Positions 1 to 64,000 of a stretch of 64,000 nt of DNA are shown in pieces (positions within the stretch are counted from its first letter, which is position 1; each line of letters starts with the position of its first letter). Source of the DNA: Nakamurella flavida. GTDB lineage: Bacteria; Actinomycetota; Actinomycetes; Mycobacteriales; Nakamurellaceae. The position numbers and the translations under genes are program-made. The notes under the pieces are model-generated. The model was given only the letters and a program-made list of their open reading frames with translations, was not told the DNA's origin and made no database searches. The stretch lies in assembly GCF_030811475.1 (NCBI RefSeq), contig NZ_JAUSQV010000001.1, forward strand, positions 3,049,001 through 3,113,000, in the 5' to 3' direction.

Positions 1-156
1 GATCCGGTCCTCGGCCTGGCGTTGACGTTCAACCGTGGGTCCCAGCTGACGCTGTTGCCACTTCCGCTGCTGGACCTTCACCGCCCTCTCGATGTCCGCG
101 GTTTCGGCCGCGGCGTCCAGGTCGAGGATCTCGTAGTAGTTGATCAACTCGGTCAT
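1..156 (-). CDS. J-domain-like protein, 3' part outside window
   Basis: The first 52 codons are present, from an ATG at 156, and the gene runs off the left edge. The N-terminus (MTELINYYEILDLDAAAETA, then DIERAVKVQQRKW) has the pattern of J-domain helices I and II. Where the HPD tripeptide should follow helix II the sequence reads QRQLGPTVE, so the Hsp70-stimulating motif appears to be missing. The start lies 12 nt after the stop of the Hsp70-like gene on the same strand, so the two form an operon and the protein is probably a dedicated partner of that Hsp70. This is a sequence-pattern call on a fragment. The rest of the protein cannot be seen. Confidence 0.55.
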   Translation of the reverse strand, partial: MTELINYYEILDLDAAAETADIERAVKVQQRKWQQRQLGPTVERQRQAEDRI

Positions 157-168
157 CGGCGTCCCATC

Positions 169-1662
169 TCAGTTGACCGCCAGCCCGCGGATGGCCACAA
201 CACCCTGCTCGACCTCGGTCCGGCTCAGGCCGCTGCGGTCGATCTGCAGATCGCCCAGCTTGGCGCCCGTGTCTCGGTGGAAGACCTCGGCGAAGATCAC
301 CGCGTCCGCATCGAAGGAGATGACGATGCGCATCGGTGTCGGTTCGGAACGCGGCGGGAGTCGCAGGTGGGCGGAACCCACGATCTGGACGAACTCCACG
401 TCCTCGTCGTCGCCCTCGGTGATCTGGATCAACACCTCGGTCTGGTTGCCCGAGGTGGTCACGAAGTCCTGCTCTCCGTCCGCCGGTATCGCGGTGTTGC
501 GGGGGACCAGGACGTGGTTCCCCTCCCGACCGGTGTCCGTGTCAAGAGCGATGACCCCCAGCCCGAGTGCGGTGACGTCCTGGATCGTGATCCGGGGGGT
601 CCGCGGGGAGGCGGTCAGGAGGTCCGCGCGAATGGCGGCCCCCAGCGCCACCAGCTCGTCGGGGTTGGCGCCGTGCAGCGGGACCAGGCCGGTCAACCCC
701 GAGAGCATCTCGCCGACCATCGGCATTCGGGTCGACCCGCCGACCAGCAGCAGGTGGTCGATGTCCGACCAGTCGAGCCGGGCATCCTCCACGGCCAGAT
801 CGGCGATCGACCGGGTCCGGGCCAGCAGACCCCGCGTCAGCGAGGCGAACAGTTCCCGCGTCACCGGCACCGGCACCATCCGGCCGGCGGCCCGCAGGAA
901 CACCTTGGTCTCGGCCACCGTGGTCAACGTGCGCTTGACCGTCTCCGCCTTGTCCCGTAGCTCGGCTGCGGCCCGGTCGTCGTCCAGCAGGTCGACCCCC
1001 GTCTGCCGCTGCACCTCACCGGCCAGGTGGCCGATCAGCTCGTTGTCCCAGTTGAAGCCGCCCAGGTTGCGATCACCACGGGTGGCCAACACCTCGAACC
1101 GATCGCCCCGGACGTCCATCACCGTCACGTCGAACGTGCCGCCACCGAGGTCGTACACCAGGATCCGGCCGTTCAGCGCCGTCCGCAGACCGTGCGCCAG
1201 GGCCGCCGCCGTGGGCTCGTTGATGACCCCCAGCACCTCCAGCCCGGCCATCTCGCCGGCGTCCTGGGTCGCCCGCCGTCGGGCGTCGTCGAAGTACGCG
1301 GGCACGGTGATGACCGCCTGGGTCACCGGGGCGCCCAGGGCCAGCTCGGCGTCCTCCTTCAACCGGCGCAGGATGATCGCCGAGACCCACTCCGCGCCGT
1401 ACTCCTCGCCGCCGGAGGTCACGAAGGTCCAGTGCGGGTCGCCCATGTTGCGCTTGACGAACTGCACGACGTCCTCCGGCGCCGAGGTGGCCATCTGCTT
1501 GGCCATCGAGCCGACGACGGCCTCGTCCTCCAGGAAAAGGACCACCGACGGGGTGATCCGTTCCCCCTCCCGGTTGAGCAGGATCTCCGGGCCGTTCTCC
1601 CCGACCACGGAGACCGCGCAGAACGTGGTGCCCAGATCGATGCCGATCGCACGCGTCACCAC
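169..1662 (-). CDS. Hsp70/DnaK-family protein, lid-less (497 aa)
   Basis: This is an ATP-dependent chaperone-type protein. The nucleotide-binding domain spans about residues 4-345, with the phosphate-1 loop [12 protein letters not shown], the phosphate-2 loop [13 protein letters not shown] and the adenosine motif [10 protein letters not shown]. About 150 residues follow that resemble a shortened beta substrate-binding domain. The helical lid and EEVD-like tail of canonical DnaK (about 610-640 aa) are absent, so it is a specialised paralogue and not housekeeping DnaK. The start is GTG at 1662, and a second GTG follows directly. It is upstream of and co-oriented with the J-like gene and divergent from the vWA/tubulin-like gene set, which suggests a common system. 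The substrate is unknown. Confidence 0.9.
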
Positions 1663-2086
1663 AGGCCCCCTCTGACATCATCCCGACCGGTCTTCCCCGG
1701 CGACCTCGCGCGACCGGCGCGGCAACGACCTAATCGGGACACCCATTGTCACCGCAGGTGAGCTTAGGTCAGCAGAACCAGCCTCGGCGGGCTGAACGGG
1801 TGGATCTGTTGATGGTCGGCACCGCCATGATGGACAAGACGGTCACAGAATGTTTCCGATGTGGACCGAACCCGGTCGATGTCCGATTGATGGCCTACGA
1901 TCCGGCCTGGACCAGGGGAGTCGGACGAACCGTGCGGGGGTACGTGGTGATCGGTCGTGTCCGAACGGTGTTCGGGGTGGCCCCGACCGCGGGTCGAGGG
2001 TCGTGGGCCGCCTCCGGGTCCGACCCCGGCCGGAGCCGGGTCGACCCCACGGGCAACCGGTGGCCGGCCATGCCGTCCGATGCAGC
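1663..2086. promoter_or_regulatory. Divergent intergenic region with inverted repeat
   Basis: These 424 bp separate the divergent Hsp70-like gene and the small membrane-protein gene and must hold promoters for both. A 7-bp perfect inverted repeat, GACCTAA (1727-1733) and TTAGGTC (1764-1770), lies 60-110 bp before the Hsp70 start and could bind a regulator. No clear sigma-70 hexamers were identified. Reading frames across the region have low-complexity products and no ribosome-binding site, so no gene is called. Confidence 0.3.
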
Positions 2087-2674
2087 ATGAGTGACCGCCC
2101 CGGCCCTTCCGGCGAGGACTGGGCCGCGCCTCCCTCGGGAGAATTCTCCGGCTCATCCCCCGGTGCGGGGGGAGCGTCCGCCAGCCCGTGGCTGGCAGCA
2201 TCCGCCGGCGTGCAGGGCGGCGGTGCTCCGCAGGGCGGCGGGTGGCCCGACCCGGTACCCGCCAGGGGTGAATCGACACCCTGGGGGCCAAACCCCGCCG
2301 CAGCCGGAGTGCCCCGGGTAGATCAATCGGCCGACCCTGGGCCGCCGTCGTTCGGTTCGGGTTCCCCGGTCACCGCGCCGGTCTGGCTGCTGGCTCTGGG
2401 CGTCGTCGTCCCGCTGCTCGCGCTGCCCCTGGCCCTGCTGTCCGGCCTGGCGGCCCACGTCGCCGGCTGGGCGATCGCGATCGGCGGCAGCCTCGGTGCG
2501 CTGGCCGCCTTCACCGTCGTGGACCTGCGCCGCCGCAGCAGCCGCTGGTACGTCGACCGACCCGGCCTACTGGGGGCTCTGCGGGTAGCCGTCCTGCTCC
2601 TCGGGTTCGTGGTGGCCGGTGCATTCGCCTACCTGATCGCCGACGCCGTCGCCCGGTTGGACTGGTGGTTCTGA
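2087..2674 (+). CDS. Pro/Gly-rich small membrane protein, unknown function
   Basis: This 195-aa protein has a disordered, Pro/Gly/Ser-rich N-terminal half (about residues 1-95). Three hydrophobic segments follow: PVWLLALGVVVPLLALPLAL, AGWAIAIGGSLGALAAF, and LRVAVLLLGFVVAGAFAYLI near the C-terminus. A basic stretch (DLRRRSSRWYVDR) between TM2 and TM3 probably faces the cytoplasm. The start at 2087 (MSDRPG) was chosen because the sequence upstream in this frame is non-coding in character, although no good Shine-Dalgarno is visible. Its stop overlaps the start of the vWA gene (TGATG), so the two are translationally coupled. No family was recognised. Confidence 0.65.
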   Translation: MSDRPGPSGEDWAAPPSGEFSGSSPGAGGASASPWLAASAGVQGGGAPQGGGWPDPVPARGESTPWGPNPAAAGVPRVDQSADPGPPSFGSGSPVTAPVWLLALGVVVPLLALPLALLSGLAAHVAGWAIAIGGSLGALAAFTVVDLRRRSSRWYVDRPGLLGALRVAVLLLGFVVAGAFAYLIADAVARLDWWF

Positions 2675-5595
2675 TGCCCCGTGTCCTGGCCCGCCTCACG
2701 ACGGCGGTCGCTTCGGCGGCGCTATTGTTCGCCGCCCTGCCCGCCACCGCCCTGCCCGCCACCGCACTGCCCGCCGACGCCCACGGCCGGCTTCCCGCTG
2801 TGGGGAGCCGCGCAGCCGCCGATCCGTCGACCGTCCTGGGCAATTTGTCCGCCTGCCTCGCTGAGCGCAAGGCGGGCGATCTGGTGCTCCTGATCGACAC
2901 CTCGGGCAGCCTGGGGGGCGAGGGGGGGACAGATACGACGGGGGTGCGGGTGGATGCCGCGCAGTCGCTGCTCACGCGTCTGGCCGCCACGTTCACCACC
3001 TCGGGCGCCGCTGTCGACGTCGCGGTCGCCGGGTTCGACGACGACGTGACGTCGGTCGTCGACTTCACTCCGCTCACCGAAGCGAACCTGCCCACGCTCG
3101 ACGCCGCCGTGGAGGGGTTCACCCTGCTGGACCGCGGCTCGGAGACTGACTACTGGTCGGCGCTCACCTGGCTCAACCGCACTTTCCAGGCGCGCAGCAC
3201 GCCCGACGCGGTGTCCGACTGCCGGTTCGCCGTCTGGTTCAGCGACGGCATGTTCACCATCTCTGCGCGGGACGGTTCCGACCTGGGACGGCTGGACCCG
3301 CCCACCGGCCAGACCAAGGACGTCCCCGGTTTCGAGAACGTGCCCCTGACAAGCGAGTCGGTGGCCGACGAAGTACGGGCCGTGGCCACCGCCGAGCTGT
3401 GCCGTCCCGGCGGCGTCGCCGACCAAATGCGCCTGGACGGCATCACGATGATCGCCGTCGGGCTCGGCGGGGACGCTAGCCAGTTCGACTTCATGAAGCG
3501 GTACGCCGAGAACCCGACCGGCGACTGCGGTGAGCAACCGGCCGCCGGCCTGTTCGTTCCCGCGGGTTCGGTCGGTGCGTTGTTCCTCACCCTGGACCGG
3601 CTCGGCCAGCTCGGTGGCGGCACCGGCCCCTTGGAGCCCCGCCAGGTCTGCGAACTGACCACCTGCGCCGAGGGTCGCTACCCCTTCGCCCTGGACAACA
3701 CCCTGGGTACGGTGCATCTCGCCGCGGTGGTCAGCGACGAGGTCGGATCACTGCTGGCCAGTTCCGACCTCCAGGTCGAACTGGTCCCGCCGGACGGCGG
3801 CGATCCGCTCGTGATCTCCGGGCAGGGCGGCGCGGGGACGGGTACCGCGGCCGGCGCCGTCGCCACCGCGACCTACCGCTGGTTCCAGGGTGGCGGCCTC
3901 ACCATCGACCTGGACCGCAACGTCGACCAGAGCTGGGCCGGGGAGTGGTCGCTGACGTTCATCGACACCACCGGCACCCATCCCGATGCCGTCTCGCAGG
4001 TGCAGATCACCCTGGCCAGCGACTTCCAGATCGTCCCGACGGTGGAATCGGCGAAGACCCCGTGGCAGGCCGGCGTCGACGGCTCGGTCGAGTTCCTGCC
4101 GCAGCGACTCGACGGGAGCTCCGCGCCCTTGGACGCGCTCCCGGCCGGGCTGACCACAGAGGCGACCCTGACCCTGCCCGGCTCCGACGGCGAGGTCGTC
4201 CCCATCGAGGTCGGGTTCGACGGCCCCGTCTCGGTGCCGCTACCCCGTGACGTCCCCATCGGCACGGCCACCGTCCAGGTATCGCTGGTCATCACCCTGG
4301 CCGGGGAACAGCTCGCGCCGGTGGTCCGGCAGGCCTCGGTGGAGATCATCCCGCCGTTCGGGTCGCCCGTGATCCCGGCGAGCCAGCTCGTCGACTTCGG
4401 CGCGATCGAGGGCCTTGCGCAGGCCGCGGGCACCCTTACGGTCACCGGGGCCGACAACGGGGACGGTTGCGTCCGGGTGGGCGCCACCGATCTGCAGGTG
4501 AACCCGCCGTCGGTGGACACGGCCACCATCACCGGGGCCGACCCGACCTGCATCGTCGTGCCCGCCGGCCGCACGGTGCAGGTGCCCGTCACCCTCGCCC
4601 TGGGGGCCGAGGGGAACGGCGCGTTGCAGGGGACCGTCGACGTGGAGGTGTCGCCGGCCGACGATCCGTCGGTGGTGTCCACCTCCACCGTCGCCTTCCG
4701 CGCCGAACTGACCCGCACCCCGCAGGCGGCGGTGAAGACGGCGGTGCTGATCGGTGTGCTGCTACTCGGGCTGCTCATCCCGTTGCTCATCGCCCTGCTC
4801 GGGCGGCGGGCCACCGCCCGTTTCCCCACCGGTCAGGACGTTGCCCTCAGCGCCGTCCCGATCGACGTGCGGATCGGTCCGCGTGGCCTCACCACCCCGG
4901 ACGGACGAGCCCTGGCCGTTCCGGCCGATGGCTGGCAGCCGGTCCCTCCGCCGGGTGCCGGCCGCCGCACCCTGCTGGTCGGCGGTCTCGTCCTGCGGGC
5001 CCGCGCCGGGTGGAAGCTCACCGAACCGGGCCACGCTCAGCTCGACGGGCCGGAGGTCATCGGGACCGGCAGCCTCGCCCCGCACCACGACCCGGCCGGC
5101 CGGCCGCGGATGCCCCTCGCCGTTCAGGGCACGTGGCTGGTCACCGTTCCCCGGACCCTCGGCGCGTCCCCGCTCCCCGACGTACCGGCGCGACTGCTCC
5201 TCGTCGTCGACACGGCGGCCGACGAACCGGCGCGGGCAACGCTGCTCGCCGACGCCGTCCGTGATGCGCCGGGGCTGCTGCAGGACGCCCGCACGGCGGC
5301 CTCGGCCGGGTCAGCGCCGGATCCCGGTGCGGGCGGTCCGCCGTCGGATACGTCGTCCGGTGCGCCGGCAGGAACGCGGCCCTCCGACGGATGGAGCGGC
5401 AGGGGGACGAACGGATGGGGTGGCGCATCGTCCACCCCGTCCGGACAGCCTGCCGACCCGGGCGTGTGGCCCGGCAGCGGGTCCGGATCCGCCCCCTCCG
5501 GATGGCCTTCCGCTCCCGGATCGGTCGGCGGTCTACGGCCGGGTGCGACCCAGCCGGGCTGGGGTCCACCGCCCCGGCAGGACGGCTGGTCGTGA
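2674..5595 (+). CDS. Surface vWA-domain membrane protein (973 aa)
   Basis: A signal peptide (residues 1 to about 38) ends in a short direct repeat (ALPAT, ALPAT, ALPAD). A von Willebrand A domain follows, with the MIDAS motif D75-T-S-G-S79 in VLLIDTSGSLGG and a later FSDGMF strand. Beta-rich extracellular modules extend to about residue 688. One transmembrane helix (about 690-712, KTAVLIGVLLLGLLIPLLIA) precedes a cytoplasmic tail of about 260 residues that ends in Gly/Ser/Pro/Trp-rich low complexity. The topology is a type I membrane protein that could pass an extracellular metal-dependent binding event to cytoplasmic partners. The ATG at 2674 overlaps the previous stop. An in-frame GTG at 2665 is an alternative. 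It lies immediately before the tubulin-like gene. Confidence 0.8.
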   Translation: MPRVLARLTTAVASAALLFAALPATALPATALPADAHGRLPAVGSRAAADPSTVLGNLSACLAERKAGDLVLLIDTSGSLGGEGGTDTTGVRVDAAQSLLTRLAATFTTSGAAVDVAVAGFDDDVTSVVDFTPLTEANLPTLDAAVEGFTLLDRGSETDYWSALTWLNRTFQARSTPDAVSDCRFAVWFSDGMFTISARDGSDLGRLDPPTGQTKDVPGFENVPLTSESVADEVRAVATAELCRPGGVADQMRLDGITMIAVGLGGDASQFDFMKRYAENPTGDCGEQPAAGLFVPAGSVGALFLTLDRLGQLGGGTGPLEPRQVCELTTCAEGRYPFALDNTLGTVHLAAVVSDEVGSLLASSDLQVELVPPDGGDPLVISGQGGAGTGTAAGAVATATYRWFQGGGLTIDLDRNVDQSWAGEWSLTFIDTTGTHPDAVSQVQITLASDFQIVPTVESAKTPWQAGVDGSVEFLPQRLDGSSAPLDALPAGLTTEATLTLPGSDGEVVPIEVGFDGPVSVPLPRDVPIGTATVQVSLVITLAGEQLAPVVRQASVEIIPPFGSPVIPASQLVDFGAIEGLAQAAGTLTVTGADNGDGCVRVGATDLQVNPPSVDTATITGADPTCIVVPAGRTVQVPVTLALGAEGNGALQGTVDVEVSPADDPSVVSTSTVAFRAELTRTPQAAVKTAVLIGVLLLGLLIPLLIALLGRRATARFPTGQDVALSAVPIDVRIGPRGLTTPDGRALAVPADGWQPVPPPGAGRRTLLVGGLVLRARAGWKLTEPGHAQLDGPEVIGTGSLAPHHDPAGRPRMPLAVQGTWLVTVPRTLGASPLPDVPARLLLVVDTAADEPARATLLADAVRDAPGLLQDARTAASAGSAPDPGAGGPPSDTSSGAPAGTRPSDGWSGRGTNGWGGASSTPSGQPADPGVWPGSGSGSAPSGWPSAPGSVGGLRPGATQPGWGPPPRQDGWS

Positions 5596-5704
5596 CCACC
5601 CGCCCCGCGCAGCCGGCACACCTCCCGCACCACTGAGCTCTGTCCGTCCACCGCCCCGGTTCCCGGTGGCACCCACGTCCACAGCGTTGAAAGGGATCTG
5701 GCCC

Positions 5705-8700
5705 ATGCACAAGATCTACGTCGTCGGGCTCGGTGGGTCGGGCGGCAAGACCCTGCAGTTCCTCATGGACCAGCTGACCACCGAGCTGCGTCAGCGGGGG
5801 TGGGACCGGGAGAAGCTCCCGCGGTGCTGGCAGTTCGTGCACGTCGACGTGCCCGCCCAGCCCGACGGGGTGGGGGACGGCCTGCCGCCGACGGTTCCCC
5901 AACAGGGTGGCACCTACATCCCGGTGACCACCCCGAACGATCACTACCGGCAGCTCGACCTCGGCCTGGAGCAGGCCCTGGCCCAGCCGTCGGTCAACCA
6001 GTTGCGCCAGCTCGTCCGCTGGCGGCCGGACGCCTCCCGGGTGACCACGCCGATCGTGCTCGGTGCCGGTCAGTTCCGGGCGGTGGGCCGACTGGCCACG
6101 CTGGCCCGGGCCCGGCAGATCTTCGAGGGGCTGCGGGATGCGGCCCAGGCCCTGAACTCCGGTGCGGCCAACGAGGACTTCGCGGAGCTCCTCCGGGTGC
6201 TCGGACAACGGAGCGCACCGGCCCAGGGGACGATGGTGATCGTGGTGTCGTCGCTGGCCGGCGGCACGGGCGCCTCCATGACGCTGGACGTCTGCAACCT
6301 GCTGCGCGGGGTCCAGCACGAGCTGCCCGACTTCCCCGGCGGGGAGGCGGTGGCCTACCTTTACACCCCTGACGTGTTCGGCAAGCTGGACGAGTCGGCG
6401 CGGGCCGGGGTCAATGCGAATGCCTTGGGCACCATCGCGGAGCTGATGAGTGCCCGGGCCGCCGCCCAGAAGCCGTGGACCACCCAGGAGTGGAACGTCT
6501 ACCGCGTCGGCCAGGCGCCGACGACGCCGGGACGCGGCCCCAAGGCAGTGTTCCCGGTCGGGGCGACCAATGGCATCAGCGGCGCGCTGTTCGGCGACGG
6601 CCGGTCCAACACCATCTACCGGGGCTTTTCCCGGGCGCTGTCGGCCATGGTGCTTTCGGAGGAGCAGCAGACCCAGATCATGAGTTACGTCGTCGCCAAC
6701 TTCGGCAACTCCGACGCCCTGCCGGACAACTCGGACCTGGCCTGGGCACCCGGCGGCGGCCGCGACGCCCTCGGGTTCGGTGCCATCGGCTTCGCCTCCA
6801 TCGGCCTGGGCCGGGATCGTTACGCCGAGTACGTCGCCCAGCGGCTGGCACGGCTCGCCGTGGAACGACTGCTCCGGGGGCACCACGACACGTCCGTGTT
6901 GCAGGGCCAGCGAACCGAGATCGAGGCCCGCGACCAGTACGCGGCCGACGGGTACCCCGTCCTGCTGGGCTGGGCGGGCCTGCCCCCGGTGCCGCCGGTG
7001 GACGAGTACACCCCGCTGCGGCAGTGGGTGGCCGACCTCTGGCCGGCGCAGCAGCAGGACCGGCTCGTTGGTGACGCCGTGCGGCGGCTGTTCGGCGAGG
7101 CGGCGCCGGCCGGGACACGGCAGAAGGCGAGCTGGTTCGCCCAGCAGCTCGGGGCCTCGATCCCGCGGTACCACCAGCAGGTGGCCCAGGCCGCGGACGC
7201 GGCGGCCCGGCAGGCTGCGGGCGCACGCTGGGTCGGTGCGATCCAGGCCCGGATCGAGGTGGCGGTCCTGCGCAGCACCGCCCGCTGGGGGATACCGGTG
7301 ACCCGGAGGATCGTCGATCGGCTGGGCGACGACCTGAAGAACTGGGCCGGCTGGCTGCGGGCCCGGTCGGCTGTCCCCGGCACGGGTGACCAGCTCGCTG
7401 GCGACGTGCTCACGCCGTTCTACGCAACCGAGGGGACCATCGACGCGCAGCACGCCCTGCTCGTCGAGGCCCGGCGCACTCTGCAGCAGCGCCTCGCCGA
7501 CCTGGCCCTTCGGTGCGGGGCCGCGGTAGCCGCCGACCTGGTCGACGGGCTGACCGCCGAGGTGGTCCGCCCGCTGGCGGCCGGCCTGGCCGACGTGGAG
7601 AACGGGCTGGTCGCCGCCGAGGCCGCGCGGGCAGTGGACGCGGTTGCCTCCTCGGTGCGCACGGGGGTCGTGCAGGCCTGGCCCTTCGGGGACGCGGTGC
7701 CGACCCGGTTCGCCACAGCGACCAACGAGGTGCTGTTGGAGAACATCGATTCCTATCCCTCCCGGTTCCGGGCCCACATCGAGGACACCTTCGGGACCAC
7801 GACCATGCCGTCCGGTGTCCGTCCGTCGGCGGAGGAGTCGCAGAACCTCGCCATTGAGCAGGTGATCACCTTCCTGACCTTGGATCCCAATGGCGCGTTC
7901 GGCGTCGACGGCGTCGAACAGCTCACCGCGTTCGGCGAGGACGCCCTGACTCCGGTGAAGATCGGCCGCCGGGGGAGCTGGTGGCCGCGGTTGCTGGCCG
8001 GTGCGGCCGCCGCGCAGACGGCGCGGTACGAGCCGCAGCTGACCGCCGCGACCCTGCTGGCTGGATCCCGGGCCTGGGTGACCCGTCCGGGTCAGCCGCT
8101 CCAGGCCTTCGTCCGGCAGGGTCTGCGCGCCTATCTGGACTCGATGAACCTGCAGGGCTCCCACCAGCGTGAGCGGTTGGAGGGAGAGTTCGCCAGTCGC
8201 TTCCGGACGGCACTGCAGCTGGCCGCGCCGCTGGTCGGGGTCCACCCGTCGATGGTCACCGCGGTGCACGGCGAACCGGTCAAGGTGTCGTACCAGTTCT
8301 CCGCGGCCCCACTGCGTTCCGCGCCGTCCGCGTTGCGCGAGATCACCCAGAGTATTCAGGCCGACCCGTCGATCGATTCCCGCCCCACCCTGGAGCGGCT
8401 CGAGCAGGCGCTGGCCACCGAGCAGGCCAACATCGACCTGCCCCGCATCGACATCGTCGGCACCTACGCCCAGCCCTACTCGCCGCTGGTGTTCACCTCG
8501 CTGCTGGGTCCAATCCAGCAACAGTGGGCCACGGCCATCGCCGCCCAGCAGCGGACCGCGTTCTGGCGTTGGCGTCGGGGCCGTCCACTGCGCGAGTTCG
8601 TCCCTGTCTCCCCGGCCTGGTTCCAGGCGTTCATCACCGGTTGGTTGGTCGGGCGGATCACCGGGGAGGTCCGCACCCCCCGCCCCGACGACCTGGACCA

Positions 8701-9295
8701 GCGGATCACCGTCTGGGACGACGGGGCGTGGGTGGCGTTCCCGGAGTCGCTGCTTGGCGTGCAGAAGATCAACCACGACGTGGACGGATGGGCGATCCCG
8801 GCCGCGGTGGCCGAGTCGCTCGCACTCGCGCTGGCGCAGTGCAATGCCGACCCGACGATGGCGGCCCTGCGCCCCTATCTGGCCACCCGGCGATTGGGGG
8901 ACGAGCTTCCGCTACCCGGCAGCGCCCGGCACGCCGCCCTGCACGCCTGGATCGTCAGCGGTGCATCACGATCGGGAGCGGCGCCGCAGATAGTCCGCGC
9001 CTCGGACGGGTTGGGCACCGCCGATGAGCGCCGCGAGACCGCGGTGGACTGGTTGACCCGGCTGCGGTCGTCCGTGGTGACCAAGCTGCTGCCGCACGAC
9101 ATATCCGGCGCCCCCGGCACCGGCCCGTTCGCCGAGATCACCCGGCACAATTTCATGGACGTTCCTCGGGAATGGGAGATCGCGGACAACCTGGTGCTCG
9201 GGGTGGACGAGGTCCTCGCCGAGCTGCAGCGGCCGGAGTACCGCGCCGACGGCCGTTCGACCGTCGTCGGTGGCATCGACGACGTGCTGGCGTAG
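5705..9295 (+). CDS. Tubulin-like GTPase family protein (1196 aa)
   Basis: The N-terminus (KIYVVGLGGSGGKTLQFLMD) is a Rossmann-like glycine-rich segment of the tubulin/FtsZ superfamily type. At about residues 174-195 the sequence VIVVSSLAGGTGASMTLDV matches the tubulin signature loop (GGGTG[ST]G-like, here AGGTGAS) that binds nucleotide phosphates. The remaining 1000 residues are mainly helical with no recognised catalytic motif. Length and layout agree with the Pfam Tubulin_2 ('tubulin-like') group of large bacterial proteins, not with FtsZ. The ATG at 5705 follows a good Shine-Dalgarno (AAGGGA, 5691-5696). It is 109 bp after the vWA gene and 8 bp before the next gene. By family analogy it may form a nucleotide-dependent scaffold. 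This is unproven. Confidence 0.75.
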   Translation: MHKIYVVGLGGSGGKTLQFLMDQLTTELRQRGWDREKLPRCWQFVHVDVPAQPDGVGDGLPPTVPQQGGTYIPVTTPNDHYRQLDLGLEQALAQPSVNQLRQLVRWRPDASRVTTPIVLGAGQFRAVGRLATLARARQIFEGLRDAAQALNSGAANEDFAELLRVLGQRSAPAQGTMVIVVSSLAGGTGASMTLDVCNLLRGVQHELPDFPGGEAVAYLYTPDVFGKLDESARAGVNANALGTIAELMSARAAAQKPWTTQEWNVYRVGQAPTTPGRGPKAVFPVGATNGISGALFGDGRSNTIYRGFSRALSAMVLSEEQQTQIMSYVVANFGNSDALPDNSDLAWAPGGGRDALGFGAIGFASIGLGRDRYAEYVAQRLARLAVERLLRGHHDTSVLQGQRTEIEARDQYAADGYPVLLGWAGLPPVPPVDEYTPLRQWVADLWPAQQQDRLVGDAVRRLFGEAAPAGTRQKASWFAQQLGASIPRYHQQVAQAADAAARQAAGARWVGAIQARIEVAVLRSTARWGIPVTRRIVDRLGDDLKNWAGWLRARSAVPGTGDQLAGDVLTPFYATEGTIDAQHALLVEARRTLQQRLADLALRCGAAVAADLVDGLTAEVVRPLAAGLADVENGLVAAEAARAVDAVASSVRTGVVQAWPFGDAVPTRFATATNEVLLENIDSYPSRFRAHIEDTFGTTTMPSGVRPSAEESQNLAIEQVITFLTLDPNGAFGVDGVEQLTAFGEDALTPVKIGRRGSWWPRLLAGAAAAQTARYEPQLTAATLLAGSRAWVTRPGQPLQAFVRQGLRAYLDSMNLQGSHQRERLEGEFASRFRTALQLAAPLVGVHPSMVTAVHGEPVKVSYQFSAAPLRSAPSALREITQSIQADPSIDSRPTLERLEQALATEQANIDLPRIDIVGTYAQPYSPLVFTSLLGPIQQQWATAIAAQQRTAFWRWRRGRPLREFVPVSPAWFQAFITGWLVGRITGEVRTPRPDDLDQRITVWDDGAWVAFPESLLGVQKINHDVDGWAIPAAVAESLALALAQCNADPTMAALRPYLATRRLGDELPLPGSARHAALHAWIVSGASRSGAAPQIVRASDGLGTADERRETAVDWLTRLRSSVVTKLLPHDISGAPGTGPFAEITRHNFMDVPREWEIADNLVLGVDEVLAELQRPEYRADGRSTVVGGIDDVLA

Positions 9296-9303
9296 GGGGA
9301 AAG

Positions 9304-11955
9304 ATGCATGTTCTCGTCGTGGGCCGGCTCGGTCGCCCGGAAACCGGCGCAGTCCGTGCCGTCCTGCATGACTGGTCGGCGGTCGGGCTCGTGGAGCCGT
9401 GTATGTGGGTCGACGCGGACGGTGATCCGCGGTCGGCCGTCCGGATCGTGGACGGGCTGGCCGAACGGGTCGACCTGCCGTTCTGGTTGCCCCGCAACCC
9501 CGGTCCGGTGCGGCTGGTGACCCTCCAGGTGTTGGACGGTCCGGACGCGGTCCTGCCCGCAGACGCCGTCCGGCGGGTGGCCGACGAGGTGCGCCTGCCG
9601 CCCGGGACGGTGGCCGTCAATGTCCTGGTCCCCGTCGACCGGTTGGCCCCGGTGTCCACCGACGCAGTTCACGATTCGCAGGTCAACATCCTGGTCCAGC
9701 CGGTGGACGGCAGCACCCCGGTGTCGGCCACCGAGCCGCTGACCGTCCGATCGCCGATGTTCCCGGCCCACGGTGCGGCGGCCCTGGCCACCGCTGCCGG
9801 ACTGTGGACGGGGATGGCGGCCGCGCCGCTGGACGCCGAACGTCCGTGGTCGGGCACCCTCCTGGCGGTCGCCCGCTCCTACCACCGTCGACTGGACGCG
9901 ACACCCGTCGTCGACCGGCTCGCCGCCGAGGTGTTCGGCCGCGACGGCACGCTGCCGGTGACCCGGTCCTCCCTCGGCGAACCCCTCGGTGTGGTCGCAG
10001 CCCAGGCACCGGCTGCGGAGGCTGCCGCACGGGCAGTGCTGGACAAGCACGCCTCGGTGACCCGGTTCCACCCGCCGCCGGTGTTCCGACCGCCGCCCTC
10101 GACACGACTCTCCTTCGGCGGAGCGGCCAAGATGTTCGCTTCCTTCGTGGGACGCGCACTGCTGCACTCACCGCAGAACTGGGCCCGGGCGATGCTGGAG
10201 GCGGCCAAGAACCGGATCGAGACCGGCACGACGTCCTGGATGTTCGGCAACGAATCCCGCTACGCCGTGGTGCTGAACGGCCTGCAACCGGGCGGGGGCG
10301 ATCAAGCCACTGCGTTGCAGCACTCGGCGCAGGCGCTGCTGGGCCTGGCCCAGGGCAGCGAGCCGCCGTCGGTGGCGGCGGCCGAGCTGTGGAACGACAC
10401 GGTGCGCACGGCCGCGTCGCTGGTGGACGGAGGGCACCCTGTGACGGGCGTACCCCTGCCTACCCAGGGGTCGTTGCGGCTGGTGCTCGACGATCCCTCT
10501 CGGGTGGTTCCCGCCCCCGGGACCCCGGCGTTCCCGGTGCCCGCCGAGGCCCCCGGGGGGCGGTCCGGTCCGATCGCTGCCAATGACCCGTACCACGCCC
10601 TGCAGGTCGAGCGGGAGCTCGACCGGGTCGCCGCAGACCTGGGCGCGGGAACAGGACCGGGGGTGGCCCAGGCCGCCGCCGTGCAGCGATTGCGATCGGA
10701 CCTGCATCACTGGCGAGAGCAGCACCGCAGCTTCGGTGTCGGGATCGGTGTCGGGCTGGCGAGTGAACTGGAGCAGGCCCGGCTGATGCAGGCCGACGTC
10801 CTGCAACCCGTCCCGGAGCTCACCGAGGAGGAACTGCAGGCGCCGCTCCGGGCGCAGGCTCGCGCCCGGCGGATGGTCTTCGTTTGGCTCGGCGTCCTGG
10901 TCCTCCTGCTGGGCGGCGGCGGTGCCCTGTGGGGCAACGGGCTGATCGGCGGGGGGGTGTTCGCCGGGGTTGTCGTGGTGTCCTTGCTGTTCTGCGTCCT
11001 GGGGGCGATCGCCAGCTTCCAGCGCGGTCAGCGGGCGTTGTTTAAGGCGCTGTACCGGCTCGACGTCCAAGCCGCCCGGCGGACCTGGCTCCGGGAGCAC
11101 GCGGTGACGGTCACCCAGGAGGTGGTCCGGCTCGCCGGGCTCTATCGACAGAGCCGGATGTGGTCCGACGTGCTGGCCCAGCACGTCCACCAGCCCTTCG
11201 GACGGTTGACCGACCAAGTGGCGGGGGGCTTCCCGAGCACGCTCTCGGGTGATCTGCCCTTGGCCATGTCGGTCGCAACCGCCCGGTTCTCCCCGGACGA
11301 GCACGAGGCGGTGGTCTACCAAGCACGCGGGCAGATGTTGCGCCCCGGTTGGCTGGCCGAACAGATCCGCCGCCGCCAGAATCTGGTGCTCGCCCAGGTC
11401 GAACGTCGGACCGGGCGTCAGCTGGAGAGTCGACTGGGCTCAGACGTTGAGCTGGGTGCGGAGGGGCCGTTGGCGTCTTACCTGCATGGTCTGCGGGATC
11501 CGGACCTGCAGGCGCTGGCCCGGGAAGCGGCCATCGCCCGCCTGATCGAGACAGTCGACGGCCAGACGTCGGGTACGGCGTCCGACCGCCTGCTGTCTCT
11601 GGTCCGGGTGGATGCCGGAGCGATGCGCGGTGACCACGACTGGGCGTCCGTGGCAGCACCGTTGACCCAGCCGGTCGATCAGCTGGCCCACGAGGGGTTC
11701 AGCGCCACCGGCATCACCAACGGCTCCAGCCGGGTGGCGCGGACGTTCCTGGCCGCGTACCCCGCTCCTGTACGGGAGGGCTTCACCACAATGGCGGTCC
11801 CGCCTTCGCTGGGGCGGCATCAGCTGGACCGCACCGTCATCAGGCTCGATCTGTCACGGCCCGTGCCGCTCGACGACCTTGCATCCTTCGGCGAGTCCGG
11901 CCAGCAGCCGCCCCCGGCGGCGCAGGGCGGCTCCGTCATCGACGTACGGGCCTGA
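9304..11955 (+). CDS. Large membrane protein of unknown function (883 aa)
   Basis: No family was recognised. About 520 residues precede a hydrophobic hairpin of two TM helices (about residues 523-573, MVFVWLGVLVLLLGG and GGGVFAGVVVVSLLFCVLGA). About 300 helical, Arg-rich residues follow. A Pro-rich linker lies near residues 258-270, and a helix before the membrane (ELTEEELQAPLRAQARARRM) is amphipathic. Both flanks are probably cytoplasmic, because there is no signal peptide. The ATG at 9304 is preceded by GGGGGAAAG and starts 8 bp after the tubulin-like gene, so the two are co-translated neighbours. It may be the membrane anchor for the tubulin-like protein, by inference from position only. 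Confidence 0.6.
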   Translation: MHVLVVGRLGRPETGAVRAVLHDWSAVGLVEPCMWVDADGDPRSAVRIVDGLAERVDLPFWLPRNPGPVRLVTLQVLDGPDAVLPADAVRRVADEVRLPPGTVAVNVLVPVDRLAPVSTDAVHDSQVNILVQPVDGSTPVSATEPLTVRSPMFPAHGAAALATAAGLWTGMAAAPLDAERPWSGTLLAVARSYHRRLDATPVVDRLAAEVFGRDGTLPVTRSSLGEPLGVVAAQAPAAEAAARAVLDKHASVTRFHPPPVFRPPPSTRLSFGGAAKMFASFVGRALLHSPQNWARAMLEAAKNRIETGTTSWMFGNESRYAVVLNGLQPGGGDQATALQHSAQALLGLAQGSEPPSVAAAELWNDTVRTAASLVDGGHPVTGVPLPTQGSLRLVLDDPSRVVPAPGTPAFPVPAEAPGGRSGPIAANDPYHALQVERELDRVAADLGAGTGPGVAQAAAVQRLRSDLHHWREQHRSFGVGIGVGLASELEQARLMQADVLQPVPELTEEELQAPLRAQARARRMVFVWLGVLVLLLGGGGALWGNGLIGGGVFAGVVVVSLLFCVLGAIASFQRGQRALFKALYRLDVQAARRTWLREHAVTVTQEVVRLAGLYRQSRMWSDVLAQHVHQPFGRLTDQVAGGFPSTLSGDLPLAMSVATARFSPDEHEAVVYQARGQMLRPGWLAEQIRRRQNLVLAQVERRTGRQLESRLGSDVELGAEGPLASYLHGLRDPDLQALAREAAIARLIETVDGQTSGTASDRLLSLVRVDAGAMRGDHDWASVAAPLTQPVDQLAHEGFSATGITNGSSRVARTFLAAYPAPVREGFTTMAVPPSLGRHQLDRTVIRLDLSRPVPLDDLASFGESGQQPPPAAQGGSVIDVRA

Positions 11956-11961
11956 GATGAC

Positions 11962-11986
11962 ACCGCGCGCTGCAGCGGCTCGCGGT
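11962..11986. terminator. Weak hairpin between convergent genes
   Basis: ACCGCG (11962-11967) pairs with CGCGGT (11981-11986) around an inner GCTGCAGC. It lies between the stop of the 883-aa membrane protein and the stop of the TerD-vWA gene. There is no U-tract, so termination is only suggested by position. Confidence 0.3.
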
Positions 11987-13089
11987 CAGTCGACCGTGCG
12001 TGCGCACTCGGCCAGCCCACGGGCCAGCAGGGGGACGTCCACCGGCGTCACCGTCACCGTGACCGTCCGCGGGCCGCTCGGCTGCTCGGCGCTCACGGGG
12101 GCGCCCACCAGCACCGTGACGACCGACGCTGGCAGGTGCGCGGGCAGGGAGGGGTCGTCGGTGAGGACGATCTGCAATCCGCCGTGTCCGGCCCGCCGTT
12201 CGCACTCGGCGATCAGGTGCGTCCGGTTGCCGGTGACCAGGCCCTGCGCCGTGAGCTGGTCGAAAAGGGCTGAGCCCGGATCGGCTTCCAGCGACAGTTC
12301 CCGTGTGCTCCCGCCGGGTAGAAAGCTGGTGGATACCGCCGACTGTGACGACGCGCCGGCCACTGCTTGCACGGCGCGGAGCGCGGCCGCCAGGCGCCCG
12401 TCGACGAGGGCGGGCCGCATCGAGGCGGAAAGGTCGACCAGCGCTGCCACCGACGAGCGCCGCCGCACCGCCCCTGACGACCTGGCCGCGTCCACCGCGG
12501 CCTGCAGGTGGGCCGGGACAGGAACGGATCGCACCGGCTCGCCGTCGATTCTGGGCTGCCCGCGCCGGTCGGCAGCCGGCCCGGGGTTCGTCCGTGCCGG
12601 GCTGTCCGCCCGGGAGGCCGGTGCCGGGTCCGGGACCGTATCCGTCTCTGCAGTATGGGCCGCGTCGGGAGTCTCGGGCTGGGCCAGCGCGAGGATCCCC
12701 CAGCCCGTGGCGGTCCGCAGAAGCTCGAGGACCAGGGTGCTGCACCCCGGTTCTACCGACGCCCCCGGATGCAGGACGGAGTCGTCGGGGTTGCCGGTCA
12801 GCGGTGACACGGCCACCCCGACCACCCGGGGGGCGGCCGGCTGGACGCTCAGCCGGAGCCGGTCGACCCCGCCGGGAACTCCGTCGAGGTTGATCCGCCA
12901 CTCCTCGCCGCTGCGGGCGGTGTCACGCTGCAGCCACCGCAAGCCCGTGCCACCCTCCCAGCGGTGCTCGCCGTCCGGGCCGGTCCACCCGGCGGTGGCG
13001 GTGTCCCCGGGACGGAAACCCTGCCATTCGACGCGCAGTTGGGCCGCAGGGGCTGGAACGGGCTGGTGGAGCTGGAGGTGGACGGCCAT
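11986..13089 (-). CDS. TerD-like plus vWA domain fusion (367 aa)
   Basis: The N-terminal part (about residues 1-150) has TerD-family features: an INLDGVPGGVDRLRLSV segment like the TerD beta-strand preceding its acidic Ca2+-binding loops, and LVLELLRTATGWGILALAQ like the conserved E-L-Y-R-x-x-x-W ending. A vWA domain follows with the MIDAS sequence VAALVDLSASM (DxSxS). TerD and vWA (TerY-like) proteins belong to the tellurium-resistance/stress-signalling group, and here they are fused. The start at 13089 was chosen because AAGGGA lies 6 nt upstream. An ATG two codons earlier has no spacing. The gene is divergent from the P-loop protein gene and convergent with the preceding block. No signal peptide is present, so it is cytoplasmic. 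Confidence 0.65.
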   Translation of the reverse strand: MAVHLQLHQPVPAPAAQLRVEWQGFRPGDTATAGWTGPDGEHRWEGGTGLRWLQRDTARSGEEWRINLDGVPGGVDRLRLSVQPAAPRVVGVAVSPLTGNPDDSVLHPGASVEPGCSTLVLELLRTATGWGILALAQPETPDAAHTAETDTVPDPAPASRADSPARTNPGPAADRRGQPRIDGEPVRSVPVPAHLQAAVDAARSSGAVRRRSSVAALVDLSASMRPALVDGRLAAALRAVQAVAGASSQSAVSTSFLPGGSTRELSLEADPGSALFDQLTAQGLVTGNRTHLIAECERRAGHGGLQIVLTDDPSLPAHLPASVVTVLVGAPVSAEQPSGPRTVTVTVTPVDVPLLARGLAECARTVD

Positions 13090-13236
13090 CAGCATTCCCT
13101 TCACGGTCAGGCTGGGCCTGAACAGTAACAACGAACCCCGCGCGCGGGGCGGCCGCCCACGGCTCGCCCCCGACGGGCCATCCCGACAGGGCACATACCG
13201 CCAGGGCCCGGTCCTGCACAGCACGAGGATGACGCG

Positions 13237-16200
13237 ATGACGAGCACCAAGGACGCGGCTGAGCAGCTGGCCCTCCGCATGTACGCGCTCCGCGACGAGT
13301 ACGGGCTGAAGCTGGTCGATGCGGTGATCCGGCAAGCGGCGAAGGACGCCGGCGGCACCCTCGAGTCGCTGGACCGACGGTTCCGGATGGCTGGGCTGCC
13401 GCAGCCGCGGAACATCCTCCGACAGCTCGTCGAGCTCCGGACCACAGCCGAGAAGGCGCTGCCCCCGCCTTCACCGGGATTTGTCGTCGACGGGCCGACA
13501 CCGGACGCCCCCGTCTCGCCGCCGGTGCCGGCCGCTCCCGCGTGGGCGGGTCCCCCCGCCTGGTACGACCGGATGACGCGGGACGAGCCGACCCCCCCGC
13601 CGAACGGGCCGCCGGTCGCGGCTCCGCCGTCCCCAGCCGGGCCGCCCAGCTGGTACACCCCGCCGGAGCTCGACGTCCCACCGGCTGCAGTGAATCCGCC
13701 GGCTGCGCGGAGTTCGCCGGCTGCGCAGGTCCCGCCGGCTGCGCAGACCGACCCGTATCCGGGTATCCCGTCTGGGTCTGCGGGCGCCTCCCGGCTTCCG
13801 GTGACCGAGGCGGACCTGGTCGACCCGCTCAGGCTCTCGGCCCGTTGTGACGTGTTCGGCGCGGTGGACGAGCGGCTGCAGATCCGTACCGACAACGGGC
13901 GAGTGATCCTGCGCTGGCCGGCGGCCGCCGACCTGGGATCCGATCCCGTCTACCTGGTGGTGGCCGCCGACGCGGTCGTTCCGGAATCCCCGGACGACGG
14001 GCATCGGGTGGTGGCCAGCCTCCTCAACCAGGTGATCGTGCCCGGGGGGAGCGGCCCGGCCTTTGCTGTCTTCGCCTACCCGGTTTCCCACGCCGGCGAG
14101 CTGGGCAGCGCGACGGGTGTCCGGCAGGCCATCGGCCGGGTGGTTCCCGAGGTCGGGGACCTCCATCTGGAGGCGCAGGAGCACGGGGTGCTGCTGAGCT
14201 GGGTCCGACCGGCCCGTGCCGAACGCGTGCGGGTGATGCGTTCGTTGCCCGACGAGCCGTTGCCGTCCCGGCCCGACCCCTCATTGCAGGTTTCCTTCTC
14301 CGGTGACGCCTTCCGGGACGCCGATGTGGAGCCGGGCTCGACCTACGAGTACCGCGTCTACACGGAGTCCCAGGCGATGGGCGGCAGTGGGATGTGGGAG
14401 TCGTCCACCGGCGTGACCAGGCAGGTCACCGTCCCGGGCCGGCCGAGCGCCGTGGATGACCTGCAGGCCCACGTCGACGTGCGGTCCCGCCGGGCGGGCG
14501 TGTCGGCGAGCTGGACGGCGCCCCGGCGGGGTCGGCCGCGGGTGTACCTGCGCGCCGGGGAGCCTCCGGACGACGTGGTCGCCGGCGCTGTTCTGTCCGC
14601 CGAGCAGTTCGCCATGCAGGAGACGCTGCTGGGTCTCCAGGTCCGGGAGCCGGTGATCACGCGCGAGGGCCGGCAGACGATGGACTGGATCGCTCTGGAC
14701 GACCAGGACGCCGAGGGGAGGACCTCCCGCTGGACGGTCTCGGTGGTGACAGAGTTCGCCGGCCGGACGGTCATCGGTGCGCAGCGGGTGGTCGTGCACG
14801 TCGGGGACGTCACCGAGGCTGCGGTTGAGGAGCGGACCGATTGGCAGCTGCTGCGGGTGACCTGGCCCGCCGGCGCCACCTTCCTGGGCATCTGGACGTT
14901 GCCGCCCGGGACACCGACCACCGGCGGCCCGCACCGTCGGGTCACCCGGGACGAGTTCGACACCGCGGGTGGGATCGCCCTGCAGTTGGAGCCGCATGCG
15001 CAGGATCTCGTCGTGCAGGGCGCAACGCGCTACGGCTCGACCTGGGTGACCGGCGGCGTCGAGCGGGTGACTTACCCGGGTCGGTGGGTGGTGCGGTACC
15101 AGCTGGTGGCCGGAGGGCGGTTCGGGGGCTCCCGGCTGCTGCAGGTCGCGGTGGAACGGCCGGACTGGCCGGAGATCGGTCTGGAGCTCGTCGCCGGCAC
15201 TCAGGGCTTCCCGCTCACCGTGCCCGGGCCTGGTGTCGACGCCCTGTTCCACGGTCGGATGCCGACAGGCTCGCTGGTCCCGGGGCAGTACGTGCCGGCC
15301 AGCGCCGAGATCCGGGTGCCGAAGGGCGCGGCGGTGCGCCTGCGAGTCTCCGGCCCGTCCGGCCTGGAACCGCTCGTGGTGGACCCGCTCGATGCGGTGA
15401 ATCCGCCGCCCCCACCCGGCCCCGTCCCCGTCCTGCGGTGCCCGCGTTGCCTGCGCGGGACCGACCTGGCCGTACAGGCATTCCGGTGCCAGGGCTCCTG
15501 CCGCGAGGAACCGGACCTGCCGCAGACGGCCCTGCTGGACCCGGGCATGCCGCCGCGTCCGGAGACGATGCGCCGAGGCAAGCCGGTGTTCACCGTCTCT
15601 CGAGCGGTTGACACCGATCGTCCCTTACCGTCGTTCGCCGCACCCGTGGGCACGGCGGTATGTCCCCGGCCGAACTGCGGGCGGCCGAGCCATGAGCACG
15701 TGTGTCCGCACTGCCACACGACACTGCCGCCGAACTGGTGGGCACAGGAGGTGCTGGGCGTGGTGGTGGTGGGCGCCCGCAGCTCGGGCAAGACCACCTA
15801 CCTATCCCTGTTAATCCGACATCTGGAGCAGAACCTGCTGCCGTCGGTGCACGGCAACCTTCACCCGGTTGACGCAGCGTCCGAGGCCAAGCTCGACGTC
15901 ATGCGCCGGGGTCTGATGGCGGGGCAGCTCGCTGAGGGCACGCAGGGCGCGGAGCAGAACCTGCCCCTGCTCGCCCCGATGCTGGCCGGGATCGGCACGG
16001 GGCCGCATGGCCGCGGCCGCAACCTGGCCCTGTTCGACGTGGCCGGTGAGGACATGTCCACCGCCGAGGGGGTGCGGCTGTACAGCCCGGCCTTGTCCGC
16101 GGCGGACATGGTGCTCATCCTCATCGACCCGTTGCAGTTGGACGGGGTGCGGGAATGGCTGGACGGAACCGTCCCGCTTCCTCCGCGCGGGGCGCCGCCG

Positions 16201-16647
16201 GCCAGGGTGGTGCACAACGTCGTTCAGCAGATCCGTCGGCAGGCTGGGGTGCCGACCGGCCCGTTGCCGGTCCGGGCAGCGGTGGCTTTCGCCAAATTCG
16301 ACGGTCTGCAGGCGGCGGCGTCGATCCCGCAGTCGAGCATCGGCGATCTGATCGGCCCGGGCAACGCCCTGTGGCGGGACCCGTACGTCGGCCGATCCGA
16401 GTTGTACCTCGAGCCGGACGGGCGGCGGGTCCATGACGAAGTTCGCGCCCTGCTGGTCCGGATGGGCGAGTCCGGTCTGGTCGCCTTGGTCGAGGACTCC
16501 TTCCGTCAGGTGCAGTACTTCGCGGTCTCCGCCCTGGGCCACGGGCCCCGCGGTCGTCAGGTGTCCGCGGCGGGTGCCAGCCCGCAGCGAGTCGGCGACC
16601 CGCTGCGTTGGCTGCTGTGGAACGCCGGGTGGGACGGCCGTCGATGA
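13237..16647 (+). CDS. Zinc-ribbon P-loop GTPase, DO-GTPase-like (1136 aa)
   Basis: The layout is: a helical N-terminal module (about 1-75); a Pro/Ala-rich linker (about 75-190) with PPAA repeats; beta-rich regions (about 200-700) that include fibronectin-III-like stretches near PGRPSAVDDLQ; two zinc ribbons (CPRCLRG...CQGSC and CPRPNCGRP...CPHCH, about 733-830); and a P-loop NTPase at the C-terminus. The Walker A is GARSSGKT (residues 846-853), the G3 is LFDVAGEDM and a G4-like strand is AVAFAKFDGL. This matches the TRAFAC-clade 'double-GTPase 2' family, which is usually paired with a GAP1 protein, and such a protein is encoded next. The ATG at 13237 has ACGAGG 8 nt upstream. Biochemical activity is inferred. 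Confidence 0.7.
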   Translation: MTSTKDAAEQLALRMYALRDEYGLKLVDAVIRQAAKDAGGTLESLDRRFRMAGLPQPRNILRQLVELRTTAEKALPPPSPGFVVDGPTPDAPVSPPVPAAPAWAGPPAWYDRMTRDEPTPPPNGPPVAAPPSPAGPPSWYTPPELDVPPAAVNPPAARSSPAAQVPPAAQTDPYPGIPSGSAGASRLPVTEADLVDPLRLSARCDVFGAVDERLQIRTDNGRVILRWPAAADLGSDPVYLVVAADAVVPESPDDGHRVVASLLNQVIVPGGSGPAFAVFAYPVSHAGELGSATGVRQAIGRVVPEVGDLHLEAQEHGVLLSWVRPARAERVRVMRSLPDEPLPSRPDPSLQVSFSGDAFRDADVEPGSTYEYRVYTESQAMGGSGMWESSTGVTRQVTVPGRPSAVDDLQAHVDVRSRRAGVSASWTAPRRGRPRVYLRAGEPPDDVVAGAVLSAEQFAMQETLLGLQVREPVITREGRQTMDWIALDDQDAEGRTSRWTVSVVTEFAGRTVIGAQRVVVHVGDVTEAAVEERTDWQLLRVTWPAGATFLGIWTLPPGTPTTGGPHRRVTRDEFDTAGGIALQLEPHAQDLVVQGATRYGSTWVTGGVERVTYPGRWVVRYQLVAGGRFGGSRLLQVAVERPDWPEIGLELVAGTQGFPLTVPGPGVDALFHGRMPTGSLVPGQYVPASAEIRVPKGAAVRLRVSGPSGLEPLVVDPLDAVNPPPPPGPVPVLRCPRCLRGTDLAVQAFRCQGSCREEPDLPQTALLDPGMPPRPETMRRGKPVFTVSRAVDTDRPLPSFAAPVGTAVCPRPNCGRPSHEHVCPHCHTTLPPNWWAQEVLGVVVVGARSSGKTTYLSLLIRHLEQNLLPSVHGNLHPVDAASEAKLDVMRRGLMAGQLAEGTQGAEQNLPLLAPMLAGIGTGPHGRGRNLALFDVAGEDMSTAEGVRLYSPALSAADMVLILIDPLQLDGVREWLDGTVPLPPRGAPPARVVHNVVQQIRRQAGVPTGPLPVRAAVAFAKFDGLQAAASIPQSSIGDLIGPGNALWRDPYVGRSELYLEPDGRRVHDEVRALLVRMGESGLVALVEDSFRQVQYFAVSALGHGPRGRQVSAAGASPQRVGDPLRWLLWNAGWDGRR

Positions 16648-16656
16648 GGCCTCCGC

Positions 16657-19485
16657 GTGGGGGCCGGGCGGGTTGAGATGACGATCCGAGGGCAGTTCAC
16701 CTACACCGCGTGTCAGGTTGCGGGGCCGTACACGACCGTTCCGGGATGGAAGGTCAAGGAGGTCGTCGGCGTCGACGGGGGCCCGATTCCCCCCGAGAGC
16801 GTGGTGCAGGCCGCGGTCCGCCCGTTCGGGGGGACCGCCATGCCGCCGGTGCCCGCGCTGGCAACCCAGACCGAGATCGACGATCTGCCCCGCTGCCTGC
16901 GGCTGGACGTCCTGGACGAGACCACCCGAAGCGTCGCCCACCTGGCGGTCGCCGGTCGGGATCACTCCGGTCGGGACGCGTTCTTCGCCCACGGCATCCT
17001 GGTCGACCTGACGCCGGGGCGGCCGCCGGTGGATCCTGATCAACTCGGATCGGTGGACCGGGGCCTTCCCCGGCCGGCAGACCTCTGGGGCGCCCAGGGG
17101 TGGTCCACGCCGTTCCGGGCCGAGGCGATCGAGGCCGAACGGCTGGGCAGGTTGCCCAGGCTATCCGGCTCATCACCGATGGACCCCGAACGTCGTGAGG
17201 ACTTCGTGGACCTGCACCCCGGTCAGCGTGAGTTCGTGCTGGCCGCGGCGGAGCGGGCGCTGACGGGCGGCCCGCCATTGGTGGTGGTCGGTCTCCCCGT
17301 CGAGGCTGCGATGTGGACGTCGGTCCTGACCCACCTGCTGGTGCCGACCTGCGGCTGGTCCGTGCCGTTCTCCACCGTCGAGCGTGGCCACCCCCCTGCG
17401 GTGTTGGACGGCGGGTCGATCGTCGTCGGCGTCCCGGACGCCGGGCTCTGGTCGTCGGTGCCGGCCGACGCCGCGTCCGTGCTCGATCCGGGCCGGCTCC
17501 GGGCAGGACCCGACCCGGCGGTGTTCGCCCTTCCCGGCGGGGGGACCCTGGCCGCCGGACCGTGGGCCCGGCTCGCCGAGGGCCTGTGCCGGGCGGGCCT
17601 TGAGGACCGGGTGCGGGACGCGGTGGATGCCCTGGGCGCCCGGGTCGGCCGAATGAGCGACGACAGGCCCTGCTGGGGACTGGCCGCAGCGCTGCTGGCG
17701 GGCGACGGGATCGCCCCCCCGCTCGTCGACCTGGTCCCGGACCTAGCGCACCTGGCCCAGCAGGTCTTCGCGGCGCACCTGCCAGCCCGGCTCCTTCTCC
17801 CCGTCGACCTCGTCGACGCGGTGCTGGCCGCCGTCGCCCGGGGCGGGTCGGTCGACAGCGGTCCCGGAGCGGCCGGTGCGATGACGGCGTTCCTCGGCGC
17901 GCTGCAGGACGCCGGCGCGACCACCGCGCTGGAGGGTTTCCAGCGCGGCCATCTGCGGCGGATCCTGTACGAGCGGTCCGCGTTCACGGCGGACCTGCCG
18001 TTCGTCCCAGCCGTCCGGCCCGCCCCGCCGGGGTCGCCGGAGCGGGCCGGTGAGCAGGAGCGGTCCGGGTGGGTCGACCGGGAGACCGACCCCTTGGTGC
18101 AGGCGCGTTGGCTATTGACCCTCGTCGCGATCGGTGCGGGGGACGGCCGCTGGAGCGGGCCCAGCGGGGAGCGCGCCCGGTTCTTCGTCACCGAACGCGC
18201 CCGCCTCTGGGTCGCCCCGCTCCTGATGTCGGGCGCGGCGATCGCCTCCGGCGGTTGGCCGAGGTTGCCCGACTGGTTGTGGACCGAGGTGGAGGGCGCT
18301 CTGACCGAGACGCCGCCGACCGAGCTGGACCGGGCCCTGGGCTCCCCCGCGGTGCGCGGGGCGCTGGACCGGGCCGGCGGACCGCTGCCCACGGTGTTCA
18401 GCGCGAGGGTGACCCTGCCGGGGCTGTCCCCGCTCGCGTGTCGACGAGCCGCGGCCGAGCTGCGTGCGCGTCCCCAAGACGGCGGCCGGGGCGGGGCTTC
18501 GGATGCCGACCAGATCCTGCGGGCCGCCGCCGTCCTGGCCCCCCTGCCTGACGGGTCTCCGGTGGCGGCCGCGATCTTGCTGGGTGAGGTCGACCGGTGC
18601 TTCCCCGGGCGGCAGGTCCGCACCGATGTGCTGGACGACCTGCTCACCGAGGTCGCCGTCCGTCACCCCGGAACCGACGTGCGGGCGGTGGCTGTGGCCG
18701 TACTAGGCCGGACGCCGCCCTCGCCCGCCGCGGCCGCTCTGGCCGGGCGCCTGGTGCGCGAGCACCCCGGGCGCACCGGCGCCGAACTGCTGACCTGGCA
18801 CCAGGTTGTCGTCCGGCTGCCGTCGACGCCCTGGTTGGCCGAGGGCCACCGTCTCGCTCGTCGGCCCTCGGTGCCCGAGCAGCAGGTCCTCGAAGCGGTG
18901 GTGGACGGGCGGCTGGCACCCGCGATGGCCGCGGCCGGGCAGATGTATCTGGCCCGCTGGGTGATGATCCAGCCCGCCGCGGTGTTCCTGACCCCCGGTC
19001 CCCGCGACGCCGGGGAGTTCAACCTGGAGTCACCCCGCCCACGTTGGCTGGCGGCCGCGGCGGGGTCGGGCCTGCGGTCGGCGGTGGCCCCGACGTGCCG
19101 GCAGGCGAGCGAGGCGCTGGTCCACGACCTGCGGGACGGAGCCGACGACGGGAGCGCCCGGGTGGAGCTTGCCGCGCAATGGCTCGTCCGGGCGCTGCTG
19201 GCGCGCCGCGGACTGGCCGACGCCGACCCGGCCAAGGATTTCTTCGGTGGGTCGCGGCCGGACGGCCGGCCCGACTGGTTCCGGGCGGTACGAGCGCTTG
19301 TGGGGCGCGGTGACCCGTCCCTCACGCAGAAGTTCGGTCATGCGGTGATGGAGGCAGCCGACCTGGCCCACCGTGCCAGCCGCCCCATCGCCCGGGGGTT
19401 GGGAGCAGAGGCGTTGCAGGACGTGGAAGAGGTCCTGGCCACGCTTGGCAACGTACAGGACACGAGGGGGGCACGAAGACCATGA
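16657..19485 (+). CDS. GTPase-associated protein 1 (GAP1)-like protein (942 aa)
   Basis: The N-terminal domain has the GAP1-N style pattern: an opening FTYTACQVAG strand, then GWKVKEVVGVDGGPIPPE, and RDAFFAHGILVDL near residue 110. The remainder is a long helical and alpha/beta region without recognised catalytic motifs. GAP1 proteins are predicted partners of double-GTPases, and the gene starts 9 nt after the stop of the P-loop GTPase. GTG at 16657 was chosen because GAGG lies 7 nt upstream. An internal ATG at 16678 (MTIRGQF) is a good alternative. Its stop overlaps the next start (ATGA). A GTPase-regulating role is a family-level prediction only. Confidence 0.6.
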   Translation: MGAGRVEMTIRGQFTYTACQVAGPYTTVPGWKVKEVVGVDGGPIPPESVVQAAVRPFGGTAMPPVPALATQTEIDDLPRCLRLDVLDETTRSVAHLAVAGRDHSGRDAFFAHGILVDLTPGRPPVDPDQLGSVDRGLPRPADLWGAQGWSTPFRAEAIEAERLGRLPRLSGSSPMDPERREDFVDLHPGQREFVLAAAERALTGGPPLVVVGLPVEAAMWTSVLTHLLVPTCGWSVPFSTVERGHPPAVLDGGSIVVGVPDAGLWSSVPADAASVLDPGRLRAGPDPAVFALPGGGTLAAGPWARLAEGLCRAGLEDRVRDAVDALGARVGRMSDDRPCWGLAAALLAGDGIAPPLVDLVPDLAHLAQQVFAAHLPARLLLPVDLVDAVLAAVARGGSVDSGPGAAGAMTAFLGALQDAGATTALEGFQRGHLRRILYERSAFTADLPFVPAVRPAPPGSPERAGEQERSGWVDRETDPLVQARWLLTLVAIGAGDGRWSGPSGERARFFVTERARLWVAPLLMSGAAIASGGWPRLPDWLWTEVEGALTETPPTELDRALGSPAVRGALDRAGGPLPTVFSARVTLPGLSPLACRRAAAELRARPQDGGRGGASDADQILRAAAVLAPLPDGSPVAAAILLGEVDRCFPGRQVRTDVLDDLLTEVAVRHPGTDVRAVAVAVLGRTPPSPAAAALAGRLVREHPGRTGAELLTWHQVVVRLPSTPWLAEGHRLARRPSVPEQQVLEAVVDGRLAPAMAAAGQMYLARWVMIQPAAVFLTPGPRDAGEFNLESPRPRWLAAAAGSGLRSAVAPTCRQASEALVHDLRDGADDGSARVELAAQWLVRALLARRGLADADPAKDFFGGSRPDGRPDWFRAVRALVGRGDPSLTQKFGHAVMEAADLAHRASRPIARGLGAEALQDVEEVLATLGNVQDTRGARRP

Positions 19486-20648
19486 CCACAGGTCCGACAT
19501 CAGGCCCGGATCAGGATCCGCGGGCGAACAGTCCGTGGGACGAGGCGCCGACTCGGCAGATCCCCGCGGTGCGCCGGCCGGACTCCCCGGGGCCCACGCC
19601 GCAGGCTTGGGGGCAGAGCCCACCCGAGCCGGGACCACCACCCTCGGAGGTCGCACCGGTACCCGGTCCGCCTCCGCCTGTCGAGCCCCCCACCAGCCTG
19701 CGTTTCGATCTCCCGCCACCTGTCCCCGCCTCTCCGATGGCGCGGCCGGTACCGACACCTGGCTCCCGCCCGCCTCGGTCCGGGCCGCTGACGGTGGTGG
19801 CGGCGGTGCTGGCGGTAGCGATCGTGGCCGTCCTGGTCATGGTGGTTGTTCGGCCCTTCGGTGGAACAGCCGCCCCGCCGCCCACGCCGACCGGAGGTGT
19901 GAATACTTCGTCGACACCGTCCACCACCGGGGGGTCGGCGACCACGACGCCTGCCACCACGGCGGCGACGACGTCGTCGGCGCCCTCGGTGCTCACCGTA
20001 ACCAGCGTGCAGACCGTCAGCGCCGCCCCGCCCCCGGCGGTGACGACCACCTCGGTGCCGGTGGGGCTGGCCGGTCTGACCGAACGGAGCCTGGACTGCT
20101 CCGCCGGGTCGGGGTACCTGGTTCAGCTCGCCTCCGAACTGGACGAATCGGCCTTTGTCCGCCGGGTCGAGGAGATTCGGGCCGCCGGCACGCTACCGGC
20201 CGACGCGACCTACCTGACCGCACAGGGGGACTGCGATCTGTTCACCGTCCGCGACAACCTGTGGGTGCTGTACTCCGGCCCCTTCACCGAGGTCGAACAG
20301 GCCTGCCCCGACCGGCTGGCCGGGCCGGTGGACGGGTTCGTCAAGGGCGCGACCCAGGCGTCGAAGGGCACTTACGTGGGGTGTGTCTGCGTGACGGCGG
20401 CGACCGCACTGCCCGTCCTGGGGACCGGGTCGACCGGGGCCTGGGTGGGCGAGATGCAACGCGCGTTGCGCGTCGAGCTGGATTACGACCTGTCCGACCT
20501 GGACACCGATCCTGCTCTGTGGGGGGTGTACGGCGGTCGAACCCAGGCCGCGGTGGGTCAGGTCCAAGAGGCGGCAGGACTGCCCGTCACCGGAATCGTC
20601 GATGCACTGACCTGGCAGGCCGTGCAGTTCGATGCCTGCCAGGCGTGA
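19482..20648 (+). CDS. Membrane-anchored SPOR-like/peptidoglycan-binding protein
   Basis: This 388-aa protein has a cytoplasmic Pro-rich N-terminus (about 1-100), one TM helix (about 102-126, VVAAVLAVAIVAVLVMVVV), a Thr/Ser/Pro-rich extracellular stalk, and a region resembling SPOR (GYLVQLASELDESAFVRRVEEI ... LWVLYSGPFTEVEQA). The C-terminus is a PG_binding_1-like domain (EMQRALRVELDYDL ... GGRTQAAVGQVQEAAGLPVTGIVDALTWQAV). It would tether the encoded complex to the cell wall. The ATG overlaps the GAP1 stop (ATGA), giving translational coupling. It is the last gene of the block, and the HspR-controlled clpB follows. Confidence 0.7.
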   Translation: MTTGPTSGPDQDPRANSPWDEAPTRQIPAVRRPDSPGPTPQAWGQSPPEPGPPPSEVAPVPGPPPPVEPPTSLRFDLPPPVPASPMARPVPTPGSRPPRSGPLTVVAAVLAVAIVAVLVMVVVRPFGGTAAPPPTPTGGVNTSSTPSTTGGSATTTPATTAATTSSAPSVLTVTSVQTVSAAPPPAVTTTSVPVGLAGLTERSLDCSAGSGYLVQLASELDESAFVRRVEEIRAAGTLPADATYLTAQGDCDLFTVRDNLWVLYSGPFTEVEQACPDRLAGPVDGFVKGATQASKGTYVGCVCVTAATALPVLGTGSTGAWVGEMQRALRVELDYDLSDLDTDPALWGVYGGRTQAAVGQVQEAAGLPVTGIVDALTWQAVQFDACQA

Positions 20649-20693
20649 CGGGTCCTCGCTCACTCTGGTCATCCCCGCCCGGGCGACAGGCAG

Positions 20694-20716
20694 AGTTGAG
20701 CGGAATAGACTCAACT
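20694..20716. promoter_or_regulatory. HAIR element (HspR operator) before clpB
   Basis: AGTTGAG, nine bases, then CTCAACT is a perfect inverted repeat. It satisfies the core of the actinobacterial HspR-associated inverted repeat (TTGAG-N9-CTCAA). It lies 100 bp before the clpB start. HspR represses clpB and dnaK operons through this element in Mycobacterium and Streptomyces relatives, so clpB here is probably heat-shock-induced by loss of HspR repression. Confidence 0.85.
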
Positions 20717-20816
20717 TTGCCGCGTTGATCCAGGTGTCGGCGGCGTGGACCGTGTCGTCGACCGCCGCCACATCGCTCGCCACCGGGAACCCCGGGGAAG
20801 GACTGCCGTACCGCCG

Positions 20817-23411
<2,595 letters not shown>

Positions 23412-23434
23412 CGGTCGGTGATGAACGACGGGTA

Positions 23435-23459
23435 CCGCGGCGGGCTCAGCCCGTCGCGG
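23435..23459. terminator. Hairpin between convergent clpB and GGDEF genes
   Basis: CCGCGGCGGGCT and AGCCCGTCGCGG form a 12-bp stem with one G-U pair around a one-base centre. The left arm starts 24 bp after the clpB stop, and the hairpin overlaps the stop codon of the GGDEF gene. It could serve both strands. There is no U-tract. Confidence 0.45.
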
Positions 23460-25542
23460 TGCTCCCGCGGCGGGCCGTGCCACTGCGCCGCCGGTCCCGC
23501 TTGGCGGCGAGCAGGCCCACGTCGGCCCGCGCCACCAGCGGCCACAGGTCCCGAGGGGCGTCGACGCGGCCGATCACCGTGTGGTTCACGCCGATCGACA
23601 CCGTCATCCCGGCGGGCAGTGCCCGGGTGACGCCGTGGACCCGGTCCAGCACCACGGCCGGGTCCGCGGTGGACATCACCACGAACTCGTCACCCCCGCT
23701 GCGACCGACCACGGTGCGGGCATCGGTCAAAGAGCCCAGCACGCGCGCCAGATCGACCAGCGCCGCGTCCCCGCCGACGTGTCCGAGGCGGTCGTTGATG
23801 GCCTTGAAGTCGTCGACGTCCAGCGCCACCACGGTGACGGTGTCACCCGGCCGTGCGCGGGCGAAGGCCTGATCCAGGCCCCGTCGGTTCGCCAGCGCGG
23901 TGAGCGGGTCGGTGACCGCCGTCGCCTGCAGGGTCAGCACGGCACTCTCGTGGTCGCGGCGGACCAGGTGCAGCAGTTCGCCGGCGACCACCATGCTCAC
24001 GGTCAGCACGAGCACGGTCGCCGACGCCGCCGGTTCGGCCACCAGCACCACGGCGGCGGCGGCGACCGCCAGGCCCACCGTCACCAACCGGGCCACCGGG
24101 GGGCTCAGCGCCAGCCCGAGCACGAGCACGCCCAGCAGCAACGGGGACAGGGCGAACAGTCGCGTCACCTCGTCGACCGCCGTCGCCGCCACCAGCAGGG
24201 CCTCCGCCACGGTGACCGTGGCCCCGGCCACCAGCAGCTCCCGGGTCAGGGGTGCGCGGAGCGCAGCCATGGCCGTCCCCACCAGGGCGCCGGTGATCGC
24301 CACCCCGATGAGCGCGGCCGTGCCCAGCGGCCCGGGCACGATGCGATGGACGAGGCACAGTCCGAGCAGGGCCAGGTTGATCAGGGCGAACGGCACGCCC
24401 AGCAGGGCCGGGTGCGCCGGGGTCAACGGGCCGGGGGAGCGGCCCACCCGTGGTCGGATCATCGGTGCCGCGGGCCGCTGCGGAGCTCGCGTGACCCCGG
24501 GGCGTCCCCGCCGGAGGGTGTCGCGCCCGGCGCGCTTGGCGTCGTACAGCCCGCGGTCGGCGTCGGCGACCAGGGTCCACCAGGTCGCCGGCGTCAGGCC
24601 CCGGGCGTCGACGTCCACGAAGCCGATGCTCACCGTCACGTCGGGATGGGCCGAGTCGGCCAGGCGGGCCCGGATGCGCTTGGCGACCGTGGCGGCCGGA
24701 CCCACGGTGACGACCACCATCTCCTCGCCGCCGATCCGGCCCACCAGGTCCCCGTCACCGGCCGCTCCGGTGATGATCCGGCAGACCTCCTGGAGCACGC
24801 GGTCGCCGTGGTCGTGCCCGTGCCGGTCGTTGAGCTGCTTGAAGTGGTCGATGTCGATCACCAGGACACCGACGGAGTCCTCGTGGCGCTGCGCCCGGGC
24901 CAGCAGCGCGGGGAACGCGGTGGTCAGGCCGCGGCGGTTCAGCACGTCGGTCAGGCCGTCGGTCAGGGCGGCACGGTGCAGGCCGGCGAACCGGGAGTGG
25001 GCCCGCAGAGCCGTGTGCCGGACGAGCAGACCGGCGGCGGCCAGTCCGCCGGTCAGCAGGACCAGCGACAGCACGGCGTCGGGGACGTCGGACGCCCCCC
25101 GGGTGACCACCGACGCGGAGGTCAGGACCGCGCCGCACCACTGGATCCGGTGGACCGTGGCGTCGGCGATCATCGCGACCACGACGGTGGCGAGGGCCAA
25201 CCAGGCCATCGCGGCCGCGGTGGGCAGCAGCGGGACGCTGGGCAGCGCGGCCACCACCACCCACGCGTCGATGAGGAACAGCGCGGCCGTCAGGCCACCC
25301 CGGGTCTGTCGACGGCCCCGGAGCAGGGTCGCGGCGAGGGCCAGCGAGGGCAGGACCAGAGCCAGCACCAGCGTGCGGGCCCGCAGATCGGGCACCTGTC
25401 CGGCCACGGCGCCGGTGAGCGCGAGCGCGCCGACGAGCAGGACCGTCGCCAACAGCAGTCCACCGACCACGCGACCCGGTCGGGGGAGCGCCGTCCGCAG
25501 CTCGAGGTCCTCCCCCGGTCGGGGGACGGCGAGGAAGAACAC
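23446..25542 (-). CDS. Membrane protein with two TM-GGDEF modules (698 aa)
   Basis: This is a putative c-di-GMP synthase with internal duplication: TM block 1 (about 25-185), GGDEF 1 (about 190-345, motif VGRIGGEEMVVV), TM block 2 (about 385-515) and GGDEF 2 (about 530-690, motif VGRSGGDEFVVM). Both carry metal-binding Asp residues (DIDHFKQLNDRHGHDHGD and DVDDFKAINDRLGHVGGD). Neither has an RxxD inhibitory site just upstream of the signature. The first has Met in place of the final Phe and could be weaker. No EAL or HD-GYP domain is present. The GTG start at 25542 is preceded by GGAAGGGGG with 7-nt spacing. The long intergenic region upstream suggests its own promoter. Confidence 0.85.
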   Translation of the reverse strand: MFFLAVPRPGEDLELRTALPRPGRVVGGLLLATVLLVGALALTGAVAGQVPDLRARTLVLALVLPSLALAATLLRGRRQTRGGLTAALFLIDAWVVVAALPSVPLLPTAAAMAWLALATVVVAMIADATVHRIQWCGAVLTSASVVTRGASDVPDAVLSLVLLTGGLAAAGLLVRHTALRAHSRFAGLHRAALTDGLTDVLNRRGLTTAFPALLARAQRHEDSVGVLVIDIDHFKQLNDRHGHDHGDRVLQEVCRIITGAAGDGDLVGRIGGEEMVVVTVGPAATVAKRIRARLADSAHPDVTVSIGFVDVDARGLTPATWWTLVADADRGLYDAKRAGRDTLRRGRPGVTRAPQRPAAPMIRPRVGRSPGPLTPAHPALLGVPFALINLALLGLCLVHRIVPGPLGTAALIGVAITGALVGTAMAALRAPLTRELLVAGATVTVAEALLVAATAVDEVTRLFALSPLLLGVLVLGLALSPPVARLVTVGLAVAAAAVVLVAEPAASATVLVLTVSMVVAGELLHLVRRDHESAVLTLQATAVTDPLTALANRRGLDQAFARARPGDTVTVVALDVDDFKAINDRLGHVGGDAALVDLARVLGSLTDARTVVGRSGGDEFVVMSTADPAVVLDRVHGVTRALPAGMTVSIGVNHTVIGRVDAPRDLWPLVARADVGLLAAKRDRRRSGTARRGSTATG

Positions 25543-25760
25543 GACCGGACCCCCTTCCCGCCCCCGATGGTGTCGCGGGTGTACCGATGACGGTACCGAG
25601 AGTCACCGAAGCTTCGCCAGAACGGTGACGGGTCTCGTTCGGGCGGTCATCGGAGCGAGAATGCCGCGAAAGATGGTGACGATCGGTCAGGAGGTCGACG
25701 CAACGAGGGTTTCTCACCCGGACGGTGCATGACCGAGGGTGATTCTCCTCAGCCCCGGCC

Positions 25761-26267
25761 TCACTCCGCCGGGGGCGGGCCGACCGGGTGAGGTGACCCT
25801 CCGGTCACCGGCCGCCCCCCGACGGTCGCGTCGATGAGGCCGATCAGCCCGGACCGGAACACGACCGGATCCACCTCGGCGGCGACCAGCAGATCGTCGG
25901 TCAGCCGCTCGCCGGAGTCGGACAGGTGCTCGAGCAGGGTGCGGCCGGCGGAGGTCAGCTCGACCACCCGTCGCCGGCGGTCCCCGGGATCGCTGCTGCG
26001 GCGCAGGTGACCGGAGGACTCCAGGTGCGCGACCGTGCGGCCGATGGTCTGCTCGGTGACGTGCTGGCTGTCGGCCAACGCCCGTTGACTCATCGCGCCC
26101 CCGAGCAGCGAGGACAGCAGCACCATCCCGGCGTGGCTGACCCCCTCGTCGCGCAAGCGGTTGTTCCACGTCTGCTCGATCGCCCGGGCCGCGGTGACCA
26201 GCAGGCGTCCGGTCGGCCAGTGCGCGGGGTCGGGGCCGGCATGGGCGGCGGGATCCGGGGACGTCAC
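25761..26267 (-). CDS. MarR-family transcriptional regulator (168 aa)
   Basis: A winged-helix regulator. It has dimerisation helices at both ends, a central HTH (SQRALADSQHVTEQTIGRTVAHLESSGHLRR) and a wing with the conserved DPGDRRRRVVELTSAG (DxRxR motif). The start is GTG at 26267. It is divergent from the LysM-SGNH hydrolase gene across 143 bp, the usual arrangement for local control. A perfect palindrome before the MMPL gene at 27985 is another candidate target. The ligand is unknown. Confidence 0.85.
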   Translation of the reverse strand: MTSPDPAAHAGPDPAHWPTGRLLVTAARAIEQTWNNRLRDEGVSHAGMVLLSSLLGGAMSQRALADSQHVTEQTIGRTVAHLESSGHLRRSSDPGDRRRRVVELTSAGRTLLEHLSDSGERLTDDLLVAAEVDPVVFRSGLIGLIDATVGGRPVTGGSPHPVGPPPAE

Positions 26268-26410
26268 GGGTGGTCTGCCTCCTCGGGGTCGTCCCCGCCG
26301 CGGTCGTGGGCGGGGCGGGTGTCATTGTCGCCGCTGATGCTCTCGCGGGGGTCTTCCTGTCGTGGGCGGCCGGCAGGGCCCCCACGGATCGGCAGCCATC
26401 CGGCGGGCGG

Positions 26411-27946
26411 ATGTCGTACCCGTCCCGCACACTGCCGATCATGCCCATCCCCTGGCGCGCGCTGGCCGTGGTCACTCTGCTGATGACGACGGCGGTGCCC
26501 GGCGGGGGACGGGACGACAAGGTCGGCGGCGACTACCTGGTGCGGCGCGGGGACACCCTCAGCCAGATCGCGCTCGACCACGGCATCCCCGGCGGCGCGG
26601 CGACGCTGCTCGATCGCAACGACGACGTGCTCACCGACGCGGACACGATCTACGCGGGCCAGCGGCTGGCCGTCGACGCTCCCGCCCCGCGCCGGGCCGA
26701 CGGCACCACCTTCGCCCCGCTGGCCGGTCCGCCGGCGTCGGAGCTCACCGCGGCGGAGCTGGCCCCCGTGCCCCTCCCGACGACGTTCCCCGGGGCCACG
26801 GCCGGCGCCCCGTGGGTGGTCAGCCTGGGCGACTCGTTCATCTCGGGCGAGGCCGGCCGGTGGGCCGGCAACTCCGGCGGCAGCTCCACCCTGACCGACG
26901 CCCTGGGCCCGACCGCCTACTTCGACTCGCCCCTGGACGACCGCGAGCTCATCCCGCTGTGCCACCGGTCGAAGTCGGCGATGATCCACATCGCGGATGC
27001 CGGGACACCGACCACCCCGGGGAGTCCGGTCAACAGCCTCAACCTGGCCTGCTCCGGGGCGCAGACCACCACGCAGAAGGAGTCCGGCGCGTTCAAGCCT
27101 GGGCTGGACTTCTACGACGACGGCCCCGGCGAGCAGGGCCAGGCGCTGATGCTCCAGCAGTTCGTCCAGGCCGGGAACGACGTCCGCACGGTCGTGGTGT
27201 CCATCGGCGGCAACAACTTCGACTTCGCCCCGGTCATCCAGACCTGCGTGGAGGACTACCTCGTCTACTACAGCTACTGCTCGCAGGATCCGACGGTCAC
27301 CGACCAGGCGAGCCCCGCGCGCATCGCCGCCGTGGCCGGGGAGATCGCCACCGGTCTGCGCAACGTGCAGCAGGCGATGCGTCAGGCCGGACGGAGCGAC
27401 GACTCCTGGACGCTTGTGGTCAACCTCGACCCGGACCCGCTCGTGCTCGGCGGTGGATTCCGGTACGAGGAGACCTACAGCCGGCAGTCCACCGGCGGCT
27501 GCGGCATCTACGACGTCGACGCCACCTGGGCGGGGACGACGTTCATCACCGCGGTCCAACAGGCCACCCGGCAGGGCCTCGCCCAGGCCGCCGTCCCCGG
27601 ATCCGTCGTCCTGGACCTCAGCGGCTGGCTCACCGACCGGCAGCTGTGTTCGACCACGACGCAATTGGTGGGGGAGAGCGGTGGGGCGGCCACCTGGCAG
27701 AGTGCCGGCGCCGTCGACGTCAGCGAGTGGGCCAACCAGATCCGCACCGTGACGGTCCTGGGTCCCTACATGCAGCAGGAGTCCCTGCATCCGAACTACT
27801 GGGCCCAGCTGGCGGCCCGGTCGTGCGTGCGGCAGCTGGTCGCGTCCGGTGGGGACGGGCGGCCGAGCGGAGGAGCCTGCGTGCGGACCGGCAGCGGTCT
27901 GACCTCCCGCGGCGAGCCGGTGATGACCTTCACCCCGGGGAGCTGA
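26411..27946 (+). CDS. Secreted LysM-SGNH/GDSL hydrolase (511 aa)
   Basis: A hydrophobic N-terminal segment (WRALAVVTLLMTTAVPGG) looks like a signal peptide. A LysM domain follows (DYLVRRGDTLSQIALDHGI ... TIYAGQRLAV). The catalytic domain is of the SGNH/GDSL esterase type: block I VVSLGDSFISGE (Ser nucleophile), block III SIGGNNFDF (G-N pair), block V ESLHPNYWAQ (catalytic His). Eight or more cysteines suggest disulfides. The LysM unit should hold the enzyme on peptidoglycan, so envelope polymers or lipids are likely substrates. ATG at 26411 was chosen. The ATG at 26441 (MPIPWRALAVV) would give a tighter signal peptide. It is divergent from the MarR gene. Confidence 0.8.
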   Translation: MSYPSRTLPIMPIPWRALAVVTLLMTTAVPGGGRDDKVGGDYLVRRGDTLSQIALDHGIPGGAATLLDRNDDVLTDADTIYAGQRLAVDAPAPRRADGTTFAPLAGPPASELTAAELAPVPLPTTFPGATAGAPWVVSLGDSFISGEAGRWAGNSGGSSTLTDALGPTAYFDSPLDDRELIPLCHRSKSAMIHIADAGTPTTPGSPVNSLNLACSGAQTTTQKESGAFKPGLDFYDDGPGEQGQALMLQQFVQAGNDVRTVVVSIGGNNFDFAPVIQTCVEDYLVYYSYCSQDPTVTDQASPARIAAVAGEIATGLRNVQQAMRQAGRSDDSWTLVVNLDPDPLVLGGGFRYEETYSRQSTGGCGIYDVDATWAGTTFITAVQQATRQGLAQAAVPGSVVLDLSGWLTDRQLCSTTTQLVGESGGAATWQSAGAVDVSEWANQIRTVTVLGPYMQQESLHPNYWAQLAARSCVRQLVASGGDGRPSGGACVRTGSGLTSRGEPVMTFTPGS

Positions 27947-27984
27947 GGGCGGGGCCGGTTGCGGACGGGGGGCCCGCAGGTCGA

Positions 27985-28002
27985 TACTCAGCCTGCTGAG
28001 TA
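27985..28002. promoter_or_regulatory. 18-bp palindromic operator before MMPL gene
   Basis: TACTCAGC-CT-GCTGAGTA has perfect 8-bp arms. It lies 42-59 bp before the GTG of the MMPL transporter gene, where a promoter would be. Palindromes of this size are typical of TetR/MarR/PadR-type dimer sites, and MMPL exporters are often controlled this way. The MarR gene at 25761-26267 is a candidate regulator. Confidence 0.6.
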
Positions 28003-28043
28003 ATTCGGGGCGACGGGTCCCGGGTCCGAGGTCGGGAGAGAAC

Positions 28044-30446
28044 GTGCCGGGTCACCACCTGCCTGAGCAGGACGAGCAGGGCCGGCACGCGCGCGGCGGC
28101 GATGTGCCGGAGCCGGACGCCGCGGTCCCGGCCGCCGCGCCGGCGGGCCGGGTGCCCTCCGGGAAGCGCAGCGTGCTCCGCGCGCTGGGTCTGCTCGCCG
28201 TGGTGGCCGTCTGGCTGGGGATCGCCTCGGTGGGCGGCCCGGCCATCGGGTCGCTGTCCTCGGTGCAGTCCAACGATCAGGAGGCGTTCCTGCCCGCGGG
28301 CGCGGAAGCCGTCCTCGCGCAGAACGCAGCCGCCGGATTCACCGACGCCACCACCCTGCCGGCGTTCGTGGTGTTCTCCACCGACACCCCGGCCACGGCG
28401 GACCAGCTCGCCGCCTGGCGAGCCTTCGCCCAGGATCTTCCGGGCACCCCGGTGACCCGGGACGGCGTCGACCTCGGCACCGTCGGGCGGTACCTGGCCT
28501 CCTCGGGCGGCGTGACCGCGCCGATCACCGTCGTCCCGTCCCAGGACGGGCTGGCCGCGCTCGCGGTGGTGCCGTTGGCTGCCGACGCCGTCCAGGCCCG
28601 CGACGCCGACGGGGAGAGCCCGCTCGGTGACGTGGTGGACGCGGTCCGCGCGGCCGCCCTCGCCGACGCCGCGGGCGGGCAGGCCCATGTGGCCGGCCCG
28701 GCCGGGCTGGTGTCCGACCTGTCGGCCGCCTTCGGCGGGATCGACGGCATCCTGCTGCTCGTCGCGCTGTCCGTCGTGCTGGTCATCCTGTTCGTGGTCT
28801 ACCGCGCGATCGCCCTGCCGTTCGTCGTGCTGTTCACGTCGATCTGCGGTCTGGCCGCGGCCGGCGGGGTGGTGTACCTGCTCGCCGACAACGACGTGAT
28901 CAGGCTCAACGGGCAGAGCCAGGGCATCCTGTTCATCCTCACCGTCGGCGCCGCGACCGACTACGGGCTGCTTCTCGTCGCCCGGTACCGCGAGGAGCTG
29001 CTCCGCCACGAGTCGCGGTTCACCGCCATCGCCCGGGCCTGGCGGGCCTGCGTCGAGCCCATCGCGGCCAGCGCCGGCACGGTGATCATCGGCCTGCTGT
29101 GTCTGCTGCTGTCCGATCTGAACAGCAACAAGTCGTTGGGTCCCATCGGGGCCATCGGCATCGCCTGCGCCCTGGTCGCCGCGCTCACCCTGCTGCCGGC
29201 GCTGCTCATGGTCGGACGGTGGTTGTTCTGGCCGCGCATCCCGCACGCGTTCGCCCGGGTCGCCGGGTCCGGTGCACCCGCCGGGTCCGCCGGGCGGCAC
29301 GCGGCACCTGCGGCACAGCCCGAGGTCACCGGGAACGCCGGGAAGCTGGGCCTGTGGGGGCGCATCGCCGCGTTCGTCGGCCGCAACCCGCGGAAGATCT
29401 GGGTCGTCACCGCCGTCGTGCTCGCGCTGGCCTGTCTGGCCGTGCCCACGCTCAAGTCGTCCGGCACGGCACAGACCGACGTCTTCCTCACCGACGTCGA
29501 CTCCATCGCCGGGCAGGACCAGCTCGTCGAGCACTTCCCCGGCGGGTCCGGCAACCCTGTGGTGATCATCGCCCCGCAGGGGTCGGTGGACGAGGTGCGC
29601 ACCGCGCTGGCCGGGGTGGCCGGCCTGGCCCCGGATCCGACGGTGGTCTCGGCCCAGCCGGGCGGCGACGGCGCGCCGCTGGTGGTCGACGGCCGGGTGC
29701 AGATCCAGGCCACCCTCACCGCGGCCTCGGACTCCGCGGAGGCACGGGCCACGGTCGAACAGGCCCGCACCGTGCTGCACGCCCTCCCGGACGGCGCCGA
29801 CATCCTGGTCGGCGGGACGACGGCCATCCAGCTGGACACCCTGGACACCGCCGAGCGCGATCTCGGGGTGATCATCCCGGCGATCCTGCTCGCCGTGCTG
29901 CTCGTGCTCATCGCGCTGCTGCGGTCGATCGTGGCCCCGCTGCTGCTCGTCGCGGCGACCGTACTGTCCTTCGGCACCGCACTGGGGGTGGCCGCGCTGG
30001 TGTTCAACAACCTGTTCGACTTCCCGGGCGCCGACCCGGCGGTGCCGCTCTTCGCCTTCGTCTTCCTGGTCGCACTGGGCATCGACTACTCGATCTTCCT
30101 GATGACCCGGGCGCGGGAGGAGTCGGCGCTGCACGGCACCCGGGACGGGGTGCTCCGGGCGCTGCGGGTCACCGGCGGGGTGATCACCAGTGCGGGCATC
30201 GTGCTCGCCGCGACCTTCGCCGCGCTGGCCGTCATCCCCATCCTTTTCCTCGCGCAGATCGCCTTCATCGTGGCGTTCGGCGTCCTGCTCGACACGTTGA
30301 TCGTGCGGACGCTGCTGGTCCCGGCGTTGACCGTCGATCTGGGCGACACGGTGTGGTGGCCGAGTCGGCCCACGCCGACCCGGCACCAGCTCGAGCTCAT
30401 CGAGCGCGAGCGCACGGAGCAATCCGCGGAGTCCGCGGCCTCCTGA
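28044..30446 (+). CDS. MMPL/RND-family transporter (800 aa)
   Basis: A proton-driven exporter of the MmpL family. It has two repeats of one TM helix, a large extracytoplasmic porter domain and five TM helices. Conserved TM Asp-Tyr pairs occur in GAATDYGLLLVARYREEL and ALGIDYSIFLMTRAREE, the proton-relay signatures of this family. The cytoplasmic N-terminus is hydrophilic (about 45 residues). The GTG at 28044 has GGGAGAG upstream. Substrates in this family are lipids or hydrophobic drugs and cannot be read from sequence. It is probably regulated by the palindrome just upstream, and it is followed by a strong hairpin. Confidence 0.9.
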   Translation: MPGHHLPEQDEQGRHARGGDVPEPDAAVPAAAPAGRVPSGKRSVLRALGLLAVVAVWLGIASVGGPAIGSLSSVQSNDQEAFLPAGAEAVLAQNAAAGFTDATTLPAFVVFSTDTPATADQLAAWRAFAQDLPGTPVTRDGVDLGTVGRYLASSGGVTAPITVVPSQDGLAALAVVPLAADAVQARDADGESPLGDVVDAVRAAALADAAGGQAHVAGPAGLVSDLSAAFGGIDGILLLVALSVVLVILFVVYRAIALPFVVLFTSICGLAAAGGVVYLLADNDVIRLNGQSQGILFILTVGAATDYGLLLVARYREELLRHESRFTAIARAWRACVEPIAASAGTVIIGLLCLLLSDLNSNKSLGPIGAIGIACALVAALTLLPALLMVGRWLFWPRIPHAFARVAGSGAPAGSAGRHAAPAAQPEVTGNAGKLGLWGRIAAFVGRNPRKIWVVTAVVLALACLAVPTLKSSGTAQTDVFLTDVDSIAGQDQLVEHFPGGSGNPVVIIAPQGSVDEVRTALAGVAGLAPDPTVVSAQPGGDGAPLVVDGRVQIQATLTAASDSAEARATVEQARTVLHALPDGADILVGGTTAIQLDTLDTAERDLGVIIPAILLAVLLVLIALLRSIVAPLLLVAATVLSFGTALGVAALVFNNLFDFPGADPAVPLFAFVFLVALGIDYSIFLMTRAREESALHGTRDGVLRALRVTGGVITSAGIVLAATFAALAVIPILFLAQIAFIVAFGVLLDTLIVRTLLVPALTVDLGDTVWWPSRPTPTRHQLELIERERTEQSAESAAS

Positions 30447-30448
30447 TC

Positions 30449-30475
30449 CCGCGGCCCCATCCACCGGGGCCGCGG
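30449..30475 (+). terminator. Intrinsic-type hairpin after MMPL gene
   Basis: CCGCGGCCCC (30449-30458) pairs perfectly with GGGGCCGCGG (30466-30475) around a 7-nt loop, starting 3 bp after the stop. No U-run follows, as is common in high-GC actinobacteria. Confidence 0.65.
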
Positions 30476-30612
30476 CACCGGATCACCGGCCGTGGCGGCC
30501 GTGGGCCGACACCGCCCGCACACGTTGGGTGAGAAGCTGCCGCTCAGCGTGACGCCCCGGTCGGGATGCGGTCACCGGAGCACCGCAGTCCCGGAAGAAC
30601 GGAAGGCCCGTC

Positions 30613-31917
30613 GTGACCCGTCGCCGCACCACCACCGCCGATCGCCTCGCCACCCTGGTCGGGTCGGTCGTCGGCGGTCCGCTGCCCGTGCGCATCCGGG
30701 CCTGGGACGGGAGCGAGGCCGGTCCGGCCGGCGCGACGGTGCTGCACGTGCGGTCGCGGCGGGCGCTGCGCCGGTTGCTCTGGAGCCCGGGTGAGCTGGG
30801 CCTGGCCGAGGCGTACGTGGGCGGCGACCTGGACATCGAGGGCGACCTGGCCCAGGGCCTGTCCACGGTGTGGGCCGCCCACCGGTCCGGCGCGGTGGAC
30901 GCCCCGTCCATCGGCGTCCGGAAGGTGCCGTCGCTGATCGGGACGGCGGTGCGGCTCGGGGCGCTGGGCCCCCGCCCGCCCGCCCCCGGCCAGGCCCAGC
31001 TGTCCGGCCGTCGGCACTCCCGCACCCGCGACCGCGCCGCCATCGCGCACCACTACGACCTCTCCAACGACTTCTACGAGCTGCTGCTCGACGACTCCAT
31101 GGCCTATTCGTGCGGCTACTGGACCGACGGGCCCGACGGCGATCTGGCCGACGCCCAGCAGGCCAAGCTCGACCTGATCTGCCGCAAGCTCGGACTGACC
31201 CCGGGCGCCCGCCACCTGGACATCGGCTGCGGCTGGGGTTCGCTCATCTGCCATGCGGCGCAGCACTTCGGCACCACCTCGGTCGGGGTGACCCTGTCCC
31301 GCCAGCAGTACGAGTACGTCTCCAAGCGGGTCGCCGACGCCGGGCTGGGCGACCGGGTCACCGTGGTGCACGCCGACTACCGCGACCTGGCGGAGGGCGG
31401 GCCGCTGGCCCAGCGGTACCGCGGGTTCGACGCCGTCTCCACCATCGAGATGGGCGAGCACGTCGGCGACGCCGAGTACCCGGCCTTCACCCAGCTGCTG
31501 CACGACGTGCTGCGGCCCGGCGGTCGGGCCCTGGTCCAGCAGATGTCGCGCAGCGAGACCCGGCCCGGCGGCGGCGCCTTCATCGAGACCTACATCGCCC
31601 CGGACATGCACATGAAGCCGCTGGGCACCACGGTCTCGCTGATCAACGGCAGCGGTCTGGAGATCCGGGACGTGCACGCCCTGCGCGAGCACTACGACTG
31701 GACCGTCAGCGCCTGGGCCCGGACCCTCGAGGACCGTTGGGACGAGGTCGTGACGATGATCGGTGAGGTCGGCGCGCGGGTGTGGCGGCTGTACCTCGTC
31801 GGCGGGGCGTTGGCCTTCGCCGAGAACCGGATGGGGGTGGACCAGATCCTCGCCGTGCGGCCCGACCCGACCGGGCAGGCGTCGATGGAACCGTCCCGCC
31901 GGGTGTGGGAGTCATGA
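30613..31917 (+). CDS. Cyclopropane-fatty-acid-synthase-family methyltransferase
   Basis: SAM-dependent lipid methyltransferase (434 aa). An N-terminal helical domain has the AEAYVGGDLDIEGDL pattern. The Rossmann domain follows with HYDLSNDFYELLLDDSMAYSCGYW, SAM loop LDIGCGWGSL, VGVTLSRQQ and IEMGEHVGDAEYPAFTQLL. The last element is the conserved E-x-x-E-H motif region that binds bicarbonate/substrate in Cfa. It transfers a methylene or methyl group to unsaturated phospholipid acyl chains. The GTG at 30613 follows GGAAGG. Its stop overlaps the start of the DUF1295 gene (ATGA). It could also be a mycolate or branched-fatty-acid-type enzyme. Confidence 0.88.
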   Translation: MTRRRTTTADRLATLVGSVVGGPLPVRIRAWDGSEAGPAGATVLHVRSRRALRRLLWSPGELGLAEAYVGGDLDIEGDLAQGLSTVWAAHRSGAVDAPSIGVRKVPSLIGTAVRLGALGPRPPAPGQAQLSGRRHSRTRDRAAIAHHYDLSNDFYELLLDDSMAYSCGYWTDGPDGDLADAQQAKLDLICRKLGLTPGARHLDIGCGWGSLICHAAQHFGTTSVGVTLSRQQYEYVSKRVADAGLGDRVTVVHADYRDLAEGGPLAQRYRGFDAVSTIEMGEHVGDAEYPAFTQLLHDVLRPGGRALVQQMSRSETRPGGGAFIETYIAPDMHMKPLGTTVSLINGSGLEIRDVHALREHYDWTVSAWARTLEDRWDEVVTMIGEVGARVWRLYLVGGALAFAENRMGVDQILAVRPDPTGQASMEPSRRVWES

Positions 31918-32720
31918 GCTTCCCGACGGGCACCCTGCTGCTGTCCCTGGGCCTCACCCTGGTCGCCGTGGCGCTGGTGATGGGCGGGTCGTTCCTGATC
32001 GGCCGCATCACCGGCAAGTACTCGGTGATCGACGCCGTCTGGGGGCCCGGCTTCGTCGTCATCGCCTGGGTCTCCCTCCTGGTCACCGCGGGCCACGGCG
32101 ACGGGCTGCTGCGCTGGGCGCTGGTGATCATGGTGACGCTGTGGGGTGGCCGGCTCGGCGCGTACATCCTCATCCGCAACCACGGACTGCCCGAGGACGA
32201 GCGCTACACCGAGATGCTGCAGGACTCCGGCCCGGCGGTGATCGTGCGCAAGGTCCAGCTGCCCCAGGGGCTGGCCATGTGGTTCGTCTCGTTCCCCGTG
32301 CAGGTCGGGCTGCTGCTGCCCGGACCGGCCCGCTGGACGCTGTGGCTGGGTGTCGCGGTGTGGGCGGTCGGGCTGTTCTTCGAGGCGGTCGGGGACGCCC
32401 AGCTCGCCGCGTTCAAGAAGGACCCGGCGACCAAGGGGCAGGTGATGGACCGCGGGCTCTGGCGGTACACCCGGCACCCCAACTACTTCGGCGACGCCTG
32501 CGTCTGGTGGGGCATCTTCCTGGCCGCGCTGGCCTCGTGGATCACCCTGCTCACCGTGCTGTCCCCGGTGCTCATGACCTACCTGCTGGTGGCCAAGACG
32601 GGCAAGGCGCTGACCGAGAAGCGCATGGCGAAGTCCAAGCCCGGGTACGCCGAGTACGTCGCGCGCACGTCCGGTTTCCTGCCGCTGCCGCCGCGCAAGG
32701 GCGCCGTGGCCTCCCGCTGA
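31914..32720 (+). CDS. DUF1295 steroid-reductase-like membrane protein (268 aa)
   Basis: An integral membrane protein with about seven hydrophobic segments and the family signature GLWRYTRHPNYFGDACVWWGIF (R-H-P-N-Y) near residues 182-203. This corresponds to the NADPH-binding region of 5-alpha-reductase/ICMT-type enzymes. The ATG at 31914 overlaps the stop of the Cfa-like gene, so the two are translationally coupled and probably act on the same lipid. One reading is reduction of an acyl-chain intermediate. Substrate and reaction are inferred from neighbourhood. Confidence 0.85.
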   Translation: MSFPTGTLLLSLGLTLVAVALVMGGSFLIGRITGKYSVIDAVWGPGFVVIAWVSLLVTAGHGDGLLRWALVIMVTLWGGRLGAYILIRNHGLPEDERYTEMLQDSGPAVIVRKVQLPQGLAMWFVSFPVQVGLLLPGPARWTLWLGVAVWAVGLFFEAVGDAQLAAFKKDPATKGQVMDRGLWRYTRHPNYFGDACVWWGIFLAALASWITLLTVLSPVLMTYLLVAKTGKALTEKRMAKSKPGYAEYVARTSGFLPLPPRKGAVASR

Positions 32721-32758
32721 CGGGCACGATCCGAGCGGGGCACAGCACACTGGGGGAC

Positions 32759-33691
32759 GTGCAGACCTTCCTCCCGTACCCCGACTTCCGTGCCAGCGCC
32801 GAGGCTCTGGACAGCCCCCGGCTGGGCAAGCAGCGGGTGGAGACCCTGCAGATCCTGCGGGCGCTGGAACTGCCCGAGTACGGCTGGCGGACGCACCCCG
32901 CGGTGGTGATGTGGCGGGGACGCACCCCGGCACTGGTCGTCTACGGGCTCGTCACCGCGCAGGTGTGGACCGAACGCGGGTTCGGCGACAGCACGGCGGC
33001 GCAGATCCTGGAGTTCGCCCCGGACATGGCCGGCGTCGACCAGGCCGGGCTGGCCGCCCGCGGTCTGCTGCCGAGCTGGGTGGGCGACGAGGCGCTGCAC
33101 CGTTCGCATCGCGGCAAGCTGCTGGCCAAGGACCCGGCGTTCTACGCCGCGTTCGCCGACGATCCCGGACTGCCGGACGACCTGGCGGGTCTGGAGTACG
33201 TCTGGCCGCCCGCCGACGCCGGTCTGCCGGAGGTGCCGGGGGCGGTCGGCGAACCGTTGTGGGTGGTCCGGGCCGACTCGCCGACGACCCTGGCGGCGCA
33301 ACTGGCCGGCGGGTTCGTCGGACTGGGGGCCGAGACCGGCGTGCTGGTCGACGCATCCGGCCGGGATCTGGACGGGGTGCGGGATCTCGTGGAGGGCGGC
33401 CGCCCGCGCCGGCCCAAGCGACCGCTGATCGGCCTCGCCGCGCTCCTCGCGCTGCCGCTCGGTGACCCGGTCGCCGTGCCGGAGGACGGCGGAACGACCC
33501 TGCGGCTCGGCACGGTCAGCGGGCCCTACCGGCACGTGCCGGACGACCCGGCCGGGTTGATCCACCAGGTGCCGGTGCGCTGGGCGCAGACCGTTCCGCG
33601 CACGGCGATCGTGCCCAGCGGGGCGATGCAGGACGTCCGCCCGGTCTTCGAGGTACTGGTCGGGCCGTCCGCCGTGGTGACGACGGAGTAG
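32759..33691 (+). CDS. MSMEG_6728-family conserved protein with C-terminal extension
   Basis: A 310-aa cytoplasmic protein. The N-terminal about 150 residues (QTFLPYPDFRASAEALDSPRLGKQRVETLQIL, then GWRTHPAVVMWRG) match a conserved actinobacterial family related to pyrimidine-dimer glycosylase-like folds. The catalytic role in this family is not established. The C-terminal about 150 residues (about 155-310) look like a separate domain and end with a beta-rich segment. The GTG at 32759 sits directly after a GGGGGAC purine run. It follows the DUF1295 gene by 38 bp and may share its transcript. Confidence 0.65.
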   Translation: MQTFLPYPDFRASAEALDSPRLGKQRVETLQILRALELPEYGWRTHPAVVMWRGRTPALVVYGLVTAQVWTERGFGDSTAAQILEFAPDMAGVDQAGLAARGLLPSWVGDEALHRSHRGKLLAKDPAFYAAFADDPGLPDDLAGLEYVWPPADAGLPEVPGAVGEPLWVVRADSPTTLAAQLAGGFVGLGAETGVLVDASGRDLDGVRDLVEGGRPRRPKRPLIGLAALLALPLGDPVAVPEDGGTTLRLGTVSGPYRHVPDDPAGLIHQVPVRWAQTVPRTAIVPSGAMQDVRPVFEVLVGPSAVVTTE

Positions 33692-33728
33692 ACCGGCGTC
33701 GGTCGGTCGGACGGAACGCGTGCGCTTC

Positions 33729-34118
33729 TCAGCGCACCCGACGGATCCGGATCGGGCCCTTGGCCGTGGACGGGTCGACGACGTGGCCGCCCTGGGTGAT
33801 CTCCACCTGACCGGCGTCCACCAGTCGGCGCGCGGCCCGGCGCGCCGGTTCCATGAGATCCCGCCAGCCCTCCGCGTCGACGGCGCGGGCGGCCTCGGAC
33901 GGGCAGATGGTGCCCGTCCGGGCGTCGAGCATCTCGATGATGGCGGTCTCCAGCTGCTGGTCGACGGTGCTCACGCCGCGCCGCCGGCACGCGTCGCTGC
34001 AGTACCGGACGTTCGCCCAGTCGCGTTCCCACTTCTTGCGCCACTCGATGCGGCGGCCGCAGGCCACGCACGTCTTCTCCGGGACGGCGGTGGCACCGTG
34101 GTGGCGATCACGGCTCAC
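33729..34118 (-). CDS. DUF2256-DUF3253 fusion protein (129 aa)
   Basis: The N-terminal part is a small zinc-binding motif ([20 protein letters not shown] ... [11 protein letters not shown], four Cys) typical of DUF2256. The C-terminal part ([25 protein letters not shown] ... [21 protein letters not shown]) is a winged-helix-like DUF3253 domain. The start is GTG at 34118. The combination suggests nucleic-acid binding, but no function is established. It is convergent with the MSMEG_6728-like gene. The IS481-family element lies about 100 bp upstream of its start. Confidence 0.75.
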
Positions 34119-34214
34119 CGGGTCCCGCGCAGCGGGGTCGGGATCGGCGGGAGGGGGAGCGGTCCATGCACCCGACCGACGATAACCGCGTCCGGCGCAC
34201 CCCGTCCCGGCTCG

Positions 34215-34220
34215 GCTAGC
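34215..34220. repeat. Left target-site duplication of the IS481 element
   Basis: GCTAGC directly borders the left IS end and is repeated at 35308-35313. It agrees with the NCTAGN 6-bp target preference known for IS481. It also supplies the TAG stop of the transposase gene. Confidence 0.85.
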
Positions 34221-35205
34221 TGTAATGCCCAGGTGGGTTGCTGACGGTCGTGCGGCTGATGGGTGGGTTTCCGCCCAGGGCGGTGTGGTTGCGGTGATGG
34301 TTGTAGGTGTGGAGCCATTCGGGCAAGGCCGCAGCGCGTTCTGCTGAGCTGGCGAAGGGCCTGACGTAGGCCCATTCTTCGGCCAGGGTCCGGTTGAACC
34401 GTTCGGCTTTGCCGTTGGTCTGGGGTCGGTAGTTGCGGGTGAAGCGGGCTTGGGCGCCCACGTCGGCCAGCGCCTGCCGCCAGGCCTGGCTCCGCCGGTA
34501 GGCCAGAGCGTTGTCGGTCATCACGCGTTGGATGCCGGTGACGCCGACGGTGGCGAACCAGGCCGCAGCCGAACGCAGGAAAGCCGCGCAGGTCACCGCG
34601 CTCTCGTCGGGGTGGATCTCGGCGTAGGCCAGTCGGGTGTGGTCGTCGATCGCGCAGTGCACGTAGTCGTAGCCGGCTCGCCGGCCGGCTTTGAGGGCGG
34701 CCTGCGCGGCGAGGTGCTCGAGCGATCCGCGTCCGTGCACCCGCCACCCTCCGCCCTGCCGAATGGCGCCCAGCTTCTTGACGTCCACGTGCAGCAGCTC
34801 CCCGGGAGCAGCCCGCTCGTAGCGGCGGATCACCACCCCGCTGGGGCGGTCCATCCAGGCCAGTCGGTGCATGCCGTGACGGCGCAGCACCGCGTGCACC
34901 GTGGAGGGCGCCAAACCCACCAACGGTGCGATCCGGGCCGGTCCGAGCTTGCGCGCGGCGCGCACCGCCAGGATTTTGTCCTCCAGTCCGCGCGGGGTCC
35001 GGCCCGGCAGCCGGTGCGCCCGACTGGATCGATCGATCAGTCCGGCCGGACCTTCGGCCCGCCAACGGGCCAACCACTTGTAGCCCGTGGCGCGGGAAAT
35101 GTTCATCTCGACCACCACGTGGGCCACCGGGCGTCCTTGCTCGATCACCCGCCGGATCAGCTCAGCACGGCCGTGAACGGTCAGACGGGCATTAGCGTGG
35201 GACAT
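34216..35205 (-). CDS. IS481-family DDE transposase (329 aa)
   Basis: The N-terminal HTH region ([36 protein letters not shown], then [13 protein letters not shown]) and the rve/DDE core are intact: LHVDVKKLG (first D), [28 protein letters not shown] (second D) and [16 protein letters not shown] (E). Length is normal for IS481 transposases. The reading frame leaves the element: the last sense codon straddles the IS end and the TAG stop comes from the GCTAGC target duplication. It should be functional. Confidence 0.95.
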
Positions 35206-35307
35206 CGAGACCTCCGGGTTGTCGGTGAGGCGTCAGCACCCACACCTTCACCCGGAGGTCTCCCCGATCACCAGACCCAACTGTCAACAACCCTCGTGGG
35301 CATTACA
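34221..35307 (-). mobile_element. Complete IS481-family insertion sequence (1087 bp)
   Basis: The ends are imperfect inverted repeats starting TGTAATGCCCA: 34221-34245 and 35283-35307 match at 22 of 25 positions. They are flanked by GCTAGC direct duplications (34215-34220, 35308-35313) and carry one intact transposase. Matched duplications and an intact gene point to a fairly recent insertion. Removing the element and one GCTAGC gives a continuous promoter region of about 120 bp between the DUF2256 gene and the SDR gene. Confidence 0.95.
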
Positions 35308-35313
35308 GCTAGC
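35308..35313. repeat. Right target-site duplication of the IS481 element
   Basis: GCTAGC follows the right terminal inverted repeat and lies 10 bp before the SDR start codon. Confidence 0.85.
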
Positions 35314-35323
35314 GTCGGGCGGC

Positions 35324-36172
35324 ATGGTCGTCCCCGCACCCGCCGTCCCCTCGTCCGCCGCGCCCACCCGCGCCGCCGTCCCCGCCCGCACCGCCGTTCC
35401 CACCGCCCTGGTCACCGGAGCCACGTCCGGGATCGGCGCCGCGTTCTGCCGCCGACTCGCCGCCACCGGTCACGACCTGGTGCTGGTGGCCCGGGACGCG
35501 GACCGGCTGGCCGAGCGCCGCACCGAGCTGCTGGCCGCCGGAGCCCGCACCGTCGAGGTGCTCCCGGCGGATCTCGCCGATCCCGCCGGCCGCGAACGGG
35601 TGGCCGCCCGGCTGACCGACCCCGACCGCCCGATCGCCCTGCTGGTGAACAACGCCGGCCTGGCCCTGGGGTCGTCCTTCGCCGACGCCAGCGCGGCCGA
35701 GCTCGACCACCAGCTCGCCGTCAACGTGACCACCGTGCTGCACCTGACCCACGCGGCGCTGCCGGCGATGATCGCCCGCGGCAGCGGCGGCGTGATCAAC
35801 GTGGCCTCCATCGCCGGGCTGCTCCCGGGGCGCGGGTCCACCTACTCGGCCGACAAGGCCTGGGTGGTGTCGTTCAGCGAGGGCATCGCGATGAGCCTCC
35901 GGGGGACGGGCGTGCACGTGCAGGCGCTGTGTCCCGGGTTCGTGCGTACCGAGTTCCACCAGCGGGCCGGCATCGACATGGCCACCACCCCCGGCTGGAT
36001 GTACGTGGACGTCGACCACCTCGTCGCCACCTCGCTGGCCGACCTGGCCGCCGGTCGCGCGCTGTCGATCCCCGGTGCGCTGTACCGGTCGCTGGCGGTG
36101 GCGGCCCGACTGGCGCCGCGTTCCCTGGTACGCCGGATCGCCGCCCGGGTGAAGTCGGCGAACCGGACCTGA
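35324..36172 (+). CDS. Short-chain dehydrogenase/reductase (282 aa)
   Basis: A classical [23 protein letters not shown] (TGxxxGIG cofactor loop), NNAGLA, catalytic Ser in INVASIAG and YSADKAWVV (YxxxK). A 30-residue Ala/Pro/Thr-rich N-terminal extension precedes the fold. A start further downstream cannot be excluded, because the ATG at 35324 has only a weak GGGCGGC upstream. The IS481 element ends 16 bp before the start, so the gene has probably lost its original promoter or reads from a hybrid one. Substrate unknown (short-chain alcohol/ketone). Confidence 0.88.
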
Positions 36173-36178
36173 TCGCCG

Positions 36179-36202
36179 CCCGGCGGCGGTACAGCCGCCG
36201 GG
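36179..36202. terminator. Bidirectional hairpin between convergent genes
   Basis: CCCGGCGGC (36179-36187) pairs perfectly with GCCGCCGGG (36194-36202) around a 6-nt loop. It lies between the SDR stop and the alpha/beta hydrolase stop. No U-tract. Confidence 0.55.
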
Positions 36203-36215
36203 GTGCGGCGGACCG

Positions 36216-37322
36216 TCAGCCGAGGTCGACCGGTTCGGTCAGCTCGGCCTGCGCGGAATCCAGGAAGCGGGCCAGGGTCGCGGTGAACTCCTCGGTCGCC
36301 TCGATGTGCGGGGAGTGGCCGACCCCGGGCATCACCACCTCCTCGTACGCCCCACCGGCCGAGGCGTAGGAATCCAGCACGGAACGGGTCTGCGCGAGCA
36401 TCGGCTGGGGCGGGGCCACCTCGAGGCCGGGGTAGCCGGGCACCACGCCGAGCGCGCCCAGCTGGGCCAGGTCCAGGCTGGAGGCGTCCGAGATGATCGG
36501 GTCGAGCTCGCCACGCACCCACAGCACCGGCGGCGCCGGGTCGATGTCGGCGAACGGCGACAGGTCGAGGTTGACCGGGGCCAGCGCGTTCAGCACACCC
36601 CGGCGGCCCGGTGCCGTCCCCGGCCAGGTCGTCGACGGCACCGCCTCGCCGGGGTAGTTGTCCGGCCCGACGGCGGTGGACATCATCGAGGTCACGAACG
36701 TCTCCTCGTGGTCGGAGTGCCAGCCGGGGGCGACGTAGAAGCTGTGCAGCACGCTGCGGGCCGAGCTGGGGCTCTCGTCCGGGATGTCGTCACCGGCCAG
36801 GGCGGCCACGAACTCCGGGTTCACCGTGCCCGCACCCGAACCGGCCCCGTCCGGGGCGAGCAGACGTCCGTCGGTACCGGTCGTGCCGCCGAACCCGAAC
36901 GGCGACACCGGGTTGATCAGGGTGACCGAGGCGACCCGGTCCGCCTCGTCGATGGCCATCTGCATGACCACCCCGCCGCCCATCGACCAGCCGACCAGGT
37001 GCACGTCGGTCAGGCCCATCACCTGCAGGACGGCCCGGACGTCGTCCGCGAAGTCGCGCAGGCCGCGGGTGGCGTCCACCGGACGGGTGTCCGTCCCGCC
37101 GAACCCGCGCAGGTCGATCGCGATCGGCCGGAACTGGTCCGGCAGGGCGAGCATCGTGGGGAAGAAGAACGGGGACGAGCTGACGTTGCCGTGCACGAAC
37201 ACCACCGGCCAGCCCGCCTGCCGGAACTCGACCTCCCGGACGCAGACGTCGAGATCCTCCAACGGGATCATCGAGATCTCGATGCCGAGGTTGTGCGGGT
37301 GGTGCGGGTGGTGCTGGGCCAT
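36216..37322 (-). CDS. Alpha/beta-fold hydrolase (368 aa)
   Basis: VVFVHGNVSSSPFFF gives the HGN oxyanion strand, LVGWSMGGGVVMQM the GxSxG nucleophile elbow, WVRGELDPIIS the acid and MPGVGHSPHIEATEEF the catalytic His. It has the haloperoxidase/epoxide-hydrolase-like layout with a larger cap (about 175-275). The ATG at 37322 (MAQHHPHHPHN) has a strong GGAGGAACGAG ribosome site. The N-terminus is His-rich (HHPHHPH). It is divergent from pyrE. The substrate cannot be inferred. Confidence 0.88.
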   Translation of the reverse strand: MAQHHPHHPHNLGIEISMIPLEDLDVCVREVEFRQAGWPVVFVHGNVSSSPFFFPTMLALPDQFRPIAIDLRGFGGTDTRPVDATRGLRDFADDVRAVLQVMGLTDVHLVGWSMGGGVVMQMAIDEADRVASVTLINPVSPFGFGGTTGTDGRLLAPDGAGSGAGTVNPEFVAALAGDDIPDESPSSARSVLHSFYVAPGWHSDHEETFVTSMMSTAVGPDNYPGEAVPSTTWPGTAPGRRGVLNALAPVNLDLSPFADIDPAPPVLWVRGELDPIISDASSLDLAQLGALGVVPGYPGLEVAPPQPMLAQTRSVLDSYASAGGAYEEVVMPGVGHSPHIEATEEFTATLARFLDSAQAELTEPVDLG

Positions 37323-37477
37323 CTCGTTCCTCCGCGTCGTCCGGAACGGAGCCGGGGGCGGGCCGTTCCTGCCTTGGCGCGGACCGTACCCGACGGGTCG
37401 GACGGGACCCGTCACGTGGGCGCCGTGGGCGCCCGGGGGTCGACGGGACGGTCGGGGCCGTGTGCCAGGCTGACCGG

Positions 37478-38083
37478 GTGAACGCCGCCGAGTCGTCCCC
37501 GACCACCTCCGACCCGGACGGGCCCGCGCCGGCCGCCCCCGTACCCGACGCCGCCGCGGCCGCCCGGTTGGCCGAGCTGGTCCGCGAGCTCGCGGTCGTG
37601 CACGGCCGGGTCACCCTGTCGTCCGGCCGGGAGGCCGACTACTACGTCGACCTGCGCCGGGCGACCCTGCACCACGAGGCGGGCCCGCTCATCGGGGCGC
37701 TGCTGCGGCAGCTCACCGCGGACTGGGCGTACGACGCGGTCGGCGGGCTGACCCTCGGCGCGGACCCGGTGGCGACCGCGATCATGCACGCCCCCGGCCG
37801 GCCGATCGACGCGTTCGTCGTCCGCAAGGAGGCCAAGGCGCACGGCATGCAGCGGCGGGTCGAGGGCCCGGACGTGACCGGTCGCCGGGTGCTCGTCGTC
37901 GAGGACACGACGACCACCGGCGCGTCCCCGCTCGAGGCCGTGCGCGCCCTGCGGGAGATCGGCACCGAGGTGGTCGGCGTGGCCACCATCGCCGACCGGG
38001 AGACCGGCGCGGACGCGGTCATCGCCGCCGAGGGGCTGAGCTACCGGTCCCTGTTCGGGTTGGCCGATCTGGGGCTGTCGTGA
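37478..38083 (+). CDS. pyrE: Orotate phosphoribosyltransferase
   Basis: Converts orotate and PRPP to OMP in pyrimidine synthesis. Motifs: SSGREADYYVDLRR (orotate side), GGLTLGADPVATAI, RKEAKAHGMQRRVEG and the PRPP loop RVLVVEDTTTTGAS. Length (201 aa) is slightly above average because of an Ala/Pro-rich N-terminus. GTG at 37478 was taken as the start. GTG 37460 is possible, and neither has a clear ribosome site. It is 7 bp from the SpoU methyltransferase gene, a pairing also seen in other actinobacteria. Confidence 0.92.
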   Translation: MNAAESSPTTSDPDGPAPAAPVPDAAAAARLAELVRELAVVHGRVTLSSGREADYYVDLRRATLHHEAGPLIGALLRQLTADWAYDAVGGLTLGADPVATAIMHAPGRPIDAFVVRKEAKAHGMQRRVEGPDVTGRRVLVVEDTTTTGASPLEAVRALREIGTEVVGVATIADRETGADAVIAAEGLSYRSLFGLADLGLS

Positions 38084-38090
38084 GCCTGCG

Positions 38091-38792
38091 GTGACCGAAC
38101 CACCGGCAGATCGACCGGCGGACGGCACGGACAGCACTGACGGCCCGGACGCCCCGGGCCCCACCGAGTGGACGGCGGCCGTGCCCGTCGGGGTCGGACC
38201 CCACCCGCTGCCCTGGCCCGACGACCCCCGGCTGGATCCGGAGCTGCTGGCCGGCGGGGACACCCGCAACGTCGTCGACGCCTACCGCTACTGGCGGCGC
38301 GAGGCGATCGTCGCCGATCTCGACCCCCGTCGGCACGAGTTCTCGGTGGCGATCGAGAACTTCGGGCACGACGCGAACATCGGCACGGTGGTCCGGACGG
38401 CCAACGCCTTCGGCGCGCGGTCGGTGCACATCGTGGGCCGACGACGCTGGAACCGGCGCGGGGCGATGGTCACCGACCGCTACCAGCATCTGCACCACCA
38501 CCCCGACATCGCGGGGCTGGCCGAGGTCGTGCGGGCGCAGCACGCCGTGCTGGTCGCGGTGGACAACCTGCCCGGCGCGGTGCCCCTGGAGACGTGCAAC
38601 CTGCCCCGCCGCTCCGTTCTGCTGTTCGGCCAGGAATCGTCCGGCCTCACCGACGAGGCCCGTTCCGCCGCGGGCCTGGCCGTCTCGATCGCCCAGTTCG
38701 GGTCGACCCGGTCGATCAACGTGGGGGTGGCCGCCGGCATCGTCATGCACGCCTGGATCCGGCGGCACGCCGATCTGTCGACCGCCTGGTGA
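38091..38792 (+). CDS. SpoU/TrmH-family RNA 2'-O-methyltransferase
   Basis: A 233-aa SPOUT-fold methyltransferase with motif 1 ENFGHDANIGTVVRTANAFGA, motif 2 VLLFGQESSGLTDEA and motif 3 IAQFGSTRSINVGVAAGIVMHAW, which form the knotted SAM site. An acidic N-terminal extension of about 70 residues precedes it. The start is GTG at 38091, 7 bp after pyrE, so the two are co-transcribed. The target (tRNA or rRNA ribose) cannot be told from sequence. Confidence 0.92.
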   Translation: MTEPPADRPADGTDSTDGPDAPGPTEWTAAVPVGVGPHPLPWPDDPRLDPELLAGGDTRNVVDAYRYWRREAIVADLDPRRHEFSVAIENFGHDANIGTVVRTANAFGARSVHIVGRRRWNRRGAMVTDRYQHLHHHPDIAGLAEVVRAQHAVLVAVDNLPGAVPLETCNLPRRSVLLFGQESSGLTDEARSAAGLAVSIAQFGSTRSINVGVAAGIVMHAWIRRHADLSTAW

Positions 38793-38864
38793 GGCGCCGT
38801 TCCTCAGCGGACCGTCAGGTCGCAGGGCCCGGTCGGGGCGGATCCGGCCGGTAGGTTTCGGCCC

Positions 38865-39137
38865 ATGGATATCGGCCTCGACGCCCTGCGCGGTACCGCC
38901 CTCTGGGTGCTGATCGGGATCGCCGTGCTCGCACTCGTGCTCGCGGTGATCATCAAGAAGGTCATCGGGAAGATCGTCGTGCTGGCCATCGCGGCCACGC
39001 TGGTGTTCTTCGGCTGGCAGCAGCGGGACCACGCGTTGGACTTCGCGAACCAGGTGCGCGGGGAGACCTGCGCGCAGCAGCCGACCTTCTTCGGGGTGAC
39101 GGTCTCGCTCCCGGAAAGCTGGTGCGAGCCGGCCTGA
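38865..39137 (+). CDS. Small two-TM membrane protein (90 aa)
   Basis: Two adjacent hydrophobic segments (WVLIGIAVLALVLAVII and IGKIVVLAIAATLVFFGW) are joined by a lysine-rich turn. A short tail with two cysteines (ETCAQQ, SWCEP) follows and is likely extracytoplasmic. No family recognised. The ATG is at 38865. It is convergent with the DedA gene, 15 bp away. Confidence 0.6.
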   Translation: MDIGLDALRGTALWVLIGIAVLALVLAVIIKKVIGKIVVLAIAATLVFFGWQQRDHALDFANQVRGETCAQQPTFFGVTVSLPESWCEPA

Positions 39138-39152
39138 CCGGCCCCGCCGGGC

Positions 39153-39836
39153 TCAGGCGCCGGCGGTCCCGGAGGCCTTGCGACGCTGGAACCAGTGCAG
39201 CAGGGCGGGGACCGCGCCCGCGCAGACCACCACGACGACCGCGAGGATGACGATGAGGTCGACGTTGTCACGGATGAACTCGATCTGGCCGAGGAAGTAC
39301 CCGGCGACGGTGACGACGCCGACCCACAGCACGCCGCCGATGGCGGAGTACAGCGTGTAGATCTTCGGATCCATCCGGGAAGCACCGGCCATCACGGTGG
39401 CCACGGTGCGGATGATGGGCACGAACCGCGCCAGCACGATGGTGATTTTCCCGTACTTGGCGAAGAAGGCCGAGGACTTCTCGATGTACTCGGGCTTGAG
39501 GAACTTCGCATCGGGGCGCTTGAACACGGCCGGCCCGACCTTGTATCCGATGCCGTAACCGACCATGTTCCCGATGAATGCGGCCAGGGCGAGCAGCCCG
39601 ATGAACAGGCCGAGATTGATGTCGATCCCCGCCCCGCCGTTGTGCGAGGTGGCGACGAGCAGACCCGCGATGAACAGCAGGGTGTCGCCGGGGAGGAAGA
39701 ACCCGATGAGGATCCCGCATTCCGCGAAGATGATGAGCAGAATGCCCAGCACCGCCCACGAACCCATGTTCCCGATGAGGACGGACGGGTCGAGCCAACC
39801 GGGCAGGAGCGCGAGATCGGAAGAGGTCACGGTCAC
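39153..39836 (-). CDS. DedA-family membrane protein (227 aa)
   Basis: A VTT/SNARE-associated-domain transporter. It has the conserved segment FAECGILIGFFLPGDTLLFIAGLL, the G-Y-x-x-G pattern VGYGIGYKVGPAVF, and the Arg-rich motif VLARFVPIIRTVATVMAGASRMD. DedA proteins move undecaprenyl phosphate or phospholipid heads between leaflets. The start was set at GTG 39836. GTG 39830 and an ATG at 39920 are alternatives without a clear ribosome site. It is divergent from the FAD oxidase gene. Confidence 0.88.
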   Translation of the reverse strand: MTVTSSDLALLPGWLDPSVLIGNMGSWAVLGILLIIFAECGILIGFFLPGDTLLFIAGLLVATSHNGGAGIDINLGLFIGLLALAAFIGNMVGYGIGYKVGPAVFKRPDAKFLKPEYIEKSSAFFAKYGKITIVLARFVPIIRTVATVMAGASRMDPKIYTLYSAIGGVLWVGVVTVAGYFLGQIEFIRDNVDLIVILAVVVVVCAGAVPALLHWFQRRKASGTAGA

Positions 39837-39957
39837 AGAGGGTATCCGATGAGGACATTCCGTCCCGGAATCGTGACCAACAGCCCACCCGCGACCGATG
39901 AGGCAACCTTTTCCCGGCACGGGTGCGCAGCGGCCCGGGCGGGATTAGCGTCGCGCC

Positions 39958-41415
39958 ATGGACGTCCTCGCCGCTGCGGACCCGACCCTGCCCGGTAGCC
40001 CCGCGGACGGGCGGCGTCACACGCTCCCGCCCGGTCTGCTGGACGCCCTGCGCGCGGCCGTCGGTCCGGGCGGGGTGGCCGTCGATCCGGACGTCACGGC
40101 GTCCTACGCGCGGGACATGATGCCGCTGGCCCCGGCCGGCACGCCCGGGGCGGTGGTCCTGCCCACCGACACCGGCCAGGTGGCCGCGGTGGTCCGCGCC
40201 TGTGCCGAGGCCGGGGTGCCGATCGTCCCGCGGGGGGCCGGGTCGGGCCTGAGCGGGGCGGCCAACGCGGTGGACGGAGCGGTCACCCTGGTGATGACGC
40301 GGATGGACGCCATCCTGGAGGTCGACGAGGCCAACCGGCTCGCCGTGGTGCAGCCCGGCGTGGTCAACCGCGATCTGCGGCGGGCGGTGGAGTCCCGCGG
40401 CCTGTTCTACGCACCCGACCCGTCCTCCTACGACTGGTGCACCCTGGGCGGCAATCTCTCCACGAACGCGGGCGGGTTGTGCTGCGTGAAGTACGGCGTG
40501 ACCACCGACGCGGTGCTCGGACTGCAGGTCGTGCTGGCCTCTGGTGAGGTGCTCCGCACGGGGCGGCGGACGGTCAAGGGTGTCGCCGGGTACGACCTGA
40601 CCCGGTTGATCGTCGGGTCGGAGGGCACCCTCGGGGTGATCACCGAGGCCACGTTGTCGCTCCGGCCCCTCCCGGCCGCGCCCTGCACCCTGGTCGCGGC
40701 CTTCTCCTCGGCCGAGCAGGCGGGCGCCGCCGTCACCGGAGCCGTCCGGGCCGGTCTGGTGCCCTCGCTGCTGGAGATCATGGACGCGACGTCGATCACC
40801 GCCGTCGAGCGGCACACCGGCGTGCGGATGTTGGGCGACGAGGACACCCCGGCCGCGTTGCTGCTCGGGCAGTCCGATGCCGGCGGGGCCCTGGGCATGG
40901 CCGAGATGGAACACCTGGAACGGGTGTGCCTGGCGGCGGGGGCGGTGTTCAGCTTCGTGACCGACGACCTCGCCGAGGGGCGGATGCTGCTGCAGGCCCG
41001 CCGGGACGTCCTCACCGCGCTGGAGACCCTGGGCAGCTGGCTGACCGACGACGTGTGCGTGCCCCGGACGGCCATCGCCCCGCTGATCGCCGCGTGCGCC
41101 CGCATCGCCGCGGAGGAGGGCGTGGTGGTCGCCGTCGTCGGTCACGCCGGCGACGGCAACATGCACCCGACCCTGGTCTACGACGCGGCCGACCCCGCGC
41201 ACGTCGCCGCGGCCCACCGCGCCTTCGACCGCATCCTCACCGCGGGTACGGAGCTCGGCGGCACGGTCACCGGGGAGCACGGGATCGGCCGGATCAAGCA
41301 GGACTTCCTCGCCCGGGAGATCGGCCCGGTGGGGCTCTCGGTGCATCGCGCGATCAAGGCCGCCCTGGACCCCCAGGGGCTGTTCAACCCGGGGTCGATG
41401 TTCTCGATGCGATGA
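39958..41415 (+). CDS. GlcD-like FAD-linked oxidase (485 aa)
   Basis: A D-2-hydroxyacid dehydrogenase/glycolate-oxidase type flavoprotein. It has an FAD_binding_4 domain (about 60-240; VPIVPRGAGSGLSGAANAV, GGNLSTNAGGLCCVKYG, VIVGSEGTLGVITEATL) and a FAD-oxidase C domain (about 250-480) with HAGDGNMHPTLV and EHGIGRIKQDFL metal/substrate His residues. It oxidises 2-hydroxyacids such as glycolate or lactate. The physiological substrate is not determinable. No GlcE or GlcF partner lies nearby. Start ATG 39958. Confidence 0.9.
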   Translation: MDVLAAADPTLPGSPADGRRHTLPPGLLDALRAAVGPGGVAVDPDVTASYARDMMPLAPAGTPGAVVLPTDTGQVAAVVRACAEAGVPIVPRGAGSGLSGAANAVDGAVTLVMTRMDAILEVDEANRLAVVQPGVVNRDLRRAVESRGLFYAPDPSSYDWCTLGGNLSTNAGGLCCVKYGVTTDAVLGLQVVLASGEVLRTGRRTVKGVAGYDLTRLIVGSEGTLGVITEATLSLRPLPAAPCTLVAAFSSAEQAGAAVTGAVRAGLVPSLLEIMDATSITAVERHTGVRMLGDEDTPAALLLGQSDAGGALGMAEMEHLERVCLAAGAVFSFVTDDLAEGRMLLQARRDVLTALETLGSWLTDDVCVPRTAIAPLIAACARIAAEEGVVVAVVGHAGDGNMHPTLVYDAADPAHVAAAHRAFDRILTAGTELGGTVTGEHGIGRIKQDFLAREIGPVGLSVHRAIKAALDPQGLFNPGSMFSMR

Positions 41416-41445
41416 GCCGGTGCGGTGATTCCGGCACGGTGACGC

Positions 41446-41733
41446 TCAGCCCAGGATCAGCGACAGCAGGCCGGCGACGACGCCGAGGGTGAGCCCGACC
41501 ACCGCGGCCAGCAGCAGGACCTGGGCCGTCGTCCAACGCCGGGCATCCTCCCCCCTGGGCCGCGCGGCGGAAGGCGACAGCGGGGCCGCGCCCGGCGGGG
41601 ACCCGGCCGCGCCGCGCGGGCCGCCGGCCATCGCCCGCAGGGCCTGCGCCAGCACCTGCTCCGGGTCGGCCGCGGGGGCCGGTCCGCTGGACGGGTCCGG
41701 CCGCCGGTGCGGGCCGCGCTCGGCCCCGGTCAC
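41446..41733 (-). CDS. Small C-tail-anchored protein behind sigma factor (95 aa)
   Basis: A disordered Pro/Ala-rich N-terminal part (about 1-65) is followed by one TM helix at the C-terminus (TAQVLLLAAVVGLTLGVVAGLLSLIL). GTG start at 41733, 10 bp after the sigma-factor stop on the same strand, so co-transcribed. Position suggests a membrane partner of the sigma factor, but there is no zinc-binding anti-sigma motif (HxxxCxxC). Confidence 0.5.
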   Translation of the reverse strand: MTGAERGPHRRPDPSSGPAPAADPEQVLAQALRAMAGGPRGAAGSPPGAAPLSPSAARPRGEDARRWTTAQVLLLAAVVGLTLGVVAGLLSLILG

Positions 41734-41743
41734 CGCGGGCCGG

Positions 41744-42388
41744 TCACGACCGGTCCCGCACCAGGTCGCCCAGCTTGGCGACCGCGCGGCTCGCGGTCGA
41801 CTTCACGGTGCCCTTGGACAACCCGGTGGCCTCGGCGATCTCCGCCTCGGACAGTCCGCCGTAGTAGCGGAGCACCAGCACCTCACGTTGCCGGGGGGCC
41901 AGATCGGCCAGCGCGGAGACCACGGCCTGGTGCTCGGTGGACAGGATGGCCAGCGACTCCGCGGAGCGCGCGGTCCCGGCGTGCGGGGGCACGTAGGCCC
42001 GGGCGGTGCGGCGCCGCCGCAGCATGGACCGGGAGCCGTTGACCACGGCGGTCCGCAGATAGCCGATGGCCGCCTGGGTGTCGCGCAGGCCGCCCCAGTT
42101 GCGGAACAACCCGGCGAACGCCTCCTGGACGACGTCCTCGGCGCTGGCCTGGTCGTCCACCAGCAGGATCGCCAGCCGGACCATCCCCATCCGATGGGTG
42201 CGGTAGAGGTCGTCGATGGTCACCGGGGCGGGCGGTTCGGAGGCCGGCACGTCGGACGGCCGGTCCGGCTCGGGCTCCGGCGATCCGGCGGGCACCCGGA
42301 GCGGGTTGAGCGAGGCCAGCGTGCCCAGGGTCCGTTCGACCAGGCTCTCCGCCTCGGCGGAGCTCGAGTCCTCGTCCTCGATGCTCAC
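41744..42388 (-). CDS. ECF/SigE-like RNA polymerase sigma factor (214 aa)
   Basis: The sigma region 2 is DLYRTHRMGMVRLAILLVDDQASAEDVVQEAFAGLF, with the usual D-x-x-Q-E-A-F. Region 4 is LAPRQREVLVLRYYGGLSEAEIAEATGLSKGTVKSTASRAVAKL, an HTH. Regions 1 and 3 are missing, as in ECF sigma factors. The acidic N-terminal extension of about 55 residues is unusual. The GTG at 42388 has AAGGG upstream. It is followed by a small membrane protein that may modulate it. Regulon unknown. Confidence 0.88.
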   Translation of the reverse strand: MSIEDEDSSSAEAESLVERTLGTLASLNPLRVPAGSPEPEPDRPSDVPASEPPAPVTIDDLYRTHRMGMVRLAILLVDDQASAEDVVQEAFAGLFRNWGGLRDTQAAIGYLRTAVVNGSRSMLRRRRTARAYVPPHAGTARSAESLAILSTEHQAVVSALADLAPRQREVLVLRYYGGLSEAEIAEATGLSKGTVKSTASRAVAKLGDLVRDRS

Positions 42389-42718
42389 GACTGCCCTTCT
42401 GCCGGTACGCCGGTACTGCCGGTCCGTGGCCGGGCCGTCCCCCGATCCTGGCAGACCGGCGGGTGGGTGCCGGTCGGTCAGGCCCGGCGCCCCGCGGTGT
42501 CCGGCGGCAGGACTCCGGGTCCGGCCTGGCCCCCGACGAGCACCCCGTCGCGCGCGGGCGGTGCGCCGTGGTCGGGTCACCCGGGCAGGGATCGGGCGAT
42601 ATCCCGTGGCGGGTCGGGCATCGCAGCGCGTACCGCAGCGTGACCGGGGTGGCTCCTCGGGTCGGTTCGGTGGCCTCGATCAGGTTACGGAACTGTTACC
42701 GGATTGGCGCCGCCCTGG

Positions 42719-42728
42719 GTTGCGCAAC
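42719..42728. promoter_or_regulatory. Perfect 10-bp palindrome GTTGCGCAAC
   Basis: A CG-centred palindrome about 90 bp before the binding-protein start. A central CG with flanking AA/TT is the usual core of LacI-family sites, and a LacI regulator is encoded in this operon. Confidence 0.4.
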
Positions 42729-42734
42729 AGGAGA

Positions 42735-42746
42735 GAAAACGCTTCC
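42735..42746. promoter_or_regulatory. LacI-family operator-like site
   Basis: GAAAACGCTTCC is a CG-centred near-palindrome that fits the GAAANCGNTTTC type consensus of LacI/CcpA-like regulators. It is about 73 bp before the binding-protein start, and the downstream LacI gene is the candidate binder. Confidence 0.5.
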
Positions 42747-42764
42747 ATGCGTAGGGCGTGTGAA

Positions 42765-42780
42765 TGTGAACGGCTTCACA
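42765..42780. promoter_or_regulatory. CRP-like site TGTGA-N6-TCACA
   Basis: TGTGAACGGCTTCACA has the exact CRP half-sites with 6-bp spacing, 38 bp before the binding-protein start. It also fits a LacI-type site less well, so cAMP control is a suggestion only. Confidence 0.5.
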
Positions 42781-42818
42781 CAAGGCCCTGTCCAGCAACG
42801 AAGCGGAGGAACAGCCGA

Positions 42819-44240
42819 GTGAACTCTCGACCGGCAAGGAAGATCACCACGGCGATCGTCGGGGTCAGTGCGGCGGCCCTGCTGCTGTCCGCGTGTGGCG
42901 GCTCGACGACCACGCCCACCGCCAGCAGTGCCGGCAGTGCGGCCGGCGGCTCGTCGGCCCCGGCCAGCAGTGTCGCGGGTGCCACCGGACCGCAGCCCGC
43001 CGAGAGCGGCTGGTGCGACGCGGTCAAGGCGCAGTACCCGAACCTGAGCGGGTCGGTCGGCGTGTACAGCACCATCGTGTCCCCCGAGGACACCCCGTAC
43101 ATCGAGGCCTACAAGGACTTCACCACCTGCACCGGGGTCACCGTGAACTACGAGGGCTCCAAGGAGTTCGAGGCCCAGGTCGGCGTCCGCGTCGCCAGTG
43201 GCAACCCGCCGGACCTCGGCATCTTCCCGCAGCCGGGTCTGCTGTCGCAGATCGTCAACAACACCGGTGCGGTCAAGCCCCTGCCGGACTTCGTCAAGAC
43301 CAATGCGCAGAAGTACTTCCCGTCCGACTGGCTGAACTACGGCACGGTCAACGGGATCTCGTTCGGCATCCCGAACAACGCCGACTTCAAGTCGCTGGTC
43401 TGGTACTCCCCGAAGACGTTCGCGGACAAGGGCTACACCGTCCCCACCACGTGGGACGAGCTCACCGCGCTGACCGATCAGATCGCCGCCACCGGCGAGA
43501 AGCCGTGGTGCATCGGCATCGCCTCCGGTGAGGCCACCGGCTGGCAGATCACCGACTGGCTCGAGGAGTACGTGCTCCGCTACGCCGGCCCCGAGGTCTA
43601 CGACCAGTGGGTCAGCCACGACGTCAAGTTCGCCGACGCCCCCATCGCGGACGCGCTGGCCAAGGTCGGCGCCCTGCTCAAGGACCCGAAGTACGTCAAC
43701 GGCGGGTTCGGCGACGTCGCCACCATCGCCTCCACCCAGTTCAACGACGTGAGCACCCCGCTGCTCAACGGGCAGTGCACCTTCGCCCGTGAGGCCGCGA
43801 ACTTCGACTCCAACTTCAAGGGCAAGACCATCGGCCCGGACGGCGACATCAACGCCTTCTACTTCCCGCCGGCCAACGACCAGTTCGGCACCACCGTGCT
43901 GGGCGGCGGCACCTTCTACGCGGCCTTCGCCGACCGCCCCGAGGTGCAGGCGTTCGAGTACTACCTGACCACCCCGGAGTACGCGAACGCCCGGGCCAAG
44001 GCCGGTAGCTGGATCTCCTCCAACCTGGGCCTGCAGGCGAGCAGCGTGGAGAGCGCGGTCCAGCAGGAGGCGCTCAAGACCCTGCAGAGCACCGACACCA
44101 CGTTCCGCTTCGACGCCTCCGACCTGATGCCCGCCCCGGTGGGTTCGGACGCCGAGTGGAAGCAGTTCACGGCGTGGATCACCGGTCAGGACGATGCCAC
44201 CACCCTGGCCAACATCGACGCCGCCTGGCCGACCAGCTGA
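42819..44240 (+). CDS. Sugar ABC transporter substrate-binding lipoprotein
   Basis: 473 aa. The signal peptide has a lipobox, AALLLSAC, with Cys lipidation at about residue 26. A Ser/Thr/Ala-rich linker follows. The mature part is a cluster B solute-binding protein: VNYEGSKEFEAQVGVRVASGNPPDLGIFPQPGLL is characteristic of the alpha-glucoside (AglE-like) group of COG1653. The GTG at 42819 follows GGAGGA (42805-42810). It is followed by a strong hairpin, then two permeases. It probably binds di- or oligosaccharides. The alpha-glucoside call is moderate. Confidence 0.88.
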   Translation: MNSRPARKITTAIVGVSAAALLLSACGGSTTTPTASSAGSAAGGSSAPASSVAGATGPQPAESGWCDAVKAQYPNLSGSVGVYSTIVSPEDTPYIEAYKDFTTCTGVTVNYEGSKEFEAQVGVRVASGNPPDLGIFPQPGLLSQIVNNTGAVKPLPDFVKTNAQKYFPSDWLNYGTVNGISFGIPNNADFKSLVWYSPKTFADKGYTVPTTWDELTALTDQIAATGEKPWCIGIASGEATGWQITDWLEEYVLRYAGPEVYDQWVSHDVKFADAPIADALAKVGALLKDPKYVNGGFGDVATIASTQFNDVSTPLLNGQCTFAREAANFDSNFKGKTIGPDGDINAFYFPPANDQFGTTVLGGGTFYAAFADRPEVQAFEYYLTTPEYANARAKAGSWISSNLGLQASSVESAVQQEALKTLQSTDTTFRFDASDLMPAPVGSDAEWKQFTAWITGQDDATTLANIDAAWPTS

Positions 44241-44264
44241 CCCCACGGACGCGCTGATGTGATG

Positions 44265-44308
44265 ACGGCGGGTCCGGTCCGGAGCATCGCCCGGACCGGG
44301 CCCGCCGT
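44265..44308 (+). terminator. Intercistronic hairpin after the binding-protein gene
   Basis: Two 18-nt arms (44265-44282 and 44291-44308) pair along their whole length with one G-U wobble around an 8-nt loop. It lies within the operon, between the lipoprotein and the first permease gene. Such hairpins cause partial termination or stabilise the upstream mRNA, giving more binding protein than permease. Confidence 0.65.
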
Positions 44309-44336
44309 TCCACGTTCAGCCTGGAGGAGGAACGGA

Positions 44337-45380
44337 ATGGACTTTCTGCTCAACCCCACCTCGGTCGGCGACAAGCTGATCTCGATGGTGCTGGCCGTGG
44401 TGATCTTCGGCGTCATCATGGCCGTCCTGCTCTTCGCGATCGACCGCCCGAAGGTTCCCAACTGGGTCATCGTCGCGGCCTTCCTCGGCCCGGTCGCCAT
44501 CCTGCTGGCCGTCGGCCTGTTCTACCCGGCGGCGGGAACGGTGGTCCGTTCCTTCCAGGTCAGCGTCAACGCCGTCGGCCCCGACGGCGGTCCGGTGATC
44601 AACCCCAACACCGGCCAGCGGCTCACCGAGCTGGGCTTCAGCTTCGACAACTACACCCGGGTGTTCACCGACCCGGCCTTCCAGAAGACGCTGCTCAACA
44701 CCGTGTGGTGGGTCGTCCTCGTCCCGGTCGTCTCCACCCTGTTCGGCCTGATCTACGCCGTGCTGGTGGACCGGACCCGCTTCGAGAAGGCGGCCAAGGC
44801 CCTGGTGTTCCTGCCCATGGCCATCTCCATGGTCGGCGCATCCATCATCTGGAAGTTCGTCTACGAGTACCGCCAGGGCGGCTCCCCGCAGATCGGCCTG
44901 GCCAACCAGGTTCTGGTCTGGCTGGGCGCGGACCCCTATCAATTCATCATCACGCAACCGTGGAACACGTTCTTCCTCATCGTGGTGATGATCTGGATCA
45001 ACGCCGGCTTCGCGATGACGATCCTGTCCGCGGCCATCAAGGCGGTGCCGGACGACATCGTCGAGGCCGCGCAGATCGACGGGGCGACCGGCTTCAAGCT
45101 GTTCCGCCGAGTCACCGTGCCGACCATCCGCCCCGCGGTGGTCGTCGTGCTGACCACCATCGCCATGGGCTCGCTCAAGGCGTTCGACGTGGTCCGGACG
45201 ATGACCGGCGGCAACTACGGCACGTCCATCGTGGCCAACGAGTTCTACACCCAGAGTTTCCGCCAGGGTGAGGGCGGGAAGGGCATCGGCGCCGCACTGG
45301 CCGTCGTCCTGTTCGTGATCATCATCCCGGTGATCGTCTACAACGTCCGGCAGATGCGGCTCGCGGAGGAAGTTCGATGA
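44337..45380 (+). CDS. Sugar ABC transporter permease 1 (347 aa)
   Basis: A membrane-spanning permease of the MalF/AglF type. There are two extra N-terminal TM helices before the BPD_transp_1 core. The EAA loop that contacts the ATPase is IVEAAQIDGATGFKLFRRVTVPTI, near residues 240-265. The ATG at 44337 has a strong GGAGGAGG site. Its stop overlaps the start of permease 2 (ATGA). Confidence 0.9.
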   Translation: MDFLLNPTSVGDKLISMVLAVVIFGVIMAVLLFAIDRPKVPNWVIVAAFLGPVAILLAVGLFYPAAGTVVRSFQVSVNAVGPDGGPVINPNTGQRLTELGFSFDNYTRVFTDPAFQKTLLNTVWWVVLVPVVSTLFGLIYAVLVDRTRFEKAAKALVFLPMAISMVGASIIWKFVYEYRQGGSPQIGLANQVLVWLGADPYQFIITQPWNTFFLIVVMIWINAGFAMTILSAAIKAVPDDIVEAAQIDGATGFKLFRRVTVPTIRPAVVVVLTTIAMGSLKAFDVVRTMTGGNYGTSIVANEFYTQSFRQGEGGKGIGAALAVVLFVIIIPVIVYNVRQMRLAEEVR

Positions 45381-46306
45381 CCACAGCTCCCGTCATTCCG
45401 CAGACCGACGTCCGCGTCGAGGAGCCCGTCTCCTCCCGGCAGCTCAAGCGGCAGCTGCGGGCCCAGGAGGCGAAGACCAAGCTCACCTCGCCGTGGGCGT
45501 CCGGGCTGGCCATCGTCCTGGCCATCCTCTGGACCATCCCGACGCTGGGGCTGTTCATCACCTCGTTCCGACCGGTGGAGGACATCAACACCAGCGGGTG
45601 GTGGTCGATCATCACCAACCCGGGCTTCACGCTGACCAACTACGACCAGGCGCTCAACGCCCAGGGCGGGCTCGGCAGCTTCTTCCTCAACACGATCGTC
45701 ATCGTGGTCCCGGCGGTGCTGATCCCGATCTTCCTGGCCCTGCTGGCCGCCTACGCCTTCGCCTGGATCCCGTTCAAGGGGCGGAACTTCCTGTTCGTGG
45801 CGGTCTTCGCGCTGCAGGTCGTCCCGCTGCAGGTGGCGCTGATCCCGCTGCAGACCATCTTCGTCAACTTCGGTCTGCAGAACTCGTTCTGGCCGGTGTG
45901 GATCTCGCACACGATCTTCGGCCTGCCGCTCGCGATCTTCCTCCTGCACAACTTCATGAAGGAGGTCCCGGCCTCCATCATCGAGGCGGCCCGGGTCGAC
46001 GGCGCCGGTCACGTGAAGATCTTCTTCGTCGTGCTCATGCCGCTGCTGGTACCGGCCATCGCGGCCTTCGGCATCTTCCAGTTCCTGTGGGTGTGGAACG
46101 ACCTGCTGGTCGCCACGGTGTTCGCCCCCAGTCCGAACCTGCGCCCGGTCACCGCGGCCATCGCCGACCTGTCCGGCACCCGGGGTTCGTCGTGGGAGCT
46201 GCTCTCCGCCGGCGCCTTCATCTCGATCATCGTGCCGCTGATCGTGTTCTTCAGCCTCCAGCGCTTCTTCGTCCGCGGCCTGCTCGCGGGCAGCGTCAAG
46301 GGGTGA
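45377..46306 (+). CDS. Sugar ABC transporter permease 2 (309 aa)
   Basis: A MalG/AglG-type permease with a hydrophilic N-terminus (about 40 residues), six TM helices and the EAA loop SIIEAARVDGAGHVKIFFVVLMPLL. The ATG overlaps the stop of permease 1, and the stop overlaps the GTG of the LacI gene. No ATPase gene is in the operon, so a shared MsiK-type ATPase encoded elsewhere must drive transport. Confidence 0.9.
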   Translation: MTTAPVIPQTDVRVEEPVSSRQLKRQLRAQEAKTKLTSPWASGLAIVLAILWTIPTLGLFITSFRPVEDINTSGWWSIITNPGFTLTNYDQALNAQGGLGSFFLNTIVIVVPAVLIPIFLALLAAYAFAWIPFKGRNFLFVAVFALQVVPLQVALIPLQTIFVNFGLQNSFWPVWISHTIFGLPLAIFLLHNFMKEVPASIIEAARVDGAGHVKIFFVVLMPLLVPAIAAFGIFQFLWVWNDLLVATVFAPSPNLRPVTAAIADLSGTRGSSWELLSAGAFISIIVPLIVFFSLQRFFVRGLLAGSVKG

Positions 46307-47490
46307 GCCGGACCGTGCCGGAGCTGGACGAGAACGCCCAGCCCGACTCGGTATCCCGGACGGCGCCCGGTCCGGCGTCCGCTCCCCGTGAGCGCACGCC
46401 GGGCCGGGAGGCCACGGTCGCCTTCGGGTCGCCCGTGGGCGGCCGGGTGGTCACGGCCAACACCATCGTCGAGGTGGCCGCCCTCGCCGGCGTCTCCCCG
46501 GCCACCGTGTCCCGGGCACTGCGCGGGCTGCGCGGGGTGTCCGCCCCGACCCGGGTGCGGGTCATCGATGCGGCCGCCCAGTTGGGTTACGTCGCCTCGC
46601 CGTCGGCCGCCGCCCTGACCACCGGTCGGACCCAGGCCATCGCCGTCCTGGCCCCCTGGGTGTCCCGCTGGTTCTTCGGTGCCGTCATCGACGGTGCGCA
46701 GGAGGTGCTCAGTCGGCGTGGGTACGACGTCCTGCTCTATCCGTTGGACGGTTCGGTGGACGACGGCCCCGCCGCTCCCGGGGTCCGCAGCCTGGACAAG
46801 CGGGTGGACGGGGTACTGGCCCTGAACGTGCCGCTGGGTCTGCAGTCGGTGCAGACCCTGCTCGCGCTGCGGGTCCCGGTGGTCACGGTCGGATCGATGA
46901 TCGAGTCCGTGCCCGCCGTCCTGGTGGACAACGTGCTGGTGGGCCGGCTGGCCACCGAGCACCTGCTGGGCCTGGGCCACCGGTGCATCGCCTTCCTGGG
47001 CAGCGACCCCGCCGAGGCGTTCGGGTTCACCGTCGCCGGGGATCGTGCGGCCGGCTACCGGGCCGCGATGGCCGGGGCGGGCGCGCCGATCGACGGTGGC
47101 TGGTGCCCGTCGACCGGGTTCGCGGTCGAGGGTGGCAGCATCGCCTTCGAGCGGATGTGGGGGTCGGTGGTGGCGGGTGATACCCCGGCGCCCTCCGCCG
47201 TCGTGGCCGTCAGCGACGAGGTCGCCATGGGGGTGTTGCACGCCGCCCGCCGACTGGGCCTGGACGTGCCGGGCGATCTGTCCGTGGTGGGCGTGGACAA
47301 CCACGACCTGGGGTATCTCTTCGACCTCACCACGGTCGCCCAACCCGTGCGGGACCAGGGCCGGATGGCGGCGCGGCTGCTCCTCGACCAGTTGACGCCG
47401 GACCCGGGTCCGTCGCACACCGCGGAGATCACCCCGCACCTGATCGTGCGGGGCACCACCGCACCGCCCTCCGGGCGGTCCACGAACTAG
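46303..47490 (+). CDS. LacI-family transcriptional regulator (395 aa)
   Basis: The HTH is NTIVEVAALAGVSPATVSRALRGLRGVSAPTRVRVIDAAAQLGYV, preceded by an atypical disordered extension of about 50 residues. The hinge helix SPSAAALTTGRT and a periplasmic-binding-like effector domain follow. GTG at 46303 overlaps the permease stop (GTGA). A later in-frame start closer to the HTH is possible. It probably represses its own transporter operon through the CG-centred palindromes at 42719-42746. Confidence 0.9.
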   Translation: MSRTVPELDENAQPDSVSRTAPGPASAPRERTPGREATVAFGSPVGGRVVTANTIVEVAALAGVSPATVSRALRGLRGVSAPTRVRVIDAAAQLGYVASPSAAALTTGRTQAIAVLAPWVSRWFFGAVIDGAQEVLSRRGYDVLLYPLDGSVDDGPAAPGVRSLDKRVDGVLALNVPLGLQSVQTLLALRVPVVTVGSMIESVPAVLVDNVLVGRLATEHLLGLGHRCIAFLGSDPAEAFGFTVAGDRAAGYRAAMAGAGAPIDGGWCPSTGFAVEGGSIAFERMWGSVVAGDTPAPSAVVAVSDEVAMGVLHAARRLGLDVPGDLSVVGVDNHDLGYLFDLTTVAQPVRDQGRMAARLLLDQLTPDPGPSHTAEITPHLIVRGTTAPPSGRSTN

Positions 47491-47691
47491 GTGTCGGCGG
47501 CACGGTGGGACCCTGCGCGAGCCGCCCCGGCGGCCCATGCGCGATACTGGCCCCCGACCGCACCTGACCCCGGGTTGCCCACGCTGGCCGTCACCACCCG
47601 GACCGGGTCGACGGGTCGGCTCAGATGTCACACACCATCCGGGCGTCCGCACACACCGTGCGCCGGCGTCCCGACCGCGGAAGGACCGTTC

Positions 47692-48717
<1,026 letters not shown>

Positions 48718-48726
<9 letters not shown>

Positions 48727-48781
48727 TCGACACGGCGCCTGATCGACACGGTGCCTGACAGCCCCGTTGCCTGATGCTGTG
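48718..48781. repeat. Tandem 16-bp repeat across the fba stop codon
   Basis: GGCGCCTGATCGACAC occurs twice in perfect tandem (48718-48733, 48734-48749). Two degenerate units follow (48750-48765 begins GGTGCCTGA, 48766-48781 begins GTTGCCTGA). Each unit contains a GCCTGA, so the final Ala-stop of fba is repeated four times. Slippage duplication of the gene end is the simplest origin. Confidence 0.75.
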
Positions 48782-49180
48782 AGCTGCTGATCGGCGGACG
48801 TCGATCACGCGATCCCGCCCGGATCGCCGGATTCCCCAGGGAGTCCCGGCGGTCCGGGCGGACTCATCTCCGTGGTCCGGCGTGTCGGACCGACGTTCCG
48901 GGGCCGCGGAGGTTGCTCGTGTTATACGGGGATCTTGTGACAAGTGGGACTCGTGAACTAGCTTGGGACTCATGCCGTCGCCCTGACGGCCTGCCGATCC
49001 CGCGGCCCCTCGCTCTGCGGGTCCTTCCGGTCTGACGTGCCTCCGGGGCGCCCAGCATGGAGAGTCGAGCGGGGAAGTGGTCACCACCGGTGCCGGACAA
49101 GGGGAAGCGGCGTCGGCGGCTCATGGCTAGCTACTCACAGTAGCCGCGGACCACTGAGTGCGACTTGCAGAGAGGCGCTC
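48782..49180 (+). promoter_or_regulatory. Long non-coding leader of the rpf-like gene
   Basis: About 400 bp with no gene on either strand. It contains an 11-bp palindrome CTTGTGACAAG near 48934 and, close to the gene, a six-codon open frame MASYSQ (49123-49143) that overlaps a small hairpin (GCTACT-CAC-AGTAGC). Rpf genes in actinobacteria are often preceded by a c-di-AMP riboswitch, but its conserved core was not recognisable here. Confidence 0.3.
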
Positions 49181-50143
49181 ATGCGTCGAGGCCTGGCGAT
49201 GGTTGCTGCGATCGGTTCACTCGCGGCCACCGCCCTGTTCGTCGGGGGAGGCACCGCGTCCGCCGACCCGTCGGCGGACGACTGGTACCAGCTCCGGATG
49301 TGTGAATCGACCAACCGCTACGACATCAACACCGGCAACGGCTACTACGGCGCCTACCAGTTCGACCTCAGCACCTGGCGTTCCGTGGGCGGCAGCGGCT
49401 ATCCGCACGAGGCGTCGGCGACCGAGCAGGACTACCGCGCGCTGATCCTCTACCGCAACCGCGGGTGGAGCCCCTGGGTGTGTGCCGGTCTGGTCGGCCT
49501 GTCCGAGGACGGCGACGCCCGATCCAAGGTGCAGCCGCCCGTCCCGGGCAACCAGGGCGGCGGCGGTGGGTCCGAGGCCCCGTCCGATCCTGCGCCCGCC
49601 GCTGACCCGGCGCCGACGAACGGTGCACCGGCCTACCCCGGGCGTCAGTTCCGGCTCGGGGACTCGTCCGAGGAGCTGAAGTCGTGGCAGCGTCAGATGG
49701 GCGCGCTCGGCTACGGGCTGACCGGGACCGGCTACTTCGGTCCGAACACCCAGGCCGCGGTGCTGGCCCTGCAGGAGAAGGCGGGCCTCAACGTCGTCGG
49801 GTACATCGGCCCGAAGACCTGGGCAGCGGCGTGGGCCGCGGCTCCGGCTCCCGCTCCGGCAGCCGCCCCGGCGACCGGCTACGTCCCGGCGAGCGACGAG
49901 GCGTGCCAGGTCGGGACGGGTTCCGCACCGGCCTGGCCCGAGCGGCAGTTCGTCGAGGGCGACACGGCACGTGAGCTGCAGTGCTTCCAACGACAGCTCG
50001 GCTCGCGCGGGTACGGGCTGACCGGGACGGGCTACTACGGCGATGCGACCAAGGCCGCCGTGGTCGCCTTCCAGCAGAGCCAGGGCATCAACCCGTCCGG
50101 CATCATCGGCCAGCGCACCTGGGTGGCCGCCTGGCAGGGCTGA
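49181..50143 (+). CDS. Resuscitation-promoting-factor-like lysozyme with two PG-binding domains
   Basis: 320 aa. Signal peptide (about 1-28, ending ASADP). A transglycosylase/Rpf fold follows (DDWYQLRMCESTNRYDINTGNGYYGAYQFDLSTWRSVGG, Glu in MCES as catalytic residue). A Pro/Gly/Ala linker and two PG_binding_1 repeats follow (LKSWQRQMGALGYGLTGTGYFG and LQCFQRQLGSRGYGLTGTGYYG). It cleaves peptidoglycan during growth or germination. The ATG at 49181 has AGAGG upstream. The long leader suggests post-transcriptional control. A perfect terminator-like hairpin follows. Confidence 0.88.
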   Translation: MRRGLAMVAAIGSLAATALFVGGGTASADPSADDWYQLRMCESTNRYDINTGNGYYGAYQFDLSTWRSVGGSGYPHEASATEQDYRALILYRNRGWSPWVCAGLVGLSEDGDARSKVQPPVPGNQGGGGGSEAPSDPAPAADPAPTNGAPAYPGRQFRLGDSSEELKSWQRQMGALGYGLTGTGYFGPNTQAAVLALQEKAGLNVVGYIGPKTWAAAWAAAPAPAPAAAPATGYVPASDEACQVGTGSAPAWPERQFVEGDTARELQCFQRQLGSRGYGLTGTGYYGDATKAAVVAFQQSQGINPSGIIGQRTWVAAWQG

Positions 50144-50303
50144 GGCGGCCCGCGGTGGACGGCCTGGTAACGCTTTGTCAAAGTTTGTCGGGTTTGCTCC
50201 GTCCTGCGTAACGGGCAGGGGCCGGGGGACGAGAATCACAGTGAGGCCGTCGTTCGCGATGGTCCAGCCCGGCCCGGTCGATGCCCGACCAGGCGCGAGC
50301 ATC

Positions 50304-50336
50304 GAGAGCCCCGGAGCATGCCGCTCCGGGGCTCTC
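50304..50336. terminator. Perfect 14-bp hairpin between convergent genes
   Basis: GAGAGCCCCGGAGC (50304-50317) and GCTCCGGGGCTCTC (50323-50336) are exact complements around a 5-nt loop. It lies between the rpf-like gene and the leftward DMT-transporter gene and can serve both. Confidence 0.8.
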
Positions 50337-50382
50337 TGCTGACCGGGGCCGGTGGATGCGGGGTGCGCGGCGGCACGAGGGT

Positions 50383-51231
50383 TCAGTGGACCCGGCGAGG
50401 AGCGGCCGCCCGACGTTCCTCGCGGGCGTTGGCCTGAGCCAGTCCGACGACGCCGAGGATCATGATCGCCACGCCGGTGATGCCCACGTAGGTGCCGACG
50501 CTGTGCGAGGAGAGCTTCTCGCCCAGCACGGCGAGGCTCAGGATCATCGAGACCACCGGTTCGGCGGAGACCATCGCCGGGTAGGAGACCTCCAACGATC
50601 CCCGGCCGAAGGCCCGCTGCTGGGCGACGATGGCGGCGGCGCCGGTGAGGACGCAGATCCACAGGGTGGGGTTCGCGAGGGTCTGCGTCAGCCCGCGGAA
50701 GGGGTCGGACAGCGAGTTGATCTGCACCGCGACCAACCCGAACAGCGAGCCGGCGACGAGACCGAAGAGCAGTCCGGAGGTGTTCCCCCGGGTTCGGCGG
50801 GCCGTCAGGTACAGCGTCAGCACGATGAGCAGGAAACCGATGACGACGGTGTCCAGGATCCAGGCCTGACGGCCGTGCACGGCGGGCTGGGGCCGCGCGA
50901 AGACGACGAAGATGCCCACCCCGACGGCCACGGCCGCCCCGCAGGTCCACTGCCAGGCGGTGGCGGGCCGCCGGGTCCACCAGACCTGGATGAACAGCTC
51001 GAACAGCACCGACAGCACGATCAGCGGCTGGACGAGCAGGACCTCGCCCATCACCAGGGCGGCCGCCTGCAGGGCGAACGCGCCGACCGAGACCACCGCA
51101 CCCAGCACCCAGGCGCGGCCGATGCCCCCGGTGCGCACGGTGGCCTGATGGCGCATGACCGTGCCGACGGCGGCCAGCACCGCGGACATCAGGGCCAGCA
51201 CCACCGCGATGACGGTGCTCACCCCCGGCAC
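50383..51231 (-). CDS. DMT-superfamily membrane protein (282 aa)
   Basis: Nine to ten TM helices with two EamA-like halves and the typical LGEVLLVQPLIVLSVLFE / AEPVVSMILSLAVLGEKLSSH segments of drug/metabolite exporters (here MGEVLLVQP). The C-terminus is basic. GTG at 51231 was taken. GTG 51219 is also possible. It is 22 bp after aspD on the same strand, so it may share the aspartate operon. No substrate can be assigned. Confidence 0.8.
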   Translation of the reverse strand: MPGVSTVIAVVLALMSAVLAAVGTVMRHQATVRTGGIGRAWVLGAVVSVGAFALQAAALVMGEVLLVQPLIVLSVLFELFIQVWWTRRPATAWQWTCGAAVAVGVGIFVVFARPQPAVHGRQAWILDTVVIGFLLIVLTLYLTARRTRGNTSGLLFGLVAGSLFGLVAVQINSLSDPFRGLTQTLANPTLWICVLTGAAAIVAQQRAFGRGSLEVSYPAMVSAEPVVSMILSLAVLGEKLSSHSVGTYVGITGVAIMILGVVGLAQANAREERRAAAPRRVH

Positions 51232-51253
51232 CGGTGGGCCGGGGCGGGAGGCG

Positions 51254-52876
51254 TCATCGACCGCTCGCCCGCCATTCGTCGACGTACTCCTGGTTCACCG
51301 TGCGGATGGCGGACCCGATCTCCCGGTACTCGTCGTCGCGGAGATTGGCGATGGAGAGCCGGATCGACCACGGGGGCGCGTCGAACCCGCCACCGTTGAG
51401 GGCGATGACCCCGCTCTCCCGGGCCAGCCGGAACAGGATGTCGGTCGGCTCGTGGTTCGCGATCAGGTAGTCCGTGAAGTCGGTGCCGTGCTCCTGCTCG
51501 GCGTGGTGCAGGAGATCGAGCTCGACGTAGTAGCCGACCCGGAGCGGGTCCGGCGCCATCGTCAGGTCCATGCCGGCCATCAGGTCCGCCAGCCGGCGCC
51601 GGATCAGCGCCTGCGCCTGGGCCTTGTAGTGGTCGTCCCGGTCGAGCAGGCAGTAGGCCGAGAACAGCAGCATCATCAGCTGCTGCGGCTGCGACAGCCC
51701 GGCGGTGTGGTTCAGGGCGACGTTGCGGGAATCGGCGACGAGGCGGTCCACGAACCGGATGGCGCGGGGCTCCAGGGTGAGCGAGGCGTACCGGGTGTCC
51801 AGTGCCTGCTTGTCCGCCTCGGGCAGCCGATCGAGCAGGCGGTCCAGGACGTTGTCGGGGTGCAGCCCGATCACCCCGAGGCGCCAACCCGTCGCGCCGA
51901 AGTACTTCGAGAACGAGTAGATCAGCAGGGTGTTGTGCGGCAGGTGGGCGGCCAGCGAGGTGAAACCGTCGATGAAGGTGCCGTAGACGTCGTCGGTGAC
52001 CACGATCAGGTCGGGGTTGTCCTCCGCGACCACCGCGGCGATCCGCTGCAGCGTCGCCGGGTCGACCGACACCGATGTCGGGTTGGTGGGGTTGACGCAG
52101 AGCAGGACCTTCACCGACGGGTCCCGCAGCCGGTCGATCTCGTCGTCCGGGAACTGCCAGCTCCGCTCCCCGTCGGGGGTGCGGGCGTCGGCGCCGATCC
52201 GGACGAGTTCGAAGTCGTACTGGTCGAGCCGAGCGATCTCCAGGTAGGGCGTGAAGATGGGCGTCATCACGGCCACCCGGTCACCGCGCCGCACCAGCCG
52301 GTTGGCCAGCAGGGAGTCCAGGACGTAGCAGATCGCCGCGGTACCGCCCTCGACGGCGAACAGGTCCACCGGGCCGATGCCCGGGCCCATCTCCTGGAGC
52401 AGGTACCGCCGCACGACGTCCTGCGTGTGGTGGAGCATCCGGTCCGGGGCCGGGTAGTGATCGCCGATGACCGCGTCGGCGATCTCCCAGACGAAGGCGT
52501 CGTCGTCGAACCCGCACTCCTGGACTCCCCAGTCCAGGAGGCGGGCGAGCAGATCGACCCCGGACTCGCCGGTGTGGTCGCGCAACCAGGTCCGGAACCG
52601 ATCGGCGATGCCGGTCTTCTGCGGGACGCCGACGAGTTCGGCATCCCAGGACACGGCGGCCCGGCACTCCTCCAGGGCGAAGAAGCCCAGGCGGAAGAAC
52701 GCCTCCCGCGGGGTGGGCGCGACGAAGTTGGGGTTGCCACGACCGGCGTTGAGCTGCTGGAAGGCCGTCCGGCCCTCGTGCGCGCCGGCGATCTCCCGCA
52801 ACTTCTCCCGCAGCTCGAACGGCGAGAGCGTCTGCAGGGCGCGGATCTCCGCGCGGGTCAACGGTCGGTCGGGCAT
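51254..52876 (-). CDS. aspD: Aspartate 4-decarboxylase / aspartate aminotransferase
   Basis: A PLP enzyme of the fold-type I group (540 aa, longer than normal aminotransferases, as expected for AspD). Motifs: AVEGGTAAICYVLDSLL, LLCVNPTNPTSVSV, VVTDDVYGTFIDGF and the PLP lysine in SFSKYFGATGWRLG. It converts L-aspartate to L-alanine and CO2. ATG at 52876 (MPDRPLTRAE) was chosen because GGAGG is well placed upstream. It lies 85 bp after aspT, and together they form a proton-motive decarboxylation cycle known from Tetragenococcus. Confidence 0.92.
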   Translation of the reverse strand: MPDRPLTRAEIRALQTLSPFELREKLREIAGAHEGRTAFQQLNAGRGNPNFVAPTPREAFFRLGFFALEECRAAVSWDAELVGVPQKTGIADRFRTWLRDHTGESGVDLLARLLDWGVQECGFDDDAFVWEIADAVIGDHYPAPDRMLHHTQDVVRRYLLQEMGPGIGPVDLFAVEGGTAAICYVLDSLLANRLVRRGDRVAVMTPIFTPYLEIARLDQYDFELVRIGADARTPDGERSWQFPDDEIDRLRDPSVKVLLCVNPTNPTSVSVDPATLQRIAAVVAEDNPDLIVVTDDVYGTFIDGFTSLAAHLPHNTLLIYSFSKYFGATGWRLGVIGLHPDNVLDRLLDRLPEADKQALDTRYASLTLEPRAIRFVDRLVADSRNVALNHTAGLSQPQQLMMLLFSAYCLLDRDDHYKAQAQALIRRRLADLMAGMDLTMAPDPLRVGYYVELDLLHHAEQEHGTDFTDYLIANHEPTDILFRLARESGVIALNGGGFDAPPWSIRLSIANLRDDEYREIGSAIRTVNQEYVDEWRASGR

Positions 52877-52961
52877 CGGACGGGACCTCCGGCTCTCCGG
52901 GACTGTGCGTGAACACTGCAGCACGCAGGGGTGGGACGGACGGGTTCGACGCGCGCGACTC

Positions 52962-54707
52962 TCATCCGGTGAGCGCCACGACCACCGCGCCCCCGATCGT
53001 CAGCGCCACATTGGCCACGGCGTACGGGACGGTGTACCCGAGCATCGGCGCCGAGCTGCGGGCGGCGTCCCGCACGGCGCCGGCGGCGGCCGACGACGAC
53101 CGCGCCCCGGCCAGCATCCCCAGCGTGAGCACGGGGTCGAACCGGAACACCCAGCGAGAGAGTGCGGTCATCACCAGCAGCGGCACCAGGGTCACCACCA
53201 CCCCGGCCAGCAGGATGCCCACGCCGTACCGGGTGAGGCCGGACAGGAACGACGGCCCGGCCGAGATGCCGACCATCGCGATGAAGAACGCCAGGCCCGC
53301 CGACTCCAGGAACCAGTCGGTGGCGGCGGGGATCCGTGCCGTGATCGGCCGGCGGGTGCGGAACCAGCCGAGAAGGAGGCCGGCGAGCAGTGCGCCGACG
53401 CTGGTCGACAGACCGACGGGGATGCCGCCGGCGTGCAGGGCGGGTACCCCGACCAGAGCGCCGGCCGCGATCCCCAGCCCGATGGCGACCATGCCCGACC
53501 GGTCGTCGCTGCGCTCGGCGTGCCCGATGGAGGGGATGGTCTGCTCGAGCAACGGTTGCGGTCCCTGGACCCGGACCTCGTCCCCGGCGTGCAGGGTGAC
53601 GGGATCGGCCAGCGGGACGTCATGACCGCCGCGGCGCAGGGCCCGCACGTAGATCCGCCGGAACCGCCCGTCCGTCCGCAGCTCCCCGACGGTCCGACCG
53701 GCCGCGCCGCGATGCGAGACCATCACCCACAGGTCCTCGATGCCGAAGTCCAGGAGCCGGCGGTCGTCGGTCTCGTGCGCGACGGGGGCGAGCGCGTCCG
53801 CGAACAGGTCCATCCGCCGGGCGGTGAGGGCCACCGTCCCGCCGGCGGCCAGGACGGTCCCCGGGTCGGCGTCCCGGACCGTGTCCCCGGTGCGCACCCT
53901 GGCGACGTAGACCCGCTGCCCGCCCCCGGCGCGCGTCTCCAGGTAGGTCTCCAGGTCGCCGCAGGTGCGCACCCCGTCCGGGAGCGCGGTGAGGAGATAC
54001 GCGCGCCGGGTGACGTCCAGGTAGGCCGAGTGGACGTCGGGAGCCGACCCGGCGAGGCCGAGGCGTTCCTCCAGCGCGGCGGCCGCCGCGGGCAGCGCGG
54101 TGATGCCCAGCAGGCGGGGGGCGATGTTGGCGCAGTACAGCGCGGTACCGACGGTGCCGAACAGGTAGGTGACCGCGTAGGCGACGGGCACCAGATCACT
54201 CCATTCCTGGAGTGTCGACGCGTCCGCGCCGAGGCCGGCGATGGATCCCTGCGCCACCCCGACGATGGCGGACTGGGTGAGGGCGCCCCCGGCGACACCG
54301 GCGGCCAGACCCGGGTTCAACCCGAACGCGGCGGCCACCCCCAGGACGGTGGCGAACCCGACCACGGCGAGGACCACCGCGAACAGGGCCTGCGGAGCTC
54401 CCGTTCCGCGCAGACCCGCGACGAACTGCGGCCCGAGCCGGACGCCCAGCGCGAAGAGGAACAACAGGAAGAAGATGTTCCGGGCCGGGCCGTCGACCAC
54501 CAGAGTGGTACGGCCGGCGCCGGTGTCCGGAAGGCGCACGACGACGCCCAGGGCCACCCCCACCAGCAGGGTGCCGGTGACGGCCCCGAGGCTCACCGAT
54601 CGCACCCGGACCTGCCCGAGCGCGAAACCCGACCCGACCGCCAGCAGCACGGCGATCTCCGGGTGACCGATCAACGCGCTCGCCACCCAGCGCGCAGCCC
54701 CGTCCAC
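52962..54707 (-). CDS. aspT: Aspartate:alanine exchanger AspT family (581 aa)
   Basis: An antiporter with two TM blocks (about 10-180 and 390-580). They surround a large cytoplasmic loop with two TrkA-C (RCK_C) domains (about 210-280 and 295-380). A typical repeated motif is GLNPGLAAGVAGGALTQSAIVG in the first half and LTLGMLAGARSSSAAAGAV in the second. Exchange of Asp(-) for Ala(0), combined with AspD, generates proton motive force. GTG at 54707, only 4 bp after the CBS-like gene. Confidence 0.9.
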   Translation of the reverse strand: MDGAARWVASALIGHPEIAVLLAVGSGFALGQVRVRSVSLGAVTGTLLVGVALGVVVRLPDTGAGRTTLVVDGPARNIFFLLFLFALGVRLGPQFVAGLRGTGAPQALFAVVLAVVGFATVLGVAAAFGLNPGLAAGVAGGALTQSAIVGVAQGSIAGLGADASTLQEWSDLVPVAYAVTYLFGTVGTALYCANIAPRLLGITALPAAAAALEERLGLAGSAPDVHSAYLDVTRRAYLLTALPDGVRTCGDLETYLETRAGGGQRVYVARVRTGDTVRDADPGTVLAAGGTVALTARRMDLFADALAPVAHETDDRRLLDFGIEDLWVMVSHRGAAGRTVGELRTDGRFRRIYVRALRRGGHDVPLADPVTLHAGDEVRVQGPQPLLEQTIPSIGHAERSDDRSGMVAIGLGIAAGALVGVPALHAGGIPVGLSTSVGALLAGLLLGWFRTRRPITARIPAATDWFLESAGLAFFIAMVGISAGPSFLSGLTRYGVGILLAGVVVTLVPLLVMTALSRWVFRFDPVLTLGMLAGARSSSAAAGAVRDAARSSAPMLGYTVPYAVANVALTIGGAVVVALTG

Positions 54708-54711
54708 GAGG

Positions 54712-55179
54712 TCAGTCGTCGCGGCTGCCGGACCGGGACAGGAATCCCCACCGGCGCCTGGGCTTGTCCGCCGGCTCGGCCGCCGTGTCGGCCGGGGTGC
54801 TGGCGGGCGGCGTCATCGTGCGGCCCATCTCGTCCTCCGTGGATTCGGCGCGCAGGACCTCGCCGGCGACGACACCGAGCAGCCGGCCGTTCTCGACCAC
54901 GGGTCGACCCACGTCGGCATCCGTCGCCGTCCGCAGCGACACCGCCGCGACGGGCGGCCGACCGGACAGGTCGAGCGCCTCGGTCAGGCTGGTGCCGCCG
55001 GTGAGCCCGGCGAGAGCGCCCATGACGTCCGCCACGGTGAACACGTGGAACGCCGGCGCGTCCGCGTCGCCCCCGAGGACGACGACGGCCTGCTTGGCGC
55101 TGGCCGCGGCCAGCAGGCGGATCCGTAGCGGGCCGATGGTGTCGGTCGCCCGCGCCTCCAGGGCGTTCTCGGTGCGCAT
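54712..55179 (-). CDS. CBS-like regulatory protein before aspT (155 aa)
   Basis: The middle resembles a CBS-type regulatory fold (AVVVLGGDADAPAFHVFTVADVMGAL and ADVGRPVVENGRLLGVVAGEVLRA). The C-terminal 40 residues are disordered and basic. The gene ends 4 bp before the aspT start, so the two are coupled. It may sense a nucleotide and modulate AspT. The CBS call is tentative because only weak motifs are visible. Confidence 0.5.
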   Translation of the reverse strand: MRTENALEARATDTIGPLRIRLLAAASAKQAVVVLGGDADAPAFHVFTVADVMGALAGLTGGTSLTEALDLSGRPPVAAVSLRTATDADVGRPVVENGRLLGVVAGEVLRAESTEDEMGRTMTPPASTPADTAAEPADKPRRRWGFLSRSGSRDD

Positions 55180-55230
55180 CCTGGGAAACGTACGCGGGAG
55201 GTCCGACGGCGGCCAGGGCCGGGTGGCCGG

Positions 55231-55968
55231 TCAGCCCACCGCGGAGAACAGCGGCGGGAGGACGAACAGCATCGTCGTCGACCAGGTGACGTGGGTGAGG
55301 ATCGGCCCGAGGATGCCGCCGCTGGCCCGACGTTGCAGGCCCAACAGCAGACCCAGGGTGAGCGCGGCGAACACCAGCATCAGGTTTCCGGACGCCACCG
55401 TGGCCAGGCCGTACACCACGGTGGAGATGACGACCGGATGCCGGACTCCGATGGCCGCGAAGAGCGCACCCCGGAAGAAGATCTCCTCGGCGATGCCGTT
55501 GATCAGGGTGATCAGGGCGACCAGGACGAGCGATCGCCCGCGTGCCTGGTCCAGGACGGCGTCCGTCAGCGAGGCCAGCGGGGGGATCTGCCGCACGATC
55601 AGCGCGCCGACGATGAAGAGCACCGCGGTGGCGAGCCCGAACGCGATCGGGGTGATGACCGGGCGGCGGAGCCGACCCCGGAACGGCATGTACCCCAGGT
55701 GCAGCGGCCCGCTGAGCACGCCACCGATGACCCAGGTCGCGGCGAGCGCGATGGTCAACGGGTAGAAGCGCGGATCGGTGGGATCCACGGACAGGGACAG
55801 GCCGAGCAGGGTCGCGCCGACGACCAGGGTGACGGCCACGACGATCCGGCGGCGCAGGAAGGCCCGGGCGCTCTGCTGGTGGTCACGTTCCACCCGGTCC
55901 ACCAGGGCCGGGCGGAGCAGCCGACCGAACCGGTCGACCAGTGGGCGGCGTGCGGCGGGACCGGTCAT
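55231..55968 (-). CDS. CPBP-family intramembrane metalloprotease (245 aa)
   Basis: Six to seven TM helices with the glutamate motif EEIFFRGALF (EExxxR, motif 1) in NGIAEEIFFRG and a later FAALTLGLLLGLQRR segment, followed by THVTWSTTMLF (the H motif). Rce1-like CPBP proteases cut prenylated or bacteriocin-type peptides. The ATG overlaps the stop of the NAD(P)-binding gene (ATGA), so it is translationally coupled. Confidence 0.85.
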   Translation of the reverse strand: MTGPAARRPLVDRFGRLLRPALVDRVERDHQQSARAFLRRRIVVAVTLVVGATLLGLSLSVDPTDPRFYPLTIALAATWVIGGVLSGPLHLGYMPFRGRLRRPVITPIAFGLATAVLFIVGALIVRQIPPLASLTDAVLDQARGRSLVLVALITLINGIAEEIFFRGALFAAIGVRHPVVISTVVYGLATVASGNLMLVFAALTLGLLLGLQRRASGGILGPILTHVTWSTTMLFVLPPLFSAVG

Positions 55969-56909
55969 GACCGGGTGGCTGGAGCGCCCGGGCGGGCGTC
56001 CTCCTGCTCGCGGGCCCGCGCGTCGAGGGCGGCCCGGACGGCGTCGTCGTACCCGACGGGTTCACCGGGGACGAGCTCGCGGATGCTGGTGTCGTGCGCG
56101 ATGACCTCGTTGGTCATCGAGTCGATCAGGTTGCGCGCGGTCTCCAGGTCGACGTCGGTGACCAGGGCCAGCCAGCCCGACGACAGGCGCGGGGTCAGCA
56201 GGGGCACCGGGATCATCGGCAGCGACCGCTTCTTCTGGATGCGCGCCGCACGCCGCATCATGTCGCTGTACCGCATGATCTCCGGCCCCCCGACGTCGTA
56301 CACCCGGCCGAACGCCTCCGGGCGGCCGAGCACGCCGACCAGGTAGCGGACGACGTCGGACAGAGCGATGGGTTGGGTGCGGGTCTCCACCCAGCGCGGC
56401 GCGATCATCATCGGCAGGTGGTCGACCAGCTGCCGGGTGATCTCCCAGGAGATGCCGCCGTGGCCGACCACGACGGCCGCCCGCAGCACCGTCACCGGCA
56501 CTCCGCCCAGGCCCAGCAACGACTCGACGTCGCGACGCGACCGCAGGTGCGCGGACAGGTTCTCCCCCGGGTCGCCCAGCCCGCCCAGGTAGACGATCTG
56601 CCGGACACCGGCCCGGGCGGCCGCGTGGCCGAAGTCGGTGGCCGCCTCCGCGTCCTCGCGTTCGAAATCGGCCGAGCCGAGCGAGTGCACCAGGTAGTAG
56701 GCGACGTCGACGCCGTCCAGGACCGGTTCCAGGGTGGCCGGCTCGGAGACGTCGGCCCGCACCGGATCACCGGCGCCGGTGTACTTCTCGGGACGGCGCG
56801 TCATCGCCCGGACGTGGTGGCCGTCGGCCACCAGCGCGCGGGCCAGGTGCGAGCCGACGAAGCCGGAGGCTCCGGTGACCAGGACGCGGAGGGGGGCGGG
56901 CGACGTCAT
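55965..56909 (-). CDS. NAD(P)-binding SDR-like epimerase family protein (314 aa)
   Basis: An atypical SDR with the nucleotide loop VLVTGASGFVGSHLARALV. The usual YxxxK site is replaced by a loosely conserved region (YLGGLGDPGENLSAHLRSR). Close to the NmrA/YesF-like or UbiA-linked NAD(P)H-binding group. ATG at 56909. It is the first gene of a two-gene unit with the CPBP protease. Substrate unknown. Confidence 0.85.
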   Translation of the reverse strand: MTSPAPLRVLVTGASGFVGSHLARALVADGHHVRAMTRRPEKYTGAGDPVRADVSEPATLEPVLDGVDVAYYLVHSLGSADFEREDAEAATDFGHAAARAGVRQIVYLGGLGDPGENLSAHLRSRRDVESLLGLGGVPVTVLRAAVVVGHGGISWEITRQLVDHLPMMIAPRWVETRTQPIALSDVVRYLVGVLGRPEAFGRVYDVGGPEIMRYSDMMRRAARIQKKRSLPMIPVPLLTPRLSSGWLALVTDVDLETARNLIDSMTNEVIAHDTSIRELVPGEPVGYDDAVRAALDARAREQEDARPGAPATRS

Positions 56910-57220
56910 GGGGCTCCTGGTGGTGTGGTCGGGCAGCTGGACCCCCGCGCTGCTGCGCCGGGGCTCACCACGGCACGTGCGCCCGGGTCGGTGCCGCGTC
57001 CACGGGAGGACCGTGGCCGCGGCGGGGACCGGTTGCTGCCCTGATCAGCCTAACCCTGGGTACCGACGCGACGACCGGCACGGATGCCGCCGGGGGCAGG
57101 TTGTCCCCCTGTCCGATTCCTGTCCCCGGACGCGGCCGGCCCGTTCCGCCACCGCCCTCCGCTGCGCACGATGGGCCCGGACGACGGAGAGGCCGTCGCC
57201 GGACGGAAGGAACCGAACAG
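56910..57220. other. Intergenic region with no recognised gene
   Basis: 311 bp between the divergent SDR-like and WXG100 genes. No conserved open frame, repeat or clear promoter hexamer was found. It must hold promoters for both directions. Confidence 0.4.
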
Positions 57221-57520
57221 ATGGAAGGGTTCTCGATCACCACGGAGCGGATCGCCGCGGCCGGAGGTGCGGTCGGCGACACGGGGTCGGCGCTCGCCCG
57301 CGAGATCGCCACGATGGACGGCCTGCTCGGGTCCATCCAGGCCGGTTGGCAGTCCAGCGAGGCCGCGCCGCGGTTCGTGGCGGCGGTGCAGGGCTACCTG
57401 GCCACCGCGGTCACCCTCAAGGACGCTCTGCTGAGCCAGGGCACCACCCTGATCTCCTCCGCCCAGCGTTTCGGCGAGGCCGAGTCGGCCACGGCCGCCG
57501 CCATCCCGGCGTCCGCCTGA
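57221..57520 (+). CDS. WXG100-like protein 1 (99 aa)
   Basis: A small helical-hairpin protein of the ESAT-6/CFP-10 group. Two amphipathic helices flank a turn with Trp (GWQSSEAAPRF), so W-Q-S replaces W-x-G. Length fits WXG100. ATG at 57221 after GGAAGGAA. Its stop overlaps the start of protein 2 (TGATG), so the two are translated together and likely form a heterodimer. No ESX secretion genes are in the window. Confidence 0.75.
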   Translation: MEGFSITTERIAAAGGAVGDTGSALAREIATMDGLLGSIQAGWQSSEAAPRFVAAVQGYLATAVTLKDALLSQGTTLISSAQRFGEAESATAAAIPASA

Positions 57521-57807
57521 TGGCCACCATCGCGGTCAACTACGCCGCTCTCACCAACGGGTACGACTCTCTGGTGGCCACCTGGGGTCGCATCGAGCAG
57601 CACCTCGCCGAGCTGGACGCCACGCTCGGGGCGACGGCCGACATGCAGGCCGACACGCTGCTGGCCTACCGCTCGCTCAAGGCCCGCTGGGACGCCTCCG
57701 CCGCCGAGCGGCAGATCGTGCTGCGTTCGCTGGCCGAGTCCGTGGCCTCGGCGGGTGAGCGGTACCGCCAGGTCGACGCGGCCATGGCGGCACAGTTCGC
57801 GATGTGA
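57520..57807 (+). CDS. WXG100-like protein 2 (95 aa)
   Basis: A second helical hairpin (YDSLVATWGRIEQHLAELDATL ... RWDASAAERQIVLRSLAESV). WDA stands at the turn, so the family Trp is present but not the Gly. The ATG is coupled to protein 1. Expected to be exported through an ESX/Type VII system as a dimer with its neighbour, or to act as an immunity/toxin-carrier unit. This is by family knowledge. Confidence 0.75.
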   Translation: MATIAVNYAALTNGYDSLVATWGRIEQHLAELDATLGATADMQADTLLAYRSLKARWDASAAERQIVLRSLAESVASAGERYRQVDAAMAAQFAM

Positions 57808-57972
57808 ACGGGGCCGGCGGCCCGGGTGGTGGGTGGGGCGACGCGGCGGCGGGGTGGCGGGCTGGACCGCCCGGCCGGCGCGGGCGGGGTGCCGGCGCGG
57901 GTGAAGAGCCGGTGCCGGTGCCGGTGCTGGTGACCGGTTCGGTGCTGCTGCCGGAGCGGGCAGGATGGGCCC

Positions 57973-58380
57973 ATGCCCGGACCCAATCTGCTCGGCCCGC
58001 CCCCGGTCCATCTGCCCGTCGACCCCGCCGCGGGTGAGCTCGCGGCCGGTGACACCGCCCAGGACGTCGCCCGCCGCCACCCGACGTCGTGCCTGGCCTG
58101 GGCGGTCCTCGCCGAGGCCGCGCTGGACCGTGGGGACGACGTCGCCGGGTACGCCTACGCCCGGGTCGGATACCACCGCGGCCTGGACCGGTTGCGGCGC
58201 AACGGGTGGAAGGGGGCGGGGCCGGTGCCCTGGTCCCACGAACCCAACCGCGGATTCCTGCGCTGCCTGTCCGCGCTCGCCCAGGCCGCCGTGTTGTTCG
58301 AGGAGACCGATGAGGTCGAGCGGCTCCGGGCGTTCCTGCTCGATGCCGATCCGGAGATCCCCACCGACCTCCTGCCCTGA
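57973..58380 (+). CDS. DUF3151 protein (135 aa)
   Basis: An actinobacterial conserved protein with the motif ARRHPTSCLAWAVLAEAAL, then AYARVGYHRGLDRLRRNGWKGAGPVPWSHEPNRGFLRCL. This contains the family W-x-G-x-G-x-V-P-W-x-H-E-x-N-x-G-F core. It usually lies near fba/purA, as here. Function unknown. ATG at 57973. A Gly-rich low-complexity frame just upstream (57804-58037) was not accepted. Confidence 0.85.
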   Translation: MPGPNLLGPPPVHLPVDPAAGELAAGDTAQDVARRHPTSCLAWAVLAEAALDRGDDVAGYAYARVGYHRGLDRLRRNGWKGAGPVPWSHEPNRGFLRCLSALAQAAVLFEETDEVERLRAFLLDADPEIPTDLLP

Positions 58381-58407
58381 GGCTCGGTCCCTGCGGGAGA
58401 CCCCGTC

Positions 58408-60587
<2,180 letters not shown>

Positions 60588-60597
60588 TCGCAGCCCG

Positions 60598-61692
60598 ATG
60601 ACGGCCGGACGGGGCGCCCTCACGCACCCCGGGGTGCAGGCTGCCCTCGTCGCCGCGGTGCTGTTCGGGGCCGGGACCCCGCTGGCCAAGCAGCTGCTGG
60701 GCGCAGTCGACCCGTGGCTGCTGGCCGGCCTGCTCTACACCGGATCCGGGATCGGGCTGGGCCTGTACCGCGTCGTCCGGCGCTCTCCGCAGGTGCGGCT
60801 GACCCGGGCGGAACGGTGGCCGCTGGCCGGCGCGGTGGTGGCCGGCGGGATGCTCGCCCCGGTGCTGCTCATGGTCGGGTTGACCCAGCTGCCGGCCACC
60901 GGAGCATCCCTGCTGCTCAACGCCGAGGGCGTGTTCACTGCGGTGCTGGCGTGGGTGGTGTTCCGGGAGAACGTCGACCGCCGCGTCGCCCTGGGCATGC
61001 TGCTGATCGTCGCGGGGGCGGTGGTGCTGACCGTGGCCGGCGGGGTGCAGGTCGGGTCGCTGCTCCCGTCGCTGGCCGTCCTCGGGGCCTGCCTGTGCTG
61101 GGGGATCGACAACAACCTGACCCGCAGGGTCGCCCTGACCGACGCGTCCTTCCTCGCCGCGGTCAAGGGTCTGGTCGCCGGGCCGGTAAACCTGCTGCTG
61201 GCGTTCACCCTCGGTGCCGCCCTGCCGCCGGTGGGTGCGGCCGTCGGGGCGATGGCGGTCGGGCTCGTCGCCTACGGCGTCAGCCTGGTGCTGTTCATCG
61301 TGGGTCTCCGGCACGTCGGCACCGCCCGGGCCGGGGCCTACTTCTCGGTCGCCCCGTTCTTCGGAGCGGTGTTGGCCGTCGTGCTCGGCGAGGCGGTGAC
61401 CTGGGCGCTGGTCGCCGCCGGACTGCTGATGGCGGTGGGGGTCTGGCTGCACCTGCAGGAACGGCACGACCACCCGCACACCCACGAGGTGCTGACCCAC
61501 GAGCACTGGCACACCCACGACGACCATCACGACCACGAGCACGGGCCCGGAGACGGTGGGGCCTGGGACGGGCGGGTCGGGACGGCGGCGGGGAGCGGTC
61601 GGGCGGTCCGGCACCGCCACGAGCACACCCATCCTGCGCAGACCCACAGTCACCCGCACTACCCGGACAGCCACCACCCCCACCGGCACTGA
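60598..61692 (+). CDS. DMT-family transporter with His-rich C-terminal tail (364 aa)
   Basis: Two EamA domains with ten TM helices (ALVAAVLFGAGTPLAKQLLGAVDP ... GAYFSVAPFFGAVLAVVLGEAVTW). After TM10 (about residue 295) comes a hydrophilic tail with roughly two dozen histidines, in HxH and HxHH clusters (HDHPHTH, THDDHHDHEH, RHEHTH). A tail like this usually binds Ni, Co or Zn, so metal export or metal-gated transport is likely. ATG at 60598, 10 bp after purA. Metal specificity is inferred. Confidence 0.85.
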   Translation: MTAGRGALTHPGVQAALVAAVLFGAGTPLAKQLLGAVDPWLLAGLLYTGSGIGLGLYRVVRRSPQVRLTRAERWPLAGAVVAGGMLAPVLLMVGLTQLPATGASLLLNAEGVFTAVLAWVVFRENVDRRVALGMLLIVAGAVVLTVAGGVQVGSLLPSLAVLGACLCWGIDNNLTRRVALTDASFLAAVKGLVAGPVNLLLAFTLGAALPPVGAAVGAMAVGLVAYGVSLVLFIVGLRHVGTARAGAYFSVAPFFGAVLAVVLGEAVTWALVAAGLLMAVGVWLHLQERHDHPHTHEVLTHEHWHTHDDHHDHEHGPGDGGAWDGRVGTAAGSGRAVRHRHEHTHPAQTHSHPHYPDSHHPHRH

Positions 61693-61719
61693 GCCGGTGC
61701 GGGGAGGGCCTGCGCCGGG

Positions 61720-62457
61720 TCAGCGGCGCGGGAAGACCACCCGCGCGCAGTGCGCGACCTGTCGGCGGCGCACGGTCCCGTCCGGTTCGGCGTACCGCCC
61801 GGCGAGCTCCACCACCGCATCCAGCTCGCGTTCCCGCTCGTCCTCGGGCATGACCGCGTAGATGGAGAACGTGGCCGACAGGGCGCGGAGATCGGCGGCC
61901 GTGGTGTGGTCGGTCCAGGCGAACCGGCTCGTCTCGACGTCCTCGGCGGGCACGCCGGGCAGGTCCCAGTCGGCCTCGTCGGGCCCGGCGGACCGCCGGT
62001 CGTGGTCCGGCCGCAGCCGGTCCAGCGCCACCTCGAACGGGTCGTCCGGGTCCGGGGCGTTGCCGACCAGACCCAGCCAGCCGCCCGGCCGGAGGACCCG
62101 CCGGGCTTCGTCGAGCGCCTGTTCCTTGCCGAACCAGTGCCAGGCCTGCGCCACCAGGACGGCATCCACCGCGGCGTCGGGCAGGGGCAGCCGACCGGCG
62201 TCGGACCGCTCCGCGCGGGCGCCCGGATGTCGATCGGCGAGCACGGCGAGCATCTGCGGGTCCGGTTCCACCGCCGTCACCCGGAGCCCACGGGCCAGCA
62301 GGCTGCCGGTCAGCTTCCCGGTCCCCGCACCGACGTCGGAGACCTCGTGCGCCCCCGGGGGCACCAGCCAGTCCACCGCGGCGTCCGGATACCCGGGCCG
62401 CCACCGGTCGTAGTCGGCGGCGAAGGAACCGAAGACGCGGGCGCGGCGGGGATCCAT
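61720..62457 (-). CDS. Class I SAM-dependent methyltransferase (245 aa)
   Basis: Motif I VSDVGAGTGKLTGSLLARG, motif II VTAVEPDPQML, and LPLPDAAVDAVLVAQAWHWF with EARRVLRPGGWLGLV (post-II/III), typical of UbiE/Trm9-like methyltransferases. ATG at 62457. Its start region faces purD (divergent, 63 bp). Substrate unknown. Confidence 0.9.
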   Translation of the reverse strand: MDPRRARVFGSFAADYDRWRPGYPDAAVDWLVPPGAHEVSDVGAGTGKLTGSLLARGLRVTAVEPDPQMLAVLADRHPGARAERSDAGRLPLPDAAVDAVLVAQAWHWFGKEQALDEARRVLRPGGWLGLVGNAPDPDDPFEVALDRLRPDHDRRSAGPDEADWDLPGVPAEDVETSRFAWTDHTTAADLRALSATFSIYAVMPEDERERELDAVVELAGRYAEPDGTVRRRQVAHCARVVFPRR

Positions 62458-62520
62458 CCGGTCATCCTGCTCCGTCCCGGTGCCGGCCGACCGGGTGTGG
62501 GGCGGGCGTTAGGGTGCCCT

Positions 62521-63786
62521 GTGCGCATTCTCGTCATCGGTTCCGGAGCCCGCGAACACGCCCTGCTGCGGGCGTTGCGACGTGACCCGGCGGTGACCGC
62601 GTTGGCCGTGGCCCCGGGCAATGCCGGGACGGCCGTGCTCGCCGACACCCATCCCGTCGACGTGGCGGATCCGACGGCGATCACCGAGCTCGCCGTGCGG
62701 CTCGGCGTCGATCTGGTGGTCATCGGTCCGGAGGTGCCCCTGGTCGCCGGGGCCGCCGACGCGCTCGCGGCCCGGGGGATCGCGGCGTTCGGCCCGTCCG
62801 CGGCGGCGGCCCGCATCGAGGGTTCCAAGGCCTTCGCCAAGGACGTGATGGCCGCGGCCGGGGTGGCCACCGCCGAGGCGGTCACCGTCACGCACCCGGA
62901 CGGGGTGTCGGGAGCGCTCGCCGCCTGCGGGGCTCCGTACGTCGTCAAGGACGACGGCCTGGCCGCAGGCAAGGGCGTGGTCGTCACCCCCGATCTCGAT
63001 GTCGCCACCGAGCACGCCCGGGCCGTCCTGGACGGTGGGCATCCGGTGCTCGTCGAGGAGTTCCTGGCCGGGCCGGAGGTGTCGTTGTTCGCGGTCTGCG
63101 ACGGGGAGCGGGCGGTCCCGCTGCTGCCGGCCCAGGACTTCAAGCGCCGGGACGACGGTGACGCGGGCCCCAACACCGGCGGGATGGGTGCCTACGCTCC
63201 GCTGCCGTGGGCGCCGGTCGGGCTGGTCGACACGGTGATGCGGGACGTCGTCGACCCGGTGCTGGCCGAGATGAGCCGCCGGGGAACGCCTTTCGTCGGT
63301 CTGCTGTACGCCGGGCTGGTCCTCACGGTGGACGGTCCGAAGGTCATCGAGTTCAACTGCCGCTTCGGCGACCCGGAGACCCAGGTCGTCCTCGAACTGC
63401 TCGACACCCCGTTGGGCGCATTGCTGATGGCCGCGGCGACGGGTCGCCTGGACACCGCCGAACCGTTGGCGTGGCGGGGCGGGTCCGCGGTCACCGTGGT
63501 GGTCGCGGCGCCGGGGTATCCGCAGGCGCCCACCCTGGGCGGCGCCGTCACCGGTCTGGACGGCGATCTCGTCCTGCACGCGGGCACCCGACGCGATGCG
63601 GACGGCACCGTCCGGTCGACCGGGGGGCGGGTGGTGTCGGTGGTGGGCACCGGGGACGACCTGGCCGCGGCCCGCGTCGCCGCGTACGCCGCGGTCGACC
63701 GGATCCGCCTGGACGGCGCCCATCACCGCACCGACATCGCGCTCGCCGCCCAGGAGGGGCTGGTGGCCGTCCCCGGTACCCCGTGA
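62521..63786 (+). CDS. purD: Phosphoribosylamine-glycine ligase
   Basis: Second step of de novo purine synthesis, making GAR (421 aa). Motifs: N-terminal RILVIGSGAREHALLRAL, ATP-grasp segments GSKAFAKDVMAAAGVATAEA, VVKDDGLAAGKGVVV, FKRRDDGDAGPNTGGMGAYAPLP and VIEFNCRFGDPETQ. GTG at 62521 gives the correct N-terminus. The divergent methyltransferase is not part of its operon, and an aminotransferase gene starts 46 bp downstream. Confidence 0.96.
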   Translation: MRILVIGSGAREHALLRALRRDPAVTALAVAPGNAGTAVLADTHPVDVADPTAITELAVRLGVDLVVIGPEVPLVAGAADALAARGIAAFGPSAAAARIEGSKAFAKDVMAAAGVATAEAVTVTHPDGVSGALAACGAPYVVKDDGLAAGKGVVVTPDLDVATEHARAVLDGGHPVLVEEFLAGPEVSLFAVCDGERAVPLLPAQDFKRRDDGDAGPNTGGMGAYAPLPWAPVGLVDTVMRDVVDPVLAEMSRRGTPFVGLLYAGLVLTVDGPKVIEFNCRFGDPETQVVLELLDTPLGALLMAAATGRLDTAEPLAWRGGSAVTVVVAAPGYPQAPTLGGAVTGLDGDLVLHAGTRRDADGTVRSTGGRVVSVVGTGDDLAAARVAAYAAVDRIRLDGAHHRTDIALAAQEGLVAVPGTP

Positions 63787-63832
63787 CGGACGCGACCACA
63801 GCGGGATCCCCGCCCCGGCGCAGGATGACCCG

Positions 63833-64000
63833 GTGACCACCACCCCTGATCCTGCGCCCCGTCCGGACCCCACCGACCGCCCGGCCCCGTTCGCGCCGTC
63901 GGCCCGGTCGCAGGTGGCCCCGTTCCACGTCATGCGGGTGCTGGCCGCGGCGGCCCGGCGGGCGGAGACCGGCGCGGTGGTGCACAACCTCACCGCCGGT
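63833..64000 (+). CDS. Aminotransferase class I/II, N-terminal fragment
   Basis: 56 codons from GTG 63833 to the window edge. After a Pro-rich lead the sequence ARSQVAPFHVMRVLAAAARRAETGAVVHNLTAG has the typical S-x-x-x-x-F-x-V-M-x-V-L...G-x-x-V-x-x-L-x-x-G opening of PLP aminotransferases. The rest lies outside the window, so activity cannot be judged. Confidence 0.65.
   Translation, partial: MTTTPDPAPRPDPTDRPAPFAPSARSQVAPFHVMRVLAAAARRAETGAVVHNLTAG

Follow-up and report, generated by a model that had tools for sequence, protein, structure and literature searches.

The window, a stretch of 64,000 nucleotides from Nakamurella flavida, carries a single intact gene in which a fibronectin (FN)-like protein and a zinc-ribbon (ZnR) DO-GTPase are fused, and this fusion of proteins that related bacteria usually make separately is the unusual point of the locus. 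The locus itself belongs to a published kind, the tubulin-themed, GAP1-N2-type DO-GTPase systems of Actinobacteria, as characterized in the relevant passages of Kaur et al. 2020 (PMC7159879). On balance, we consider it probable that this one polypeptide serves as both sensor and switch of such a system, acting in cis and with the GAP1 partner to control a membrane-linked tubulin-like protein.

Architecture of the fused gene

The fused gene and its modules are as follows:

13237–16647, plus strand: fused gene comprising a predicted helical N-terminus, the Pro-rich linker, the FN-like modules, a pair of zinc ribbons and the DO-GTPase (ORF, Pfam, motifs, GC3)
13237–13461, plus strand: N-terminal module, residues 1–75, predicted helical (low-confidence structure prediction)
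13462–13794, plus strand: Pro/Ala-rich linker, residues 76–186 (composition)
13795–15420, plus strand: FN3-like beta modules, residues 187–728, homologues of the FN gene that stands alone in relatives (profile comparison)
15421–15744, plus strand: two zinc ribbons, Cys 735, 738, 751, 755 and 809, 814, 823, 826 (Cys patterns)
15745–16644, plus strand: DO-GTPase domain with G1, G3, G4 and G5 motifs (PF19993 profile, motifs)

The ORF is one continuous gene with an ATG start, encoding a single chain of 1136 amino acids with no predicted transmembrane (TM) segments. Third-position GC lies between 0.81 and 0.95 in all 80-codon blocks of the gene (the last block being shorter), and because it is high in every block, coding is taken to be continuous across the FN/GTPase junction. 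The genes were called with a simple codon-position script as opposed to a trained gene finder, and an Rfam scan of window positions 1–26000 gave no match. The P-loop GTPase, the two zinc ribbons and the Pro-rich linker (32% Pro, 17% Ala) described in the initial annotation were confirmed by the ORF, the motifs, the Cys patterns and the composition, and its phrase "modular signalling hub" is fair as a description of the anatomy only.

The assignment to DO-GTPase2 (PF19993) is borderline overall, with residues 842–970 scoring 25 bits against a cut-off of 27 in the scan of the protein and 27.1 bits, above the cut-off, in the genome-wide search. The motifs GARSSGKT (846–853), DVAGED (934–939), AKFDG (1019–1023) and SALG (1098–1101) were observed; all 10 aligned homologues keep the first G, the GK, DVAGED and the xKxD residues K and D without variation, and the P-loop, the Walker B with conserved Glu and the xKxD that mark DO-GTPases are all present. 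Absence of a GTPase fold had been named as refuting the annotation, and both the PF19993 family and the full set of motifs were found. The GTPase-only structure model is weak (pLDDT 46, pTM 0.51). Foldseek with this low-confidence model returned no match at E 0.001 (best PAB0955 GTPase, E 0.003), its first 50 rows being mostly GTPases and including unrelated enzymes such as transaldolase, while the 50 rows of VIA-align were by title all GTPases or GTPase-like domains at Z 6.2–7.5, under the Z of 8 that the tool advises. A PDB sequence-profile search with a limit of E 1 gave 16 weak matches, the best at E 0.03 and most of them to P-loop proteins; YcjX, a stress GTPase cited beside DO-GTPase in a passage of PMC11237479 and possibly a solved relative of this GTPase, was not among the 16. 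Since these fold matches are not firmly significant, the GTPase call rests on the motifs, from which the fused protein would be expected to have GTPase activity.

Two zinc ribbons, putative metal binders, precede the GTPase: eight Cys in two ribbon patterns fall within residues 729–836, with none in the GTPase domain and one in the FN region. According to the passages on this family in Kaur et al. 2020 (PMC7159879), 60% of DO-GTPase members carry one or two N-terminal zinc ribbons, and two paralogous GTPase copies occur in 38% of systems and are not obligatory; the family profile found one match in the present genome and no second copy. Among the control genomes, that of Corynebacterium glutamicum matches both the DO-GTPase2 and the GAP1-N2 profile.

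The FN-like modules span about 540 residues and are diverged, with an FN3 signal that is weak yet consistent. Pfam fn3 gave no match in the window protein and matches under the cut-off in two of six relatives' FN proteins scanned, whereas a 10-row FN profile gave seven PDB matches at E up to 10 (best E 0.038), six of them in titin (two), myomesin, collagen XX, RPTP-mu and an "Fn3-like protein" whose title says FN3. The matched stretches of titin, myomesin, collagen XX and RPTP-mu are presumably FN3 domains. The fibronectin-like modules of the annotation are thus consistent with the profile matches of the relatives and the PDB, although no Pfam fn3 marks them in the fused protein. The helical N-terminal module likewise stands as a low-confidence prediction (pLDDT about 33–42); separate FN proteins carry an N-terminal module in the corresponding place, and no profile match joins the two (hhalign E 0.21). 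An HRDC identity of this N-terminus, having no Pfam HRDC match and no such profile match, is unsupported, a PIN match at residues 9–50 (E 0.017, under the cut-off) was taken as chance, and a structure prediction for the whole fused chain, made from 2 rows, was useless (pLDDT 33) and set aside.

Partner genes and known systems

The neighbouring genes are the following:

1850–2674, plus strand: small membrane protein, encoded upstream of the vWA gene and predicted to have two TM segments; its actual start is probably internal (TM prediction)
2665–5595, plus strand: membrane vWA protein, DTSGS MIDAS, one TM near residue 700 (Pfam, motif, TM prediction)
5705–9295, plus strand: tubulin-like protein (Tubulin_2) with an AGGTGAS loop and a long C-terminal part (Pfam, motif)
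9304–11955, plus strand: membrane protein conserved in the system, with two TM segments predicted and no match to a Pfam family (Pfam, TM prediction, relatives' loci)
11989–13095, minus strand: small vWA protein with a DLSAS MIDAS, its gene oriented divergently to the fused gene (motif, relatives' loci)
16657–19485, plus strand: GAP1 with GAP1-N2 domain, homologous start possibly ATG 16678 (Pfam)
19482–20648, plus strand: single-TM protein with peptidoglycan-binding domain, overlapping the GAP1 stop by 4 bases (Pfam, TM prediction)

A GAP1 partner had been expected immediately after the fused gene, its absence being named as refuting, and GAP1-N2 was found there at 36.4 bits against a cut-off of 24 (Pfam). 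GAP1-M scores 14.4 bits in the same gene, below its cut-off of 24, and is above cut-off in loci L038, L036 and L037; GAP1-C is absent among the Pfam matches listed for this gene. In the passages of Kaur et al. 2020 (PMC7159879), GAP1 denotes "GTPase-associated protein 1", and as this name means GTPase-associated as opposed to a proven GTPase-activating protein, stimulated hydrolysis is a hypothesis only; the GAP1 protein may bind the GTPase. Tubulin_2 scores 155 bits over residues 6–386 of the 1196 of the tubulin-like protein, and the vWA domain of the membrane protein scores 28 bits, with no FNIII detected there by Pfam. The vWA-TM, tubulin-like, TM and small vWA proteins are common to the window, a congener (G013) and Geodermatophilus tzadiensis (L038/G577), the small vWA counterpart adjoining the fused gene in the latter and, by profile, in the congener. 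The single-TM peptidoglycan-binding protein is possibly a local accessory. The Hsp70 gene at 172–1662 had no match among the genes called at L038, G013, G440 and G380 or in the 10 kb that follow in G013, and was left out of the system.

With the actinobacterial tubulin theme, as its passages in PMC7159879 present it, the locus shares the zinc-ribbon DO-GTPase, GAP1-N2, the FN-like protein, a single tubulin gene whose C-terminal part is long and a membrane vWA protein. Those passages give the theme a membrane-bound vWA protein with FNIII and a beta-rich domain, and an FNIII protein fused to HRDC. In contrast, the FN-like protein and GTPase are here one gene, HRDC is undetectable, a second GTPase was not found, and the two-TM and small vWA proteins are further conserved parts, named here; the FNIII passages of the same paper do not mention an FN–GTPase fusion. 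The FtsZl1 (Tubulin_2) operons of Makarova and Koonin 2010 (PMC2875224) likewise combine a tubulin-like protein, a vWA protein and a soluble GTPase, in some cases fused to a Cys-rich domain, whereas FN fusion and GAP1 are unmentioned in the passages on them. The HSP70-themed GAP1-N2 systems, represented by the G060 locus (where Hsp70 and GAP1 were identified by eye), have the same order of FN gene, ZnR-GTPase and GAP1-like gene, but there the FN gene is distinct from the GTPase gene, which it overlaps (gap −1), and no tubulin gene was recognised.

Fused and separate loci

Among 10 compared loci, the FN-like part and ZnR-GTPase lie in one ORF in three, namely the window, the congener and G. tzadiensis, and in separate ORFs in the other seven. 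The module order given in the annotation is as described; that it reflects a fusion of two proteins could not be seen from the sequence alone. When the fused three were compared with the separate seven, profiles matched at E 2.7e-41 over 430 columns for FN and E 4.4e-46 over 299 columns for the GTPase, against 0.45 for an unrelated control, so that the FN-like part is a homologue of the separate FN gene and the ZnR-GTPase part a homologue of the separate GTPase gene. GAP1 was detected at E 1e-4 in seven of the 10 loci (not in G597, G645 and G763), and the G380 locus has no tubulin, vWA-TM or TM genes within its 20 kb. The weak tubulin matches G571, G717 and G725 were left out of the compared loci, and the GAP1 loci of G163, G227, G407, G424 and G301 stand outside the count of 10. 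A whole-protein search of named genomes with the fused protein gave no relative, and a tubulin-alignment search found two loci, one of which (L039, 5.6 kb, Saprospiraceae MAG) had no gene call and was dropped.

The fusion might have arisen neutrally, by loss of a stop codon between adjacent co-translated genes, in which case the coupling would not be new and a separate GTPase may still start internally; we regard this as rather unlikely. Two GTPase searches gave 59 loci, of which two are fused (the window and G. tzadiensis) and 24 have a separate FN gene near the GTPase, always on its strand. In 17 of these 24 more distant loci the two ORFs lie within 10 bases or overlap, so one small change could fuse them, and the other seven gaps measure 38 to 199 bases, where start calls are unsure. 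No FN ORF was seen in the remaining 33 loci, with flanks of only about 1.5 kb; because the flanks are short, this absence is uninformative and part of the adjacency seen in the 24 follows from the search range itself, and three of the 33 (L113, L114 and L116, from G440, G380 and G597) have an FN gene farther off. In the seven separate loci of the closer comparison, FN and GTPase are non-adjacent, with other genes between, including GAP1 where detected, and thus the neighbour order easiest for fusion is unseen in the nearest relatives. Candidate start codons (GTG or ATG) near the junction in the window, G013 and L038 would suit an internal start, but by reading they have no clear ribosome-binding site upstream. 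The fusion has moreover been retained in three divergent species, the two relatives being 32–36% identical to the window protein. In the GTPase tree (43 rows, loci already represented or with weak or short matches being excluded), the three form one clade (99/96), although the tree tool warned that long branches meet within these fused rows. At 96/92 this clade joins a group of 10 separate GTPases, of which six come from tubulin-bearing loci.

Distribution, possible roles and meaning of the fusion

Two ideas on these operons are in print, namely membrane remodelling, proposed for the FtsZl1 family and its associated vWA proteins and GTPase (2010, PMC2875224), and immunity to invaders (2020, PMC7159879), as worded in the passages concerned; our literature search found no experiment on these operons in the text it covered. 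The operon may, somewhat tentatively, be a cytoskeleton-like membrane-remodelling machine, not a defence, in which the GTPase regulates the tubulin-like protein in growth or envelope stress, and the locus has both membrane and peptidoglycan-binding components and the Tubulin_2, membrane vWA and GTPase partners given for FtsZl1 operons in passages of PMC2875224. However, a tubulin match was found in two of 17 searched genomes of the genus and, among 397 genomes sampled in the order, in 12, of which three gave weak matches; the genomic place of the system also differs between the two congeners. This pattern fits an accessory, gained-and-lost system better than core physiology.

This patchiness favours an anti-invader conflict system, a reading we hold to be a serious possibility short of probable, in which FN modules would sense the invader and GTPase–GAP1 would set the threshold for a tubulin polymer effector (after passages of Kaur et al. 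2020). The locus has the main components of the actinobacterial tubulin theme, apart from HRDC and the FNIII of the membrane vWA protein, which went undetected, and the FN region diverges more between the window and its congener (29% identity) than the tubulin-like protein (45%). On the other hand, PADLOC matched none of the seven locus proteins at E up to 0.1, Pfam recognised no enzymatic effector in the operon, and the literature search brought up no functional test of the system.

As for the sensor and switch in one chain, the fusion of FN and GTPase suggests that both parts work as one switch. The FN array, together with the N-terminal helices on their flexible linker, would bind a ligand or partner, and the zinc ribbons would relay this binding to the GTPase and its GTP/GDP state, with the FN:GTPase ratio set at 1:1 by the fusion. 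The GTPase and GAP1 would bind each other, and their GTP state might permit or trigger assembly of the tubulin-like protein or its anchoring at the membrane via the TM and vWA proteins. Such polymer control, and any defence role, is putative, and the physiological role may be envelope protection or defence against invaders.

Given the fusion, coupling in cis is the simplest model for the family, and it is conceivable, though quite improbable, that the fusion shows how the entire DO-GTPase family operates, its working unit being a receptor with an FN array that controls a zinc-ribbon GTPase in cis and so gates non-FtsZ tubulin assembly at the membrane; we know of no bacterial counterpart of such a single-chain receptor-switch. 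In the setting of a little-understood bacterial tubulin-linked system, a natural fusion indicates which two parts likely touch, and the fused single chain suits purification, making the effect of the FN protein on the GTPase a directly assayable question.

Domain architecture of the fused protein

The gene at 13237-16647 (+) is uninterrupted over 1136 codons and joins fibronectin (FN)-like modules with a zinc-ribbon (ZnR) DO-GTPase in one ORF, with the following parts:

Residues 1-75 (+), N-terminal module, four helices with weak prediction and a low-confidence model
Residues 76-186 (+), linker with a proline content of 32%
Residues 187-728 (+), FN-like region, by homology and profile matches
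Residues 729-836 (+), two ribbon patterns with eight cysteines
Residues 837-1136 (+), GTPase, by motifs and the DO-GTPase2 profile

The match to DO-GTPase2 is borderline: the protein scan scored 25 bits, under the cut-off of 27, and the genome search 27.1 bits. All 10 aligned GTPase homologues share the G and GK of the P-loop, the DVAGED motif, and both the K and the D of xKxD, and by these motifs the fused protein is firmly placed as a predicted DO-GTPase2 member. The P-loop GTPase, two zinc ribbons and Pro-rich linker of the initial annotation were all recovered, as was its GAP1 (GTPase-associated protein 1) partner, since the gene directly following (16657-19485) carries GAP1-N2 at 36.4 bits (cut-off 24).

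The fibronectin-like modules of that annotation stand for one module, the remainder being presumed. No fn3 was reported by the Pfam scan of the fused protein of the window, and fn3 appeared under the cut-off in two of six scanned FN proteins of relatives, L037 (E 0.0058) and L038 from Geodermatophilus tzadiensis (E 0.023). An FN-region profile of 10 relatives matched seven PDB entries with E no higher than 10 (best E 0.038), six of which were titin (two), myomesin, collagen XX, RPTP-mu and an 'Fn3-like protein', all of which we take to be FN3-rich, and profile positions 113-220 hold five of these six. Residues 187-728 are taken as a putative array of diverged FN3-like modules, of which one has support and the others are predicted. 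In a relative with separate FN and GTPase genes (G700), the FN protein (L054:13598-16168, -) apparently has, by eye, two helical modules before its FN part rather than one.

Gene neighbourhood

The fused protein has 32% identity to that of the congener G013, where the GAP1 counterpart was also found (E 5e-19), and the genes preceding it are as follows:

2665-5595, membrane vWA protein (vWA-TM), counterpart in G013 (37% identity) and L038
5705-9295, Tubulin_2 (tubulin-like) protein, 155 bits, counterpart in G013 (45% identity) and L038
9304-11955, two-TM protein, counterpart in G013 (32% identity) and L038
11989-13095, opposite strand to the fused gene, small vWA protein, counterpart in G013 (by profile only) and L038

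The gene of a single-TM protein with a peptidoglycan-binding domain (19482-20648, +) overlaps the end of the GAP1 gene by 4 bases. In G013 no equivalent gene was called downstream of GAP1, and the protein may serve the system locally, as an output or an anchor. Behind the system lies clpB (20745-23411, +), adjoined by a gene for a protein with two GGDEF stretches (23446-25542, -). At the window edge (172-1662, -) is a short Hsp70 of 497 aa, scoring 413.6, well under the DnaK equivalog cut-offs (648); some other GAP1-N2 systems are HSP70-themed. In Geodermatophilus tzadiensis, the gene of a TerD-domain protein (L038:3562-4059, +; 52.6 bits) lies two genes before that of the membrane vWA protein, and the small vWA protein has an under-cut-off match to a vWA-TerF-like family; a link of Ter stress genes to this system is worth a look. 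Insertion-sequence transposase-like genes with a helix-turn-helix start (by eye) occur at 34216-35148 (-) and L038:243-1166 (+).

Distribution and phylogeny of the fusion

Component profiles built on the fused-type loci (window, G013, L038) were searched against the ORFs of ten loci, called with a hand-made gene caller; the tubulin profile additionally held G440, and the small-vWA profile held the window and L038 only. FN and ZnR-GTPase share a single ORF in three of the ten (window, G013 and G577, the genome of L038) and occupy different ORFs in seven (G380, G440, G700, G597, G645, G736, G763). The three fused seeds match themselves by construction, so the informative matches are those of the separate genes, which ranged from E 1.7e-24 to 4e-50 for FN and from E 1.4e-26 to 1.6e-52 for the GTPase. 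Profile comparison of the fused three with the separate seven likewise gave E 2.7e-41 (FN) and E 4.4e-46 (GTPase). For the N-terminal module it gave E 0.21, against 0.45 for an unrelated pair, and sharing of this module is therefore not demonstrated. GAP1 was found in seven loci and not detected in G597, G645 and G763, and no tubulin, vWA-TM or TM gene was seen in the 20 kb of G380.

A wider set of 59 loci comprised 30 from a GTPase search of 394 class genomes (56 with a match) and 29 from 112 genomes of the G577 family (25 with a match of some kind, exceeding 150 bits in G577 only). FN shared the GTPase ORF in two loci (window, G577); it had an ORF of its own in 24 and was unseen in 33, within flanks of ~1.5 kb that bias towards adjacent FN and GTPase genes. 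All 24 separate pairs lie on the same strand, with gaps of -7 to 8 bases in 17 and 38 to 199 in the other seven. Other genes intervene between FN and GTPase in the seven separate loci of the ten-locus set, so adjacent order is a trait of more distant loci. A 43-member GTPase tree groups the three fused GTPases in one clade (99/96), which joins 10 separate GTPases at 96/92, six of them from tubulin-bearing loci, with a long-branch warning; a single origin of the fusion would be the simplest reading. Two GTPases from another family of the class (L118 of G1046, L119 of G1121) fall beside those of tubulin-bearing loci, and their loci are perhaps further tubulin systems.

Proposed role and accessory nature of the system

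This kind of system is already published. In the text of Kaur et al. (PMC7159879) on FNIII, fibronectin and HRDC, FNIII proteins are separate components, fused to HRDC, vWA, DnaJ or TPR, and an FNIII-GTPase fusion is unmentioned, though its figures or supplements may show one; the paper also describes DO-GTPases and GAP1 as co-occurring and co-varying and proposes FN proteins as sensors. A literature search by family names from 2019 on yielded, besides Kaur et al., one paper with a single use of DO-GTPase, in a PSP context (PMC11237479), and one that its title marks as unrelated. Membrane remodelling was proposed earlier for Tubulin_2/vWA/GTPase operons, in the relevant part of Makarova and Koonin 2010 (PMC2875224). 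In the present locus, the FN array would sense or bind, the zinc ribbons would connect it to the GTPase, the GTPase would act as a switch with GAP1 as partner, and the output would be the tubulin-like protein, which the TM and vWA proteins would tether to the membrane. In many gene fusions the joined proteins are ones in physical contact, and a probable coupling in cis is thus what this case contributes.

The tubulin gene was found in two of 17 genomes searched within the genus, and a tubulin match in 12 of 397 sampled across the order (three weak). Around clpB in seven congeners (G001, G006, G007, G009, G012, G013, G014), the called genes include no match to the vWA-TM, tubulin, TM, fused and GAP1 genes of the window; the clpB surroundings differ between the window and these genomes, and five of the seven have an Hsp70 match in the stretch covered. 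The system adjoins clpB in the window; the two lie on different contigs in G013. The few carriers, the congener clpB regions and the placement in G013 thus indicate an accessory system that has been gained, lost or moved. Seven proteins of the locus were without a match in PADLOC, and so patchy an occurrence would fit an accessory system in defence or envelope maintenance alike.
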